Shown piece by piece: positions 1 to 64,000 of a DNA stretch of 64,000 bases. The notes under the pieces were generated by a model. It was not told where the DNA came from, searched no databases, and was given only the letters and a program-made list of their open reading frames with translations. Where the stretch lies: NCBI RefSeq assembly GCF_001697185.1, contig NZ_CP014224.1, positions 1,798,001 to 1,862,000 on the forward strand. The letters are read 5' to 3'. The position numbers and the translations under genes are program-made. Within the stretch, counting starts at the first letter, position 1, and every line of letters begins with the position of its first letter. The DNA is from Wenyingzhuangia fucanilytica. GTDB taxonomy: Bacteria > Bacteroidota > Bacteroidia > Flavobacteriales > Flavobacteriaceae.

Positions 1-14
1 CATAATTTATTATT

Positions 15-872
15 TTACTTATTTATAACATACTTATTCCAAAAAGAAGCAATATCATCACTCTCCTTTCCAAGATTAAATAAATACCAATTCTCTACGC
101 AATCAGAAAAATCTACCCCTCCGGCAGCAATCCATTTATTAGTCCATTCTCCTTCCCACGCATCACAGACCTCATCAGCCAAGATCCATATGTCTCGAGC
201 TATTTTGTTTGGATTTTTGTCTGATTTTGCAAACTCTAACCATTTTGTGTCTTTAGAACGATAACCAGGAGTACTGTTATCGCTCGTATTCCCATCGTCT
301 ATTTTAACATAAACAGTATTATTTTTTAACCATGTTAATTCAGAAGGCGTTGTGTTTTTTTCGTTATAAGTACTGTGCTGTACAATGATTACATTTTTTT
401 TAATGATGCCAAGCTCAATCCCATCATCAATCACTGCTTGTAAAAGATCGTAGGTAAAATTTGACTGTCCTGCTTCTTGAACAAAAATTCTACCTCCCTT
501 TTTTAAAACGGGAATTACTTTTTTCTTTGCTCTCTTTACAGATGATTTCCAATTTGCATGGGCATTTGTCCAATGTTTATTTTCCTTTCCGAATAAACTA
601 TTGTAATAATCTGGCACTCCGGCCGTAATAAAAATGTGTTTTTGATCTCCATAAGCACCTGCCACTGCATAATAATTTACGTCTGTAAAATCAGAATGTT
701 TTAACATACAAGCCAAAGCTGCTGCTGCCATTACATCATCTTCGTCTGGTTTTAAATCAAAATTTGCCAATAACAAATCTGTACTCTTGTTAAATGTTTG
801 AGAAAAAGTTTCAGAAAAAGTCATCAAAGCAACAAAAAACGAAAAAGTGATAATTTTTATTTTTTTCATCAT
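15..872 (-). CDS. Exported protein, nucleoside-hydrolase-like
   Basis: A 285-aa protein with a signal peptide at about residues 1-24 (MMKKIKI start, hydrophobic core, cut near SQT). Early in the mature part it reads NFDLKPDEDDVMAAAALA. This resembles the DxDxxxDD calcium/ribose-binding start of nucleoside hydrolases, but the second Asp is replaced by Lys. The rest alternates strands and helices as in a Rossmann-like fold. It is the last gene of the PUL run, 33 bp after the beta-helix/PDZ gene, so probably co-transcribed. If the fold is right it may act on an N- or O-glycosidic bond or only bind sugar; its role in the locus is unknown. Two adjacent ATGs (872 and 869) are possible starts. Confidence 0.45.
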   Translation of the reverse strand: MMKKIKIITFSFFVALMTFSETFSQTFNKSTDLLLANFDLKPDEDDVMAAAALACMLKHSDFTDVNYYAVAGAYGDQKHIFITAGVPDYYNSLFGKENKHWTNAHANWKSSVKRAKKKVIPVLKKGGRIFVQEAGQSNFTYDLLQAVIDDGIELGIIKKNVIIVQHSTYNEKNTTPSELTWLKNNTVYVKIDDGNTSDNSTPGYRSKDTKWLEFAKSDKNPNKIARDIWILADEVCDAWEGEWTNKWIAAGGVDFSDCVENWYLFNLGKESDDIASFWNKYVINK

Positions 873-905
873 ATTGGTGTTTAAAATTAAATTTAAAAGA
901 TTGTG

Positions 906-3278
906 TTATAAAGAAACCTTTATCTCCATTTCTTGTTGCTCTCTAACAATTTTTAAAATAACAGAGGAGTCATTTATTGATTTTAAAAGCTTTAAAAACT
1001 TTTTATCATTAACTACTTTTTCTCCATTTACTGTTAAAATAAGATCCCCTTCTAAAAGCCCAGCTTTGGCTGCTTGAGAATCTTTAGGAACTTCTTTTAA
1101 AGCAATACCTCCATCCTCTTTAGACACTCCATAAGCTGAAAACTCCATACCTGATAAACCACTAATAGATGCACCTAACCAAGTAGAATTATTAGACCTT
1201 TTTTTTGTTTTACCTTTTTTCTTTAGCTCTTCTGAAACACCCAATGCAGGAATTACTGGTGTTTTTGCAATAGCTTTTAATGAGGCTTTTTTTACTCCAA
1301 ATTGATCCATTGGAAAATTTTTAAAACCAATACTAAGAGCCGGAGATCCTTCTTTTACTCTAAAATCACCATTTTTGGGGTCTATAAATTGTGGGTCTGC
1401 TACAATAGAATGTTCATCCCAACCAAATATTTGTGTTAACTCTGAATTAAAAATGAGGTTCTTATCCACAAGTTTACCTGGGTTCTGTGCTGTTGGCACT
1501 TTAACTCCCTGATATTTGAACATAAAAATATTAGAAAACACCTCATCTTGACTATTTTCATACCATACATGTGGATGAAAAGTATTGTTTACTGTAATAT
1601 TATTCCAAGCTCTTCTACGGTATCCTTCTCTAAGTTTTAAACCACCTGACAACATTAAATTGTTATAAATATCATAGTTTGTAGAACCATCATCCAAATC
1701 AATATCCCAACCATGATCACAACGCCAACGACTGTTACGAATAATGGTTGTTTTCATCGCATCAGCAAATGGTAATTCTGGATATTCATTAATATCAAAA
1801 CCTTTCAATCTCCAGTAACGATCCCTTCCCCAAGAATTAAAAGAACCATGATCGTGAGTTTCTAAAACGGTGTTAAACACATCACAACGCTCTATTAAAT
1901 GTCCACCAAAAGCACCATCACCAATATTAATTCCTGAACGTGCACAATCATATATAGAACAATCTCTAACGGTAATTTCCATAGCCATTTCAATCTGCAC
2001 TCCAGCTGGCTGACGTTCAACCGTTCCTATATTATGAATCAAACAATCCTCTACAACTCCCAAAGCAGGATAATTCTCTGTTTTAGGTCCAGGTGTTTTA
2101 TCAATTTTTGAAACTTCATTTTTTTCTCCATATTCAAACAACGGATCTCGTAAAGCATTTGGATCTCCTACAAAACAAACTCCACTTGCTCCTGTATGAT
2201 GAATATGATTTCCTTTAATCAATGTATTGCGATTATACATATTCACAAAAATGGCATTTCCTCCAACTTGATCGAATTCACAATCTAAAATTTGAATCTC
2301 TTCTGTACCTGATAACATAAAAGCACCTCCTCTAAAAATAGTCCAGTCAGAACGTACCATAGGCTCTTTGGTTTCCATAAAAGTTCTAGCCGCGTGTTTT
2401 ACCACAAACCCCTGTAACGTAATATGTTTTACTGGTTGTTTTATAGTTCCTTTAAAGTCTATCAACTGTTTTAATCTTACAACCTCTATTTTAGCTGTTT
2501 CTAAATTTGTAGATGCCTCAGGTTTATAATATAAAGTCTGTGTTTCTTGATTATGAAACCATTCACCTGGAGCATCTAATTCTTCGAAAATATTCTCTAC
2601 CATACGGTATTCCTTATGCATTCCTAATTGACGATTATTTTGCCAACCACCTTCATAAGTAACCTCACCACCTGCATTTTTTCCAGTGATGATATAATGA
2701 TAACCTCCCCAACGTTTAGAGTGCATGGCATGAATATATCCACCTTTAGGATTTTTCCATCCTGCAGCGCGTTCTTTAGAAAAAGCATCGGCTGCATAAC
2801 CTTGATAAGCATCTGTTTTTTTACTAGCATCGTAATTAGGATAACGTGCCATACGTTGATTCTGACCATCAACAAAAACCTGATCTATTACGATTCCTTT
2901 TGGAGTTTTTGCTTGATAAATACCGTTTTGATAAGGCTTCCATTTAAGATCTAATGCCATGCCTCCACTCAATACAGCCTTCCCCTCATTTTGTGCACAA
3001 TATCTAATTGGCTGTTTTTCTGTTCCAGAATCTTTTGGTGTAAAAACTATGGTTTCTGGTAAATAATAAACACCATCGGCAAAATAAATGGTTACAGATT
3101 CTTTACCTGTATACTTACGTGCTTTTTGTTGTGCAGCTGCAAAAGTTGCTAAAGGTTTATCTGCAGTTCCTTTATTAGTATCAGCCCCATTCGGACTCAC
3201 ATAAATATCTAAAGCATACGCTGTAGATAATACACTTCCTAATAATAAATAGGAAAAAATTGAAATGATTTTTTTCAT
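906..3278 (-). CDS. GH141-like beta-helix glycosidase with C-terminal PDZ domain
   Basis: A 790-aa exported protein with signal peptide at 1-22. The N-terminus (DIYVSPNGADTNKGTADKP, then a QQKAR helix) is the usual start of right-handed parallel beta-helix enzymes. A long run of short strand repeats with Asn/Asp/His-rich turns follows to about residue 660 (for example HHTGASGVCF and ARSGINIGDGAFGG). GH141 includes alpha-L-fucosidases and a xylanase, and recurs in fucoidan gene clusters. Residues about 705-790 form a PDZ domain (GLLEGDLILTVNGEKV, ending in SSVILKIVR), which is unusual on a glycosidase. It is followed in the operon by the nucleoside-hydrolase-like gene and preceded by two sulfatases. 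The family call is by architecture and context only; another beta-helix family is possible. Confidence 0.6.
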   Translation of the reverse strand: MKKIISIFSYLLLGSVLSTAYALDIYVSPNGADTNKGTADKPLATFAAAQQKARKYTGKESVTIYFADGVYYLPETIVFTPKDSGTEKQPIRYCAQNEGKAVLSGGMALDLKWKPYQNGIYQAKTPKGIVIDQVFVDGQNQRMARYPNYDASKKTDAYQGYAADAFSKERAAGWKNPKGGYIHAMHSKRWGGYHYIITGKNAGGEVTYEGGWQNNRQLGMHKEYRMVENIFEELDAPGEWFHNQETQTLYYKPEASTNLETAKIEVVRLKQLIDFKGTIKQPVKHITLQGFVVKHAARTFMETKEPMVRSDWTIFRGGAFMLSGTEEIQILDCEFDQVGGNAIFVNMYNRNTLIKGNHIHHTGASGVCFVGDPNALRDPLFEYGEKNEVSKIDKTPGPKTENYPALGVVEDCLIHNIGTVERQPAGVQIEMAMEITVRDCSIYDCARSGINIGDGAFGGHLIERCDVFNTVLETHDHGSFNSWGRDRYWRLKGFDINEYPELPFADAMKTTIIRNSRWRCDHGWDIDLDDGSTNYDIYNNLMLSGGLKLREGYRRRAWNNITVNNTFHPHVWYENSQDEVFSNIFMFKYQGVKVPTAQNPGKLVDKNLIFNSELTQIFGWDEHSIVADPQFIDPKNGDFRVKEGSPALSIGFKNFPMDQFGVKKASLKAIAKTPVIPALGVSEELKKKGKTKKRSNNSTWLGASISGLSGMEFSAYGVSKEDGGIALKEVPKDSQAAKAGLLEGDLILTVNGEKVVNDKKFLKLLKSINDSSVILKIVREQQEMEIKVSL

Positions 3279-3290
3279 TATATGGTACTT

Positions 3291-4778
3291 TTAATTATTT
3301 GTGTTTTTAGGAGCCCAATTAGGAATTCCTTGTTCTTTTAACTGTTTATAATAACGTTTTGCTAAAGGTTGATCTTTTGGTTCTATTTTTGGCAAACCTT
3401 CATTTACCATTAAAGGTTTTGCATATTCCCACCAATGATTGTAAGACTTTTGCAATTCTGCTATCACCTCTGGATGCTTTGCAGCTACATTATTTTTTTC
3501 TGATGGATCTACAGAAATGTCAAAAAGTTCTTTGTTATTGTCAAAACGCCATTGTTGTGTTCTAACTGCAGATTTTACATATTTTGATTCTTCACGTTTA
3601 CCAGCAGCCCAACGTCCACAATGAATAAACAGTTCACGATCTGCCCAATTTGCTTTAGGATTTTCTAAAAGTGGTACCAAAGATTTACCACTAAGCTTTT
3701 GCATCGTATCTGGCAATGTAACTCCAGCTAATTCACAAAAAGTTTGATACATATCTATATGAGCTGTTAATCCATCAACATCAACCCCCTCTTTAAATTT
3801 TCCTTTCCAATACCAAAAAGCAGGTACATGTGTTCCTCCTTCAAAAGGAGAATTTTTTCCTCCTCTTAAATTTGCATTAAAATGTGTTACTGGTTTTCCG
3901 TTAAGTTTCCCTTTTAAATGAGTTGCTCCGTTATCTGTCATAAAAATAACAATGGTATTATCCAAAGCATTCCATGCTGCTAATTTTTGCATTAATTCAC
4001 CAAAATTATCATCTATGTTTTCAATCATACCATAACGACCAGCTGTTCCTTTATCATATCCTAATTCTAAAAAGCGTTTTTTATATTTCTCAGGTGCTAC
4101 CAATGGTGCATGTGGTGCATTTAAGGCTACATAAGCAAAATAAGGTTGCTTAGATTCTTCTTGTTTTTTAATCCAGCTTTCTGCAGCATCAAAAAACACA
4201 TCGGTACAAAACCCTTTTGTTTGTACAATGGTATTGTTATGAAGTAAAATATTATCAAAATACAAGTTTTCTTCATTAGGAGGAAAATCACCATATCTTG
4301 TTTGTCCTATTCCTCCTGCTCCATGCATTAAAACTTCATCAAAACCTCTGTTGGTAGGCAAATATGCTTCTTCATCTCCTAAATGCCATTTACCAAAAAG
4401 ACCTGTTTTATAACCTGCCGATTGTAAAGCTTGTGGCATGGTAAAAACATCTAAAGACATACGTTCACGTTGTAAAATGGTATGAGTAACTCCAACTTCA
4501 AAAGGACGGCAACCACTCATTAATGAAGAACGCGTAGGAGCACATGTAGGACTTACCTGAAAATCCGTAAATCGAGTTGACTTTTCATAAAAAGCATCAA
4601 TATTGGGGGTTTTTAATACTTGGTTTCCCATACAAGCCAAATCTCCCATTCCTTGATCATCTGTCATGACCAAAATAATATTAGGCTTGGTATTTTTAAG
4701 AGATTTATTTTGACTTATCCCTGAACAAGCCACTAGTAACAAAAGTATTGCCCTTTGTAAATATTTAATTGATTTCAT
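3291..4778 (-). CDS. S1-family sulfatase (CAPTR)
   Basis: A 495-aa formylglycine-dependent sulfatase. The N-terminus is a lipoprotein-type signal (LLLLVACSG, Cys18), so it is probably membrane-anchored, in the periplasm or at the surface. The metal site starts at VMTDDQGMGD (residues 37-46). The catalytic Cys79 lies in CAPTRSSLMSG, the C-x-P-x-R signature converted to formylglycine. GKWHLGD and a later TDNGATHLKG motif complete the active site. It lies between a second sulfatase and the beta-helix/PDZ gene with gaps of about 12-30 bp, so it is operonic. It probably removes sulfate from fucose residues; the S1 subfamily and ester position cannot be read here. A matching maturation enzyme is needed and is not in this window. 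Confidence 0.9.
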   Translation of the reverse strand: MKSIKYLQRAILLLLVACSGISQNKSLKNTKPNIILVMTDDQGMGDLACMGNQVLKTPNIDAFYEKSTRFTDFQVSPTCAPTRSSLMSGCRPFEVGVTHTILQRERMSLDVFTMPQALQSAGYKTGLFGKWHLGDEEAYLPTNRGFDEVLMHGAGGIGQTRYGDFPPNEENLYFDNILLHNNTIVQTKGFCTDVFFDAAESWIKKQEESKQPYFAYVALNAPHAPLVAPEKYKKRFLELGYDKGTAGRYGMIENIDDNFGELMQKLAAWNALDNTIVIFMTDNGATHLKGKLNGKPVTHFNANLRGGKNSPFEGGTHVPAFWYWKGKFKEGVDVDGLTAHIDMYQTFCELAGVTLPDTMQKLSGKSLVPLLENPKANWADRELFIHCGRWAAGKREESKYVKSAVRTQQWRFDNNKELFDISVDPSEKNNVAAKHPEVIAELQKSYNHWWEYAKPLMVNEGLPKIEPKDQPLAKRYYKQLKEQGIPNWAPKNTNN

Positions 4779-4807
4779 TTTTAATTATTTTATAATTTCT
4801 TTTTGAT

Positions 4808-6379
4808 TTATTTTAAAGCAAAAGCAGCCTGTATCCATGGAAAGTCAATCTCATCATTCTTTTGTGCTTTTCCAGGTGTACTTCTCCCCTCATTAATTTG
4901 TTTAATTAATAATTGCTTTAATTCCTTTACTTTCTCAGGTTTTTTATCAGCTACATTGATATGCTCACCAACATCCGTTTTTAAATTATATAATATATTT
5001 TCAGGAAGTTTTTCATCTCTTTTACCTGGTCGTCCAAGTGCATTTAATCCAGAGTTTGGAGCCACTATTAACTTCCAATCTCCTTTTCTGATGGCAAAAA
5101 CACCTTCTTTACTATGATGAATTGTTGCTTCTCTAGCATACCCTTTCCTTTGTGTTAATAAAGGCATTATGCTATAACTATCTTCTGCTTCATTATCTTT
5201 TAAATTATGATGTACAATATCAGCACAAGTTGTCATAAAATCTGTAGTACAAATTGTTGTATTAGAAACACTATTCGCTTTTATTTTGTTAGGCCATTTT
5301 ACGATGAAAGGAACACGGTGTCCTCCTTCAAAATAACTTCCTTTATTTCCTCTATAAATATAACTGGGATTGTGACCTTTGGCTTTTAATACTCCGTAAT
5401 TGGCATTTGCAGCACAACCATTATCACTAGTAAAAATTACCATCGTATTGTCTTCCTCTCCACTATCTTTAACAGCTTTAAATATTTTCTCCATTAAATC
5501 ATCAATCATTAATACAAAATCAGCATAAGGATTTATCTTACTTTTTCCTTTCCAAGGTTCAATTGGTAAAATAGGATTATGAGGTGCAGGTAAAGGAAGA
5601 TATATAAAATAAGGCTGCTCATCTTTTGCGTTTTCTTTTATATAAGAAACTGTTTTATCTATAAAAACAGGTAATACTTCTTCATGAACAAAATCTTTAG
5701 AAATAGGACCTTTTATCCAATAAGCATATTTATTTTCAGATCTTTTTTGCTCAGATATTCCTGTTGGCTCCATGACCACTTTATCATTTTCTATATAGAC
5801 AAAAGGTGGCATATTTAACGATGCTGCTAATAAATAAGAATAATCAAAACCTAAGTCTAAAGCTCCTTTTTTAAGTGGTTTGGAATAATCTAATTGTTCA
5901 ATTGGATACTTGTCTTTAACTCCTGAATAATGTTCTAATTCCTGAGTATGATCTTTCAAACTCCAGTTTAATCCTAAATGCCATTTACCAATATTTGCAG
6001 TTTTATAGCCATTCTGTTGTAATAAATCTGCTACTGTTAAGCGATCATCTTTTATCAACATTGGTGAAGTTCCCCAAGTAACAAATTGTTTTAATGGTGT
6101 TCTCCAATTATACCTACCTGTTAAAATACCATACCTAGTAGGTGTACAAACTGAAGAAGAAGTATGTGCATCTGTAAACCTCATTCCTTCTGCTGCTAAC
6201 TTGTCTAAATGAGGTGTATTAATTTTACTATTCTCATTATAAACACTTAGGTCTCCTATTCCTAAATCATCAGCGAGTATGTAAATGATATTAGGTTTTT
6301 TATTTTTTGAAGTCTGGGCACTTACTGAAAACATTAAAAGTGCTACAATTACTAAAATGATTTTATTTCTCATATTCAT
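4808..6379 (-). CDS. S1-family sulfatase (CTPTR)
   Basis: A 523-aa exported sulfatase with a cleavable signal peptide (1-21, SVSAQT). The metal-binding start is ILADDLGIGDLS (34-45). The formylglycine Cys78 is in CTPTRYGILTGRYNWR, and GKWHLGLNW and TSDNGCAANANYG carry further active-site residues. The extended insertion after the signature (TPLKQFVTWGTSP) and the ADDLG rather than DDQG metal motif separate it from the CAPTR/CAPSR sulfatases in this locus, so it probably acts on a different sulfate position or residue. It sits between two other PUL genes with short gaps. Periplasmic location is inferred from the signal. Confidence 0.9.
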   Translation of the reverse strand: MNMRNKIILVIVALLMFSVSAQTSKNKKPNIIYILADDLGIGDLSVYNENSKINTPHLDKLAAEGMRFTDAHTSSSVCTPTRYGILTGRYNWRTPLKQFVTWGTSPMLIKDDRLTVADLLQQNGYKTANIGKWHLGLNWSLKDHTQELEHYSGVKDKYPIEQLDYSKPLKKGALDLGFDYSYLLAASLNMPPFVYIENDKVVMEPTGISEQKRSENKYAYWIKGPISKDFVHEEVLPVFIDKTVSYIKENAKDEQPYFIYLPLPAPHNPILPIEPWKGKSKINPYADFVLMIDDLMEKIFKAVKDSGEEDNTMVIFTSDNGCAANANYGVLKAKGHNPSYIYRGNKGSYFEGGHRVPFIVKWPNKIKANSVSNTTICTTDFMTTCADIVHHNLKDNEAEDSYSIMPLLTQRKGYAREATIHHSKEGVFAIRKGDWKLIVAPNSGLNALGRPGKRDEKLPENILYNLKTDVGEHINVADKKPEKVKELKQLLIKQINEGRSTPGKAQKNDEIDFPWIQAAFALK

Positions 6380-6416
6380 TTAATTTACTTACAACCATGA
6401 GTACATATCTTACTAA

Positions 6417-8642
6417 TTAATTCTTTATAATTCCCATCCTTGATACATCTAAAGGCTCTATTCCTAATTCTATGGCCGGACTTCCTTTTTTAAATCTAAA
6501 ATTTCCATTTTCTACATCTATAAACATCGGATCTCCAAACAAACTCTTTTTCTCTTTATTGTTAGTTCTCATTCTGGCAAAATGTTTGTTCATCCAATTA
6601 GTATTTTGTGAATTGAAATATAGATTTTCATCCATATCTGTTTCTAATAAATTTGGAAGATTGGTTGTTTGACCTCTTTTAGGTCTTTCTGCATAAGCAT
6701 TTCCACCTGTTGGGTGAGAAACAATAATATTACGATGCACTTTTGCCCCGGAAACTGGAACCCATTCAAAACTGATATAACCAAACTTAGGAGCTATTCT
6801 TGGTGCTACAATAAAGTTATTAACAATATCATTTACTCCTTTGGATGCAATACCTGCACTAAAGGCGTAATTATTATAAAGTACGTTTCCAAAAATCAAA
6901 GTTTCATGTTGGTCATCATCACAACGGATAGGAGCTGGCATCGAATGCTCTAAATTATCATGTAAATAATTATAACGTACTATATTTCCTGTTCCTGCTC
7001 CAGAAATATATATACAATTTCCATCAGACAATAATTGTACTGCATGAGTAATTTCATTATACTCTATAATATTATGTCTTGCATGGTTATACTTCTCACG
7101 TACTTTCCAATTTTCGTAAGTCTCTTCTGTACTTTTAATTACCTCAGCAGGAATCTCATCATGCCTTACCGTTCTTCCTCCTTCATTATTTAACTCCCTA
7201 TCTGGCTCCACACGATTGGTAACAAGTATTCCTGCATACCCGCTATGATGTACATAATTATGAGCAATACGATTGTGACCACTTTGCCAAGCCCATATAC
7301 CTGGAGAATGCCAAGTAATTTCACTAAAATGATGGATATGATTGTTTACAATTTCATTGTGATGGTTTACATCTTTAGTACCTGGACCATATCCTGCCAA
7401 TAATATTCCCGCTTCTCCTAAATAAGCAAACTCACAATCTGTTACTTTATTTTGTTGTGCATGCAAATCAAAACGAATACCTGAACCACCTGAATTTATA
7501 AACTTACAATGTGTTACTTGACAACCTTCAGATCCTCTAAAACGTAAAGCTGCTGTAGGTCTATCAAACATATCCCAATCATGTTGCATTCCCCAACCTA
7601 ATTGATCTTCATCACTTACCCACCCCCTTCTATCGGCATGTGAAAAAGTAATTCCCGAAAATAAAATCCCTTTAACAGGTTTGTCTTTAGAACCTTTATA
7701 ATCTATTCCTCCTTCAATACGTATTAATTCACTAGTTGTTGGAGCAAGAATTCCTTCTGGAGAACCATCTGCTGATACATTGGATGGCCATAAATAGATT
7801 TTTCTTGTTTTTGAGTTTATAACCCATTCTCCCGGTTCATCTAAAGCTTCTATTGTGTTTTCAATCCATGCAGAATTACCATCTTTTTTATGTACCCAAT
7901 GAGCCAACTTGCCCATAGCATAAGTTGCAGAAACTTTTGTTTTTGCTATACCATTTTCTTCATCAACAAAAGCTAAAGGAAGCATATTAATCATCCAAGC
8001 TCTGCTTGGTCTAATATTTAACTCTACATCCTCTATATTTTTCCAATTCTTTATTTTACCCTTTGGAAAATAAACTGTTTTTTTATCTCCCATCTTTGTA
8101 GGTATAAAACCTTCTGATCTAGCTCTATTCAAACGTCCATGAGTATCATATAATGTATAAAACTTGTCAATTTCTTTAGGAATATCTGCCACCCATACTT
8201 TCCCTTTTGCACTTTCTGAAAGATTAAATAAATCATCAGATACAATTGTCCAGCCCTCTACTGGTAAACCTCCACTAATTACCGGTTTTTCACCTGGATA
8301 AGCACTAAAAGTTAAATATGGAGATGACAACTTCATCGCTTCCTCTTCCAGGTTACCATCTTCAATTCCCAAAACAAGAGTCTCGCGTATCTGATGACGT
8401 CCTTCTCGTAAATAAATTGTTGCTTGACTTTTATTACCTTTTTTTCGTAACTCTCTTACAACTTCAACGGCTTCTACTATGGTTTTAAAGGGGTTTTCGA
8501 TGGATCCAACACCAGACTCATTTCCATTCACAGAAACATATAATTCAATTTTATTACTAGAATCACTATTACATGATATAAAAACAATAAAAAGAAGAAA
8601 AAAAATTATTTTATAATTAAAATGATTAACTATTGCTTTCAT
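6417..8642 (-). CDS. GH141-like right-handed beta-helix lipoprotein
   Basis: A 741-aa protein with a lipoprotein signal (LFIVFISCNSD, Cys about 24). Its start ELYVSVNGNESGVGSIENPF matches the N-terminus of the other beta-helix protein in this locus. It continues through the GG...W-type first rungs (VISGGLPVEGW) and many His/Asn-rich rungs (EIVNNHIHHFSE, HNRIAHNYVHHSGYAGI). There is no PDZ tail. By analogy with GH141 it could release terminal fucose or another deoxy-sugar, but the activity is not proven. It is 4 bp from the downstream gene start of the GH29 neighbour, so tightly operonic. Other beta-helix families (lyases, epimerases) are not excluded. Confidence 0.6.
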   Translation of the reverse strand: MKAIVNHFNYKIIFFLLFIVFISCNSDSSNKIELYVSVNGNESGVGSIENPFKTIVEAVEVVRELRKKGNKSQATIYLREGRHQIRETLVLGIEDGNLEEEAMKLSSPYLTFSAYPGEKPVISGGLPVEGWTIVSDDLFNLSESAKGKVWVADIPKEIDKFYTLYDTHGRLNRARSEGFIPTKMGDKKTVYFPKGKIKNWKNIEDVELNIRPSRAWMINMLPLAFVDEENGIAKTKVSATYAMGKLAHWVHKKDGNSAWIENTIEALDEPGEWVINSKTRKIYLWPSNVSADGSPEGILAPTTSELIRIEGGIDYKGSKDKPVKGILFSGITFSHADRRGWVSDEDQLGWGMQHDWDMFDRPTAALRFRGSEGCQVTHCKFINSGGSGIRFDLHAQQNKVTDCEFAYLGEAGILLAGYGPGTKDVNHHNEIVNNHIHHFSEITWHSPGIWAWQSGHNRIAHNYVHHSGYAGILVTNRVEPDRELNNEGGRTVRHDEIPAEVIKSTEETYENWKVREKYNHARHNIIEYNEITHAVQLLSDGNCIYISGAGTGNIVRYNYLHDNLEHSMPAPIRCDDDQHETLIFGNVLYNNYAFSAGIASKGVNDIVNNFIVAPRIAPKFGYISFEWVPVSGAKVHRNIIVSHPTGGNAYAERPKRGQTTNLPNLLETDMDENLYFNSQNTNWMNKHFARMRTNNKEKKSLFGDPMFIDVENGNFRFKKGSPAIELGIEPLDVSRMGIIKN

Positions 8643-8645
8643 TTG

Positions 8646-9764
8646 TTACTGTTTTAAACGTTTTCCTACTTCTTTTAAGATTGTAATATCATCAGGAAAA
8701 ACAGTTCCATCTGGCAAAGGCCCTATATTTAGTAATAAATTAGCTTTCATCTCTTTTGTATGTGCTAACATCTCCATCACTTCCTTTGCTGTTTTGTGTC
8801 CTACATTGTTATCTCTGTCATAACCCCAAGCGTAAGGCTGCATAGTATTACATATTTCCAACGGCACTTCTGATGTCCCATCAAAATGACGTTCAGGAGC
8901 TTTAAAATCTTCTGTTCCCAACATTCCTTGTTTATAAGAAACAAGTACTTGAGGTTGTAATGAATGAATATGATCGTATAATTCTTGAATTTTTAACTCC
9001 TGTATCTTTCCAGGTCTAGAATTAGGAACCGCTCTTCCATCCAACCAAATTCCAGCTATAGGTCCATAATTGGTTAGCAATTCCGTTATTTGATTTTTCA
9101 TGTATTCCACATACAATTGTAAATTATGTTCCTTTCCGTATTTGTAAGATTCTTCTCGTGGGTTGTAATCTGGTTTTGGATTTCCTCCCCACTCTTCTCT
9201 ATTAGGAGCGTGGGGATGTTTCCAGTCACGTCCGTGTGAATAGTAAAAAAATATTCCTAAACCTTTTTTATGGAATTGTTCCGCCAATTCAGCAACCAAA
9301 TCTCTTTTAGCTGGACTGTTGGTACTTTTAAAGTCTGTATATTTTGAATCGAACAAACAAAAACCATCATGATGCCTTGTGGTAATATTGATATATTTCA
9401 TCCCTGCTTCTACCGCTAAATCAGTAATAAAATCTGCATCAAAATTTTCAGCTGTAAATTTGTCTGCTAATTTTGCATATTCATCAGGTCTAATTTTAGC
9501 ACGCAATTGTACCCATTCTGCAGGTTTAGAATGAATATCTCCCCAATACCCTTCTGTTAGACTAAATAATCCGTAATGGATAAACATTCCGAATTTAGCT
9601 TCTTTAAACCACTCTAAAGCTGCTGCTCTTGGATTTTTAGCATAAGAATCTTCATACCTTTTTAAATATGATGGCACCTTATTTTGATGATTGCAACTGC
9701 TAATACTTATACAAAAAATGATAACAGCAATGAATACCCAGCTAGAATTTCTTTTTAATTTCAT
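8646..9764 (-). CDS. GH29 alpha-L-fucosidase, lipoprotein
   Basis: A 372-aa catalytic-domain-only GH29 enzyme with a lipoprotein signal (CISISSCNH, Cys24). Typical GH29 motifs are KFGMFIHYGLFSLTEG (57-72), the active-site His pair in RHHDGFCLFDS (130-140), YYSHGRDW, and the likely nucleophile Asp242 in GIWLDGR. The C-terminus NLLLNIGPLPDG is the conserved barrel end. There is no C-terminal beta-sandwich, so it is shorter than most GH29 enzymes (about 450-600 aa). It should hydrolyse terminal alpha-L-fucose with retention. It has HYG instead of the HWG found in its paralogues. It lies between the beta-helix lipoprotein and GH95 genes, in the same operon. Confidence 0.9.
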   Translation of the reverse strand: MKLKRNSSWVFIAVIIFCISISSCNHQNKVPSYLKRYEDSYAKNPRAAALEWFKEAKFGMFIHYGLFSLTEGYWGDIHSKPAEWVQLRAKIRPDEYAKLADKFTAENFDADFITDLAVEAGMKYINITTRHHDGFCLFDSKYTDFKSTNSPAKRDLVAELAEQFHKKGLGIFFYYSHGRDWKHPHAPNREEWGGNPKPDYNPREESYKYGKEHNLQLYVEYMKNQITELLTNYGPIAGIWLDGRAVPNSRPGKIQELKIQELYDHIHSLQPQVLVSYKQGMLGTEDFKAPERHFDGTSEVPLEICNTMQPYAWGYDRDNNVGHKTAKEVMEMLAHTKEMKANLLLNIGPLPDGTVFPDDITILKEVGKRLKQ

Positions 9765-9781
9765 CTTCTTTATTTTACTCT

Positions 9782-12487
9782 TTAAGGCAATAGATATATT
9801 GCTGTGGTTCCTTTATCACTTTCACGTCCATCATTACCTACAGCTACCACTTTAAACGTCATCTGACTATACTGTTTTACATCAGTATTTGTATAAATAA
9901 AATCAGTATTCACAATTTTTGATGCGACTAGTTTATAATTTGGTGCATTACCAATAGCACAATAAATATTATACGATACAGCATCTTTACTTGCTTTCCA
10001 AGAAAGTTTAATTTGATTCTCGATTGTAGTATTCTCAATTTTTAATTTTGATGGTGATGACACAGGAATATATTCTGGAATAGCATTAATGATATAAGTT
10101 TTTCCTGCAATCGTCTGAATACTTACTTGGTCATTATCCTTTTCTGTGAATTCCACTTTCTTACCATCAGATGTTTTAATCATTGCCTTAGCAATATTAG
10201 GATACCTAAATTCTAAAACTTCTCCTGACTTTGAGAACACCTCAAACTTATTAGCTTGTCCTTTAGACCATTCTGCTGAAACCTCAAAATTTCCTCGGGC
10301 TAATAATCCAGTATAACTACCCTTTGACCAAGATTTTGGTAAAGCAGTTAATGGAGATATTACATAGTCTTGGCTCTGTAATAATATCTCGGCTACCCCA
10401 GCTGTTGCTCCGTAATTTGCATCAGCTTGAAACAATGGATCACCTCTGTGATCGTTAAATAAATTGTGTAAATAATTTTCGCCTAATAATTCTTTATAAT
10501 AAGAATAAGCTTCTTCTCCATCATGTACTCGTGCCCACATGGAAATTCGTTCAGCACGTGCCCATCCAATATTGGTTTTATGGTCACGTTTTATCAAACT
10601 AATTCTAGCAGCATCTAACCAAGCTGGAGTTTCATCATTAATCAATTGACCTGGATACAATCCTAACAACATAGAAGTATGCCTATGATTAGGATCGCCA
10701 ATATCATCAAAAAACCCTTCTTGACGAAACTCTTTGATCTGCCCTGATTTTCCAACCTGAATAGGATCTAATAAAGGAAGTTGTGATTCATATGTAGATA
10801 ATCTAGTATCGGTTCTACCTAAGATTTTTGCACTTTTAATGGTGTTGTGATGATTTTCATAAAACATTTGTTGATCAAATGTAGTCCCTACTGTGTTTCT
10901 TAATTTTTGTTCTGGACTTGAAGAAGGTTTTGCTAATAAAACGCCATTAGTGTTTGTTACAAATCTAGACACAAAGTTGGCTTGTTCGTATATAACAGGA
11001 TATACCTTATTGGCTAATATAGATTCATCACGCGTATAATCATAATAATCCCAAAACAAAAGTCCAATCCAAGAACCTGTACCAAATCCAGCAACTGGAG
11101 ATTTTCCTGGAACATTGTACGGATTACTCCAAAATGGACCAGACCAACCATTATCACCATTTGGATCTAATTGAGAACTGTTGTATTGTTTAATGTACTG
11201 AGTAGCATACAAACGTTGTCTAGGTTCAAATGTGTTAAAATAATCTACGTAAGACTCAAAAAGTTCAGGTAAATTAGCAGAGAAAACGGGTGCGTATGCC
11301 ATTTGCACATTTGTATCGTGCAAGTATTGAGATGACCATGGTGCTCTATCATAAACATTCCAAATTCCTTGTAAATGTGGAGGAAGCGTACCTTTTCTAG
11401 AAGAGCAAATCAACATATAACGTCCATATTGGAAGGCAAGTTCCTCTAAATATTTGCTAGAACCTCCCGTAGGATAAGCATCAATCAATTCATTGGTAGG
11501 AATCGTCGGTTCAACAGCTCCAAGATTAAAATTCACACGACCATAAAGCGATACATAATCAGTTTGATGATTTGTTAACAATTCTTCAAATGATTTCTTA
11601 GCAGCAGCTTCTATATAATTGGTTACCTTTTCATGTGGATCTGTAAATCCTTCTAATTTTTTAGTTGGATCATCGGTTAAAAACACTTGAGAATCTAATT
11701 GGTAATTGGTTCCTACCGCAATTAAAATTACAGCACTATTTGCATCTGAGACTTTAATTTTTCCATTTTTTGTAGCCCCCATTGTTCCTCCGTCAGGGAT
11801 TACTTTGAACTGACCTTCGAACTTAATATTATAATAATTCATTACACCAGAAAGTGTAATCAAATCTCCATTAGCCGAAACAGAACCTGATTTCCCTTCT
11901 CCTATAAAAGGAATAGTAGGACGAAGAGTAAATGACAATGCTCCTTTTTTGGAAGCATTTAAACGGACCACCATCACCTTATCAGGGTAACTAGTAAAGT
12001 ATTCTCTAGAATATTCTACACCATCTTGCTTGTATTCTACAAACGAGATACCTTTATTTAAATTTAACTCCTGTTTATAGTCTGTAGTATTAGTATGTTT
12101 AAAATCAATATATACCTCAGAAAAGTTATTTAAACCTCTACGTCTAAGTCCACGATCTTTACCCCAGTCATACAAACTATTTTCAGTAATTTGAATTCGT
12201 TCTGTTTCTGTACCTCCAAATACATTAGCTCCCATATAACCATTCCCCATTGGAATTGAACGATTAATCCAGCCCTCATTACTATTAGGAGCTGGTTTAT
12301 TATACCAAAGCTTTAACTCCTTTTTTGAATTTTCATTATTGTCTTGTATTGCTACATTAAAATCTGTTTTTTTTATTAATGATGTTGCACTATTTCCATT
12401 CTGAGCACTAACTTGAATAGTAGCACTAAAAATCATAACCACAAACAAATTGTGAACAGATAAAATCGTTCTATTTATTAATTTCAT
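9782..12487 (-). CDS. GH95 alpha-L-fucosidase / alpha-L-galactosidase family
   Basis: A 901-aa exported protein with signal peptide at 1-28. GH95 layout: N-terminal beta-sandwich (57-290, starting LWYNKPAPNSNEGW, PMGNGYMGANVFGG), then an (alpha/alpha)6 barrel. Likely active-site positions are Asn393 in LHDTNVQMAY, Glu526 in SSSPEQ and Asp689 in QADANYGATAG, matching the Asn/Glu/Asp set of inverting GH95 enzymes. The PPHLQGIWN motif is also present. Residues about 812-901 look like a fibronectin-III-type appended domain. It should cleave terminal alpha-1,2-linked fucose or L-galactose. Its 5' 441 bp are repeated upstream in a 625-bp tandem duplication, but this copy is intact. Confidence 0.9.
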   Translation of the reverse strand: MKLINRTILSVHNLFVVMIFSATIQVSAQNGNSATSLIKKTDFNVAIQDNNENSKKELKLWYNKPAPNSNEGWINRSIPMGNGYMGANVFGGTETERIQITENSLYDWGKDRGLRRRGLNNFSEVYIDFKHTNTTDYKQELNLNKGISFVEYKQDGVEYSREYFTSYPDKVMVVRLNASKKGALSFTLRPTIPFIGEGKSGSVSANGDLITLSGVMNYYNIKFEGQFKVIPDGGTMGATKNGKIKVSDANSAVILIAVGTNYQLDSQVFLTDDPTKKLEGFTDPHEKVTNYIEAAAKKSFEELLTNHQTDYVSLYGRVNFNLGAVEPTIPTNELIDAYPTGGSSKYLEELAFQYGRYMLICSSRKGTLPPHLQGIWNVYDRAPWSSQYLHDTNVQMAYAPVFSANLPELFESYVDYFNTFEPRQRLYATQYIKQYNSSQLDPNGDNGWSGPFWSNPYNVPGKSPVAGFGTGSWIGLLFWDYYDYTRDESILANKVYPVIYEQANFVSRFVTNTNGVLLAKPSSSPEQKLRNTVGTTFDQQMFYENHHNTIKSAKILGRTDTRLSTYESQLPLLDPIQVGKSGQIKEFRQEGFFDDIGDPNHRHTSMLLGLYPGQLINDETPAWLDAARISLIKRDHKTNIGWARAERISMWARVHDGEEAYSYYKELLGENYLHNLFNDHRGDPLFQADANYGATAGVAEILLQSQDYVISPLTALPKSWSKGSYTGLLARGNFEVSAEWSKGQANKFEVFSKSGEVLEFRYPNIAKAMIKTSDGKKVEFTEKDNDQVSIQTIAGKTYIINAIPEYIPVSSPSKLKIENTTIENQIKLSWKASKDAVSYNIYCAIGNAPNYKLVASKIVNTDFIYTNTDVKQYSQMTFKVVAVGNDGRESDKGTTAIYLLP

Positions 12488-12523
12488 TATCTAATTATTT
12501 TAATTTCATTTTCAACTATTCTC

Positions 12524-12670
12524 TTATTTCCAAATTATTTTAGCCTTTCTTGTTTCTGTATTTACCCAAACACTAGCATGTTCAAATTCACGAGTAAAAT
12601 CCCAACCATTTGGATTGATTCGTTTGTAAGCATTTTTTGGTGCTCCAAGAGGTTTTTGTAACTCAGGATA
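12524..12670 (-). pseudogene. Orphan 3' fragment of the GH168-like gene
   Basis: These bases repeat 13149-13295, the final 48 codons and stop of the GH168-like gene (ending KAKIIWK). They have no start of their own and arise from the 625-bp tandem duplication. On the minus strand they lie just upstream of the intact GH95 gene, so they act only as transcribed leader. Out-of-frame translation of the junction ends quickly, so no functional product is expected. Confidence 0.9.
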
Positions 12671-13112
12671 AGATACCTTTATTTAAATTTAACTCCTGTT
12701 TATAGTCTGTAGTATTAGTATGTTTAAAATCAATATATACCTCAGAAAAGTTATTTAAACCTCTACGTCTAAGTCCACGATCTTTACCCCAGTCATACAA
12801 ACTATTTTCAGTAATTTGAATTCGTTCTGTTTCTGTACCTCCAAATACATTAGCTCCCATATAACCATTCCCCATTGGAATTGAACGATTAATCCAGCCC
12901 TCATTACTATTAGGAGCTGGTTTATTATACCAAAGCTTTAACTCCTTTTTTGAATTTTCATTATTGTCTTGTATTGCTACATTAAAATCTGTTTTTTTTA
13001 TTAATGATGTTGCACTATTTCCATTCTGAGCACTAACTTGAATAGTAGCACTAAAAATCATAACCACAAACAAATTGTGAACAGATAAAATCGTTCTATT
13101 TATTAATTTCAT
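12663..13112 (-). pseudogene. Truncated 5' copy of the GH95 gene
   Basis: A 149-codon open frame whose first 147 residues equal the N-terminus of the GH95 protein at 9782-12487, including the signal peptide and the PMGNGYMGANVFGG motif. At the duplication junction it diverges and stops within two codons (NKGILS). It lacks the whole catalytic barrel, so it cannot be an enzyme. It could still be exported as a short beta-sandwich fragment because start codon and signal are intact. It lies between the GH168-like and intact GH95 genes in the same transcription direction. Confidence 0.9.
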
Positions 13113-13148
13113 TATCTAATTATTTTAATTTCATTTTCAACTATTCTC

Positions 13149-14318
13149 TTATTTCCAAATTATTTTAGCCTTTCTTGTTTCTGTATTTACCCAAACACTA
13201 GCATGTTCAAATTCACGAGTAAAATCCCAACCATTTGGATTGATTCGTTTGTAAGCATTTTTTGGTGCTCCAAGAGGTTTTTGTAACTCAGGATAATCTA
13301 CTAAAGGTCCTGTAGCCAACTTCCACCCCCAACTATACATAAAATACGAATAAGGTTGTGCTCCAATTAAATAACAAGCCAAAGCAAATTCTAACTTCTC
13401 TTTAGACAGTTCAGGCATATTAGGTTTAATATTTCCCCTTCCTGCTCCATCAACACCAAGACGAAAAACAGAAATTTTTCCTTCTTTAGCATTTTTTAAC
13501 ATATCTCCCCACTCACTTAATAAGCTTTCTTTAGTATATCTAGATTTTGAATAGTTTTCAAACATTACGGCATCACAAACCGGATACACATATCCTGCAT
13601 CTTTATTATTGGCATTATTACCTAGTAATATTTTATCTTCCCCCATTTTCTCCTTTAGTGCGGCCATCATTTCTCCCATAGCAATTTCAATTTTAGGTTT
13701 ATCTCCTTTTCGAAACCTACTATTTCCATGCATTTGATCTATAAAGACACCATCACAATCTGATTCCTTTACACCTTTAGCAACAGTTTCTACCCACCAC
13801 TCTCGGAATTCAGGATTTAATAAATCATAACAAAAAGCTCCAAAGTGATTTGCTAATTTTCCCGTTTTTGGGTTGGTAATCAAAAACTCTTTTAATTCTG
13901 GATGTTTCTTGATTCCTTTCTCTGAAAAATCTTTGGTATAAGAAGTATATGTCCAAGCATAAGCAGCATTAAAGTAAAACAATACTTTAATATTAGGGTT
14001 TGCTTTTTTAAAAGCCTTAGCCTCTGCTTTAGCTCCTAATTCAGCAGCTCCTAATTGTTTTTTCCCATGAGATTTTTCAATACAAATAAAATCGGTACGA
14101 GGTGCTATAAAAGCAACTTCCTTAGGTGTTAGTAAGCGATTTTTATCTTGAAACATAAAATACTGAGGAGTTGTTTCCCAACTAAATTTGGGATAAAAAT
14201 CTTTGGGTACAAAAATACTTCCATCACTATTTTTATAACTTACTTGTGAAACAACAGGATTAAAACCTGTAAAAATTATACAGAATAAAAATATTACGAG
14301 AACTTTTGTTTTTTTCAT
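13149..14318 (-). CDS. Candidate GH168-like endo-fucanase
   Basis: A 389-aa exported TIM-barrel-like protein with signal peptide at 1-25. Strand-end acids expected of a barrel glycosidase are visible: Asp194 in CDGVFIDQMHGN and Glu254 in CDAVMFENYSKS, 60 residues apart. From memory the founding GH168 enzyme (an endo-1,3-fucanase from Wenyingzhuangia fucanilytica) has similar size and a comparable Asp/Glu spacing. Other motifs are LFYFNAAYAWTYT, FCYDLLNPEFREWW and FRLGVDGAGRGN. No extra domains are present. Context among fucosidases and sulfatases fits an endo-acting sulfated-fucan hydrolase, probably periplasmic as it has no T9SS tail. The family call is by memory of motifs and needs a profile search; a generic GH-like (DUF) barrel is the alternative. 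Confidence 0.55.
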   Translation of the reverse strand: MKKTKVLVIFLFCIIFTGFNPVVSQVSYKNSDGSIFVPKDFYPKFSWETTPQYFMFQDKNRLLTPKEVAFIAPRTDFICIEKSHGKKQLGAAELGAKAEAKAFKKANPNIKVLFYFNAAYAWTYTSYTKDFSEKGIKKHPELKEFLITNPKTGKLANHFGAFCYDLLNPEFREWWVETVAKGVKESDCDGVFIDQMHGNSRFRKGDKPKIEIAMGEMMAALKEKMGEDKILLGNNANNKDAGYVYPVCDAVMFENYSKSRYTKESLLSEWGDMLKNAKEGKISVFRLGVDGAGRGNIKPNMPELSKEKLEFALACYLIGAQPYSYFMYSWGWKLATGPLVDYPELQKPLGAPKNAYKRINPNGWDFTREFEHASVWVNTETRKAKIIWK

Positions 14319-14349
14319 TTTTGTTATGATTAAAGTGTGTTTTTATATT

Positions 14350-15912
14350 TTAATACCCTTTTACAGCCTTACGGACTTTTTTCATGATTTCAATACTCTC
14401 TGGGTTAAAAATAGGATGCCCCTTAGTTACATCAGGTGTCATTGCCAAATTAATGGTAATAGGCATATTTACCTGATCTGCTTTCTTAAAAATCTCAATA
14501 TATTTTTCGGCTGAAAATTTAGGTTTCTGAGTAAACTTTCCATTTTTTACTCTGCTAGACCATCCATCCATATAAAACCAACTAGCTGGATATTGACCTT
14601 CTAATTGCCCACCTTTTTCAAATAAAAATGCTGGCTGAATTTCCGGCACTCTCCCAGATCCATCAGACACCACCAAATCACTAAAAGGGGTTAAGTTTGG
14701 AAATAAATTTTGACTAAACCCTACAGGAGCATTTGGATTTCCAGCCTTAATAGCCTTTACAAATTTTTCCCAAGGCGGATCTAATTGATAGACTTTCCAA
14801 CCCCCATCATCTATATAACCCGCTGTACTTGCTAAATCTTTCCCATATCTAAGACTCACTTCACGAAAATGAGCTTCTAAAAAATTAAAATAACCTGATG
14901 GATCTGGTTGGTCTCCATTACCGTAAGTATTCCCATATAAATCTTCCATCCCACTGTTAGGATTATAATAAAGCATTAAGCGAATGTTGTGTTTCCCTAA
15001 CCCATCAATCAACTCTCTAATTAAATCACGTTCACAAGTAAATCCTGATTTAATACTATCAATTGTTTTACTGGGTCCTGGCCAATGTTGTGTACCATGA
15101 GCACAAGTAAACGTAACCCATGAAGCACCTATTTCTAGTACTTTTTCTACAAATACATCTACATCAAAATCTTTAACCAATTTTTGATACTGATCTCCCA
15201 ACTTTAAACCTCCCTCAAAAGGAACTGAACTAGATGAAAAATGTACAAACAAACCATATTTTCCATCAACCATCCATTGCAGATCTGCTTTTATTTCTTT
15301 TGCACGTTCTTTTATAGCTACTAATGCTTCTGGTCGTACCAATTCAATAGACCAAAAAGCAAAAGGATTCGGTTTTATATTGGCATTGGCTTTAATTTCA
15401 GCATTCTCCTCTTTTGTTTTTTCTTTTCCAAAAGTCACTAAACGAAAACTGATTTTATTGATTCCCTTTTTAAGTAACAAATTTTGCTTTAAATAATGTC
15501 TTTGAACAATGGGTCTAGTATCCCAATTTTTAACATTGGCTTTTTCTATAATTTTAGAAGTTCCTGAAGTGACCTCAAAAGTTGATTCCGAAAGGATATC
15601 ATTACTACCTGTATACAAAAGGGCGATGTTATATTCAGCTTCGTAAGGAGCTTCTACTTCCCATGTCATCACATCTTCTTTGGTTAAAAAACCACGAATA
15701 AATGCATTGTTCACTACTGTAGGTGTAGGACGATCTAAGTGATTAAGATTTCCTTTGAGTTTAGCTCTAAACCCCATAATAGTTGTAATATCATCAGCTC
15801 TAAGTTTCCATGTTTTAGGTGCCCAATATGGGTGAGTAACATTTTTTTGAGAAAATGCATTTACAGATATAAATGATAACACACCAATTAATAAAACCAA
15901 ACTTTTTTTCAT
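14350..15912 (-). CDS. Divergent GH29-like protein with N-terminal beta-sandwich
   Basis: A 520-aa exported protein with signal peptide at 1-21. Residues about 25-195 look like a carbohydrate-binding beta-sandwich (WEVEAPYEAEYNIALLYTGS, LLLKKGINKISFRLV). Residues about 205-520 resemble a GH29 barrel: DGKYGLFVHFSSSSVP (216-231) aligns with the GH29 KYGMFIHWG motif but lacks the Trp-Gly. The HHDG pair is replaced by CAHGTQHWPGP (270-280). YIDDGGW (367-372) is where a nucleophile would fall. It may be an unusual exo- or endo-acting enzyme of the GH29/GH107 clan, or a different family. Close spacing places it in the 20.6-0 kb operon between the GH168-like and propeller genes. Confidence 0.5.
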   Translation of the reverse strand: MKKSLVLLIGVLSFISVNAFSQKNVTHPYWAPKTWKLRADDITTIMGFRAKLKGNLNHLDRPTPTVVNNAFIRGFLTKEDVMTWEVEAPYEAEYNIALLYTGSNDILSESTFEVTSGTSKIIEKANVKNWDTRPIVQRHYLKQNLLLKKGINKISFRLVTFGKEKTKEENAEIKANANIKPNPFAFWSIELVRPEALVAIKERAKEIKADLQWMVDGKYGLFVHFSSSSVPFEGGLKLGDQYQKLVKDFDVDVFVEKVLEIGASWVTFTCAHGTQHWPGPSKTIDSIKSGFTCERDLIRELIDGLGKHNIRLMLYYNPNSGMEDLYGNTYGNGDQPDPSGYFNFLEAHFREVSLRYGKDLASTAGYIDDGGWKVYQLDPPWEKFVKAIKAGNPNAPVGFSQNLFPNLTPFSDLVVSDGSGRVPEIQPAFLFEKGGQLEGQYPASWFYMDGWSSRVKNGKFTQKPKFSAEKYIEIFKKADQVNMPITINLAMTPDVTKGHPIFNPESIEIMKKVRKAVKGY

Positions 15913-15951
15913 TTTATTATAAATTTGAATTCTCTAATGATATTTATATAC

Positions 15952-16995
15952 TTATTTCCAATCTTGTATTTTTAAGAAATACCCTGCCGTTGGGTCTTCA
16001 TCATGACAAGCCAGAAATAAATATTCTGGTTTTCCATCTTTCCATAAAATATTAGGGCGTTCGCTTCTTGCTAACTTATGATTGAAATAGTGACTATTGG
16101 TATTGTAACCTATTTGAGGTCTATCCCAATGAATTCCGTCTTTTGATTGATATATTAACCCTGGACGTTTTCCCCCAAGTTCTTTTTTATCAAGATATTT
16201 TGGATTGCCTTCTAAAGCACTTTTTACATCCATACGATCTTCAACAATTAAATAGTACATTCCCTTATAATAAAAAGCGTAGGGATCTTCAATATCTAAG
16301 CCCATATCAGCATAGGATATCAATGGATTTTTTTCATAATTTTCATATGGACCTTCAATATTATTGCTAATTGCTAATGAAATTTCTCTAAACTGCTTTG
16401 ATTTGTGTTTATCGGTAATTGATTTGTAATAAACTCTATATTTCCCATCTTCATCTACCAAAAAAGTTGGGTTGGAGGCATGAATAATAGTTGATCCATC
16501 CATAGACCCTGAAGCTTTTATGATTGGATTGTGAGGACTCTCAACCCATGGTTCATTTAGCGATTTGGTAGTTGCAATACCTATTTGCTGTTCTATTCTT
16601 GGTGTTGTTCTATCCTTAATTAAATACACCATCACATAATCATCTCCAACTTTTGATACTTGAGGATTATGATACGTAGAAGTAGGACTTGAAAAAGTAG
16701 TATCTACAAATGTATAAGGCCCCTCCGAAGTATCTGCTACAAAGTGAACTATTTTGCTATCTTTTATCCAACGTCCACTATTAGGAATAGTAGACATAAA
16801 AACATGTAACTTCCCTTTTTTATCATAAATGGGAGACATCCCCCAATTCCACCAACCGTCTTCTGCAGGAAGAACAAATTTACCCGGAACCAATGATTGA
16901 CTAAAAGTAGATTCTTTAATTGTTAAATCTTGCTTACAGGCAGAAGTTAAAAGAACAATGAATCCGATTACAACTATTTTTAGATAAGATTTCAT
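15952..16995 (-). CDS. Five-bladed beta-propeller glycosidase-like lipoprotein (GH43/GH117-like)
   Basis: A 347-aa protein with lipobox LLTSAC (Cys20). It shows propeller-type blades with repeated W/Y-rich strands: WNWGMSPIYDKKGKLHVFMS (50-69), HNPQVSKVGDDYVMVYL, HASNPTFLVDEDGKYRVYY, DIEDPYAFYYKGMYYLIVED and ARSERPNILW. Acidic residues at the blade starts (Asp58, Asp237, Glu252) are in places typical of clan GH-F and related catalytic acids, but I cannot assign the triad. GH43, GH117 or another propeller family fits equally. It likely removes a non-fucose branch or terminal sugar. It lies 14 bp from the GH29 lipoprotein gene in the same operon. Confidence 0.6.
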   Translation of the reverse strand: MKSYLKIVVIGFIVLLTSACKQDLTIKESTFSQSLVPGKFVLPAEDGWWNWGMSPIYDKKGKLHVFMSTIPNSGRWIKDSKIVHFVADTSEGPYTFVDTTFSSPTSTYHNPQVSKVGDDYVMVYLIKDRTTPRIEQQIGIATTKSLNEPWVESPHNPIIKASGSMDGSTIIHASNPTFLVDEDGKYRVYYKSITDKHKSKQFREISLAISNNIEGPYENYEKNPLISYADMGLDIEDPYAFYYKGMYYLIVEDRMDVKSALEGNPKYLDKKELGGKRPGLIYQSKDGIHWDRPQIGYNTNSHYFNHKLARSERPNILWKDGKPEYLFLACHDEDPTAGYFLKIQDWK

Positions 16996-17009
16996 CTGTA
17001 TAAAAATTT

Positions 17010-18851
17010 TTATTTATTAACTGGTATTAACTCCAACCCTTTGAACTTGTAACTATGTTTTGTTTTTTTACTAGTGGTTACCTTTGGATAAACTCTAATT
17101 TGATGTATTCCTTTGCTTAATATTACAATTCCTTCTTGCTCCTTTTTAGTTAATTTACCAATAGTTCCTTTGGCATTTAACTCTAAAGTTTCTTTAGAAG
17201 TAATTAGATTATAAGTAAAATCATGGTCTCCAGTATCTTCACTTATCACTTTAAAAGCACCTGGTTGTTTTACATTTATAGTCCAAATCAATCCTTGTTT
17301 AACATTTTCTCCCCAACGATGTGTTAACTCAGTATCATAATCGTAACTGATACGTCTAATGGCAAATTCACATTTTGAAACTGGTAATTTTATCATACCA
17401 TTTTCTTCTTGTTGAAGTGTTTCATCAATTACTTTTGCTTTTTCATCATCAATTTCCAAAGCAATTACTGTTACTTTAGGTTGAATTAAAGGTGTTGGCA
17501 CAGTCACACTTAATTCATCATTGTCCTGTTTAAAGCTTAAGGCTTGTTTAGAAGTATCTGCCAATACATATGCTTTATTTACTTTAGATAAAAGTCCTGT
17601 TAAGTCGACTTTATTATTTGTTATCTCTTTAAGATGTAGGTAAACTTTTCCTGGTTTGCTTGTGATAGCGTAAGGTGGAAATTTTAAAGGACTTGGGTCT
17701 GCTCCATAAATAGCTTCTCCATTTACCTCTAACCATTCTCCAATAGCACGTAAACTATTAGCTTGCGACTGAGGAATGGTTCCATCAGGCCTTGGTGCAA
17801 CGTTTAATAAGTAAACCCCTCCATTACCAACAATACGACAAAAGCTATAAATAAAATCAGGATAATCTTTTGTACGATCTAAATCACCTCCATAAGAAGT
17901 ATATCCCCAGCCACCTTGGGTTACAGACTCGTGTGTTTGCCATGGTACTTTTAAATCTGGTAACCAAGTTGCGGTACTTACACTTGGAGTTTTTCCATTA
18001 TCTATTGAAACATCAAAATGTCCAAAGCCATTCCCTAGCCTTGAATTTACCAATGCTCCTGGTTGATTTTCTTTCACAATATCCATCATCAACTGGCATT
18101 TTTCATCATCCATTTGAATAGGAGTATCAAACCAAACCATAAAAATATCACCGTAGTTTTCTGTTAATTCTTTTACCTGTGGTGTTACTTTATTGTAGAA
18201 GTAATCATCAAAATCTTTTTGCGGTTTTAAGACCCCTTCAAAATCCCAATCATTACCCACTCCTCCTTTTTCATGCCAATCTTGACTTTGAGAATAATAG
18301 AATCCAAGGTTCATATCTCTTTCTGCACATTTCTCGGCTAATTCTTTATAAATATCTCTACCAAAATCTGCAAATTCTACCAAGTTATATGGGTGCTGTG
18401 ATTTATACATAGCAAACCCATCATGATGTTTGGCTGTTAAAACCATAAATCTCATTCCAGCATTTTCTGCTATATCAATCCACTCACTTGCATTAAAGTT
18501 TACAGGTTTAAATTTTGCAGCCGCTTCTCTTTCATAATCTTTTACAGGAATTTGTCCTACTTTCATAATCCATTCCGCACTTTTTTTCTCACCATTCCAC
18601 ATTCCTTCCAATTGTGCATAAGGTCCCCAATGAATAAACATTCCGAATTTATCTTCGTAAAGCTTTTCCATGTTCTTTCGTATTTCAGGTGTATAAGCCG
18701 AGACATCTGTTTTTCCAAAATCAACATCACCTGATGTTTCTGTGATATAATCAACTGTATTGTTAGCTTCCTCTTTTTTATTGTTTTGACATCCTATCAA
18801 AATTGCACCTATAAACAGGATTGAAATGATTTGCTGTATTGATTTATTCAT
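17010..18851 (-). CDS. GH29 alpha-L-fucosidase with C-terminal domains, lipoprotein
   Basis: A 613-aa GH29 enzyme with lipobox AILIGC (Cys21). Motifs are DKFGMFIHWGPYAQLEG (68-83), [13 protein letters not shown] (139-151), FYYSQSQDW, and the probable nucleophile Asp242 in MVWFDTP. NVAPRPDGTIP closes the barrel near residue 360. A beta-sandwich follows (to about 470), then a further region of about 130 residues, making it longer than the usual GH29. Expected role: retaining hydrolysis of terminal alpha-L-fucose, in the periplasm or at the membrane. It starts only 9 bp after the sulfatase stop, so the two are translated from one mRNA, which hints at sequential desulfation and defucosylation. 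Confidence 0.92.
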   Translation of the reverse strand: MNKSIQQIISILFIGAILIGCQNNKKEEANNTVDYITETSGDVDFGKTDVSAYTPEIRKNMEKLYEDKFGMFIHWGPYAQLEGMWNGEKKSAEWIMKVGQIPVKDYEREAAAKFKPVNFNASEWIDIAENAGMRFMVLTAKHHDGFAMYKSQHPYNLVEFADFGRDIYKELAEKCAERDMNLGFYYSQSQDWHEKGGVGNDWDFEGVLKPQKDFDDYFYNKVTPQVKELTENYGDIFMVWFDTPIQMDDEKCQLMMDIVKENQPGALVNSRLGNGFGHFDVSIDNGKTPSVSTATWLPDLKVPWQTHESVTQGGWGYTSYGGDLDRTKDYPDFIYSFCRIVGNGGVYLLNVAPRPDGTIPQSQANSLRAIGEWLEVNGEAIYGADPSPLKFPPYAITSKPGKVYLHLKEITNNKVDLTGLLSKVNKAYVLADTSKQALSFKQDNDELSVTVPTPLIQPKVTVIALEIDDEKAKVIDETLQQEENGMIKLPVSKCEFAIRRISYDYDTELTHRWGENVKQGLIWTINVKQPGAFKVISEDTGDHDFTYNLITSKETLELNAKGTIGKLTKKEQEGIVILSKGIHQIRVYPKVTTSKKTKHSYKFKGLELIPVNK

Positions 18852-18860
18852 AGTATTGAA

Positions 18861-20648
18861 TTATAGTTTTTCTATATAGACATAATACGCAGGATATACT
18901 TTACCTGCTTTGTCTATTAATTGTGCTTCCATATCATATTTCCCAGCAGGTATTTTACCTGTAAACTTTACTTCATTTTGCCCAATATTGATACTTAATT
19001 CTTTTTCAATATTTGCCACATATAAGTAGGCCTTTTCAAAATCGGATTTTGTACTCCCCACCATTGTTTTATGCAACTCTATTCTTTTTTCTTGACTAGG
19101 AAACGTATCGTTAATGGCATGTCCACTTTCTCTAGGAAACCTTCTTAAATAAATAGCATATTCTCCATCTTCAACAAATTCTATTTTCCATCTACCCGCT
19201 GCTTGAACGGCTTTTGATGCTCCGTCTTGATGCCATGCTCCGTTGTGTTTGCCTGTAAACATATCGTGAGCAGAAATTCTAGTTGGATTTTCTTTTGGAG
19301 AACCTACTTTTATATATCCATATCTTTCATTTGGATGCTCTGACATGATGGATTGCCACCATTTTTCATAACCTATAGTCAAACGATTTGCAACCTCTGG
19401 GTATTTTTCGATAATGTTTTTTGTTTGACTACGATCTGAGTTTATATCATACAATTCCTTTCCATTTATCAAACGCCAATTATTATCCATTACAGAATAA
19501 GTTCTGTTTTTTATTAGATTCTGTTTTCTTTGAGTATCTACATATATAGTACGATTTTCCCATTTTGATTCAGAATTGAAAAGTAATGGTTTTAAGCTTT
19601 TCCCATCCAACGGTTTTCTTGGATTAAAATCAAAATCAAATAAATCAACAAAAGTCGGTAGCAAATCATAATGAGCAACTAACTCATCAATATCTTTTCC
19701 TCCTGTTAACTTACCATTTGGCCATCTAATAAATAAAGGCACTCGGTGTCCTCCTTCATATACGCTTCCTTTTCCTCCTTTTAAACCTGCATCATAAATT
19801 TTATTTCCTCCAGCAGATCCGTTATCTGTTGTAAAAATAACTATTGTATTATCCTTTACACCTAGCTCATCCAATTTCTCATCTAATAATTTAAAATTGT
19901 CATCTACATTAGTAATCATTCCGTAAAAACGTTGATAATTCTCGTCCAAAGCTTTTACGTCTTTGTATATATCTAAATACTTTTTAGGTACATTCCATGG
20001 TTTATGAGGTGCGTTTGTTGAAATGTAACAGAAAAAAGGATTGTCTTTATTTTGTTCAATAAATTCCAACGCTTCAGAGAAAAAAACATCTGTACAATAC
20101 CCTTTGTATTTTTGCATTTTCCCATTATGCCAATAGGTATCATCAAAACCATCATTCCACCAATAATCTGGTCCTTGAGTAATACCTCCACCACCAATTC
20201 TTACAACCTCATGAAAACCTCTATCTTCTGGTCGGTAAGGATAATTATCTCCTAAATGCCATTTACCAAACATCCCATTAGTATAGCCATTTTTAGCAAA
20301 AACTTGAGGAAGTAAAACCTCATCTTCAAAAAGTAATGATCTCCCTGTAATAGTATGAAAAGTATTTACTCGGTTGGTATGTCTTCCACTCATTAAAGCT
20401 CCTCTACTAGGGGCACAAGTTGTAGAAACATGATAATTTGTAAACCTTATTGACTCCTTATAGAATTTATCAATATTTGGAGTTTTAATATATGGATTAC
20501 CCGTACATCCAAAATCTCCCATTCCTTGATCATCAGTCATGACCAAAACAACATTTGGTTTGTTTTTTTTTGATGATGTTATTTGTGCTATTAGTATATT
20601 ATTAAAATGAAATACCAATATTACACCGAACCAAAATTCTTTTTTCAT
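18861..20648 (-). CDS. S1-family sulfatase with C-terminal beta-sandwich (CAPSR)
   Basis: A 595-aa exported sulfatase. Metal site VMTDDQGMGDFG (37-48), formylglycine Cys78 in CAPSRGALMSGRHTNR, GKWHLGDNYPYRP, and TTDNGSAGG. After the catalytic part (to about residue 455) there is an added region of about 140 residues (AVQAAGRWKIEFVEDGEYAI ... GKYDMEAQLIDKAG). A similar tail is on the sulfatase at 40099-41910; it looks like a carbohydrate-binding sandwich. This is the first gene after the 420-bp gap downstream of susD, so it probably heads the third transcription unit. A palindrome lies 33 bp upstream of its start. Confidence 0.92.
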   Translation of the reverse strand: MKKEFWFGVILVFHFNNILIAQITSSKKNKPNVVLVMTDDQGMGDFGCTGNPYIKTPNIDKFYKESIRFTNYHVSTTCAPSRGALMSGRHTNRVNTFHTITGRSLLFEDEVLLPQVFAKNGYTNGMFGKWHLGDNYPYRPEDRGFHEVVRIGGGGITQGPDYWWNDGFDDTYWHNGKMQKYKGYCTDVFFSEALEFIEQNKDNPFFCYISTNAPHKPWNVPKKYLDIYKDVKALDENYQRFYGMITNVDDNFKLLDEKLDELGVKDNTIVIFTTDNGSAGGNKIYDAGLKGGKGSVYEGGHRVPLFIRWPNGKLTGGKDIDELVAHYDLLPTFVDLFDFDFNPRKPLDGKSLKPLLFNSESKWENRTIYVDTQRKQNLIKNRTYSVMDNNWRLINGKELYDINSDRSQTKNIIEKYPEVANRLTIGYEKWWQSIMSEHPNERYGYIKVGSPKENPTRISAHDMFTGKHNGAWHQDGASKAVQAAGRWKIEFVEDGEYAIYLRRFPRESGHAINDTFPSQEKRIELHKTMVGSTKSDFEKAYLYVANIEKELSINIGQNEVKFTGKIPAGKYDMEAQLIDKAGKVYPAYYVYIEKL

Positions 20649-21012
20649 CTTATTTTTTTGTTATTTCTTTATACTGATAGTTCATCAATATTGATGAATT
20701 AACTTTTTAGGAATGTTTATTTTCTTAACTCCTCTGTTCAATAAATACAACTAGCACTATGACAAAAATGAGTATAACATAAGGAAAACACATTCCTCTT
20801 ATCATTCTTTTATGTTGCTGAATTCACTCAATACAATGTAAAACCCTAAAAAAATTGAAGTGTGATAAAAAATTAAGTTACCATAAAGTAATAAAATGAT
20901 TAATACAAAGCGATTTTATCTTGTATTATTGATTGAGTATTCTATATAATTGAAAATCATTTTAAGAATTTAACAACCAAAAATTTATTAAAATAACTAA
21001 CTGTATTGACCT
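20649..21012. other. Gene-free region between the susD terminator and the sulfatase operon
   Basis: There is no open frame of note here. It should contain the promoter of the leftward operon that begins with the sulfatase. No exact minus-strand TAnnTTTG box (CAAAnnTA on the plus strand) was found; the nearest partial match is CAATGTA around 20834. An 18-bp perfect palindrome at 20681-20698 is the most prominent element. Confidence 0.6.
20681..20698. promoter_or_regulatory. 18-bp perfect palindrome upstream of the sulfatase operon
   Basis: TTCATCAATATTGATGAA is fully self-complementary and ends 33 bp upstream of the sulfatase start codon (20648). It could be an operator for a dimeric regulator or a hairpin in the mRNA leader. 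There is no T-run, so it is not a terminator. Function is inferred from position only. Confidence 0.4.
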
Positions 21013-21052
21013 AAAAAACACAAGACAATCACTAAGGAATGTCTTGTGTTTT
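21013..21052 (-). terminator. Terminator-like hairpin after susD
   Basis: A perfect 13-bp inverted repeat (21015-21027 with 21040-21052, arms AAAACACAAGACA and TGTCTTGTGTTTT) with a 12-nt loop. On the minus strand it is followed by a T-run. It begins 18 bp past the susD stop. This is a good intrinsic terminator for the susC-susD transcription unit and separates it from the downstream sulfatase/fucosidase operon. Confidence 0.85.
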
Positions 21053-21069
21053 ACATTTATCTTACTTTC

Positions 21070-22746
21070 TTAATTATTATACCCCGCGTTTTGTTCCCAA
21101 CCATTAAGTTGATTTAAATTCATTTCGGTTACAGGGATTGGTAACAGCCATTCTCGATCTGGCCAAGTGTAATTACCATAACTTGTATTAAAACTAAAGC
21201 TACCATTATAAGAATCTGGAAAAGTTGTTATTAATGATCCATCATTAACAACGTCAAATCCATCTGTTCTTATCAAATCAAAACGTCTTTTTATTTCTCC
21301 TGCTAATTCTAATCTACGCTCTTTTAGTACTGCAGTTCTGAATTCATCTTGAGATAAACCAGCTAAGTCTTTAGAATTATCTGTAACTCCAAATGCTCTT
21401 CTTCTAATTCTATTAATAGCATTATAAGCATCTGCATTTGGTGCCCCATCTGCTTCATTTTGAGCTTCAGCATATATTAATAAAGCATCAGCAAATCGAT
21501 ATAATATAGCATTATTATTAAGCGCTCTAAATTCTCTATCATCTGTACCTAGAAACCAATCTATATCAATAAATTTTCTAAGAAGTGGTTGAGTTAGAAT
21601 CGTATCACCTGCAGCAGTTACATATTTTGTAATAATCCCCCAATCTCTTCTTTGATCTCCTGGTTCATCATAAGCAGCGTATAAATCAGGTGAAGGCAAA
21701 TTACCTCCACTACTGTTAATAGTACCTGGCCAAGCTAAATCTCTAACTCTTTCTGTATACCCTGGAGGGAATTGATTACGATTAGCTGCCCAATAACCTC
21801 TTCCATCAGGACTGTTAGAAGCCATTCTTGAGGTCCAAGATCCCACTTGACCAAGAACTGTAGCTCCCAACTCAAGCATAGACTCTACACTATAAGGTTG
21901 ATTTTCTAACCAAGCTACCCCACAAGCTGGAGTAATATTTTCACCATCTACAACAGCCTCTGTAATTAAATCATTTGGTGAATCATCAATCACTTCTTTG
22001 GCTTTTGCTGCTGCCAATGCCCAGTTTGCTGGGTCTCCTTGAACTTTGTCTCCTTGTGAAGTTCTTCTCCATCCTGCACGAGTTAAATAAACCTCTGATA
22101 AAATTAATTTAGCTGTCCATTTTGTAATTCTACCATCATGTAAAGCATCTGCACAATTATCTTCGGCAAATTTTAAATCTGGAATAATAATTTCATCATA
22201 TATTTCATCTACACTAGAACGAGGTAAATCATAATCAGCTGTTGAGGTTACAGAGTTTATAACCTTTGGCATATCTCCCCAAACTCTAACCAAATTATAA
22301 TATGCAAAAGCTCTTAAAGCATGAGCTTCACCAATAAATGCATTTTTTTTCTCCTCAGAAATTTCTGCATTTGGCACATATTTTATAACATCATTAGCAC
22401 GAGATATTGCTGTCCAAAAACCTTGATATTGTCTACGATTTGTTAACCAAACACTTTCTGGAACTACTGTATGAGTCATAAATTCATTTGTGTTATTATT
22501 GTCTCTAGAAACAATATCGTCAGTCCCTACATCAATAGAATGCCAGTAATACCCCCCGTATATTGAAGTTGATTGTCCATCTTGTAAAGCATGATAGATA
22601 GCATCTGTAGCTAAACGAGCATCAGACTCCGTATTAAAAAAAGCATGCGTTGCAACTACCCCCCTAGGGTTTTCGTCCAAAAAGTCATCACATGATATTG
22701 GTAACAATGCCAATATCAACAAACCTATTATATATATATATTTCAT
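21070..22746 (-). CDS. SusD/RagB-family glycan-binding lipoprotein
   Basis: A 558-aa surface lipoprotein with lipobox LLPISC (Cys19), then DDFLDENPRGVVATHAFFNTESDA, the classic SusD N-terminus. TPR-like helices (ALRAFAYYNLVRVWGDMP) and a C-terminal half typical of RagB/SusD (FADALLIYAEAQNEADG, NRIRRRAFG, ERRLELAGEIKRRFDLIR) are clear. It caps the SusC barrel and binds the oligosaccharide before import. It lies 23 bp after susC, the usual order, and is followed by a strong terminator. It is the only SusD in the window. Ligand specificity cannot be read from sequence, but the surrounding enzymes imply sulfated fucan. Confidence 0.97.
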   Translation of the reverse strand: MKYIYIIGLLILALLPISCDDFLDENPRGVVATHAFFNTESDARLATDAIYHALQDGQSTSIYGGYYWHSIDVGTDDIVSRDNNNTNEFMTHTVVPESVWLTNRRQYQGFWTAISRANDVIKYVPNAEISEEKKNAFIGEAHALRAFAYYNLVRVWGDMPKVINSVTSTADYDLPRSSVDEIYDEIIIPDLKFAEDNCADALHDGRITKWTAKLILSEVYLTRAGWRRTSQGDKVQGDPANWALAAAKAKEVIDDSPNDLITEAVVDGENITPACGVAWLENQPYSVESMLELGATVLGQVGSWTSRMASNSPDGRGYWAANRNQFPPGYTERVRDLAWPGTINSSGGNLPSPDLYAAYDEPGDQRRDWGIITKYVTAAGDTILTQPLLRKFIDIDWFLGTDDREFRALNNNAILYRFADALLIYAEAQNEADGAPNADAYNAINRIRRRAFGVTDNSKDLAGLSQDEFRTAVLKERRLELAGEIKRRFDLIRTDGFDVVNDGSLITTFPDSYNGSFSFNTSYGNYTWPDREWLLPIPVTEMNLNQLNGWEQNAGYNN

Positions 22747-22769
22747 AAATTTTAATTTTTAAGATTAAT

Positions 22770-25700
22770 TTAAAAAGAAAGGTTTAGTCCAACTACAAAC
22801 CTTCTTGTATTAGGATACCCAGATCTATCATGACCTAATGATAGGTTGTTTCTTCCGTAAGCACTCACATCAGGACTAAAACCTGAATAATTAGTAAAGG
22901 TGTATACATTGTTTAAAGATGCATTCAGTCTTAATGATGTAAGTAACATCTTAGCAATTACTTTTTTTGGAAAACTATAACCTATGGTTATATTTTGTAA
23001 GCGTACAAAAGATCCATTTTCAACGTACATATCATTAAATACACGTGCTACAGACCCTAGTTTAGGAAAGTCTGAATTTTGGTTTTCTGGACTCCAAGAA
23101 TCTTTTACTACAGCTGACGCATTACGAGATCCAGTAAATGTTAGCAATCTTACGTTTGTAATATTGGCAATCTCTTGACCTAATTGACCATCTAAAAAGA
23201 AACTAAAATCAACATTTCCTATCTTAAAATCATTTTTAATACCAAACATCATATCTGCTTGTGCATTACCAATTGCAACCTTATCATCTTCAGTTATTCC
23301 ATCTTTTCCATTAGTATCATAAAACAATTGTTGTCCAGGAGAAGGATTTGCTTCATTATACAATAATGCTCCATCAGCACGTGGTATGTACGTATAGCTT
23401 GCTGTTCTATCTGAATTGTATAAATTTATCTGATCTGCGTTTGATAATCCTTGAAATTCAACGAAATCATCAAACTGAGCTATACCAGCTCTTTTAAAAC
23501 CATAAAATGTACCAACTTTATCACCATTAATCAAACGCTGTGTACCGTCTCCAGCTACACCTGCTAAAGTCTGACCTACAGCAAGATCAGTAGTTAAATC
23601 ATCTATTCTTGCTTCACCTACAGAGAAGTTACCTTTAAAATTCCACGAGAAATTTTTATTGTTAATTACTCTCAAACCTAAATCTAATTCAAAACCTTTA
23701 GATCTAATCGTTCCAAAATTTCTAACAAAATTACTTTGTCCAGATTGTGCAGGTACTTTATTAGAATTAAATAAAAGATCAGAAGTTACTTTAGAATAAT
23801 AATCTGTTGTTAACGTTACTCTATTTTTAAAGAAAGCCAAATCAAGACCTACATCAAATTGATTGGTAGATTCCCACTTTAAGTTAGGGTTAGGTATTTG
23901 ACTTGAATAATAAACGGTTGTAGTTGTTTCACCTCCTGCACCATCTCCAACAACATAAGTGTCCGGATCTAATGTACTTAGAGATTGAAAACTTCTAACA
24001 GATTGATTTCCTGTTTTACCATAACTTACTCGAAATTTCGCTTGAGAAATTTCAGGTATGTTTTTCATAAACTCCTCTTCAGATAATTTATAGGCAAAAG
24101 CTCCTGCAGGAAAAAATGCCCATTTATTATTAATAGCAAATTTAGAAGAACCATCGTAACGACCTGTTAAAGTAAATAAGTACTTTTTATTATAGGTATA
24201 ATTGATACGACCAAAATAAGAAAGCAATTGTGACTCTGAAAAATCTACAGTATCTCCAAAAAAAGTATCAGCTGTTTTTGGTGCATAAAATGTAAGAAAG
24301 TCGTTAGGAAAACCTCTATGATCTGTAGTGACACGATCTGATGATCTATATTCTATAGACTGCCCTAAAATTGAATTAATTTGATGTTTTCCAAATTTTG
24401 TATCAAAATGTAATTCGTTTGAATTAGAGATACTTTCATTTTGTGAATCTCCAGTTTTAGCCCAACCTAAAAAACGTGTAAGTTGCCCTGGTCTTACCTC
24501 TCTATTTTGATAAAAACGTTGTTTTGAATATCTATTTTGATAATTAAAACTAGTTTTGAAATAAAGTGATTTAGAGAATCTATAATTAAGATACATGCTC
24601 CCTAATAATTGATATTGTTTTGTATTCCAACTATTATTTTGAAGATAATCTAATGGATTGACAATAACTGGTTCAGCATCTGGATTCTCTATTAAATCTT
24701 CTTCATCCGGTTCAATTGTTTGATAAATATCTTTTGTTGGATCTGCCTCAAGTACTCTTCTGATAATATTTCCAACTCCAAAACCGTCTGCATTTTGACC
24801 TACATTTGTTGATTGAGAATCACTATCAACATAAGCGTAAGTAATTCTAGTTCCCACTTTAACTTTTTCACTAACAGTAGCATCTAGGTTTATTCTTGTT
24901 TGAATACGTTTGAAATCAGTATTTGAAATCATTCCTTTACTATCTAAAAAATTTGTGGAAATTAAATAACGTAAATCTTTATTCCCTCCACTAAAACTAA
25001 GATTGCTAGTTTTTGTTATTGACGGACTTGTTACTGTTGATAACCAATCTGTAGTCTTAAGCTTTCCTGCTTGCGCATCAGCTAATAATTCTGGGTTTAC
25101 AAGAGCGGTACCACTGTTACGACTTAATTCATTATCCAAAAGCACAAATTCATTAGCGTTTAGTAATGGTGTAGGATGAGGAATTGTTCCTATTGAATAA
25201 TTGTGTGAAACTGCAACCACTCCTTTTCCAGCGACCCCTGTTTTAGTAGTCACTAAAACAACCCCGTTAGATCCACGAGATCCATAAATAGCTGTTGCTG
25301 AAGCATCTTTTAGAATTTCTATAGATTCAATATCTTCTGGACTAATTAAAGACAAAGGGCTCATACTATCTCCTCCAGTAGTATCTGCTGATAATACATC
25401 TAAACTTTCATTCTCCATAGGAATACCATCAATAACGTACAATGGCTCACTACTTGAAATAGTACTAATACCTCTAATGGTAATATTGGCTCCTGCACCC
25501 GGTGTTCCTGAGTTTGAAGTTACAATTACACCAGCTGCTCTACCTGCCAAAGCATTATCTAATGATATAGATTGTGTTTTCATAATATCTTCTGCTTTTA
25601 CAGAAGATACAGATCCTGTTAAATCACTCTTTTTAACGGCTCCATATCCAACAACAACAACCTCTTCTAATTCTTCAGCAGATTTTTTTAAAGTCACATT

Positions 25701-25961
25701 TATTACATTGCTATCCCCTACAATTGCCGTATTACTTTCTGCCCCCAAATAAGAAAAAATGATGATATCTCCCCTTTTAGCTTTTATAGAATAAAATCCA
25801 TCAAAATCTGTAAGACTACCCTTCGAGGTTTGTTTTATAAATAGTGATGCCCCTACAATAGGCTCACCAAATTCATCTGTTACCTTACCTGTAATTGTTT
25901 TTACTTGAGAAAAAACAGATATAGATAACATTATCATAAATACCGTTAAAATTTTCTTCAT
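22770..25961 (-). CDS. SusC-family TonB-dependent oligosaccharide transporter
   Basis: A 1063-aa outer-membrane protein with signal peptide at 1-19. A carboxypeptidase-regulatory-like domain follows (about 20-100: TITGKVTDEFGEPIVGASLF). The plug domain has GSVSSVKAEDIM, the NITIRGISTISSSEPLYVIDGIP motif and LKDASATAIYGSRGSNGV. The remainder is a 22-strand-type barrel ending in RRFVVGLNLSF. It imports oligosaccharides with energy from TonB/ExbBD. It is paired with susD directly downstream. Only 31 bp separate it from the upstream sulfatase, so transcription probably enters from upstream PUL genes. Confidence 0.98.
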   Translation of the reverse strand: MKKILTVFMIMLSISVFSQVKTITGKVTDEFGEPIVGASLFIKQTSKGSLTDFDGFYSIKAKRGDIIIFSYLGAESNTAIVGDSNVINVTLKKSAEELEEVVVVGYGAVKKSDLTGSVSSVKAEDIMKTQSISLDNALAGRAAGVIVTSNSGTPGAGANITIRGISTISSSEPLYVIDGIPMENESLDVLSADTTGGDSMSPLSLISPEDIESIEILKDASATAIYGSRGSNGVVLVTTKTGVAGKGVVAVSHNYSIGTIPHPTPLLNANEFVLLDNELSRNSGTALVNPELLADAQAGKLKTTDWLSTVTSPSITKTSNLSFSGGNKDLRYLISTNFLDSKGMISNTDFKRIQTRINLDATVSEKVKVGTRITYAYVDSDSQSTNVGQNADGFGVGNIIRRVLEADPTKDIYQTIEPDEEDLIENPDAEPVIVNPLDYLQNNSWNTKQYQLLGSMYLNYRFSKSLYFKTSFNYQNRYSKQRFYQNREVRPGQLTRFLGWAKTGDSQNESISNSNELHFDTKFGKHQINSILGQSIEYRSSDRVTTDHRGFPNDFLTFYAPKTADTFFGDTVDFSESQLLSYFGRINYTYNKKYLFTLTGRYDGSSKFAINNKWAFFPAGAFAYKLSEEEFMKNIPEISQAKFRVSYGKTGNQSVRSFQSLSTLDPDTYVVGDGAGGETTTTVYYSSQIPNPNLKWESTNQFDVGLDLAFFKNRVTLTTDYYSKVTSDLLFNSNKVPAQSGQSNFVRNFGTIRSKGFELDLGLRVINNKNFSWNFKGNFSVGEARIDDLTTDLAVGQTLAGVAGDGTQRLINGDKVGTFYGFKRAGIAQFDDFVEFQGLSNADQINLYNSDRTASYTYIPRADGALLYNEANPSPGQQLFYDTNGKDGITEDDKVAIGNAQADMMFGIKNDFKIGNVDFSFFLDGQLGQEIANITNVRLLTFTGSRNASAVVKDSWSPENQNSDFPKLGSVARVFNDMYVENGSFVRLQNITIGYSFPKKVIAKMLLTSLRLNASLNNVYTFTNYSGFSPDVSAYGRNNLSLGHDRSGYPNTRRFVVGLNLSF

Positions 25962-25992
25962 AATTTAATCTATTGTTTATTAGTTAGTGTTT

Positions 25993-27483
25993 TTAGTTTA
26001 AAGTTCTTTTAAATAAAGTTTCATATTCTTGATAACCATTGTACTTTACCCCTTCTTTTTTCCAATGTTCAAGTTGATCGTCATATAATTTTCTCATTTT
26101 ACTTAGTTGTTTTTTATATTTAAGTTTACTTGCTAAATTTTCCATTTCATATGGATCGTTCTTTATATCAAACAATTCTTCTGTTGGATGTAAATCTTTA
26201 CTTTCATCTTTGTAAAACCAATACACATACTTGTATTGAGCATCCATTACTGTTAAACAATGTGTAGCCTTAGGTCCCCAAACTTGTACAATAGGAAGAG
26301 ACTCTCTTACTTGAGTATTTGTATTTTCAAGAATAGCTCGTAAACTTTTACCGTCGTAAATTGTTGGAATTTCAACTCCCGCATAATCTAAAATAGTAGC
26401 TGTAATATCTACATTCCCTGTAATAGAAGTTGTTCTTCCTATTTTCTTTTTATGTTTATCACGAGGGTCTACAATAATTAATGGAGTTCTTGCTCCTTCT
26501 TCATATGGAAGTACCTTAGAACCTAAACCATGAGAACCATTAAAATACCCATTATCCGAAGAAAAAATAATGATGGTATTTTCATCTATATTTAATCTTT
26601 CTAATTCCTTTAATACCATTCCTATAGAATAATCTACTCCATAAATTAATTGGTTGTATTTACGTAAAGCTTTTTGATAAGTATTTTCCTTATCATATCC
26701 CCATTCTTCAAACCTTGGATATTGTCTACCCATTCTAGATTGTTTAGCTAAATGTTTACCTGCCTCACGTCCATAATTTGGCAATTTATCAAACACTACG
26801 TCTTTGTACACATCATCAAACATAGGATCTGGCACTACAGGTCTGTGCGGTGCTTTAAAATAAACACTCATACAAAAAGGTTTATCTTGTTTTACAGATT
26901 CATTTATAAAATCAATAGTTGCTGCACCGTATGCACGAGTACTATGCGGGTACTCTTTGGCATATTGAACCATGTATTTATTTTCTTTTGTTTTATATGA
27001 TGTTTGATGAGAACCTCCTCCCCAAAAATCAAAATCATGTTTTGCAACCTCTCCTTCTTCTCCCCAACCTCCATTGGTATCAGAAATTGAAAAACCGAAC
27101 TTACCTGCAAAACCAACACGATAACCTGCTTTTTTTAGTAATACCGGGTAAGAAGTAGACCATTGTTTGGTTCCTAAAGAACCATGATCAAAATTACATC
27201 CTGTTTTGTATTCAAATTGTCCAGTCATAACATTCGCTCTACTTGCCATGCAAATAGCCGTGGTATTGTAATGTCTTGCAAAAACAACTCCTTTACTAGC
27301 CAACACATCCAGATTAGGTGTTTTCACAACATTATTTCCATAATCCTTCTGTGTATCATAAGATTGATCATCAGTAAAAAAGAAAATAATGTTAGGCTTC
27401 TTTTCAACTTTTGCTTGTGACTGACATGATTGAAATCCTACACAAACAATCATTAAAATTAGATTTAAGATATTTTTATACAT
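25993..27483 (-). CDS. S1-family sulfatase with CMASR signature, lipoprotein
   Basis: A sulfatase of about 496 aa. I prefer the start at 27483 (MYKNILNL...) because it gives a clean lipoprotein signal (VCVGFQSC) and sits 4 bp after the SGNH stop. An in-frame upstream ATG at 27510 would add nine charged residues and overlap that gene by 23 bp. Metal site FFTDDQSYDTQK. The catalytic Cys (78 from this start) lies in CMASRANVMTGQFEYKTG, a C-x-A-x-R signature rather than C-x-P-x-R; such sites are matured by anaerobic-type radical-SAM enzymes. It also has SSDNGYFNGSHGLGSK. It directly precedes susC. Confidence 0.9.
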   Translation of the reverse strand: MYKNILNLILMIVCVGFQSCQSQAKVEKKPNIIFFFTDDQSYDTQKDYGNNVVKTPNLDVLASKGVVFARHYNTTAICMASRANVMTGQFEYKTGCNFDHGSLGTKQWSTSYPVLLKKAGYRVGFAGKFGFSISDTNGGWGEEGEVAKHDFDFWGGGSHQTSYKTKENKYMVQYAKEYPHSTRAYGAATIDFINESVKQDKPFCMSVYFKAPHRPVVPDPMFDDVYKDVVFDKLPNYGREAGKHLAKQSRMGRQYPRFEEWGYDKENTYQKALRKYNQLIYGVDYSIGMVLKELERLNIDENTIIIFSSDNGYFNGSHGLGSKVLPYEEGARTPLIIVDPRDKHKKKIGRTTSITGNVDITATILDYAGVEIPTIYDGKSLRAILENTNTQVRESLPIVQVWGPKATHCLTVMDAQYKYVYWFYKDESKDLHPTEELFDIKNDPYEMENLASKLKYKKQLSKMRKLYDDQLEHWKKEGVKYNGYQEYETLFKRTLN

Positions 27484-27487
27484 CTTC

Positions 27488-28354
27488 TTATTTTTTATTT
27501 TTTGACTCATATTCTTTAAATTGCTCTACTATGATTTCTGACGAAGGACATTCTACCGTATCTATGTGAAGCGAAGCTGCAATTTCTTTTGCTACTTTAA
27601 TTCCCTGTAACCTAGAACCTTCTGGGTTATAATGAACATCTCCTTTTTTTACACCATGTTCTTCTAAAACAGGTTTTGAAAATGTAAACAAATCGTTTAC
27701 AATAACTTCTGGATACTGATTCATAACCTTTAAAGCTACTTTATTGTATTTAATAGAATCCCCGGCAAATCTACCTTCTGCTCCTTCTGGAACTGGGGTC
27801 GTTGTAGCAAAAATTAATTTCGCTTTTGGGTACGTAGTTTTAAGATATTTGATAATCTTATGCAAATTCTCTTCATACTCTTCTAAAGTTGATACTTGCG
27901 TTCCTTTTTCCTTATCTAATTTATTACCCGATAAATATTTTAAATCGTGTAATCCAACATTAAAATGAATAACATCCCATTCAAAATCCCAACCTCCTTT
28001 TAAAAAAGGTTCAAACATTTTTTTTCTCAATGCTTCCATTCGAGGAATAAAATAATCGCTGGATTGTCCATTGGTATGCAAACGATAAACACAAGCCTTG
28101 TTTTTTAAAGATGCTCTAACATATTCTGTATATCCAATTGAAACAGAATCACCATAAATAAATACTTTCGGTAAATTAGAAATAGGTTCTATATATCTAA
28201 ATTGGTATCGTGTTCTTGTAAATTTACCCAAACTAGCCCAAGCCTCCTTACATACATCTCCACCACTCTTCAGTATTGCTCCAAGTGTTTTCACAGGTAT
28301 TAATGATACCAATCCTAATACCCCAAGTAATTTAAAAGATTCTCTTCTATTCAT
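27488..28354 (-). CDS. SGNH/GDSL hydrolase, Tat-like signal
   Basis: A 288-aa exported hydrolase. The N-terminus MNRRESFKLLGVLGL has a twin-arginine-like motif and a hydrophobic stretch. SGNH blocks are seen: VFIYGDSVSIGY (nucleophile Ser in GDS), HTNGQSSD, VIHFNVGLHDLKYL (block III) and GDVHYNPEGS (catalytic Asp and His). These are serine esterases that in PULs usually remove acetyl or other acyl groups from glycans. Fucoidans can carry acetate, so a fucoidan acetylesterase is plausible; the substrate is inferred. It is placed between a GH29 fucosidase gene (14 bp gap) and a sulfatase. Confidence 0.8.
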   Translation of the reverse strand: MNRRESFKLLGVLGLVSLIPVKTLGAILKSGGDVCKEAWASLGKFTRTRYQFRYIEPISNLPKVFIYGDSVSIGYTEYVRASLKNKACVYRLHTNGQSSDYFIPRMEALRKKMFEPFLKGGWDFEWDVIHFNVGLHDLKYLSGNKLDKEKGTQVSTLEEYEENLHKIIKYLKTTYPKAKLIFATTTPVPEGAEGRFAGDSIKYNKVALKVMNQYPEVIVNDLFTFSKPVLEEHGVKKGDVHYNPEGSRLQGIKVAKEIAASLHIDTVECPSSEIIVEQFKEYESKNKK

Positions 28355-28368
28355 CTTTTTTAAACTTT

Positions 28369-29853
28369 TTAATAAGTGATTTTAAGAGCATATCCATTTG
28401 GATTCTCTACTGTTGTACCTAAATTAACCTCTAATCCTTCTGCTGTTTGTTTCCAATCTATTTTAGTATTACTTCCTAACACACTAACAGATTTTATATT
28501 TCCAAGTTGTTCAGCGGTTAAACTTTTAATGATCACTGTTTTTTTAGGGTATGCTAAAGCAATTGCGTAAAGGGTATTTTCTTTTTGAGTAAACCAAAAA
28601 TCTTGAGGAGTAAACTCAAATGTTAAGTCTGCTTTTTTAGCTCTATCATGCGTCCCATTCATCTCAATTTTGGTAGGTCCTTCATGTGTTACTTTCCATT
28701 TTCTAGTATTATAAATAGCCTCTCCGTTTACAGCTAAAAACTTTCCTACTTCTAATAAATTGTTTACAGATTCTACCGGTACTTCACCTGTTGACTTAGG
28801 CCCTATGTTTAACATGTAGTTTCCTCCTTTACTCACTATTTCAGTCAACCAAAACAATAATTCTTTTACCGACTTCCAATCGTTATCATAAGAGTTATAT
28901 CCCCATGAATTGTTTGTAGTCCCAACCGTTTGCCAAGGTTTAGTGATGGCTAAATGATCTTGTGGTATTTTGTTATCACCAGGTATATCAAAATCTCCTA
29001 AACCATTACCAACTCTAGAGTTCACCAACATGTTTGGTTGTAAATCGTATGCTATTTGATAAAACTTCATACTTTGCTCTGGTGTTACATAATGCGGATA
29101 ATCATACCAGAGCGTAGTCAAATCAGGAAATTTTGTTAATATTTCTTTTACCTGTGGATAGGCTTTATTATCTAAATACTCCGTAAAAGTATTTGGACTA
29201 GGATCCCAAGTATTTACTCCTGCTTTACGTTTTACCCTATCATGCATTTCTCCTCCAGCAGCAATGTATTCAGAAAGTCCACAATCATTAGCATCCTTCC
29301 AGTCTATATTATGAGAATAGTATAAACCAAAATCAATATCATATTTTTTACAAGCCTTGTACAATTGCTCAACAACATCTTTTCCGTAAGGAGTTGCATC
29401 TACAATATCATACTCACTTACTTTGGAATTATACATAGCGAACCCGTCATGATGCTTTGATGTAATTACGATATATTTCATTCCTGCATCTTTTGCTAAT
29501 TTTGCAACAGCATCTGCATCAAACTTGGTTGGATTAAATTGGTTCGCTAATGCTGCATATTCAGCTCTAGGAATTCTAGCACCAAACTGAATCCATTCAG
29601 CTACTTTTGGTCCCTTTAATTCTTCCATCTTCTTTCCTTTCCAAATTCCTCCTGGAATAGAATACAATCCCCAATGGATAAACATCCCATATTTAGCATC
29701 ATTAAAAGCTTCTTTTGCTACTGCTTTTGCCGCATTCATTTCTTCATAGGTTAAAGCAGACTTTTTCTCATTATTTTTTTTAGATTGCTGTTTACAGCTC
29801 ACCACTACAAGAATTAAAAGAAGGATTGATGTTGTTTTAAAAATATGTTTCAT
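28369..29853 (-). CDS. GH29 alpha-L-fucosidase, lipoprotein
   Basis: A 494-aa GH29 enzyme with lipobox LVVVSC (Cys20). Motifs are [17 protein letters not shown] (53-69), [13 protein letters not shown] (131-143), LYYSHNIDW, and the probable nucleophile Asp251 in [20 protein letters not shown] marks the barrel end and a beta-sandwich follows (about 385-494). The nucleophile motif WYDYP differs from the WFDTP of two other GH29 enzymes here, suggesting another linkage preference. It lies between the SGNH hydrolase and a sulfatase with short gaps. Expected to release terminal alpha-L-fucose after desulfation. Confidence 0.92.
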
Positions 29854-29884
29854 TGTTTATTTTTTACTTAGAATTTAAAATACT

Positions 29885-31336
29885 TTATTGCTTCTTATTT
29901 GTTTTTTTCTTTTTGTCTGTACCCTTTACTGTCTTTTTAGATTTTCCTCGTACAACAGATAAACAATTTTCTCTAGGCTCTATAGGTAATGTTGCTTTCC
30001 AAGCAGTTACTTCTGCTTTTAACTGCTCTACTTTTTCAGGGTATTTAGAGGCCAAGTTATTTTGTTCTTTCCAATCTTCTACTTCATTGTATAACTCATA
30101 TTTATTCGTTTTTGGGTCTATAACTAGTTTCCAATCTCCATTTCTAACCCCAAGTGATGGCCATGTATATTCATGACTAGCTCCACCTCTCCATTCCCAA
30201 AAAATGGATTTAGATCTTTTAAATTTCTTACCTTTAAAAGCATCCATAATACTCTCACCATCTGGTTGGTAATCTTTTGGCATTTTAAGACCAGCTGCTT
30301 CATAAAAGGTTGGTAGTAAATCTACAGCAGTTACTACCGCTGTTTTATTTTCAACCCCTTTAGGGATTACATTAGGCCACATAGCTACAAATGGTACACG
30401 AATACCTCCTGCAAACAAGGATCTTTTTTGACCTTTTAAGCCACCAGTTTCTCCAACTGAATAATATTTCCCAAGCCCTACTATTCCGCTAGGGTCATGA
30501 TCTCCTTTTTCTGGTTTATGTAGTTTTTCTTTTTCTGAACCTTCCCATTCTGGACCATTGTCTGTAGAAAACACAACTAATGTGTTATCATCAATATTTA
30601 ACTCTTTTAACAAATTCATAATTCGCCCAACAGCTTCATCTCCTTCAGCAATTACAGAAGCATATACTTGTTTTTGTTCATCTAGTTTACCAAACTTGTC
30701 CATAAACCTTTTTTGAGGATAATGTGCTGTATGTGCTTCATGCAACCATAAGTTAATAAAGAAAGGTTTGTCTTTATTTTTTTTAATGAATTTTTCGGCA
30801 TAATCTACTCCAACAGAACCAGCTTTGGGAATATCTATGGTTTTAGAACCATTAAAAGTGGCATATTCATCATACCCATACTCGCTTTCTTTAGGAGCAT
30901 CTTTAGAAGACCATCCTAGATGCCATTTTCCAAAATGAGCCGTTTTATATCCTGCTTCTTGAAAAGCACGTGGTAAAGAAATATCAGTAGGATCCATCCA
31001 GTCTGGCATCCCTCTTTTTACATGAGCTTTCCACCCCTGAAAATGTTGATGGATACTCTGTCTTGCAGGAAACTGACCTGTCATTACCGCAACTCTACTT
31101 GGAGAGCAAACAGGACTGTTTACCGTAAAGTTGGCAAAATCCATTCCTTGACTAATCATTTTATCAATGTGAGGTGTTTCTATCCAGCTACTTCCATGAG
31201 CACTGATATCTCCATAACCCCAATCGTCTGCAAAAATGAAAATGATGTTTGGTTTTTCATTTTTTGATTGAGCCTGTACTAAAAAACCTAATGATAGTAT
31301 TAAGCTTAAAATTATTAATGTGAATTTATTTATCAT
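29885..31336 (-). CDS. S1-family sulfatase (CSPSR)
   Basis: A 483-aa exported sulfatase with signal peptide at 1-23. Metal site FADDWGYGDIS (35-45). Formylglycine Cys77 is in CSPSRVAVMTGQFPARQ. GKWHLGWSSKD and STDNGPEWEGS complete the site. The ADDWG motif and the NGPE segment differ from the DDQG sulfatases nearby and resemble arylsulfatase-A-like members. The C-terminus ends in a Lys-rich tail (KKKKTNKKQ). It is next to the GH29 gene, with a 301-bp gap upstream that contains a copy of a repeated downstream flank. Confidence 0.9.
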   Translation of the reverse strand: MINKFTLIILSLILSLGFLVQAQSKNEKPNIIFIFADDWGYGDISAHGSSWIETPHIDKMISQGMDFANFTVNSPVCSPSRVAVMTGQFPARQSIHQHFQGWKAHVKRGMPDWMDPTDISLPRAFQEAGYKTAHFGKWHLGWSSKDAPKESEYGYDEYATFNGSKTIDIPKAGSVGVDYAEKFIKKNKDKPFFINLWLHEAHTAHYPQKRFMDKFGKLDEQKQVYASVIAEGDEAVGRIMNLLKELNIDDNTLVVFSTDNGPEWEGSEKEKLHKPEKGDHDPSGIVGLGKYYSVGETGGLKGQKRSLFAGGIRVPFVAMWPNVIPKGVENKTAVVTAVDLLPTFYEAAGLKMPKDYQPDGESIMDAFKGKKFKRSKSIFWEWRGGASHEYTWPSLGVRNGDWKLVIDPKTNKYELYNEVEDWKEQNNLASKYPEKVEQLKAEVTAWKATLPIEPRENCLSVVRGKSKKTVKGTDKKKKTNKKQ

Positions 31337-31637
31337 TATATATTTTTCTTAATGGTTTTATTTCTATTTATTATTCTTTTATCATTTTTACAATTAAATC
31401 AGTTCCAGATTAAATAGACCTACTTATATAAGATTGTATTTTTACTAGATTAAGATATAAGCAAAAATGCAACTACATATACAAAATGGGGTTGCTCAAA
31501 TCCCCCTTTTTAGTTTCTTTAATCAACTTTTTTCAGTAAAAAGCAATAAATTCATATGTTTTACTAGGATTTACATACAAATACACAAAAAAAATATGCG
31601 TTTATTAGATATATCTAAACAAACCCTAATACAATTT
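31337..31637. other. Intergenic region with a duplicated 3' flank
   Basis: A 301-bp gap without a gene. Bases from about 31462 match 34768-34933 downstream of the paralogous T9SS enzyme gene, so the flank was duplicated together with the 3' coding region. It includes the 10-bp palindrome AGATATATCT. No strong terminator hairpin and no exact TAnnTTTG box was found. It probably holds the leader of the sulfatase gene. Confidence 0.6.
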
Positions 31638-32775
31638 TTAATTTGTGTTTTTAACTATTTTTTTAACAACCGTAGCACCTAACTCTGTAATTCCTTTAAT
31701 AATGTAAACCCCAGAACTCAAATCTAAAATCTTAATACTTTGGGTTAGATTTGGATTTGTTTTCACAACTTTTCCACTAGTATTAATCACTTCCACAGAA
31801 TGAATTGGTATATTAAAATTGATTATATGGCTTGTGGGATTTGGATATACCTTAAAAGTTTGATTTTTTTCTGATGCTATGGTTGAGTTGGATAAATCAC
31901 CAACAACAATATTAAGAGATATTAATATCTCTTCTACAGACCATTTGTTTGTACTAGAATCGTTTCCTGTTCCTAAACTAAATTCAGTAATTTCATTAAT
32001 AGAGCTAACCGAATTTAAATCTATTTGCTGAGTTTGATTTCCTAACTTACCAAGATCAACAACTGTTTGATCAAATTTTAGAGAGACAAAGTCGTTGGTA
32101 GATTGTGCATTTACTATTGTTATGGCTTTAAAACTTAGGGTAAAATGATCTTCTGTTAAATCTCCTCCATTGGCATTAAAATCAACAATCTGTAAATTAT
32201 TAATACTTTCTACCCATTCATGATCACTACCTGTAAAAATGTCATCCATATTTGCATCAGTCCCATCCCCTAAACCCCACGAGTTTTGTGTAGAAGTTCC
32301 TCCTGATATTCCAGAAATAACTGCTTTATTACTTGGTGGAGTCACATCCATAGAAACTCTAAATGTAGCGTAACCATCAGGGGCTGTATAAACATCTGAA
32401 ATCATAACAGCTTTATTATTAAGACCATAATTAGTGTTTGATGATGCTTTAATTGCAATAGGATCGGCTTCTAACTCTTCATCAACTAGTAAATTAACTT
32501 CTCTAGTTCTTACACCACTAGCATCACTTGCTTGAAGTGAAAATGTATGGGTTGTTTCATTTGTTTCTGTTGGTGTACCTGAGAATGTCCATTCCCCTGG
32601 ACTTTTTTTTGTAATTTTTAACCAAGATGGAAAATTACCTAAAGCAATTACCTCTGTAATTTCATCTCCTTCAGGATCCCATAGATCTACCCCTTCTACA
32701 AGTACATGATGATAAGGAATTCCTATATGTGCTGGAGGTAAAACAGTATGTTGTCTTGCCCAATTAGGTGCTCCT
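31462..32775 (-). repeat. Duplicated 3' module, copy 1
   Basis: This segment covers the last 378 codons of the 982-aa enzyme gene plus about 175 bp downstream. It matches 34768-36072 closely, with only scattered substitutions, whereas the catalytic regions upstream are clearly divergent. The boundary falls in the PGAPNWARQH sequence. Confidence 0.9.
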
Positions 32776-34586
32776 GGATTTCCATATTGAACTAAATAAT
32801 CATCTAGTCCTTCTAAAAGAACATAGACCCAATCATAAATTGCTGTTTCTGCTCTATTAAAAGATCCACCCCACGTCATACTTCCTCCGGCTTGTATCGC
32901 TTCTAAGTTCCATTGATTGAAATCCGCTTGTTCCCATGCCTGATTAGGTCCATATTTCCATGCCGTTGTTGATAATTTTGAATGAAAATTCCCTACAATC
33001 TTATCGTCCCAATCCCAATTCCCACCTGCATGTACAAGTCCGTTGGTTTCTGTCATACGGGTTATATGTCGATAATTAAGGTTAAATTGATTTCCGTTTA
33101 TTTTTTCAGCATGATTATTATTACCTCCAAAAGCATGTCCAAATGTAAAATCTTCAAATCTAACAGCATGTGCAAAAGGGTAATCTTTATAATTCACTGT
33201 ACTCCTACCATTATTAAAAGCAATTGCAATATCTGGGTTACCAGCGTGCACAGCATTGGCATAAGCTTGATATATTCTTTGTTCTTCTACAACACCACTT
33301 GTCGCATTATCTCCATTTTGTTCCATAGTGGCACCATCATCAAAAATCCATGAATCAAAGTGTTCGCCGTAACGTAAAGCATAGTCTTTTAGAAAATATT
33401 CTGCATAACAAAACATATATTTTCTATTTGGATATGTAGCAGTAGCGTCTTCATATTGTTCGGTAGTTCTGTTCCAAATACCTGTATGATATGGTTGACT
33501 ATTAATAAAAGCCTGTACCTCTGGATCTGTATCACAATATTCCTTCCAACTATCTACAAAAGGCTGAAGATAATCTGCATTTGTACCTACAAAATTTTCT
33601 GAATTTGTGTAAGCCTTTACATTAAAACCGGCTGCTTTTATTTTTAAAATATCTGCTAGCATGTTATCATTATCTGGTGTATCTGAATTTAAATCTCCCC
33701 AAGACGGAGCAACTACATCTCCACCAGACAACCTATCAAACAATTTATGCGGCACTTTATGTTCTGCAGACAATACAGCTCCATTTGTAAAACTCACGCC
33801 TAAACGATTCAGTGTTTTAAGATTTTTTATCCTATCATCCAATAAATCTACAAGAATTTCAGAGTTCCAGGTTCCTCTTAAATTTACAGCGCGCTCTCCT
33901 AGTGCATATCTTTTTTCTAATGTAATTGATTGAATTGATTTACCATTATTACTCTGTCCATATACTGCAACATGATAATTTTTACTCAAATCAAATCCTT
34001 CTAATAATACGCCTGAATCTTCATAAATATCATTGATACGATAAGACCAATAACCTCCAATACCAATTTCAATAGTTACTTTAGTTATTCCCCCTTCACC
34101 AAACTGTGTTCTTGATCCAGATTCGTCCAAGGTAACACGTTCATTTCCATTAGTAAAATTTAATCCTCTAGCTGTAGCATCTTCATTTGTTGTTAAATTG
34201 GCTCCAATACTATAAACTGATTCATTTGCTCTAAAAGGATTAAACCCTAGATAAGAAGATAAGTTGGTTTCATCACTAATTAAACCAAAAGAGAAATTAT
34301 GTGAAACAACATCCTCTATGGACTCAGTGGTATATTCAATGGTTAACTTAAACCCATCTTCAGATTGGTAAGCTGATGTGGAGTAAATTAAAGCTCTATT
34401 TTGAAAATTACTACCATTGTTATTATATACAAAATCTCCATTTGATGACAAATCCCAAACAGCTCCACCTTCTATAGATAATACTTCACTTGACGATGTT
34501 TTATCATAAAATACTTGAGCCTGAATTATGTTGCTTAACAACAGTATGAAACAGAGTATTGTGAAAGATTTTTTTATGACATTCAT
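31638..34586 (-). CDS. T9SS-exported TIM-barrel-like enzyme, unassigned family (982 aa)
   Basis: Layout: signal peptide (1-23); lectin-like beta-sandwich (about 25-228); barrel-like domain (about 235-600); Ig-like domain (about 612-705, WDPEGDEI ... WTFSGTP); beta-rich module (about 708-905); T9SS type-A sorting domain (about 910-982, VYPNPTSHIINF ... GVYIIKG). In the barrel, SWIFDDG (Asp416/417) and FTFGHAFGG (His484) are conserved with the paralogue at 34934-37333 at identical 68-residue spacing. An Asp nucleophile plus His acid/base is known in GH107 endo-fucoidanases, so such a mechanism is possible, but the spacing differs from what I recall for GH107. A surface endo-fucanase is the best guess from context. 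I do not recognise the family. Confidence 0.6.
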   Translation of the reverse strand: MNVIKKSFTILCFILLLSNIIQAQVFYDKTSSSEVLSIEGGAVWDLSSNGDFVYNNNGSNFQNRALIYSTSAYQSEDGFKLTIEYTTESIEDVVSHNFSFGLISDETNLSSYLGFNPFRANESVYSIGANLTTNEDATARGLNFTNGNERVTLDESGSRTQFGEGGITKVTIEIGIGGYWSYRINDIYEDSGVLLEGFDLSKNYHVAVYGQSNNGKSIQSITLEKRYALGERAVNLRGTWNSEILVDLLDDRIKNLKTLNRLGVSFTNGAVLSAEHKVPHKLFDRLSGGDVVAPSWGDLNSDTPDNDNMLADILKIKAAGFNVKAYTNSENFVGTNADYLQPFVDSWKEYCDTDPEVQAFINSQPYHTGIWNRTTEQYEDATATYPNRKYMFCYAEYFLKDYALRYGEHFDSWIFDDGATMEQNGDNATSGVVEEQRIYQAYANAVHAGNPDIAIAFNNGRSTVNYKDYPFAHAVRFEDFTFGHAFGGNNNHAEKINGNQFNLNYRHITRMTETNGLVHAGGNWDWDDKIVGNFHSKLSTTAWKYGPNQAWEQADFNQWNLEAIQAGGSMTWGGSFNRAETAIYDWVYVLLEGLDDYLVQYGNPGAPNWARQHTVLPPAHIGIPYHHVLVEGVDLWDPEGDEITEVIALGNFPSWLKITKKSPGEWTFSGTPTETNETTHTFSLQASDASGVRTREVNLLVDEELEADPIAIKASSNTNYGLNNKAVMISDVYTAPDGYATFRVSMDVTPPSNKAVISGISGGTSTQNSWGLGDGTDANMDDIFTGSDHEWVESINNLQIVDFNANGGDLTEDHFTLSFKAITIVNAQSTNDFVSLKFDQTVVDLGKLGNQTQQIDLNSVSSINEITEFSLGTGNDSSTNKWSVEEILISLNIVVGDLSNSTIASEKNQTFKVYPNPTSHIINFNIPIHSVEVINTSGKVVKTNPNLTQSIKILDLSSGVYIIKGITELGATVVKKIVKNTN

Positions 34587-34933
34587 ATACTATTTTTCTT
34601 TTTTCTAAGTTTAAAGCTTAGGCTTCTCTACTACTAATATTTGGTTGCCTAATTTTACATTTAACAGACAACTCGTTATAGCTGCTTCACTTTAAAATAT
34701 GCAAATAGTAACATTCATGTGGTTTTCATATTTACACTCTCCTTTACTCATGTTACTTTCGGTTAAACAAAAATGCAACTACATAAATCAAATAGACATA
34801 CTCAAATCTCCCTTTTTAGTTTCTTTAATCAACTTTTTTCAGCAAAAAGCAATAAATTCATGTGTTTTACTAGTATTTACATAAAAAAAACATGTATTTA
34901 TTAGATATATCTAAACAAACCCTAATACAACTT
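34587..34933. other. Intergenic region with a duplicated 3' flank
   Basis: A 347-bp gap. The part from about 34768 to 34933 repeats 31462-31637. The part from 34587 to 34767 is unique and is the upstream region of the 982-aa gene. A near-consensus minus-strand -7 element (TACTATTTG, one base too long) lies around 34698-34706. Nothing else was recognised. Confidence 0.5.
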
Positions 34934-36072
34934 TTAATTTGTGTTTTTAACTATTTTTTTAACAACCGTAACACCTAACTCTGTAACTCCTTTAATAATG
35001 TAAACCCCAGAACTCAAATCTGAAATCTTAATGCTTTGGGTTAGATTTGGATTTATTTTCACAACTTTTCCACTAGTATTAATCACTTCCACAGAATGGA
35101 TTGGTATATTAAAATTGATTGTATGACTGGTAGGGCTTGGATATACCTTAAAACCTTGTTTTTTTTCTGATACTATGGTTGAGTTGGATAAATCACCAAC
35201 AACAAGATTAAGAGATATTAATATCTCTTCTACAGACCATTTGTTTGTACTTGAATCGTTTCCTGTTCCTAAACTAAATTCAGTAATTTCATTAATAGAA
35301 CTAACTGAATTTAAATCTATCTGCTGAGTTTGATTTCCTAATTTACCAAGATCAACAACTGTTTGATCAAATTTTAGAGAGACAAAGTCGTTGGTAGATT
35401 GTGCATTTACTATTGTTATGGCTTTAAAACTTAGGGTAAAATGATCTTCAGTTAAATCTCCTCCATTAGCATTAAAATCAACAATTTGTAAATTATTAAT
35501 ATTTTGTACCCATTCATTATCACTCCCTCTAAAAATAACATCCTGCGTACCATCAGTTCCATTACCAATACCCCATGAATTTTCTGTAGTAGTACCACCC
35601 GAAATCCCAGAAACAATTGCCTGATCTGTAGGTGGTGTAACATCCATAGAAACTCTAAATGTAGCATAACCATCAGGGGCAGTATAAACATCTGAAACCA
35701 TAACAGCTTTATTATTAAGACCATAATTAGTGTTTGATGATGCTTTAATTGCAATAGGATCGGCTTCTAACTCTTCATCAACTAATAAATTAACCACTCT
35801 AGTTCTTACACCACTAGCATCACTTGCTTGAAGTGAAAATGTATGGGTTGTTTCATTTGTTTCTGTTGGTGTACCTGAGAATGTCCATTCCCCTGGACTT
35901 TTTTCTGTAATTTTTAACCAAGATGGAAAATTACCTAAAGCAATTACCTCTGTAATTTCATCTCCTTCAGGATCCCATAAATCTACTCCTTCTACGAGTA
36001 CATGATGATAAGGAATTCCTATATGTGCAGGAGGTAAAACAGTATGCTGTCTTGCCCAATTGGGTGCTCCCG
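34768..36072 (-). repeat. Duplicated 3' module, copy 2
   Basis: The counterpart of 31462-32775. It covers the last 378 codons of the 799-aa enzyme gene and its downstream flank. The two modules are nearly identical at protein level, with clusters of change around the TDQAIVSGISGG segment. This pattern suggests duplication followed by replacement or conversion of one end. Confidence 0.9.
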
Positions 36073-37333
36073 GGTACTGAAATTCTTTTAAAAAATCATC
36101 TGTAAGTGTTAATTGGGTTAAAGCATAATCTCTTAATACAAGCTCTGGAGAGTTTTCTAGATTTGTTCTAATTAAAGGAGTTCCCCATGTAATAGCACCA
36201 CCATCAATAATCCCATTAGTTGTCCACTCTACAAATTGTTCATCTGTTAAACAAGGGGTACTTCCTGCATTCCAAGATGTTGAACTTTGTTTAGGAAAAA
36301 AATGTGATACTACTTTATCATTCCAATCTCTAGTATCATCTAAAAAAGCATCACCCGCATAATCTTGCATCCACTCAATAACATGATAGTTATATCTATA
36401 TAAAGTCTCATTCTCTACCATATTTCCCGCACCTCCAAAAGGGTGTCCAAAAGTATAATCATCAAAAAGTGTTGCTGTACTAAAAGGATTTTCTACCCTG
36501 TCTCCCACACTATTGTTAAAAGCAACTGCTGCATTTGGGTTTCCGGCATGCACAGCATTTGCAAATGCCTGATAGATTCTTTGATCTTCTACATTTTCAG
36601 AATCAGGGTTGTCTCCACACTCGTCTTCCATAATATTATCTGCAGAATCAAAGCACCAGGCATCAATTAAATCACCATAGCGAATAGCATATTCTTTAAG
36701 AATAAATTCTGCATAACAAAACATATAATAGCGCCTACCACTCCCGTTATGATACGTTTGGGTGTTCAAAAAAGCTTGAGCCTCAGCATTTGTATCACAC
36801 CATTCCATCCAACGGTCTGAAACATCTGGATATTCTGTCTGAGTATCTTCTGGATTTCTCGCTAATAAATTATAAGAATTTACATATATCTCTACTCTTA
36901 AACCCTCTGCCTTTAATGCTTTTAACCACCTTAACAATGGATCGTCTACTGATTCACGAGGAACTACTAAATTAATAGGATCTCCATTTGAATCTGTATC
37001 CCCTTCCCATAAACTTTCTATTATAGAATGAGGAGCTACATGTACAGGAGAAAAAATATTTGGACTTGTTAAAGGAAGTTGTACATAATCTATAGTTCTT
37101 AAATCTTTTACTTGAGAAATAAATTCATCTATTTCTACCCCCTCAATATTACCATTATAATTACGCTCTGGTAACCAAAGCAACCCTAAAGCACCTCGCA
37201 TCCAGTTTGCCCTTAGCCCCTGCTCTGGATTTAAAGCTGTTTGTGCTTGAGTAGTAAAAGATAATACCATTACACATACTGCTTGTAACAATATGAAAGT
37301 ATTATAATGTTTTTTTGATTTTATAGTTTTCAT
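34934..37333 (-). CDS. T9SS-exported TIM-barrel-like enzyme, unassigned family (799 aa)
   Basis: Paralogue of the 982-aa protein without its N-terminal lectin-like domain. Layout: signal peptide (1-31), barrel (about 35-415), Ig-like domain (about 430-520), beta-rich module (about 525-720), T9SS sorting domain (about 727-799). Conserved sites are YMFCYAEFILKEYAIRYG, AWCFDSAD (Asp229), FANAVHAGNPNAAVAFNNS and DDYTFGHPFGG (His297). The barrel is only moderately similar to its paralogue, but the C-terminal 378 residues are nearly identical. It should be exported and attached at the surface, where it may cut the polymer into pieces for SusD/SusC. It starts the middle transcription unit, after a terminator at 37381-37434. 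Confidence 0.6.
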   Translation of the reverse strand: MKTIKSKKHYNTFILLQAVCVMVLSFTTQAQTALNPEQGLRANWMRGALGLLWLPERNYNGNIEGVEIDEFISQVKDLRTIDYVQLPLTSPNIFSPVHVAPHSIIESLWEGDTDSNGDPINLVVPRESVDDPLLRWLKALKAEGLRVEIYVNSYNLLARNPEDTQTEYPDVSDRWMEWCDTNAEAQAFLNTQTYHNGSGRRYYMFCYAEFILKEYAIRYGDLIDAWCFDSADNIMEDECGDNPDSENVEDQRIYQAFANAVHAGNPNAAVAFNNSVGDRVENPFSTATLFDDYTFGHPFGGAGNMVENETLYRYNYHVIEWMQDYAGDAFLDDTRDWNDKVVSHFFPKQSSTSWNAGSTPCLTDEQFVEWTTNGIIDGGAITWGTPLIRTNLENSPELVLRDYALTQLTLTDDFLKEFQYPGAPNWARQHTVLPPAHIGIPYHHVLVEGVDLWDPEGDEITEVIALGNFPSWLKITEKSPGEWTFSGTPTETNETTHTFSLQASDASGVRTRVVNLLVDEELEADPIAIKASSNTNYGLNNKAVMVSDVYTAPDGYATFRVSMDVTPPTDQAIVSGISGGTTTENSWGIGNGTDGTQDVIFRGSDNEWVQNINNLQIVDFNANGGDLTEDHFTLSFKAITIVNAQSTNDFVSLKFDQTVVDLGKLGNQTQQIDLNSVSSINEITEFSLGTGNDSSTNKWSVEEILISLNLVVGDLSNSTIVSEKKQGFKVYPSPTSHTINFNIPIHSVEVINTSGKVVKINPNLTQSIKISDLSSGVYIIKGVTELGVTVVKKIVKNTN

Positions 37334-37380
37334 ATAAAAAATAATTATGTTTTTTAGCCTATATATTCAGCCACTCCATA

Positions 37381-37434
37381 AAAAAGAAAGCGGTATCGAG
37401 AAGATTTATAGTAACTCCTTGATACCGTTTTCTC
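37381..37434 (-). terminator. Terminator-like hairpin after the 312-aa gene
   Basis: Arms GAAAGCGGTATCGAG (37386-37400) and the complementary segment at 37417-37432 pair over about 15 bp with two G-T type positions. On the minus strand the stem is followed by TTTCTTTTTTATGG. It lies about 40 bp past the stop of the 312-aa gene, so it probably ends the 43.7-37.4 kb transcription unit. Confidence 0.75.
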
Positions 37435-37473
37435 TAATCTTTATACTCAAAAGACTACCGTTTATGGTTTAAA

Positions 37474-38412
37474 TTACTCTACTACTATTCTAGCTGTTGC
37501 TACAACGTTTTTAGATTCGATTACTACAATATATACTCCAGAAGCAAGTCCTGACACTTCTAATACATCAGAAGCACCAAAAGTTTTTACAGTTTTACCT
37601 GTAATGTCTATAATTTTTAAAGTATCAAATTCTTTATTAACATAGAAAGCTCCATCTGTTACTGTTGGGTAAATAGTTAAAGTTTTATCATTTTTATTAA
37701 TTGTATTTACTCCAAGAGTAGTATCATCTAAAGTAACTTGAACAGTTAAACTCTGTACTGACCAAGCATCGCTACCTGCAGATGTTCTAGTAGATCCAGA
37801 TCTAATAATTAGCGTAGTAATAGAAGACAAAGCTGGGTCAATAGCTACAGCACCTGTACCATAAGATCTTAAATCAATAGTAGCTGGGTTCTCAGTAAAC
37901 TTAGAAGAACTAATATACTCTGTCTCACCTATTTGATAAGTAAATCTATCTTGATTATTTGTTGCTCCAGCAATCACTGCATCTGTAAAAGTATACGATT
38001 GTATATTACTTTCTGACAATGTACCTGTGAAATTAGAATATGTAATATTCGAAATAGTACAAAACGATGCTTGATTCCCTCTAAAAAGTGCACTAGCAGT
38101 ATCAGCAACAACACCCCATGAACCATCTTCACCTTTCATAACTTTTAGCCCCGACCCAGGTGTTACAGTAAATGTTACATCAAACGAACCTTCACCAGCT
38201 ACTGTAGCAGTACCAGTCATGGTAACAACTTCGTCAGTGGCATAAGATTGATAGCTCAGAAACCCTCCTTCACCATCACTATCTAAAGTGACTGCTCCTT
38301 GTGTAATCACTGCATCTACAGTAGTTTGCGCCTGTACACTTGTAAATCCTGTTAAAATTGCTACTATCGCAATTCCTTTTTTAATGTTTTTTAATGTGTA
38401 AGTTTTAATCAT
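37474..38412 (-). CDS. Small T9SS protein related to the C-terminal module of the two enzymes
   Basis: A 312-aa protein with signal peptide (about 1-28), a single beta-rich domain (about 30-235) and a T9SS type-A sorting domain (about 240-312, TIYPTVTDGAFYV ... GVYIVVIESKNV). The domain follows the same order of motifs as the enzymes' module: a GSFDVTFTVTP strand, a GSWGV segment, then SSITTLIIRSGS ... SDAWSVQSLTVQVTL, compared with SINEITEFSLGTG ... NKWSVEEILISLN. It has no catalytic domain. It may be a free-standing surface glycan-binding protein helping capture the polymer. Similarity is judged by eye; identity is low. Confidence 0.55.
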   Translation of the reverse strand: MIKTYTLKNIKKGIAIVAILTGFTSVQAQTTVDAVITQGAVTLDSDGEGGFLSYQSYATDEVVTMTGTATVAGEGSFDVTFTVTPGSGLKVMKGEDGSWGVVADTASALFRGNQASFCTISNITYSNFTGTLSESNIQSYTFTDAVIAGATNNQDRFTYQIGETEYISSSKFTENPATIDLRSYGTGAVAIDPALSSITTLIIRSGSTRTSAGSDAWSVQSLTVQVTLDDTTLGVNTINKNDKTLTIYPTVTDGAFYVNKEFDTLKIIDITGKTVKTFGASDVLEVSGLASGVYIVVIESKNVVATARIVVE

Positions 38413-38446
38413 AATTTTTGCATTTTAGTTAATATTAATTTTTGGG

Positions 38447-39574
38447 TTAGTTTTTATAAGCTTCAAAAAAATCTACCGTTTTTTGAACAATTGTTCCTAA
38501 AGTGGGATCTATATCCCCTCCTGCTTTACGCCAGTTATGACCTGCATTTTTTACAATAAACATGGATACTGTCGCTCCTATATCATCAGCTTTTTCTTTT
38601 ATATGATAAGCATGAGCTACAGGAATTGTAGTATCATTATCAGCAGCCATTATAAATAATGGAGGACTATTTGATGTTAAATAAAAGATAGGACTCATTT
38701 CTTGGTACATTTCTTTTATTTTAGCTACGTTAGATTCAGTTTTAGTTATTCTAGAACTAAATCTATCTGCTTCTTTTGTTTTATCATCTGTTTTAAATAA
38801 TTCTTTGATGGTAAAATCAGAGGGTCCATACCATGAAACCCCTGCAATTACTTTATAAGGTGCTCCATAAAGTTTTTTATCCCCTTTAAAATCGTTAGGA
38901 TTTGCCAATGTGATCATTTGAGCTATATGACCTCCTGCTGAATCACCCAAAACAAATAAATTGTTAGTATCTAGACCTAAGTCTTCACTATTTTTAGAAA
39001 GATAACGTACGGCATCCATGGCATCAATTACACAATCTCTCATTAAAACAGATTTGAGTCTTGTTAGACGGTAATTCACAGAAACCACAGCAAAACCTTT
39101 ATTTATCAGCTCTAAAAAAGGTTCTTTTACTGGTGATTTAACAATGTTTTCTTTACTACCATTAAACCATCCTCCACCATGAGTATAAACAACTACAGGT
39201 AATTTTTGATTTGTTGGTTTTGCTTCTGGATAATAAATATCTAAATACAAATCCTCTTCTTTTGTTGTTTTGTACTTGATATTTAAAACAACATCTCCTT
39301 TTGTTTTTAAGTATGGTATTTTATAGTTTAAAAATTCTTGTTTAGAAAGTTTATTGTTTTTATCACTATCAAACGCTCTTAATTGCTTCCATGTTTGTAC
39401 AACTTCATTTCTTTCAAGAAATCCATTATTGTTAGCATCTAATTTTGAAAACTCTATTAATGGATTCACCTTCGCAGATTGTTCCTGAGCAATGGCAGTA
39501 CCTATAAAAAGGAAACTGATCATGATCAGACTCATCATTTGTTTGATTATTTTATGTAAAGACAAATACTTCAT
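38447..39574 (-). CDS. EF-hand / alpha-beta hydrolase fusion, probable carbohydrate esterase
   Basis: A 375-aa exported protein. After the signal (about 1-29) come two EF-hand loops, DANNNGFLERNE (49-60) and DSDKNNKLSKQE (73-84). Then an alpha/beta hydrolase of the BD-FAE / hormone-sensitive-lipase type: oxyanion motif YTHGGGWFNGS, nucleophile in LGDSAGGH, acid in ADNDTTIP, and His in NAGHNW. Such enzymes in PULs remove acetyl groups from glycans. EF-hands may bind calcium for stability or to sense the marine environment. The neighbours are the small T9SS protein downstream and a 116-aa exported protein upstream, with gaps under 40 bp. Confidence 0.82.
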   Translation of the reverse strand: MKYLSLHKIIKQMMSLIMISFLFIGTAIAQEQSAKVNPLIEFSKLDANNNGFLERNEVVQTWKQLRAFDSDKNNKLSKQEFLNYKIPYLKTKGDVVLNIKYKTTKEEDLYLDIYYPEAKPTNQKLPVVVYTHGGGWFNGSKENIVKSPVKEPFLELINKGFAVVSVNYRLTRLKSVLMRDCVIDAMDAVRYLSKNSEDLGLDTNNLFVLGDSAGGHIAQMITLANPNDFKGDKKLYGAPYKVIAGVSWYGPSDFTIKELFKTDDKTKEADRFSSRITKTESNVAKIKEMYQEMSPIFYLTSNSPPLFIMAADNDTTIPVAHAYHIKEKADDIGATVSMFIVKNAGHNWRKAGGDIDPTLGTIVQKTVDFFEAYKN

Positions 39575-39609
39575 TATTCGTTAAATTTTTAAAAAGACAA
39601 AATCAATTA

Positions 39610-39960
39610 TTATCTACAATTTTTACCAACCTCTTTAACAAAAGCCATCACCTCTTCTCTAGATTTCCCTGTTAACTTTCCTAAATCAGCAAAATATTTA
39701 CGATTAACTCCTCTAGTTTTTCCTTTAACTTGATCCTTAATAATTTCTCCAGTTTTAACACCTTTTTTAATTGCAGCACGATCTTCTGAAGCCTTTATTA
39801 AAAGGTCATTTAATTCATTTTTTTGATCATCAGATAAGTCAAATGTTTTGACTGCTTCTGTTAAATAACAATCGTTATTTGCAGGTTTTCCTTTTTTCTT
39901 TTGTGCTGATATTGATATTGTGATAAACATTACAAATACTAAAATTGCGATTTTCTTCAT
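39610..39960 (-). CDS. Small exported protein of unknown function
   Basis: A 116-aa protein with a clear signal peptide (MKKIAILVFVMFITISISAQ). The mature part is about 96 aa, Lys-rich and helical, with two cysteines (NNDCYLTEA near its start and VGKNCR at its end) that could form a disulfide. A segment FDLSDDQKNELNDLL resembles helical repeat proteins of the Spy/LTXXQ or LPXTG-free periplasmic type, but I do not recognise the family. It lies within the PUL operon between a sulfatase and the EF-hand esterase. Its location there suggests a periplasmic helper or binding role. Confidence 0.7.
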   Translation of the reverse strand: MKKIAILVFVMFITISISAQKKKGKPANNDCYLTEAVKTFDLSDDQKNELNDLLIKASEDRAAIKKGVKTGEIIKDQVKGKTRGVNRKYFADLGKLTGKSREEVMAFVKEVGKNCR

Positions 39961-39996
39961 TTTTACTGGTTTTTAAATTATTATTACTATTTATTA

Positions 39997-40086
39997 TTAA
40001 TCTATCCATAAAGGATTTTGTACTAAAGCACCTCTTATATCCTGCCCGTGAATAAGGTCAACAAGTGGTGCTGGGTATTGCCATTG
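39997..40086 (-). pseudogene. 29-codon 3' gene remnant
   Basis: On the minus strand an in-frame stretch reads QWQYPAPLVDLIHGQDIRGA and continues LVQNPLWID to a stop. It is preceded directly by an in-frame stop and has no start or ribosome-binding context. Its amino-acid character is protein-like (PAPLVDL, NPLW), unlike random AT-rich DNA, so it is probably the leftover 3' end of a deleted gene. The donor family is not recognised. It occupies most of the gap between the sulfatase and the 116-aa protein gene. Confidence 0.5.
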
Positions 40087-40098
40087 TTAAGGCATAGT

Positions 40099-41910
40099 TT
40101 AGTTTATATTCTTTTTTTCTACGTTTATATAAAAAGCATTGCTTAATGTTCCGTCTTCTAATTCAAACCACGCTAATAACTCAGTTTTTCCTTTTTTAAC
40201 TTCAAGCTCTAAGTTTGCAGAAGACTCATGATTGTTAACATCTACAGATACTTGTTGATCTCCTATCTTAATAAATGCTTTTTTAAACTTCATTGCTTCT
40301 CCCTTAATACGAGGATCTGTAGACACTGTTGCTGGTCTTTCATCTAGAATTTCAGCACCTAAGGACATACTACTTTCTGAAGGCCAACGTCTTAATTTAA
40401 ATACATATTTACCTGGTTCTACAAAATTGACAAAGAATGGTGCTGGTTTCATAGGTACTCCTCCTCTAATCAATCTTTGGTTCCATGGAGGAAAGTAGTC
40501 TATGGTTCTAGCATCATGACAAGTAATTACTTCATCTTCATCAATTCCTAAATCAATGGTAGAGTATTTGGTTTCTTTGATCACACTTTCCCACCAAGAA
40601 TTGTAAAAAGCATTCATATCATTGACCATATCTTGGTGTTGATTAGCTATGTTATTTGTTTGACCTGGATCAGTAGCAATATTGTATAATTCATTACCAT
40701 TTACCAATCTCCAATCTCCATTCATTACAGAACTTTGTTTCCCTTTAACAGGCCAAGAAACTCTTTGTGTATCTGTTACTAAATATCTATCAGCCAAAGG
40801 AGTATTATTTGTTAAGTATTGACTAATATCTGTACCATCCATTATTTTGTCTGATTTGTAATCAATATCAGCCAAAGAACATAAGGTTGGTAACATGTCT
40901 ACATGTGCTGTTAAATCTCCTAATGACTTACCTGTATTTAGTTTTCCGTTTGGCCATCTAATAATAAATGGTACTCTGTGTCCTCCTTCATACTCACTTG
41001 CTTTGGTACCACGCATTCCAGCATTGTAACCATGAACCTCACCTGTTTTTTCATCAACTTTATACCCTCCAGAAGTTCCATTATCTGTGGTAAAAATAAC
41101 GATGGTATTTTCTGCAATTTTTAATTCGTTTAACTTGTTTAAAAGTTTAGAAAAGTTATCATCTATATTGGTAATCATTCCGTAAAAACGCTTTTGGCTT
41201 TCTAATAAGCTTTCTTCGTTTTTATACAAATCATAATATTCTTGAGGAACATTATATGGTGAATGAGGAGCGTTTAAACTTAAATAACATAAGAATGGAT
41301 TGTCCTTTTTATTTTCGATAAATTGAATAGCTTCATCAAACCAAACATCTGTACAATACCCTTCTACTTTTTCTGGAGTTCCGTTTCTTAAGTAAGTATC
41401 ATCAAAATAATCGTTATTCCAATAATCTGGTGTTTGACCTACACCACCACCTCCATGGTAAAAAGCTTCATCAAAACCACGATCATTAGGTGTAAAAGGG
41501 TGGTTATCTCCTAAATGCCATTTTCCAAACATTCCTGTTTTATACCCATTGTTTTTAAAGACATTAGCAAGTGTTACTTCTTCTCTATTTAGCATAGAAG
41601 CTCCCATAATAGTATGCCAAACTCCGTTTCTATTACAGTTTCTACCTGTTAACAAACCAGCTCTTGTTGGCGCACAAGTAGTACCTACATGGTAATTAGT
41701 TAAACTAACTGATTGGCTAGCAAACTTATCTATAGTAGGTGTTTTAATAATTGTATTACCATTATATGCTATGTCACCATAACCTTGATCATCTGTAATT
41801 ACAATAATAACATTTGGCTGACTTTTTACAACCTCTACTTTTTTTTCTTTACAAGAAATTAATAGCGTAAAAAAGGCAATTACCCCTATGTATTTATTTA
41901 TTGTTTTCAT
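40099..41910 (-). CDS. S1-family sulfatase with C-terminal beta-sandwich, lipoprotein (CAPTR)
   Basis: A 603-aa sulfatase with lipobox TLLISC (Cys20). Metal site VITDDQGYGDIA (37-48), formylglycine Cys79 in CAPTRAGLLTGRNCNR, GKWHLGDNHPFTP, and TTDNGTSGG. The last 140 or so residues form an added region (FVEPGKYVFKLRRWPSES ... KTELLAWFELEDG), like the tail of the sulfatase at 18861-20648. The two are clear paralogues in the same locus and probably act on related positions in different oligosaccharides. It follows the GH29 gene by 35 bp. Confidence 0.92.
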   Translation of the reverse strand: MKTINKYIGVIAFFTLLISCKEKKVEVVKSQPNVIIVITDDQGYGDIAYNGNTIIKTPTIDKFASQSVSLTNYHVGTTCAPTRAGLLTGRNCNRNGVWHTIMGASMLNREEVTLANVFKNNGYKTGMFGKWHLGDNHPFTPNDRGFDEAFYHGGGGVGQTPDYWNNDYFDDTYLRNGTPEKVEGYCTDVWFDEAIQFIENKKDNPFLCYLSLNAPHSPYNVPQEYYDLYKNEESLLESQKRFYGMITNIDDNFSKLLNKLNELKIAENTIVIFTTDNGTSGGYKVDEKTGEVHGYNAGMRGTKASEYEGGHRVPFIIRWPNGKLNTGKSLGDLTAHVDMLPTLCSLADIDYKSDKIMDGTDISQYLTNNTPLADRYLVTDTQRVSWPVKGKQSSVMNGDWRLVNGNELYNIATDPGQTNNIANQHQDMVNDMNAFYNSWWESVIKETKYSTIDLGIDEDEVITCHDARTIDYFPPWNQRLIRGGVPMKPAPFFVNFVEPGKYVFKLRRWPSESSMSLGAEILDERPATVSTDPRIKGEAMKFKKAFIKIGDQQVSVDVNNHESSANLELEVKKGKTELLAWFELEDGTLSNAFYINVEKKNIN

Positions 41911-41945
41911 TTCTATTTAGTATTGGAGCTTAATTAATTTTTGAT

Positions 41946-43724
41946 TTATTGAATCGGTTTAATAATCATTGATTTTAAACTAGAAGTTTCTGGATCTCCC
42001 TCTACCAATGAAACTGTTATTTTATGTATACCTGCTTTTTTAAACTCTATAATTCCCATTGGATAGGCATTGTATTTTTCTGTTGCAGCTTGTTGGTTTT
42101 GAACCATAATACCTTCATCTGTTGTTGTTTTCCAAACCAAACGACCTTCTCCTTTATAGTTTAAATCCAAATAATAGTAACCCGGTTCTAAGACATTTAC
42201 TTCCCAAACTGCCTTACCCTTTTTTTTCCATTTACTTACTTGGGTAGTTTTTTTCCACTCTCCGAATTTCTCCATCCATCTAATAGAGCTTTTTTCAGCT
42301 TTAGATACCTCTGTAAAATCTGTTAATAATGTATTTTGGATATTTGGATATACTCCGTGAGTTTGTTGAACCTGAGGTTTTGAGTTTAATTTTACTTCTA
42401 TTACAGAAACAGGAGAATCTGGGGTTTTATAAGGGACGTTAAAAACAATCCAATTTCCTTTTTTCTCAAACTTAAGATCTGATGAGTTTCCAACTATTTT
42501 TGCTGAAACAATATCGTTTTCTAAACCAGGTAAATATAATTTTCCATCTTGTGGCCAATCAAAAACAGAAAGGAATAATGAATTTTCTTGAGTAGTAACA
42601 TCACCCCATGCCAAAGCATGTCCCCATGGTGAACTCCCTGCGTCATAAATTACCTGTGGGTATTTTTTAATCCATTTACCGGCTTGTTCTAAAAATTGTA
42701 CTCCAATTTGAGGAACACTACCTTCTCCATTTGGACCAACATTAAATAAATAAGTACCACCCCTACCTACTGTAGAAATTAGTCTATGTAATATTTCTTT
42801 TGGACTTTTAAAGTTGTTATCATACCATGCATAAGACCAAGAGTCATTATTAGTATCACAGCTTTCCCATAAAATATCTAAATTTACAGGAGGAACTTCC
42901 ATATCTCCATGACTTACATAATCTCCAAGTCCGTAACCAACTCTACTACAAAGCATCGTATTTGGTTGTAATTCTCTTACCATATCAGCAAGTTCAATCA
43001 CATATTCTTTAGGCATACCTCCTGGGGTATCAAACCATACAAAATCTATATCTCCGTAATTGCTACAAATTTCTTTTACTTGAGGCTTACATTTGTTATA
43101 GAAATAGTCTTTAAAGCTAGCTTTATCTCCTTTACTATCTTTTTCAGGTCCTCCAGCTGCTCCAGGTGTAGTCCAGTCTTGATAATGTGAATAATAAAAA
43201 CCAAAACCAAGTCCTAACTCATGACATGCGGCTGCTAATTCTTTCATTGGATCACGTCCAAAAGGAGTTGCATCCACTATATTAAAATCACTTACTTTAG
43301 TATCAAACATCGCAAAACCTTCATGATGTTTACTCGTAATAATAATATATTTCATACCTGCATCTTTTGCTAATTTAGCAATCGCTTTGGCATCAAATTT
43401 TGACGGATTAAAATCTTTGGCTACTTTTTTGTATTCTTTTGGCGGTATATTGGCAACCCTTGGATTCATAATCCATTCGCCAATACCATAATAAGTTTTG
43501 TCTTTCCATTTCCCTGCCAAATCGGAGAATAATCCCCAATGGATGAACATACCAAAATTGCTTTCATCAAAAAACTTTCCTCTTCCTTCTCTTAAGTTAT
43601 TATCTACAACTGTGGCATCTCCCCACATTTGATCCATACTTTCATTCTTTTCTTGTGAAGAAAGCTGAAAAGAAAACAGTATTACAATACTTAGCTGTAA
43701 TAAGCTTTTTTTACTCTTGAACAT
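41946..43724 (-). CDS. GH29 alpha-L-fucosidase with C-terminal sandwich
   Basis: A 592-aa GH29 enzyme with a cleaved signal peptide (1-23). Motifs are [17 protein letters not shown] (57-73), TSKHHEGFAMFDT (130-142), FYYSHYQDW and the probable nucleophile Asp232 in VWFDTPGG. One position is unusual: HHEG instead of HHDG. FNVGPNGEGSVP ends the barrel and sandwich-type domains follow (to 592). It begins the first PUL transcription unit; upstream is a 402-bp gap with an inverted repeat. Role: exo-fucosidase of the periplasm. Close similarity of layout to the 613-aa GH29 suggests a common origin. Confidence 0.92.
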   Translation of the reverse strand: MFKSKKSLLQLSIVILFSFQLSSQEKNESMDQMWGDATVVDNNLREGRGKFFDESNFGMFIHWGLFSDLAGKWKDKTYYGIGEWIMNPRVANIPPKEYKKVAKDFNPSKFDAKAIAKLAKDAGMKYIIITSKHHEGFAMFDTKVSDFNIVDATPFGRDPMKELAAACHELGLGFGFYYSHYQDWTTPGAAGGPEKDSKGDKASFKDYFYNKCKPQVKEICSNYGDIDFVWFDTPGGMPKEYVIELADMVRELQPNTMLCSRVGYGLGDYVSHGDMEVPPVNLDILWESCDTNNDSWSYAWYDNNFKSPKEILHRLISTVGRGGTYLFNVGPNGEGSVPQIGVQFLEQAGKWIKKYPQVIYDAGSSPWGHALAWGDVTTQENSLFLSVFDWPQDGKLYLPGLENDIVSAKIVGNSSDLKFEKKGNWIVFNVPYKTPDSPVSVIEVKLNSKPQVQQTHGVYPNIQNTLLTDFTEVSKAEKSSIRWMEKFGEWKKTTQVSKWKKKGKAVWEVNVLEPGYYYLDLNYKGEGRLVWKTTTDEGIMVQNQQAATEKYNAYPMGIIEFKKAGIHKITVSLVEGDPETSSLKSMIIKPIQ

Positions 43725-43790
43725 GTAATTAATTTTTAAATATTTTAAAAACCAATTATCATAAAACTAGGCAAGTTTGTAAAAGAATTT

Positions 43791-43821
43791 AATGTTAAAA
43801 CATTGATGTTGTTTTAACATT
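43791..43821. promoter_or_regulatory. Inverted repeat upstream of the GH29-led operon
   Basis: Arms AATGTTAAAACA (43791-43802) and TGTTTTAACATT (43810-43821) are perfectly complementary with a 7-nt spacer. The repeat ends 67 bp upstream of the GH29 start codon. It lacks a T-run. An operator for the neighbouring regulator or another dimeric protein is possible; the function is inferred from position. Confidence 0.4.
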
Positions 43822-44014
43822 AACAAGTTTAAATTACTTCTAAATCTTGTATCAACTCAATGATTTCATCAAATAAAGTATTATCATTTTTTAAACCTAT
43901 TTTTTAAATTAAACGAATCAAATAACTAGCTTAATTATTAAGTTTATTTTTTTTAATACTTTTTTATGCCTTTTTAATTTAATTGGATAACTACAAATAT
44001 GCAGCCATCAAACC

Positions 44015-44089
44015 AAAAAGGGCTTACTCTCATCTTGCTATTTTAATACTTGATTCATTCAGGTTGAAATGAGCAACACTCTAGCCCTT
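44015..44089 (-). terminator. Possible terminator of the HTCS gene
   Basis: On the minus strand AAGGGCT and AGCCCTT arms (44083-44089 and 44018-44024) enclose an imperfect stem that includes a further TTGCT/AGCAA pairing, and are followed by TTTTTGG. It begins about 38 bp past the HTCS stop. The large loop makes it a weaker candidate than the others in the window. Confidence 0.35.
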
Positions 44090-44126
44090 ATAAACAAACA
44101 CATTAGCACAGTAATTGTAACTCAAA

Positions 44127-47100
44127 TCAATCATTTTTTTTAACGAATTCTGAAGGAGAAACTCCATGAATTTTCTTAAATGCAGAAGAATAATAGGACT
44201 TAGATTCTATTCCTATTTCGAACATAACGTCTGCTGCTGTTAAGTTTTTGTTAATAGTTAAAAGCTCTGCAGCCTTTTGTAAACGGAAATTTCTAAGGTA
44301 AGCATTAGGTGCTTGCCCTGTAAGTTCTTTTAATTTTCTATAAAAATGCGAAGTACTCATTCCTATATCTGTAGCTAATTCTTCTACACCAAAACCTGAA
44401 TTAGACATGTTTTTTTCTATAGAAACATTTATACTTTCTAAAAATTGTTTGTCTTTAGAAGAACTGATTAGAGAGTCTTTTGGTAAAAAACTATTTCTAG
44501 AAAAGTATTCAAAAACTCGCTGTTTATTTTCTATTAATTTTTTTACTCTAACTTCTAAATATTTTATAGAAAATGGTTTTACTATATAATCATCTGCACC
44601 AGATTCTAACCCTTCTAGTTTTTTAAAATTATCTCCAATAGCCGTTAATAAAATAATAGGAATATGACATAATTCTGAATTAGATTTAATTTTTTCACAA
44701 AGTTCATACCCATCTAATTTAGGCATCATTACATCACTAATAATTAACTGTGGCGGAGCTTCGTTTACTTTTTTAATAGCATCTTCTCCATCAATAGCTA
44801 AAATTACATTGTAATCATTTTTAAAAGCTTCGTACAAAAAGGTTCTTACATCTTGTTCATCATCTACAATTAAGATAGACGGTCTAGAAGTGTCTACAAA
44901 ATCATCTTGAATTGTTTCTAGTTCTGATGGTAACCAATCTGTTACTATTTTTTTATACTTGTCTAATTCTTCCTCATGGACATACTCTCCATTATCTACA
45001 ATAGGTAACGAAATTCTAAAAACAGTTTTATCTTGGTTGTTACTAATTACAGATATGCTTCCATTCATAAGCTCTATTAGAGATTTACATAATGCCAAGC
45101 CAATTCCGGTACCACTCCAATCATTTTTGTCATCAACTCCTCTATAAAAACGATCAAATATTCTATCTATTTTTTCTGGAGGAATTCCCGTACCACTATT
45201 GATTACCTTAACAACAAGTAGTTCTTCATTGTTTTCTTCTTCAATACGAGCGTCTATACTAATTTCTTTATCTAGGTTTGAGTATTTTACAGCATTAGAA
45301 AATAAATTCAACAATACTCTTTCTGTTTTATCAATATCCAGAGCTAATATTTTGTTAGGTTGATCTATTTTGTAATAAAAATTAAATAATGATTGTTGGG
45401 CATATTCATCAAACGCATCCATTAATGGATACAATAAATCTCCTAGAGATACTTTTGAATAGTTTAATTCTAAATGTCCTGTTTCTGCTTTTCTATAAGC
45501 AATTAACTGATCTATAAGACGTTGTAACCTTAATATATTATTCTGAATGATTCCAAAATATTTTTTATTTTCTGTACTTTGATATTGATCTGCAATTTTT
45601 TCTAAAGGACCAATAATTAAAGATAATGGGGTTTTAAAATCATGAGAAATATTGGTAAAGAACCTTAATTTAGCCTGATTCATCTCCCTAACTCTCTCTT
45701 TCTCTAATTGTTCAAACTTAAGTTTTTGATTTAATTTTTCTAACCTAACAAAATATTGAAAAACGCCATATAAAAAGGCTAGAATTACAATGATTAAAAA
45801 ACCAATACTCCACCATCTTAAATACCAAGGAGCTAAAACTTTTATAAGAAAATCACTTGTAGTTGTTGTCCAAACACCATCTCCATTGGCTCCTTTATAT
45901 AAAAACTTGTAGGTTCCTGGACTTAAATTAGTATAGGTTGCAGTAGTTTTTCCTCCTTCTACTTCAATCCAATCTTTATTTACCCCTTCTAATTTATAAG
46001 CAATTTTATTTTTATTAGGTGTTACACTATGATGTACTATAATATCTAACGAAATATTTCTATTACTATGCTCTACAATTAATTTTTCTGTATCAGAAAT
46101 AGATTTTTTTAAAATTATATTTCCATTAACTTTTTCACCAGGAACAATAGGTTGATTATTAATTTTTAATCTAGAAATTAAAATTTTAGGTTCATTTTCA
46201 TTTTTAACAATTTGTTCTGGATTAAAAATGGTTAAACCATCAACTCCCCCCATAAGCATAGTTCCATTTTTTGTCTTTAAAAATGCCGATTGCCTAAAAT
46301 TATTCCCTAAAATCCCATCATTTACATCATAAAAATTAAAACTTTCATCTTTTAGATTAAGAACACAAATTCCCATGTCTGTACTTAACCATAGTTTTTC
46401 TTGATTATCTTCTAAAATTCCGTATATCACTTCATCATGTAATCCATCTTCTCTGTGATAACTTTTTATGTTTTGAGGTTGACCTTTCTTATTTAGAGCT
46501 ACTTTCATTAATCCGCCACCAAAAGTCCCTAACCATACATTTTTATGAGTATCAATGTGTATGTTAAAAATATAATTGTAGCTAAGTGATAATTCTTTAG
46601 GACTAGAGCTTATTGTAAAATAGTTTTTAATACTCCACTCATTATTATTATCAACAACTCTATACAAACCTTTGCTTGAAGCAAACCAATGATTACCATA
46701 GCTATCTTTTACATAGTCATTAATTTGATTGTTTTTTCCTATATTGAATAGCTCCTTTTCAACTTTTATGGGATTTCCTTTTAATATTGATTCCCAAGGA
46801 TTATCTAAACGTAAAACTTGTGGACCTCCTAGTATAATCTGATCTGAATTTACTTGCTTAATAACTCTATTAAAAATTAAACTTGTAGTATTCCCCTGAT
46901 TTCTTTCTATTAAAACCTTTTTTAAATTGTTGTTTTTTTCATCGTATAAATAGACATCCTTATTGGTTCCTATCCACCAATACCCTTTAAAATCTTGATA
47001 CAAACATAAAACCCATTGATTTTTTAAAGAACCTAATTGTTTTTCTAGTCTATTAAAAGAAATTCTTTTCCCTGTACTTAAATCAACTTTTTCTTCAGTT

Positions 47101-48272
47101 TTACATATTGTACTTCCGAAAAAGGACAACCAAATTCTTCCAGTATTATCTTCTGTAATATCAGTAATTAAATTACTTGACAATGATTTATCGTCATAAG
47201 CATTGTGTGAATAATTCTGAAAATCTTTTTGATTTTGATCAAACTTATTTAGTCCTCCTTGAGCTGTTCCGATCCACATTACACCAAAATCATCTTCATA
47301 AAAACAATTTACACGATTACTTGTAATTACATTTTTATATTTAGAATCGTATTTAAAAGATGTAAAATCTCTGTTTTTTGAATCATACTTTAAAACACCA
47401 TTGTTTTTAGTTCCAATCCAAATATTTTTTTTCTTATCTAAGTATAGAGCAATAATGTCTCTTTTTTTATTAAACGCTCCTAGGTCTTCAGCAAAATAAG
47501 TTCCTAAAGTTAGTAATTGTCCATTCTCATAAAACGTATGAAAAAGCCCTGAGTTTGTTCCAATCCATATAGAATTATTAACCTTAAGTATATTTTTTAT
47601 CTTACCTATATTTTCTTTGATATTAAGCTCTATAACTCCTATTGAATAATTTTCTTTATCGTTAAAATCTATCTTAAAAATTTTTTGAGTCGTAGCAACC
47701 AACAATTCAGAATTTGATAAAAAATCTATATCTGTAATTGTCGCACCATTTAACACTTTTTCTAAATTGATTTCAGCAATCTTCTCAACTTTACCTTCAT
47801 CATTAATAACCGCATTAAAAACATCAATTTTATTAAAATCCCCAACCCAAATTCGATTATTAGCATCCTCTTTAATAAATGTTTCATTTTCTACAGAAGT
47901 GTTAACAGTCATGAACTGTTCTTTATCTGTTAAATACACACACAAGCCCTCTCTTGTACCTATCCACAATTTCCCTTGAGAATCAGTCAATAGGTTTGAA
48001 ATATAATTACTAGGTAAAGACTCAGTATCTGATTGATTGTTATAAAAATACTCAAAAGAATAACCATCATACTTAACCAGACCATTAGGGGTTGCAATCC
48101 ATAAATAGCCGTTGTTATCAGAAACTATTGTATTTATTGTATTTTGATAAAACCCATGTTTATTATTAAATGACTCTATACGTTGATTACTATACTTTAC
48201 CTGTTTTTCTTGAGCATAGTTATAATTTAATAAAAGAAATAAAAACAAGAAATAAATTGGCTTATGAGTCAT
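44127..48272 (-). CDS. Hybrid two-component system regulator (HTCS)
   Basis: A 1381-aa one-protein sensor-regulator. Signal peptide (1-20), two seven-bladed propellers of ligand-sensing repeats (about 30-700; WIATPNGLVKYDGYSF, LWIGTREGLCVY, MWIGTAQGGLNKFDQ), a Y_Y_Y domain (about 715-805), a membrane helix (about 815-838), and a histidine kinase domain with phospho-acceptor His (about 873) in TNISHDFKTPLS. A GTGIGLAL ATPase box, a receiver (about 1132-1245, phospho-Asp about 1180 in SDVMMP) and an AraC-type helix-turn-helix (about 1285-1381) follow. HTCS proteins bind an oligosaccharide in the periplasm and activate their adjacent PUL, so it is the likely regulator here. Transcribed in the PUL direction from its own upstream region. 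Confidence 0.97.
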   Translation of the reverse strand: MTHKPIYFLFLFLLLNYNYAQEKQVKYSNQRIESFNNKHGFYQNTINTIVSDNNGYLWIATPNGLVKYDGYSFEYFYNNQSDTESLPSNYISNLLTDSQGKLWIGTREGLCVYLTDKEQFMTVNTSVENETFIKEDANNRIWVGDFNKIDVFNAVINDEGKVEKIAEINLEKVLNGATITDIDFLSNSELLVATTQKIFKIDFNDKENYSIGVIELNIKENIGKIKNILKVNNSIWIGTNSGLFHTFYENGQLLTLGTYFAEDLGAFNKKRDIIALYLDKKKNIWIGTKNNGVLKYDSKNRDFTSFKYDSKYKNVITSNRVNCFYEDDFGVMWIGTAQGGLNKFDQNQKDFQNYSHNAYDDKSLSSNLITDITEDNTGRIWLSFFGSTICKTEEKVDLSTGKRISFNRLEKQLGSLKNQWVLCLYQDFKGYWWIGTNKDVYLYDEKNNNLKKVLIERNQGNTTSLIFNRVIKQVNSDQIILGGPQVLRLDNPWESILKGNPIKVEKELFNIGKNNQINDYVKDSYGNHWFASSKGLYRVVDNNNEWSIKNYFTISSSPKELSLSYNYIFNIHIDTHKNVWLGTFGGGLMKVALNKKGQPQNIKSYHREDGLHDEVIYGILEDNQEKLWLSTDMGICVLNLKDESFNFYDVNDGILGNNFRQSAFLKTKNGTMLMGGVDGLTIFNPEQIVKNENEPKILISRLKINNQPIVPGEKVNGNIILKKSISDTEKLIVEHSNRNISLDIIVHHSVTPNKNKIAYKLEGVNKDWIEVEGGKTTATYTNLSPGTYKFLYKGANGDGVWTTTTSDFLIKVLAPWYLRWWSIGFLIIVILAFLYGVFQYFVRLEKLNQKLKFEQLEKERVREMNQAKLRFFTNISHDFKTPLSLIIGPLEKIADQYQSTENKKYFGIIQNNILRLQRLIDQLIAYRKAETGHLELNYSKVSLGDLLYPLMDAFDEYAQQSLFNFYYKIDQPNKILALDIDKTERVLLNLFSNAVKYSNLDKEISIDARIEEENNEELLVVKVINSGTGIPPEKIDRIFDRFYRGVDDKNDWSGTGIGLALCKSLIELMNGSISVISNNQDKTVFRISLPIVDNGEYVHEEELDKYKKIVTDWLPSELETIQDDFVDTSRPSILIVDDEQDVRTFLYEAFKNDYNVILAIDGEDAIKKVNEAPPQLIISDVMMPKLDGYELCEKIKSNSELCHIPIILLTAIGDNFKKLEGLESGADDYIVKPFSIKYLEVRVKKLIENKQRVFEYFSRNSFLPKDSLISSSKDKQFLESINVSIEKNMSNSGFGVEELATDIGMSTSHFYRKLKELTGQAPNAYLRNFRLQKAAELLTINKNLTAADVMFEIGIESKSYYSSAFKKIHGVSPSEFVKKND

Positions 48273-48309
48273 TTAAAATATTTTAAGGAAAGTCATTTTG
48301 ATATTTAAA

Positions 48310-48317
48310 CAAAGATA
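48310..48317 (-). promoter_or_regulatory. Putative -7 box of the HTCS promoter
   Basis: CAAAGATA on the plus strand reads TATCTTTG on the minus strand, an exact match to the Bacteroidota consensus TAnnTTTG. It lies 38 bp upstream of the HTCS start. No TTG at the expected -33 spacing was found, so the assignment rests on the -7 element alone. Confidence 0.4.
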
Positions 48318-48549
48318 AATAAACCAACTTATTTTGTATTAAATTAAACAAAATGATTCCTTATTTAAATTATCATTAACAAATTAGGAATAAGTTGGGA
48401 ATTGAAATGTTAAAATAATAAAAATGTTTAACCAACTCAAAAATTTAATCCTAAGGTTTTAAACTTATATAAATTGAAATTGTTAATTTTTAAACCAAAA
48501 AAGTCAACCTATTTTTAGGAAAACAGAAACCATAAGAAACTAAAAGATG

Positions 48550-48557
48550 TATATTTG
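48550..48557 (+). promoter_or_regulatory. Putative -7 box of LRR gene 1
   Basis: TATATTTG matches TAnnTTTG and lies 143 bp before the start codon, implying a long leader. The same element is at 52945-52952 before LRR gene 2. No convincing -33 TTG is present at normal spacing. Confidence 0.35.
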
Positions 48558-48700
48558 CTTTATATTGAGGGCAATAAAAAACATATTTTATGATTCATGT
48601 ATTTGTGGTAAAATAAAGAATAGACACTTTTAAATATGATTCTAAATGTATTATTGTACTTTGTATAAAAACCTATTATTATAAACTAAAAATTAATGTG

Positions 48701-51700
48701 ATGAAAAAAACTACTCTACTAATTTTTTTATTTATTGCTGGGCTGCTTTCAGCGCAGACAACTAGCATCCCCGATCCTAATTTTGAGCAAGCTCTTATTA
48801 ATTTAGGGCTCGATTCAGGAACTGTTGATGGTACCGTGCCAACAGCTAATATCAATAACTTAACAAGTTTAAATGTTTCTGACATGGGTATTAGTAATCT
48901 TACAGGTATAGGAGATTTTGTTGCCCTAACAAATTTGGACTGTTCTCTAAATAGTTTAAGCACATTGAATTTAAGTGCCAATACAGCAATTGAAATTTTA
49001 AATCTTTCTGAAAATGATTTAAACACATTAGACCTAAGTGCCAATACAGCAATTACAGATTTAGATCTTTCTAACAATAACTTCTCTACATTAAATCTAA
49101 GTGCTAATACAGCGATTACTACATTAAATGCTGAGGAGAATAATATAAACACATTAGATTTAAGCACCAATACAGCAATTGAATTTTTAAATCTTTCTGA
49201 CAATGAATTATCTACATTAGATCTAAGTGCCAATACAGCGATTAAAGCATTAGATCTTTCTTACAATGACTTCTCTACATTAAATCTAAGTACCAATACA
49301 GCCATTGAAGAGTTATCGATTCATAATAATCTATTATCCGCATTAAATCTAAGTACTAATACAGCAATTATAGGATTAAGCCTTTCTGAAAATAGTTTAA
49401 CCTCATTGGATTTAAGTGCCAATACAGCAATTATAGATTTAAATGTTAACAATAATCAATTAACATCATTGAATATAAGTGGCAATACAGCACTTACAAC
49501 GTTACTTGCTGAGGAGAATCTATTAACATCATTGGATTTAAGTACCAATACAGCAATTACAGATTTATATGTTAACAATAATCAATTAACCGCATTGGAT
49601 TTAAGTACCAATACAGCGATTACTACATTAAATGCTCAGCAGAATCAATTAACCTCATTGAACATAAGTGGAAATTCAGTACTTACAGATTTAAGTGTTT
49701 ATGATAATCAATTAACCACATTAGATTTAAGTACCAATACAGCAATTATAAATTTAAGTGTTTATGAGAATCAATTAACCGCATTGAATTTAAGTGCCAA
49801 TACAGCGATTACTACATTAAATGTTGATGATAATCAATTAACTTCATTGGATTTAAGTACCAATACAGCAATTACAGAATTATATGCTACACACAATCTA
49901 TTAACATCATTGAATATAAGTGGCAATACAACACTTACAACGTTACATCTTCATCACAATCAATTAACCGCATTGGATTTAAGTACCAATACAGCAATTA
50001 CAGAATTACATGTTAGCACTAATCAATTAACCGCATTGGATTTAAGTGCCAATACAGCAATTACAGATTTAGATGTTGAAAAGAATCAATTAACCGCATT
50101 GGATTTAAGTGCCAATACAGCGATTACTTCATTAATTGCTGAGGAAAATCTATTAACCTCATTGAATTTAAGTGCCAATACAGCACTTACAGAATTAAAT
50201 CTTGAAGATAATCAATTCTCCACATTAGATTTAAGTACCAATACAGCGATTGAATATTTATACCTTTCTGAGAATCAATTAACCGCATTAGATTTAAGTA
50301 CCAATACAGCAATTATAAATTTAAGTGTTTATGAGAATCAATTAACCGCATTGAATTTAAGTGCCAATACAGCACTTAAAAGTTTAGATGTTAACACTAA
50401 TCAATTAACCACATTAGATTTAAGTACCAATACAGCGATTACAGATTTAGATGTTAACAATAATCAATTAGACGCATTAGATTTAAGTAACAATACAGCT
50501 ATTGAATATTTATACCTTTCTGATAATCAATTAGACGCATTTGATTTAAGTGCCAATACAGCGCTTATTGAGTTATATATTAATGATAATGAATTAACCA
50601 CATTAGATTTAAGAAATGGAGCCAATCAGAGTTTAACAGCTATGAATGCTACAAACAATCCTGATTTAACCTGTATCTTTGTGGATAGCAAAACCTATGC
50701 TGATACCAATTTTACAAATGTAGATGCTACAGCTAATTTTATGGAGACTGACCAAGAATGCTCCCTGAATTATACACAGATTCCTGATGCTAATTTTGAG
50801 CAAGCTCTTATTAATTTGGGACACGATTCAGGACCTATTGATGGTAAGGTGTATACAGCTAATATCAATGTCTTAACGAGTTTAGATGTTTCTAATACTA
50901 GCATTAGTGATCTTACAGGTATTGAGGATTTTGTGGCACTAACAAGTTTGAACTGTTCTAACAACAGTTTAACTACTTTGGATTTGAATACTAATACAGT
51001 ACTTACAAGTTTAACTGCTAATAACAATCAATTAACCACATTGGATATAAAAAATGGTAATAATCAGAATTTTACAACGATGAATGCCACTAATAATCCT
51101 AACTTAACCTGTATCTTTGTGGACGACCATACCTATGCAAAGGCCAATTTTACCGATGTAGATGGTGCAGCTAGCTTTTTGGAAACTAAAGCTGAATGTG
51201 GTCTTTATACCACTATCCTAGATGCTAATTTTGAGCAAGCTCTTATTGATTTAGGACACGATTCTGGATCTGTTGATGGTGCAGTGCCAACAGCTAATAT
51301 CAATACCTTAACTAGTTTAGATGTTTCTGTTAGTAATATTAGTGATCTTACAGGTATAGAAGCTTTTGTAGCATTAACAAATTTAGACTGTTCTGAAAAC
51401 AGTATAACTACATTGGATTTAAGTGCCAATACAGCAATTACAGAATTATATCTATATAATAACAGTTTAACCACATTAGATTTAAGTACCAATACAGCGA
51501 TTGAAGTTTTAGACCTTTCTATTAATCAAATCTTTTCATTAGATTTAAGTACCAATACAGCACTTACAGAATTAGACCTTTCTGAAAATCAATTAGACAT
51601 ATTAGATCTAAGTGCCAATACAGCGCTTGAAGAGTTAAGACTTCATGATAATCAATTTACCGCATTAAATCTAAGTAGCAATACAGCACTTACAGAATTA

Positions 51701-52714
51701 GATCTTGAAGATAATCAATTAACAACCTTAGATTTAAGTGCCAATACAGCCATTATAGAATTATATATTCAAGACAATCAATTAACATCATTAAATATAA
51801 GTGGTAATACTGCACTTACAGATTTAAATGTTAATAATAATAAACTTACCTCATTGGATTTAAGTACCAATACAGCACTTACAGATTTATATGTTGACCA
51901 GAATCAATTAACCGCATTGGATTTAAGTGCCAATACAGCGATTACTACATTAAATGCTCAGGAGAATCTATTAACCTCATTAAACATAAGTGGTAATACA
52001 GTAATTACAAAATTATATATTGAAAATAACCAATTCTCCACATTAGATTTAAGCACCAATACTGCACTTACACATTGTTATGTTAACAATAATCTATTAA
52101 CCTCATTGAATTTAAGTGCCAATACAGCGCTTGTAGATTTAAAACTTCATGAAAATCAATTAACCACATTGAACTTAAGTGCCAATTCAGCCATTAAAGA
52201 GTTATTGATTAATAATAATCAATTAACTTCATTGGATATAAGTAATACGGATATTGTAGTATTAGACGTATCTAATAATCAATTAACCACATTAGATCTA
52301 AGAAATGGTTTAAATGATCTTATGAATGATTTTGTGTTTGATGCTACTAACAATCCTGACTTAACTTGTATCTTTGTGGATAGCAAAACCTATGCAGAAG
52401 CCACTTATACAAATGTAGATGCTACGGCTAATTTTGTAGAGACTGAAGCTGAATGTAATACTTTATCTATTGATGACGATGTATTATTAGAGAGTGATGT
52501 AGAAATTTATCCTATACCAGCAAAAGATGTTATTTATGTAAAAACAAGTTTGCCTACTACTAAACTTGAGATCTACTCAGCTTCAGGAAAAAGAGTTTAT
52601 GAAACTACAAACTTCACTACTATTAATGTAAGCAAGCTTAATTCTGGTGTATATTTCATTAGACTGTATATGGAAAATGGAAGTTTTGTTAATAAAAGAA
52701 TTGTAATAGAATAA
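48701..52714 (+). CDS. Leucine-rich-repeat T9SS surface protein, copy 1
   Basis: A 1337-aa exported protein. I place the start at ATG 48701 (MKKTTLLIFLFIAG...), not the GTG just before it, and the duplicate has the same context. After the signal come three blocks, each an N-terminal cap (IPDPNFEQALINLGLDSG, TANIN.LTSLNV), an array of about 21-residue LRRs of the type LDLSTNTAITDLYVNNNQLT, and a Cys-containing cap (NNPDLTCIFVDSKTYA). Block 1 has roughly 26 repeats, block 2 very few, block 3 about 17. A T9SS type-A sorting domain ends it (IYPIPAKDVIYV ... GVYFIRLYMENG). Probably an adhesin or binding protein at the surface; the ligand is unknown. The link to the PUL is only positional. Confidence 0.9.
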   Translation: MKKTTLLIFLFIAGLLSAQTTSIPDPNFEQALINLGLDSGTVDGTVPTANINNLTSLNVSDMGISNLTGIGDFVALTNLDCSLNSLSTLNLSANTAIEILNLSENDLNTLDLSANTAITDLDLSNNNFSTLNLSANTAITTLNAEENNINTLDLSTNTAIEFLNLSDNELSTLDLSANTAIKALDLSYNDFSTLNLSTNTAIEELSIHNNLLSALNLSTNTAIIGLSLSENSLTSLDLSANTAIIDLNVNNNQLTSLNISGNTALTTLLAEENLLTSLDLSTNTAITDLYVNNNQLTALDLSTNTAITTLNAQQNQLTSLNISGNSVLTDLSVYDNQLTTLDLSTNTAIINLSVYENQLTALNLSANTAITTLNVDDNQLTSLDLSTNTAITELYATHNLLTSLNISGNTTLTTLHLHHNQLTALDLSTNTAITELHVSTNQLTALDLSANTAITDLDVEKNQLTALDLSANTAITSLIAEENLLTSLNLSANTALTELNLEDNQFSTLDLSTNTAIEYLYLSENQLTALDLSTNTAIINLSVYENQLTALNLSANTALKSLDVNTNQLTTLDLSTNTAITDLDVNNNQLDALDLSNNTAIEYLYLSDNQLDAFDLSANTALIELYINDNELTTLDLRNGANQSLTAMNATNNPDLTCIFVDSKTYADTNFTNVDATANFMETDQECSLNYTQIPDANFEQALINLGHDSGPIDGKVYTANINVLTSLDVSNTSISDLTGIEDFVALTSLNCSNNSLTTLDLNTNTVLTSLTANNNQLTTLDIKNGNNQNFTTMNATNNPNLTCIFVDDHTYAKANFTDVDGAASFLETKAECGLYTTILDANFEQALIDLGHDSGSVDGAVPTANINTLTSLDVSVSNISDLTGIEAFVALTNLDCSENSITTLDLSANTAITELYLYNNSLTTLDLSTNTAIEVLDLSINQIFSLDLSTNTALTELDLSENQLDILDLSANTALEELRLHDNQFTALNLSSNTALTELDLEDNQLTTLDLSANTAIIELYIQDNQLTSLNISGNTALTDLNVNNNKLTSLDLSTNTALTDLYVDQNQLTALDLSANTAITTLNAQENLLTSLNISGNTVITKLYIENNQFSTLDLSTNTALTHCYVNNNLLTSLNLSANTALVDLKLHENQLTTLNLSANSAIKELLINNNQLTSLDISNTDIVVLDVSNNQLTTLDLRNGLNDLMNDFVFDATNNPDLTCIFVDSKTYAEATYTNVDATANFVETEAECNTLSIDDDVLLESDVEIYPIPAKDVIYVKTSLPTTKLEIYSASGKRVYETTNFTTINVSKLNSGVYFIRLYMENGSFVNKRIVIE
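48950..50620 (+). repeat. 63-bp coding repeats (LRR array), copy 1
   Basis: About 26 tandem units of 63 bp encode LxLSxNTAIxxLxVxxNQLTx. Many neighbouring units are nearly identical in DNA (GATTTAAGTACCAATACAGC recurs), so slippage or unequal recombination can change repeat number. A second array is at about 51400-52330 within the same gene. Confidence 0.85.
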
Positions 52715-52754
52715 TTTTTTAACAAACTAGTTTTCATTACAATGTTATAAAAGC

Positions 52755-52817
52755 CTCTCTACTTTTAGAGAGATTACATAAAAAAAGGAGTAGGAATTAA
52801 TTTTCTACTCCTTTTTT
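52755..52817 (+). terminator. Terminator of LRR gene 1
   Basis: A small stem (52755-52761 with 52766-52772) is followed by a perfect 13-bp stem: AAAAAAGGAGTAG (52781-52793) pairs with CTACTCCTTTTTT (52805-52817), ending in a T-run. It lies about 65 bp past the stop codon and is conserved after copy 2. Confidence 0.88.
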
Positions 52818-52944
52818 CTTTTTGTATATATTCTTATTTCTAGTAAATAAAGGAGTTTTAAAAAATTATAAAATAAGTAAACAGGATAAATTCAAAAGTC
52901 AACCTATTTTTAGGAAAACAGAAACCATAAGAAACTAAAAGATG

Positions 52945-52952
52945 TATATTTG
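52945..52952 (+). promoter_or_regulatory. Putative -7 box of LRR gene 2
   Basis: TATATTTG at the same distance from the start codon as in copy 1. It matches the Bacteroidota TAnnTTTG element; -33 is not evident. Confidence 0.35.
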
Positions 52953-53095
52953 CTTTATATTGAGGGCAATAAAAAACATATTTTATGATTCATGTATTTG
53001 TGGTAAAAAAAGAATAAACACTTTTATATATGATTCTAAAATGTATTATTGTACTTTGTATAAAAACCTATTATTATAAACTAAAAATTAATGTG

Positions 53096-55582
53096 ATGAA
53101 AAAAACTACTCTACTAATTTTTTTATTTATTGCTGGGCTGCTTTCAGCGCAGACAACTAGCATCCCCGATCCTAATTTTGAGCAAGCTCTTATTAATTTA
53201 GGGCTCGATTCAGGAACTGTTGATGGTACCGTGCCAACAGCTAATATCAATAACTTAACAAGTTTAAATGTTTCTGACATGGGTATTAGTAATCTTACAG
53301 GTATAGGAGATTTTGTTGCCCTAACAAATTTGGACTGTTCTCTAAATAGTTTAAGCACATTGAATTTAAGTGCCAATACAGCAATTGAAATTTTAAATCT
53401 TTCTGAAAATGATTTAAACACATTAGACCTAAGTGCCAATACAGCAATTACAGATTTAGATCTTTCTGACAATAACTTCTCTACATTAAATCTAAGTGCT
53501 AATACAGCGATTACTACATTAAATGCTGAGGAGAATAATATAAACACATTAGATTTAAGCACCAATACAGCAATTGAATTTTTAAATCTTTCTGACAATG
53601 AATTATCTACATTAGATCTAAGTGCCAATACAGCGATTAAAGCATTAGATCTTTCTTACAATGACTTCTCTACATTAAATCTAAGTACCAATACAGCCAT
53701 TGAAGAGTTATCGATTCATAATAATCTATTATCCGCATTAAATCTAAGTACTAATACAGCAATTATAGGATTAAGCCTTTCTGAAAATAGTTTAACCTCA
53801 TTGGATTTAAGTGCCAATACAGCAATTATAGATTTAAATGTTAACAATAATCAATTAACATCATTGAATATAAGTGGAAATACAGCACTTACAACGTTAC
53901 TTGCTGAGGAGAATCTATTAACATCATTGGATTTAAGTACCAATACAGCAATTACAGATTTATATGTTAACAATAATCAATTAACCGCATTGGATTTAAG
54001 TACCAATACAGCGATTACTACATTAAATGCTCAGCAGAATCAATTAACCTCATTGAACATAAGTGGAAATTCAGTACTTACAGATTTAAGTGTTTATGAT
54101 AATCAATTAACCACATTAGATTTAAGTACCAATACAGCAATTATAAATTTAAGTGTTTATGAGAATCAATTAACCGCATTGAATTTAAGTGCCAATACAG
54201 CGATTACTACATTAAATGTTGATGATAATCAATTAACTTCATTGGATTTAAGTACCAATACAGCAATTACAGAATTAAAAGTTACACACAATCTATTAAC
54301 ATCATTGAATATAAGTGGCAATACAACACTTACAACGTTAAATCTTCATCACAATCAATTAACCACATTGGATTTAAGTACCAATACAGCAATTACAGAT
54401 TTAGATGTTAGCACTAATCAATTAACCGCATTGGATTTAAGTACCAATACAGCGATTACTTCATTAAGTGCTGATAAGAATCTATTAACCTCATTGAACA
54501 TAAGTGGCAATACAGTACTTACAGAATTAAATCTTGAAGATAATCAATTCTCCACATTAGATTTAAGTACCAATACAGCGATTGAATATTTACACCTTTC
54601 TGAGAATCAATTAACCGCATTAGATTTAAGTACCAATACAGCAATTATAAATTTAAGTGTTTATGAGAATCAATTAACCGCATTGAATTTAAGTGCCAAT
54701 ACAGCACTTAAAAGTTTAGATGTTAACTCTAATCAATTAACCACATTAGATTTAAGTACCAATACAGCAATTACAGATTTAGATGTTAGCACTAATCAAT
54801 TAACCACATTAGATTTAAGTACCAATACAGCAATTACAGATTTAGATGTTAGCACTAATCAATTAACCGCATTGAATTTAAGTGCCAATACAGCAATTAC
54901 AGATTTAGATGTTAGCACTAATCAATTAACCACATTAGATTTAAGTACCAATACAGCGATTACAGATTTATATGTTAACAATAATCAATTAGACGCATTA
55001 GATTTAAGTAACAATACAGCTATTGAATATTTATACCTTTCTGATAATCAATTAGACGCATTTGATTTAAGTGCCAATACAGCGCTTATTGAGTTATATA
55101 TTAATGATAATGAATTAACCACATTAGATTTAAGAAATGGTGCCAATCAGAGTTTAACAGCTATGGATGCTACAAACAATCCTGATTTAACCTGTATCTT
55201 TGTGGATAGCAAAACCTATGCTGATACCAATTTTACAAATGTAGATGCTACAGCTAATTTTATGGAGACTGACCAAGAATGCTCCCTGAATTATACACAG
55301 ATTCCTGATGCTAATTTTGAGCAAGCTCTTATTAATTTGGGACACGATTCAGGACCTATTGATGGTAAGGTGTATACAGCTGATATCAATGTCTTAACGA
55401 GTTTAGATGTTTCTAATACTAGCATTAGTGATCTTACAGGTATTGAGGATTTTGTGGCACTAACAAGTTTGAACTGTTCTAACAACAGTTTAACTACTTT
55501 GGATTTGAATACTAATACAGTACTTACAAGTTTAACTGCTAATGACAATCAATTAACCACATTGGATATAAAAAAATGGTAA
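53096..55582 (+). CDS. LRR surface protein copy 2, 5' part before frameshift
   Basis: An 828-aa open frame from ATG 53096; a longer frame from 53030 only adds leader codons not conserved with copy 1. It has the signal peptide, cap and first LRR array as in copy 1. In the middle it differs: several DLDVSTNQLT repeats occur in a row around 54720-54960. It ends early at KKW-stop because a run of seven A (55570-55576) replaces the six A at 51049-51054 of copy 1. The product lacks the T9SS sorting domain and would not be anchored. Either the gene is broken, or the A-run switches expression, or it is a base-calling error. The continuation is the next entry. Confidence 0.85.
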   Translation: MKKTTLLIFLFIAGLLSAQTTSIPDPNFEQALINLGLDSGTVDGTVPTANINNLTSLNVSDMGISNLTGIGDFVALTNLDCSLNSLSTLNLSANTAIEILNLSENDLNTLDLSANTAITDLDLSDNNFSTLNLSANTAITTLNAEENNINTLDLSTNTAIEFLNLSDNELSTLDLSANTAIKALDLSYNDFSTLNLSTNTAIEELSIHNNLLSALNLSTNTAIIGLSLSENSLTSLDLSANTAIIDLNVNNNQLTSLNISGNTALTTLLAEENLLTSLDLSTNTAITDLYVNNNQLTALDLSTNTAITTLNAQQNQLTSLNISGNSVLTDLSVYDNQLTTLDLSTNTAIINLSVYENQLTALNLSANTAITTLNVDDNQLTSLDLSTNTAITELKVTHNLLTSLNISGNTTLTTLNLHHNQLTTLDLSTNTAITDLDVSTNQLTALDLSTNTAITSLSADKNLLTSLNISGNTVLTELNLEDNQFSTLDLSTNTAIEYLHLSENQLTALDLSTNTAIINLSVYENQLTALNLSANTALKSLDVNSNQLTTLDLSTNTAITDLDVSTNQLTTLDLSTNTAITDLDVSTNQLTALNLSANTAITDLDVSTNQLTTLDLSTNTAITDLYVNNNQLDALDLSNNTAIEYLYLSDNQLDAFDLSANTALIELYINDNELTTLDLRNGANQSLTAMDATNNPDLTCIFVDSKTYADTNFTNVDATANFMETDQECSLNYTQIPDANFEQALINLGHDSGPIDGKVYTADINVLTSLDVSNTSISDLTGIEDFVALTSLNCSNNSLTTLDLNTNTVLTSLTANDNQLTTLDIKKW
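53345..55130 (+). repeat. 63-bp coding repeats (LRR array), copy 2
   Basis: The array corresponds to that of copy 1 but with a different set of units in its second half, including three almost identical neighbouring units ending in VSTNQLT. This fits repeat gain or shuffling after the gene duplication. Confidence 0.85.
55570..55576 (+). other. Seven-A tract with frameshift
   Basis: Copy 1 reads GATAT followed by six A then TGG; copy 2 has seven A. Removing one A restores a single frame through to 57608. This is the only interruption seen in the gene. Confidence 0.9.
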
Positions 55583-55601
55583 TAATCAGAATTTTACAAC
55601 G

Positions 55602-57608
55602 ATGAATGCCACTAATAACCCTAACTTAACCTGTATCTTTGTGGACGACCATACCTATGCAAAGGCCAATTTTACCGATGTAGATGGTGCAGCTAGCTTT
55701 TTGGAAACTAAAGCTGAATGTGGTCTTTATACCGCTATCCCCGATGCTAATTTTGAGCAAGCTCTTATTGATTTAGGACACGATTCTGGATCTGTTGATG
55801 GTGGAGTGCCAACAGCTAATATCAATACCTTAACTAGTTTAAATGTTTCTGTTAGTAATATTAGTGATCTTACGGGTATAGAAGCTTTTGTAGCATTAAC
55901 AAATTTAGACTGTTCTATAAACAGTTTAACCACATTGGATTTAAGTACCAATACAGCAATTACAGAATTAGACCTTTCTGAAAATCAAATAACCACATTA
56001 GATTTAAGTAACAATACAGCGATTACAGAATTATATCTACATGAAAACAGTTTAACCACATTGGATTTAAGTGCAAATACAGCGCTTGAAAAGTTATTTG
56101 TTAGTGATAATCAAATAAGTGCATTGAATCTAAGTAACAATACAGCTATTACAGAGTTAGGTCTGTCTAATAATCTATTCATGACATTAGATCTAAGTGC
56201 CAATACAGCGATTACAAATTTATATGTTGACACTAATCAATTAACCGCATTGGATCTAAGTACCAATACAGCGATTGCAATATTAGATGCTAATGATAAT
56301 CAAATAACCACATTGGATTTAAGTACCAATACAGCCATTACAGAATTAAATCTTAATAATAATAAATTAACCGAGTTAGATATAAGTGCCAATACAGCCA
56401 TTACAAAATTAAGTGTTAATAATAATTTCTTAAGCACATTGGATCTGTGGACCAGTACATATCTTACAGAATTAGATGTTAGTAATAATAAATTAACATC
56501 CTTGGATCTAAGAAATGGTGTTAATCAGAATTTTACAACGATGGTTGCTACAAACAATCCTGATTTGAGCTGTATCTTTGTGGATAGCAAAACCTATGCA
56601 GAATCTAACTTTACAAATGTAGATGCTACGGCTAGTTTTATGGAAACTTTACAAGAATGCACTCAATTATATACACAAATTCCTGATTCCAACTTCGAGG
56701 ATGTATTAAAGGATTTAGGTTATGATTCTGGAACACGAGATGGTCTAGTTCTAACAGCTAACATTAGTGGTGTAACGTCTTTAAATGTTTATAGAGAGAA
56801 TATTAATTCTCTTGAGGGTATAGAGGCTTTTACTTCTCTTACCGAGTTAAACTGTATTGAGAACCATTTGACAGCCTTGGATCTGAGTAGTAATACAGCA
56901 TTGACCTCTCTGTACTGTGCTGATAACAATTTAGATGCCTTAGACGTGAGTAGTAATACGGCACTAGAAGTATTGAGTTGTGGTGGCAACAATTTAGACG
57001 CCTTAAATGTGAGTAATAATACGGCACTAACAACTTTGAGTTGTAATAACAATAGTATAAATGCTTTAGATGTGAGTAGTAATACAGCACTAACAACTTT
57101 GAGCTGTGATAATAACAGTTTAACTGCCTTAGACCTGAGTAGTAACACGGCACTGACTGAGTTATACTGTTCTGATAATAGTTTGAGTACTTTAGATCTA
57201 AGAAATGGTGCCAATTCGAGTTTAACAGCTATGAATGCCACAAACAACTCTAGCTTAACCTGTATCTTTGTGGATAGCAAAACATATGCAGAAGCCAATT
57301 TTACAAATATAGATGCTACAGCTAATTTTGTAGAGACTGAAGCTGAATGTAATACTTTATCTATTGATGACGATGTATTATTAGAGAGTGATATAGAAAT
57401 TTATCCTATACCAGCAAAAGATGTTATTTATGTAAAAACAAGTTTGCCTACTACTAAACTTGAGATCTACTCAGCTTCAGGAAAAAGAGTTTATGAAAGT
57501 ACAAACTTCACTACTATTAATGTAAGTAAGCTTAATTCTGGTGTATATTTCATTAGACTGTATATGGAAAATGGAAGTTTTGTTAATAAAAGAATTGTAA
57601 TAGAATAA
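55602..57608 (+). CDS. LRR surface protein copy 2, 3' part after frameshift
   Basis: A 668-aa open frame in the shifted frame. The first ATG (55602) is internal to the cap motif MNATNNPNLTCIF, so it is not a natural start and no signal peptide is present. It contains a third LRR block and a fourth block absent from copy 1 (cap IPDSNFEDVLKDLGYDSG; repeats of the type LDVSSNTALTTLSCNNNS). It ends with the same T9SS sorting domain as copy 1. The fourth block has a Cys in the repeat core, and its DNA is less AT-rich in wobble positions, suggesting a different origin. Joined with the 5' part the protein would be about 1500 aa. Confidence 0.85.
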   Translation: MNATNNPNLTCIFVDDHTYAKANFTDVDGAASFLETKAECGLYTAIPDANFEQALIDLGHDSGSVDGGVPTANINTLTSLNVSVSNISDLTGIEAFVALTNLDCSINSLTTLDLSTNTAITELDLSENQITTLDLSNNTAITELYLHENSLTTLDLSANTALEKLFVSDNQISALNLSNNTAITELGLSNNLFMTLDLSANTAITNLYVDTNQLTALDLSTNTAIAILDANDNQITTLDLSTNTAITELNLNNNKLTELDISANTAITKLSVNNNFLSTLDLWTSTYLTELDVSNNKLTSLDLRNGVNQNFTTMVATNNPDLSCIFVDSKTYAESNFTNVDATASFMETLQECTQLYTQIPDSNFEDVLKDLGYDSGTRDGLVLTANISGVTSLNVYRENINSLEGIEAFTSLTELNCIENHLTALDLSSNTALTSLYCADNNLDALDVSSNTALEVLSCGGNNLDALNVSNNTALTTLSCNNNSINALDVSSNTALTTLSCDNNSLTALDLSSNTALTELYCSDNSLSTLDLRNGANSSLTAMNATNNSSLTCIFVDSKTYAEANFTNIDATANFVETEAECNTLSIDDDVLLESDIEIYPIPAKDVIYVKTSLPTTKLEIYSASGKRVYESTNFTTINVSKLNSGVYFIRLYMENGSFVNKRIVIE

Positions 57609-57648
57609 TTTTTTAACAAACTAGTTTTCAGTACAATGTTATAAAAGC

Positions 57649-57711
57649 CTCTCTACTTTTAGAGAGATTACATAAAAAAAGGAGTAGGAATTAATTTTCT
57701 ACTCCTTTTTT
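57649..57711 (+). terminator. Terminator of LRR gene 2
   Basis: Identical in form to the terminator of copy 1: a small stem, then a 13-bp perfect stem (57675-57687 with 57699-57711) ending in a T-run. Confidence 0.88.
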
Positions 57712-57764
57712 CTTTTTGTATATATTCTTATTTATTGTAAACATAGGAGTTTCAAAAAATTATA

Positions 57765-58084
57765 GTTTTTGAATAAAACCCTACAACTGAATTAAAAACA
57801 GAAACTAAAAAACCATAACTTGTTCCTAACCCTTTTTCTTTCTATTCCCCCTTTAAACTTAAAGCAGCTAAACCTCATACACCAAACTAGCTTTTGAACA
57901 TCCCCCCCTAATCATCAGTCAAATTTAAAATGTTCTAATTCCTAAAAAGTTTGCTACAAAAAAACATCATGCCTTAGGACAAAATAAAAATTACTAAAGG
58001 AATATCAAATATTTAAAAACCTATACTTCTTATTTTACTATCTTAACCACACTAATTTATGAGAGATATAATAGTTTAACTGTG
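57765..58084. other. Gene-free region upstream of the DUF4421 gene
   Basis: About 320 bp without a gene. It must include the promoter of the DUF4421-type gene, but only near-matches to TAnnTTTG (for example TAGCTTTTG around 57886) were seen. No repeat or RNA gene was recognised. Confidence 0.5.
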
Positions 58085-59101
58085 ATGAAATATTTTAAGA
58101 CTTTAATCATATTATTAACTTCTATAAATATGTTTTGTCAAACAACTAAAGACTCTACATATATAGTGGACTTAAATAAAAAAATTACGCTTAAACTAAG
58201 TACTAGCAATAAAACCGAAAGCTTTTCGGTAAAAAGTCCACAACAAAAATTTGAACTTGCTCCAAATACAGAATTCATTACCAAACTAGGTTTTAATTAT
58301 CGCTTTGTATCCTTTTCTATAAAATTACCCACAGAGTTTATACATCATTATAATCATGATCGTAAAGGAAAATCAAAACTATTTTCTTTTGATTTAGATA
58401 TTTTTATAAAGCGTTGGCATCATTATTTATCATATAATAAAACTAAAGGATATTATATCACCAACACCAAAGATTTTATTTCTGATTGGGATCCTAAAAC
58501 GGATCAATACCTTCAATTCCCTAATTTGCACTACACCGCAATTACAGGAATTAGTTCATATGTTATGAATCCAAACTTTTCTTTAAAATTTGTAACCAAT
58601 CAAAATGAAAAACAGCTAAAAAGCACAGGTAGTTTTATCCCTTCTATTTCTTATCAATATTATATTATTGATGACAAAGAAACATTAACGACCAACAACT
58701 CAACTCAACAGTCTAAAACTCTTGAAATTGTTCCCGAAATTGGTTATCATCACACCCATATTCTTAAAGAGAATTTTTATATTTCTGGTGGAGCCATTGG
58801 AGGTGCTGGCTACAAAAATTTACAATTAACTACTCGTTCTTTAGATAACTCTATTCAAAGTACAAGTCATAATATCATTATGCAGGCTAAGGCCGAAATT
58901 GCAATGGGATATGATAATGAATACTTTTTTTCTGGATTAAAATTAGCCAAAACATGGAATCAGGAACTAAGAAAAAAATCTAGCACAACCTACTTTCATA
59001 ACGAATTATTCTTTCGTTTTTTTATAGGATATAGATTTAAAGCTCCAAAAAAAATTGATACTTTCGTGACGCAAAAAATTTTATCTAAAATCCCTTTCTG
59101 A
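58085..59101 (+). CDS. DUF4421-family outer-membrane beta-barrel-like protein
   Basis: A 338-aa exported protein. ATG 58085 is taken as start; the GTG just upstream is less likely. Signal peptide at 1-19 (INMFCQ). The mature part is rich in alternating hydrophobic strands with aromatic ends, has an early TKLGFNYRFVSFSIKLP and ends in HNELFFRFFIGYRFKAP. This fits DUF4421, a Bacteroidota family expected to form an outer-membrane barrel with no known function. It has its own strand and spacing and is not evidently linked to the PUL. Confidence 0.65.
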   Translation: MKYFKTLIILLTSINMFCQTTKDSTYIVDLNKKITLKLSTSNKTESFSVKSPQQKFELAPNTEFITKLGFNYRFVSFSIKLPTEFIHHYNHDRKGKSKLFSFDLDIFIKRWHHYLSYNKTKGYYITNTKDFISDWDPKTDQYLQFPNLHYTAITGISSYVMNPNFSLKFVTNQNEKQLKSTGSFIPSISYQYYIIDDKETLTTNNSTQQSKTLEIVPEIGYHHTHILKENFYISGGAIGGAGYKNLQLTTRSLDNSIQSTSHNIIMQAKAEIAMGYDNEYFFSGLKLAKTWNQELRKKSSTTYFHNELFFRFFIGYRFKAPKKIDTFVTQKILSKIPF

Positions 59102-59176
59102 TAAAATTTTTAATTCCCCTCTCCCCTTATTAAACCTTTATAATTAAATAATGTCTTAGAACAAAAAATATAACAA

Positions 59177-59677
59177 ATGACAAATAAGTACATGAGAATT
59201 ATCCACAGGTATTTAGGATTTTTTTTAATTGGAATTATGAGTGTTTACGCACTAAGTGGAATCGTTTTAATTTTTAGAAATACAGATTTTTTAAAGAACG
59301 AAACAACCATTCAACGTGAAATAGGAAAAAACATTCCTAACAAGGAACTTGGGAGAAGTTTAAGGCAAAAGAATTTTAAAGTTTTAAAAGAAGAAAACAA
59401 CACTGTATTCTTTAAAAACGGAGAATATAATAAACAAACTGGAGTTGCCAATTATACTACCAAGGAACTTCCTTATGCTTTACATCAAATGACAAAGCTT
59501 CACAAAGCTAACTCTGACCATCCTTTATTTTGGTTAAACATATTTTTTGGAGTTTCATTATTATTCTTTTCTATTTCTTCTTTTTGGATGTTTATGCCCA
59601 AAACAGCAATTTTTAAAAAAGGAATGTGGTTTACTTTAGGTGGAATTGTTTTAACATTGGCTTTATTGTTTATATAA
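59177..59677 (+). CDS. PepSY-associated membrane protein
   Basis: A 166-aa inner-membrane protein. The N-terminus MRIIHRYLGFFLIGIMSVYALSG is the typical PepSY-associated helix: an HRYLG motif and a helix at about 9-32. An outside loop follows, with the FKVLKEENNTVFFKNGEYNKQTG segment and an LHQMTKLHKANSDH motif. Two more helices lie at about 113-134 and 142-165. Such proteins are often linked to iron uptake or reductase systems. It is shorter than full PepSY_TM proteins (about 400 aa) but complete for the small subgroup. It is followed by a bidirectional terminator shared with fabI. Confidence 0.75.
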   Translation: MTNKYMRIIHRYLGFFLIGIMSVYALSGIVLIFRNTDFLKNETTIQREIGKNIPNKELGRSLRQKNFKVLKEENNTVFFKNGEYNKQTGVANYTTKELPYALHQMTKLHKANSDHPLFWLNIFFGVSLLFFSISSFWMFMPKTAIFKKGMWFTLGGIVLTLALLFI

Positions 59678-59697
59678 AACCAATAAGTATACATCAT

Positions 59698-59731
59698 AAA
59701 AAAAGCCTTTACTTTCGTAAAGGCTTTTTTT
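59698..59731. terminator. Bidirectional terminator between the PepSY gene and fabI
   Basis: A perfect 15-bp inverted repeat: AAAAAAAGCCTTTAC (59698-59712), a TTTC loop, then GTAAAGGCTTTTTTT (59717-59731). It has A/T tracts on both sides, so it can end transcripts from both converging genes. Confidence 0.95.
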
Positions 59732-59749
59732 ATGATAAAATTTTTAAGA

Positions 59750-60565
59750 CTATTCTTGATCTTCAAAAGCAGCCATAATTTCATTAGAAACTCCCATGTT
59801 AGAGAAACCTCCATCGTGGAATAAGTTCTGTAATGTAACTTTTTTGGTTAAATCAGAGAACAAAGTAATAGTATAATCTGCACATTCTTGAGCTGTTGCG
59901 TTTCCTAATGGAGACATTTTTTCAGCGTAGTTGATAAATCCAGAGAATCCTTTTACTCCGTTACCAGCAGTAGTTGCTGTTGGAGACTGAGAAATAGTGT
60001 TTACACGTACTTTGTGATCTCTACCAAAGAAATATCCAAATGAACGAGCAATAGACTCTAAATAAGCTTTATTGTCTGCCATATCATTATAATCAGGAAA
60101 TACTCTTTGAGCTGCCATATAAGTTAAAGCTACAATTGATCCCCACTCTGCCATTGCATCTTTTTTGTATAAAACTTGCATTACTTTGTGAAAAGACAAT
60201 GCAGAAATATCAAAACCTTTATGAGTAAAATCGTAATTGTTGTCTGTATAATGAATTTTTTTACGAACGTTTACAGACATTCCAATAGAGTGTAAAACAA
60301 AATCAATTTTACCTCCTAAAATCTCAACTGACTTCTCAATTAAGTTTTCGATGTCTTCTAATTTAGTAACATCCGCAGGAATTATTTCAGAACCTGTCTT
60401 TTCAGCTAATTCGTTAATTTCTCCCATACGCATTGCTATAGGGGCATTTGTTAAAACAAAAGTTGCTCCTTCTGCATGTGCAGATTCTGCCACTTTCCAA
60501 GCAATTGAATTAGAGTCTAAAGCTCCAAAGATGATTCCTCTTTTACCTTTTAATAAATTGTACAT
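59750..60565 (-). CDS. fabI: Enoyl-[acyl-carrier-protein] reductase (NADH)
   Basis: A 271-aa cytoplasmic enzyme that reduces trans-2-enoyl-ACP in the last step of each fatty-acid elongation cycle. It is a short-chain dehydrogenase fold with the FabI-type cofactor motif GALDSNSIAW (14-23), LHSIGMS (91-97) and catalytic Tyr149, Tyr159 and Lys166 in LTYMAAQRVFPDYNDMADNK. SQSPTATTAGNGVKGF marks the substrate loop. Full length for the family. It follows recN by 66 bp on the same strand but has a good promoter of its own, and shares a terminator with the facing gene. Confidence 0.97.
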   Translation of the reverse strand: MYNLLKGKRGIIFGALDSNSIAWKVAESAHAEGATFVLTNAPIAMRMGEINELAEKTGSEIIPADVTKLEDIENLIEKSVEILGGKIDFVLHSIGMSVNVRKKIHYTDNNYDFTHKGFDISALSFHKVMQVLYKKDAMAEWGSIVALTYMAAQRVFPDYNDMADNKAYLESIARSFGYFFGRDHKVRVNTISQSPTATTAGNGVKGFSGFINYAEKMSPLGNATAQECADYTITLFSDLTKKVTLQNLFHDGGFSNMGVSNEIMAAFEDQE

Positions 60566-60612
60566 ATGTATATGTTTAAAATATAGTGTTCTATAAGGGT
60601 TAATAGATTCGA

Positions 60613-60646
60613 CAAATATAAGTTTTTCCTATTAAATACTTAACAA
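60613..60646 (-). promoter_or_regulatory. Putative fabI promoter
   Basis: On the minus strand TATATTTG (60613-60620) is an exact TAnnTTTG -7 box, with a TTG at 60644-60646 spaced 23 bp upstream, matching the Bacteroidota -33/-7 layout. It is 47 bp from the fabI start. The -33 element lies within the end of recN. Confidence 0.55.
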
Positions 60647-62290
60647 TTGTGTAGCATGTTCTATTGCTGATTTAGATTTTTCCTTTCCACCTAACATTTC
60701 TGCAATCTCCTCTATTCTTTCATTAGTATCCAATGCTGTTAAATAACTCACAGTTTCTTCTCCTTCTACCTTTTTAAATACTTTATAATGTGTTTGTGCT
60801 TTTGAGGCCACTTGTGGTAAATGCGTAATAGTAATTACTTGCATATTTTGCCCCATAGTATTCATTACATCAGCAATTTTTGTAGCCACATCACCAGAAA
60901 CTCCTGTATCAATTTCATCAAACAATATGGTAGGTAAACTCACAAATTTTGATAAAATCATTTTGATTCCCAACATAATTCTAGAAAGTTCTCCACCAGA
61001 AGCTACCTTTTTTAACAAACCAAAATCAGATCCTTTGTTAGAAGATAACAAGAAAGAAACATCATCTATTCCAAATTCTGTAAAATCTTTTACTGGCTGA
61101 ATATCTACTAAGAACTGAGCATTTTCCATGCTTAACTTAGCTAAAACAGTTTCTAATTCTGATTTTAAATTAGCAACTACCTTTTTTCTATTGTTAGAAA
61201 TTTCTTGAGCTATTTTTAATGTTAATGCCTTTTGCTCTTTTACCTTATTTTCTGCAGCAACTAATAAATCTGCAGCATCTTCTACTTGTCCTACTTTTTC
61301 TGCTAAATTTTCTCTAACCTTAATTAACTCTTCTAAAGAAGTAACAAAATGTTTTTTTTGCAAATCAAACAACAAACTTAATCTGTCATTTAAGTTTTCT
61401 AACTCATCAGGATTTGCTTCAACATTTTCGGCATGTTTTTCTAATTCAAAAACCAAATCATCTAATTCAATTTTTAAACTCTTAGCCCTTTCGTGCATTA
61501 AGGTATAATCCTCATCAAAAGGAGCAATTTTAGACAAAGCTACTTGTAATTGATTTAGTAAAGTTTGGGCTCCAATTTGTTCTTCGGTAGACACCTGTAA
61601 ACTTTCAAACAAATAAGTTTTAATATCCTCTGCATGAGATAGTTTTTCTATATCAGCCTCTAAAGTTTCAATTTCATCAACCTCTTTTAGTTTTGCATTT
61701 TGTAACTCTTTAAACAAATGCAAATTGTACTCATATTGCTGCTGTGCCTCTTCTTGATTTGTTTTTAATACCGCTAATTCTTTTACTGCTTTTTTATACT
61801 TTTTATGTTCGGATTGATAAGTTTTTAAAATATCTAAATTACCTGCCAAAGCATCAACTACATAAAACTGATAATTTTTATCAGATAACGACCTAGTATT
61901 TTGTTGTGAGTGTATATCTAACAAATACTCTTTAAGTTCTTGTAAAGCTTTTAAATTAACTGGTGTATCGTTTACAAATGCTCTAGATTTACCATTAGGC
62001 AATAACTCTCTTCTAATTATAGTTAAAGGTTCATAATCCAATTCTAAATCTTCAAAAACTTGCTCTATTTTATAAGAACCAATTTGAAACTCAGCTTCAA
62101 TCACACATTTTTTATCCTTATCCTTTAGGTTTGTCAAATCAGCCCTATTTCCAAGAACCAATCCTAAGGCTCCTAAAAGGATAGATTTACCTGCACCAGT
62201 TTCTCCTGTAATTACAGAATAACCTTTAGTAAAATCTATTTGTAATCTCTTGATCAAAGCATAGTTTTGAACAGATAATGAAACTAACAT
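60632..62290 (-). CDS. recN: DNA repair protein RecN
   Basis: A 552-aa SMC-like ATPase for double-strand break repair, cytoplasmic. Walker A GETGAGKS (29-36), a Q-loop-like region (DIHSQQNTRSLSD, about 110), a long coiled coil between about 150 and 370, the ABC signature ASGGELSR and Walker B ILFDEIDTG, then VITITHLPQVAS. Length is normal for RecN. It follows the DUF4835 gene by 16 bp; coaBC-DUF4835-recN is a conserved gene order in flavobacteria, so they are likely co-transcribed. Confidence 0.97.
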   Translation of the reverse strand: MLVSLSVQNYALIKRLQIDFTKGYSVITGETGAGKSILLGALGLVLGNRADLTNLKDKDKKCVIEAEFQIGSYKIEQVFEDLELDYEPLTIIRRELLPNGKSRAFVNDTPVNLKALQELKEYLLDIHSQQNTRSLSDKNYQFYVVDALAGNLDILKTYQSEHKKYKKAVKELAVLKTNQEEAQQQYEYNLHLFKELQNAKLKEVDEIETLEADIEKLSHAEDIKTYLFESLQVSTEEQIGAQTLLNQLQVALSKIAPFDEDYTLMHERAKSLKIELDDLVFELEKHAENVEANPDELENLNDRLSLLFDLQKKHFVTSLEELIKVRENLAEKVGQVEDAADLLVAAENKVKEQKALTLKIAQEISNNRKKVVANLKSELETVLAKLSMENAQFLVDIQPVKDFTEFGIDDVSFLLSSNKGSDFGLLKKVASGGELSRIMLGIKMILSKFVSLPTILFDEIDTGVSGDVATKIADVMNTMGQNMQVITITHLPQVASKAQTHYKVFKKVEGEETVSYLTALDTNERIEEIAEMLGGKEKSKSAIEHATQLLSI

Positions 62291-62306
62291 ATATGTGATT
62301 TATAAT

Positions 62307-63203
62307 TTATAAAGAATCTATTTGTCTCCACTTTTTAGAGTTGGTAGAGGAAACTCTTTTTAATACTGATATCAGTTCTGAAGTATCTACAGCCGAATTG
62401 TTTTTAAAGATATTTACAATTTCATCAGATTTAGCATCCATAAAAATTCTAATCATAAAACTATTAGGATTTTCATCATACATTTTTTCTAAAGGTAGTA
62501 ATAACTGAATCATTCTTGATGCTGCTGATTTTTGATTGCGCTCAAAAACATCCATAATATCAAAATGATATTGATACACCAACTTTCTATAAGGTTCGTT
62601 AACCGTAGCCAACATTTGGTCTATTAAAGTAAAACGAGTAATATTTCCTTTGCTATTTTCCCAACCCAAATAACCAGATTGTTGTGACTGATTTGCAATA
62701 GTTAAGGCATTGTTTAAATAAGGGCTTCCTCCTTCTAAACTAAAAGTATCTACATACATCCCTAAAATAAGATATGCATAATAAGACATTACAGAAACCA
62801 AATTAGATTCAAATCCGTTTGGATTATAGTTTATAGGTTGAAATTCTGTATACTGAAAAGAAAAACTATTGTCCTTATAATTTAAAAGAGGACTGTAATA
62901 GGCTGAATTAAAAACAGGTCTAGAAGCTTGTACCTGAAGGGTTCCTGTAAAAGTATTTGTAGACTTTTGTTCTGTTAACAAAATAGTTACAGCACATTTA
63001 ATTTTTTCGTGATCTTTAAACGCAACACTTGTCCATTGCGTTTGATTCATAAACTCCGTTAATGAATTTTCTAAAGTTTTAAATATCTGATTATTAGAAA
63101 CCTGAATTTGATCTGCATTAACGGTTACATTGCAATTTAATTCTTGGGCTTTTACATTTGTAAAAACGAATAGAAAAAAACAGACAAATAATTGTTTATA
63201 CAT
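62307..63203 (-). CDS. DUF4835-family exported protein
   Basis: A 298-aa protein with signal peptide at 1-19 (TNVKAQ), then ELNCNVTVNADQIQVSNNQIF, the typical DUF4835 start. Function of the family is unknown; it is almost always found beside coaBC and recN in Bacteroidota. Conserved features are NQTQWTS, ILGMYVDTFSLEGG and an extended helical C-terminus (MIRIFMDAKSDEIVNIF). Its start codon overlaps the 3' end of coaBC by 8 bp, indicating translational coupling. Confidence 0.85.
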   Translation of the reverse strand: MYKQLFVCFFLFVFTNVKAQELNCNVTVNADQIQVSNNQIFKTLENSLTEFMNQTQWTSVAFKDHEKIKCAVTILLTEQKSTNTFTGTLQVQASRPVFNSAYYSPLLNYKDNSFSFQYTEFQPINYNPNGFESNLVSVMSYYAYLILGMYVDTFSLEGGSPYLNNALTIANQSQQSGYLGWENSKGNITRFTLIDQMLATVNEPYRKLVYQYHFDIMDVFERNQKSAASRMIQLLLPLEKMYDENPNSFMIRIFMDAKSDEIVNIFKNNSAVDTSELISVLKRVSSTNSKKWRQIDSL

Positions 63204-64000
63204 GTAACTTTTTAATAATAACTGTTAAAATATCTTGAGCAACTTCTGCTTTTGATTTCATCTCAAATTTTTGAAACTTAAAATCTTTATCAATAATAGT
63301 AATTTTATTGGTATCTGTTGCAAAACCTGCACCTTTATCTTTTAACGAATTTAATACAATTAAGTCTAAATTTTTACGTTCAATCTTACCTTTTGCATTT
63401 TCTTCTTCATTGTTGGTTTCTAAGGCAAAACCTACTAATAACTGCTTTTCTTTAAGCTGTCCTAAAGATGCTAAAATATCTTTTGTGGGACTCAACTCTA
63501 TATTTAAAGCAGCATCTTTCTTTTTAATTTTTTGATTGGCCACATTAGCAGGCTTATAATCTGCAACTGCTGCTGAACAAATGGCCACATCCATTTCTTT
63601 ATAATATTGATGACAAGCAGAGTACATATCTTCTGCACTAACTACATCAATTCTTTTTACAAAGGAATGTGATATTTTTTGATTTGATGGACCACTAACT
63701 AAAATAACTTCTGCTCCTAAATTTGCTGCACATTTTGCAATTTCAAACCCCATTTTACCAGAAGAATGATTTCCAATAAAACGTACAGGATCAATAGCTT
63801 CGTATGTAGGACCTGCAGTAATTAATATTTTTTTACCCTTAAGAGGTAATTTAGACTGAATGTCTTTTTCTATAAAAGCAACAATATCTTCTGGTTCTGC
63901 TAATCTTCCTTCCCCCACCAATCCACTTGCTAACTCTCCGCTAGTAGCAGGAATGCAAATATTACCAAAAGAAGTTAATTTTTCTATACTTGTTTTGGTA
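63196..64000 (-). CDS. coaBC: Phosphopantothenoylcysteine decarboxylase/synthase, 3' part
   Basis: Partial: the reading frame continues past the window edge at 64000. The visible 268 residues start in KTSIEKLTSFGNICIPATSG and continue ELASGLVGEGRLAEPEDIV, the end of the CoaC (decarboxylase) half. The CoaB (synthetase) half follows: ILITAGPTYEAIDPVRFIGNHSSGKMG, the ICSAAVADYKP segment, LVGFALETNNEEENAKGKIERKNLDLIVLN and TNKITIID. The enzyme makes 4'-phosphopantetheine from phosphopantothenate, cysteine and a nucleotide, a step in CoA synthesis. A GTG at 63921 is internal and is not the true start. Confidence 0.96.
   Translation of the reverse strand, partial: TKTSIEKLTSFGNICIPATSGELASGLVGEGRLAEPEDIVAFIEKDIQSKLPLKGKKILITAGPTYEAIDPVRFIGNHSSGKMGFEIAKCAANLGAEVILVSGPSNQKISHSFVKRIDVVSAEDMYSACHQYYKEMDVAICSAAVADYKPANVANQKIKKKDAALNIELSPTKDILASLGQLKEKQLLVGFALETNNEEENAKGKIERKNLDLIVLNSLKDKGAGFATDTNKITIIDKDFKFQKFEMKSKAEVAQDILTVIIKKLHV

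Follow-up and report, generated by a model that had tools for sequence, protein, structure and literature searches.

The two open reading frames at 31638-34586 (982 aa) and 34934-37333 (799 aa), both on the minus strand of the 64-kb window (the whole stretch of DNA analysed), almost certainly encode FWf3 and FWf4 of Wenyingzhuangia fucanilytica, T9SS-exported endo-1,4-alpha-L-fucanases of GH107. The evidence for this identity is the match of residue numbers and gene order, together with one protein that is identical. FWf3 and FWf4 are already known as enzymes of GH107 and as tools for cutting fucoidan; judged by their sequences, both proteins belong to this family and found no new one. They are not a lead to a new family. 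A testable lead is a clade of GH107 with an altered active-site wall, the only characterised member of which is linked to the cutting of 2,4-disulfated blocks.

The assignment to GH107 comes from direct matches to MfFcnA. In a phmmer search of PDB sequences (E<=1), the 799-aa protein matched three MfFcnA chains (6dlh, 6dms and 6dns), with a best E of 1.6e-272 to 6dlh, and the 982-aa protein matched the same three chains, with a best E of 3.9e-107, also to 6dlh. These were the only matches at this threshold to span either catalytic domain; of the other four rows for each protein, one is a sorting-tail chain and the rest are chance matches. The MfFcnA motifs given in the Mef1 paper as the GH107 nucleophile (DAWCFD) and acid/base (DYTFGH) align with Asp416/Asp229 and His484/His297, respectively, and in 6dms a Gln stands opposite the catalytic His of both proteins. 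A GH107 enzyme should resemble a characterised member in its D1 domain and should carry an Asp nucleophile and a His acid/base. Both proteins resemble MfFcnA in this domain, and both carry the Asp and His, which are aligned in 34/34 of the catalytic domains compared. From homology to 6dlh, we predict that the catalytic domains are (beta/alpha)8 barrels.

The preliminary description had noted the Asp pair (416/229) and His pair (484/297) and likened them to GH107 chemistry, and the alignment bears this out. The spacing is 68 residues in each protein, and because the two catalytic domains can be aligned over their whole length (39% protein identity), the equal spacing reflects inheritance rather than chance. 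The description also could not match the sequences to GH107, GH168, GH174 or GH187, called the domain unassigned and suggested that the two proteins might found or extend an endo-fucanase family. The domain looked unassigned because no Pfam or NCBIfam model covers either catalytic domain, save for one weak chance row; this, and the clear divergence of the 982-aa protein from MfFcnA, would favour a new family. Against it stand the direct sequence matches to GH107 structures, by which we ruled it out, the agreement with GH107 in the catalytic and -1 subsite residues and the listing of FWf3 and FWf4 as GH107 in print, so that a new family has next to no probability. The strong match did come from a well-characterised family, but its substrate is the one that had been guessed rather than another. 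The PDB sequences searched include GH168 chains, none of which matched either protein at E<=1, nor was an Alpha_L_fucos (GH29) domain found in either at E<=1 (the GH29 gene of the window scores 1.5e-80), and membership of GH168 and GH29 was ruled out on these grounds. The plasmid collection gave no match.

Both proteins are modular, and all features are on the minus strand. FWf3 begins with an apparent signal peptide read by eye from the sequence (aa 1-24; 34515-34586), followed by an N-terminal module (aa 25-228; 33903-34514) and the catalytic domain (aa 226-605; 32772-33911), which is supported by the phmmer match, the alignment with FWf4 and the tree described below. Asp416 (33339-33341) aligns with the GH107 nucleophile and His484 (33135-33137) with the acid/base. 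An Ig-like domain (approximately aa 603-702; 32481-32780; He_PIG E=3.1e-5 at 640-694) aligns by phmmer with repeats of 6dlh, and is followed by a beta-module (aa 702-911; 31854-32483; 90% identical to that of FWf4 in the alignment) and a T9SS type A sorting tail (aa 913-980; 31647-31850; TIGR04183 E=1.1e-10). In FWf4, alignment to 6dlh and FWf3 places the catalytic domain at aa 32-425 (36059-37240), with Asp229 (36647-36649) and His297 (36443-36445) aligned with the nucleophile and acid/base. The Ig-like domain (approximately aa 420-518; 35780-36076; He_PIG E=3.2e-5 at 457-511), beta-module (aa 519-728; 35150-35779) and T9SS type A sorting tail (aa 730-797; 34943-35146; TIGR04183 E=5.4e-9) follow. 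The Ig-like domain and T9SS tail described earlier correspond to Pfam and NCBIfam models in both proteins, with a beta-rich module predicted between them by structure modelling.

Published numbering ties the genes to named enzymes. A review table gives the catalytic pairs as Asp229/His297 for FWf4, Asp401/His469 for FWf3, Asp464/His537 for FWf2 and 226/294 for FWf1. We counted 229/297 in the 799-aa protein, 416/484 in the 982-aa protein and 464/537 in an 883-aa protein of the same genome (L004). The printed FWf3 numbers are ours minus 15, which fits translation beginning at codon 16, a TTG. Such a start would drop most of the apparent signal peptide begun at the ATG (34515-34586). The FWf1 gene (L003) has its pair at 225/293 counted from the second Met; the printed 226/294 are MfFcnA's own numbers, as given in the Mef1 paper, and may have been copied from that enzyme into the review table.

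Gene order agrees. In published listings FWf3 is AXE80_07420 (ANW96115.1), FWf4 is AXE80_07425 (ANW96116.1) and the GH168 enzyme FWf5 is AXE80_07365. The window has a GH168 gene at 13149-14318 (minus strand; E to 1.7e-154 against GH168 fucanases in the PDB) that locus-tag arithmetic places in the FWf5 position, and when ORFs of 180 aa or longer are counted from that gene, the eleventh is the 982-aa gene and the twelfth the 799-aa gene, in agreement with the two tags. Counting by GenBank protein numbers is off by one at FWf3 and was dropped, as these numbers are not contiguous along the locus (e.g., ANW97461.1 for Wf141_4). A sulfatase gene at 3291-4778 (minus strand) matches SWF1 in its length of 495 aa and in Asp40, Asp41, Asp282 and Asn283, the length and four positions published for that enzyme. 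A GH168 paralogue encoded by this genome is identical to PDB 9joc, which the review gives as Fun168D of W. fucanilytica, at 363/363 aligned residues. A GH168 paralogue elsewhere in the genome (L045; G000:C1:2206164-2207249) has an internal TAA stop. The window is part of one contig of 3,427,057 bases that carries four GH107 genes, two of them approximately 4 to 9 kb before the window; W. fucanilytica CZ1127T is reported to have the same number, surrounded by a fucoidan locus. Because residue numbers, locus tags and gene order match, we conclude that the locus is from CZ1127T or a near-identical strain.

It could be argued that the genes belong to a sister species and are close homologues of FWf3 and FWf4, given that two further genomes of the genus were among those compared. 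Neither of these two has a GH107 match at E<=0.001, however, and the 799-aa protein shares only about 60% identity with the enzyme of Wenyingzhuangia sp. 2_MG-2023, whereas here residue numbers, lengths and locus-tag spacing match and Fun168D is identical throughout the aligned residues. A sister species is therefore very improbable, and we treat the genes below as FWf3 and FWf4.

The primary papers on FWf3 and FWf4 are said to be those of Zueva from 2020 and 2023, and the review credits alpha-1,4 cleavage by FWf3 to Zueva and colleagues. A paper dated December 2025 calls both previously characterised endo-1,4-alpha-L-fucanases. According to that paper, treatment of Fucus evanescens fucoidan with FWf3 leaves a regular 2-sulfated polymer (HMP-W3), and treatment with FWf4 leaves HMP-W4, enriched in 2,4-disulfation. 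Another paper places FWf4 among the enzymes acting on fucoidans in which 2- and 2,3-di-sulfated fucose alternate, and FWf4, Mef1 and FWf5 are reported to leave 2,4-disulfated blocks. Because of the two residual polymers, we suggest that FWf3 would remove 2,4-disulfated stretches and FWf4 2-sulfated stretches, and that the enzymes are probably complementary.

The genes lie in a fucan PUL, as had been proposed. The window encodes GH29, GH95, GH141 and GH168 enzymes, sulfatases, SusC/SusD and a hybrid two-component regulator. The expectation that its secreted enzymes are endo-fucanases also holds, their activity being reported in print. Once exported to the cell surface, FWf3 and FWf4 would be the first to cut brown-algal fucoidan internally, with the catalytic Asp attacking the sulfated fucosyl bond and the His serving as acid/base (roles proposed for GH107 in print and assigned here by alignment). 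Sulfatases and the GH29 and GH95 fucosidases could then finish the pieces. The shared tail of Ig-like domain, beta-module and sorting signal would anchor the enzymes and probably hold them to the substrate. Adjoining the PUL are three neighbouring LRR_4-rich proteins (48698-57608, plus strand), two with T9SS tails.

FWf3 belongs to a distinct group within GH107. We compared 34 catalytic domains, four from this genome and 30 from 22 of 23 related loci, leaving out duplicate loci and three partial ORFs, two of L030 and one at the edge of L013. In the resulting tree, FWf3 falls in a clade of 11 members (support 100/100) from Bacteroidota, Verrucomicrobiota, Kiritimatiellota and Pseudomonadota. 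The residue beside the Trp of the -1 subsite is Ser in all 11, within the motif NxHSKL, and Pro in the other 23/23 domains, so that FWf4 keeps a Pro that FWf3 lacks. The Mef1 paper calls this Pro conserved in all aligned fucoidanases, and it occupies 10/10 rows of its table; this is a regularity that has been remarked on and does not define GH107. For the other -1 subsite residues, taken from the same table, the Tyr, first Asn and Trp are present in 34/34 domains and the second Asn in 30/34 (Gln in four, FWf1 among them); FWf3 and FWf4 have all of them. The tree program warned that the long branch of FWf2 may be wrongly drawn toward the FWf3 clade, but FWf2 has the Pro and sits outside it. In the survey of genomes, only two candidates were scored per genome, which makes its GH107 negatives weak; in six of these genomes a recheck with the FWf4 catalytic domain confirmed the absence.

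No paper on an FWf3-type subfamily was evident in the literature listings and abstract openings searched, which covered few subscription journals. New here, as computational results, are the Pro-to-Ser clade, the predicted lectin-like nature of the FWf3 N-terminal module, the restriction of the beta-module within this genome to this locus and the near-identical tails of the two genes. The change from Pro to Ser in 11/11 members, and the shorter loops of the FWf3 catalytic domain in alignment with FWf4, could also mean that FWf3 is GH107 by descent yet is no longer an alpha-1,4 fucanase, its -1 subsite having changed. The literature, however, treats FWf3 as a characterised endo-1,4-fucanase, which makes a loss of this activity highly unlikely, and we retain FWf3 as an endo-1,4-fucanase with a modified -1 wall.

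The C-terminal regions of the two enzymes are much more similar than their catalytic domains. From aa 604 of FWf3 and aa 421 of FWf4 to approximately 170-180 bases beyond the stop codons, the genes are 92.2% identical in DNA over 1322 aligned columns, whereas FWf3 aa 240-599 and FWf4 are 25-60% identical in protein per 40-residue block. A tail that is 92% identical in DNA behind diverged catalytic domains suggests that the tail was copied recently from one of the adjacent genes to the other. In a tree of beta-modules, those of FWf3 and FWf4 are both placed next to the tail of a Polaribacter relative of FWf3 (support 92/84, not starred), a hint that FWf3 may have been the donor.

Two accessory module families occur beside fucan-degrading enzymes in the genomes searched. 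The L-type lectin fold is typical of sugar-binding domains, and the N-terminal module of FWf3 is predicted to be lectin-like: its AlphaFold2 model (pLDDT 89.4) resembles an L-type-lectin jelly roll, and Foldseek matched it to legume and L-type lectins, with 346 chains at E<=0.001 and a best E of 3.2e-7 (query TM-scores of approximately 0.4-0.7 in the 50 matches listed). The same module is found at the head of FWf2 and is repeated C-terminally in some relatives. Pfam has no family for the FWf3 module at E<=0.1; among the 17 members scanned, three families turned up in one member each (best E=0.013), which we read as chance, and nothing among PDB sequences matched at E<=1. The AlphaFold2 model of the FWf4 beta-module (pLDDT 87.2) has no Foldseek match at E<=0.001 (best E=6.9e-3, low TM-scores); the matches to CBM8, CBM35 and CBM29 are too weak for one to be named as its fold. 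For the FWf4 module itself Pfam has no family at E<=0.1, and two Pfam families that appear, each in one of 25 members (best E=0.024), are likewise read as chance; across both modules, Pfam and PDB sequences returned scattered rows only (E of 0.013 or weaker).

Profiles of both modules, built from neighbours of GH107 loci so that distant copies in other settings could escape them, find the N-terminal module at two places in this genome and the beta-module at four, all within the fucoidan locus. At E<=1e-6, 2/397 genomes of the family have the N-terminal module and 4/397 the beta-module, this genome included in each count. Three of the four beta-module genomes also have GH107. In the fourth, which lacks it, a stand-alone copy has a SusC-type receptor on one side and a GH29 fucosidase on the other, and two sulfatases lie further along. 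A stand-alone beta-module with a T9SS tail (TIGR04183) is also encoded directly 5' of FWf4, in a 312-aa exported protein (37474-38412, minus strand). Its module is approximately 25% identical to those of FWf3 and FWf4 by blastp and scores 1.1e-41 with the profile, its own sequence being among the 25 in that profile. In 6/23 related loci (L019, L024, L025, L026, L028 and L029), an FWf4-like enzyme likewise has a similar protein immediately 5' of it, encoded on the same strand with fewer than 200 bases separating the frames. Two proteins, of 711 aa (L010) and 708 aa (L020), carry the beta-module between an AXE1-type esterase domain (E=6.3e-13 in the former, 4.4e-12 in the latter) and a T9SS tail. 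The accessory modules may bind fucoidan. A small fucosidase/sulfatase locus of another genome (G389) encodes a 795-aa T9SS-tailed protein (L062:11885-14272) in which Pfam at E<=1e-5 matches nothing but the tail and which has no PDB match at E<=0.01; it is a candidate for an undescribed exported enzyme.

A broader reading, which we hold tentatively and consider somewhat more apt to fail in some part than to stand whole, is that FWf3 represents a separate GH107 subfamily spread over four phyla, in which the -1 wall NxHSKL in place of the Pro-bearing FFPKQ or xPPM types would fit 2,4-disulfated fucoidan; that the N-terminal lectin-like module and the beta-module would be two undescribed fucoidan-binding families; and that the stand-alone protein would be a T9SS-exported surface glycan-binding protein.

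The published FWf3 (ANW96115.1) and FWf4 (ANW96116.1) of W. fucanilytica CZ1127T agree with the genes described here in locus tags, gene order and residue numbers, apart from the FWf3 numbering, which is 15 lower in print. GH107 members of solved structure have a barrel catalytic domain. MfFcnA of Mariniflexile fucanivorans (6dlh) shares the catalytic domain, nucleophile, acid/base, Ig-like domains and T9SS tail, and its alignment covers FWf4 aa 2-518; it is described with three Ig-like repeats, whereas FWf4 and FWf3 have one each. FWf3 differs from MfFcnA in its additional N-terminal module, in its shorter loops and in having Ser in place of the Pro on the -1 side. FWf2 (AXE80_07310, same genome, outside the window) has the same N-terminal lectin-like module as FWf3, but unlike FWf3 it keeps the Pro, has an Asp-His spacing of 73 and lacks the beta-module. 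Mef1, P5AFcnA, Mef2, Fda1 and Fda2, of a distant GH107 branch, gave no row among the single-sequence phmmer matches of FWf3 and FWf4 at E<=1, and some of them are reported to cut alpha-1,3 bonds; in the table of the Mef1 paper, they have the active-site Asp/His, Tyr, Asn, Trp and Pro.
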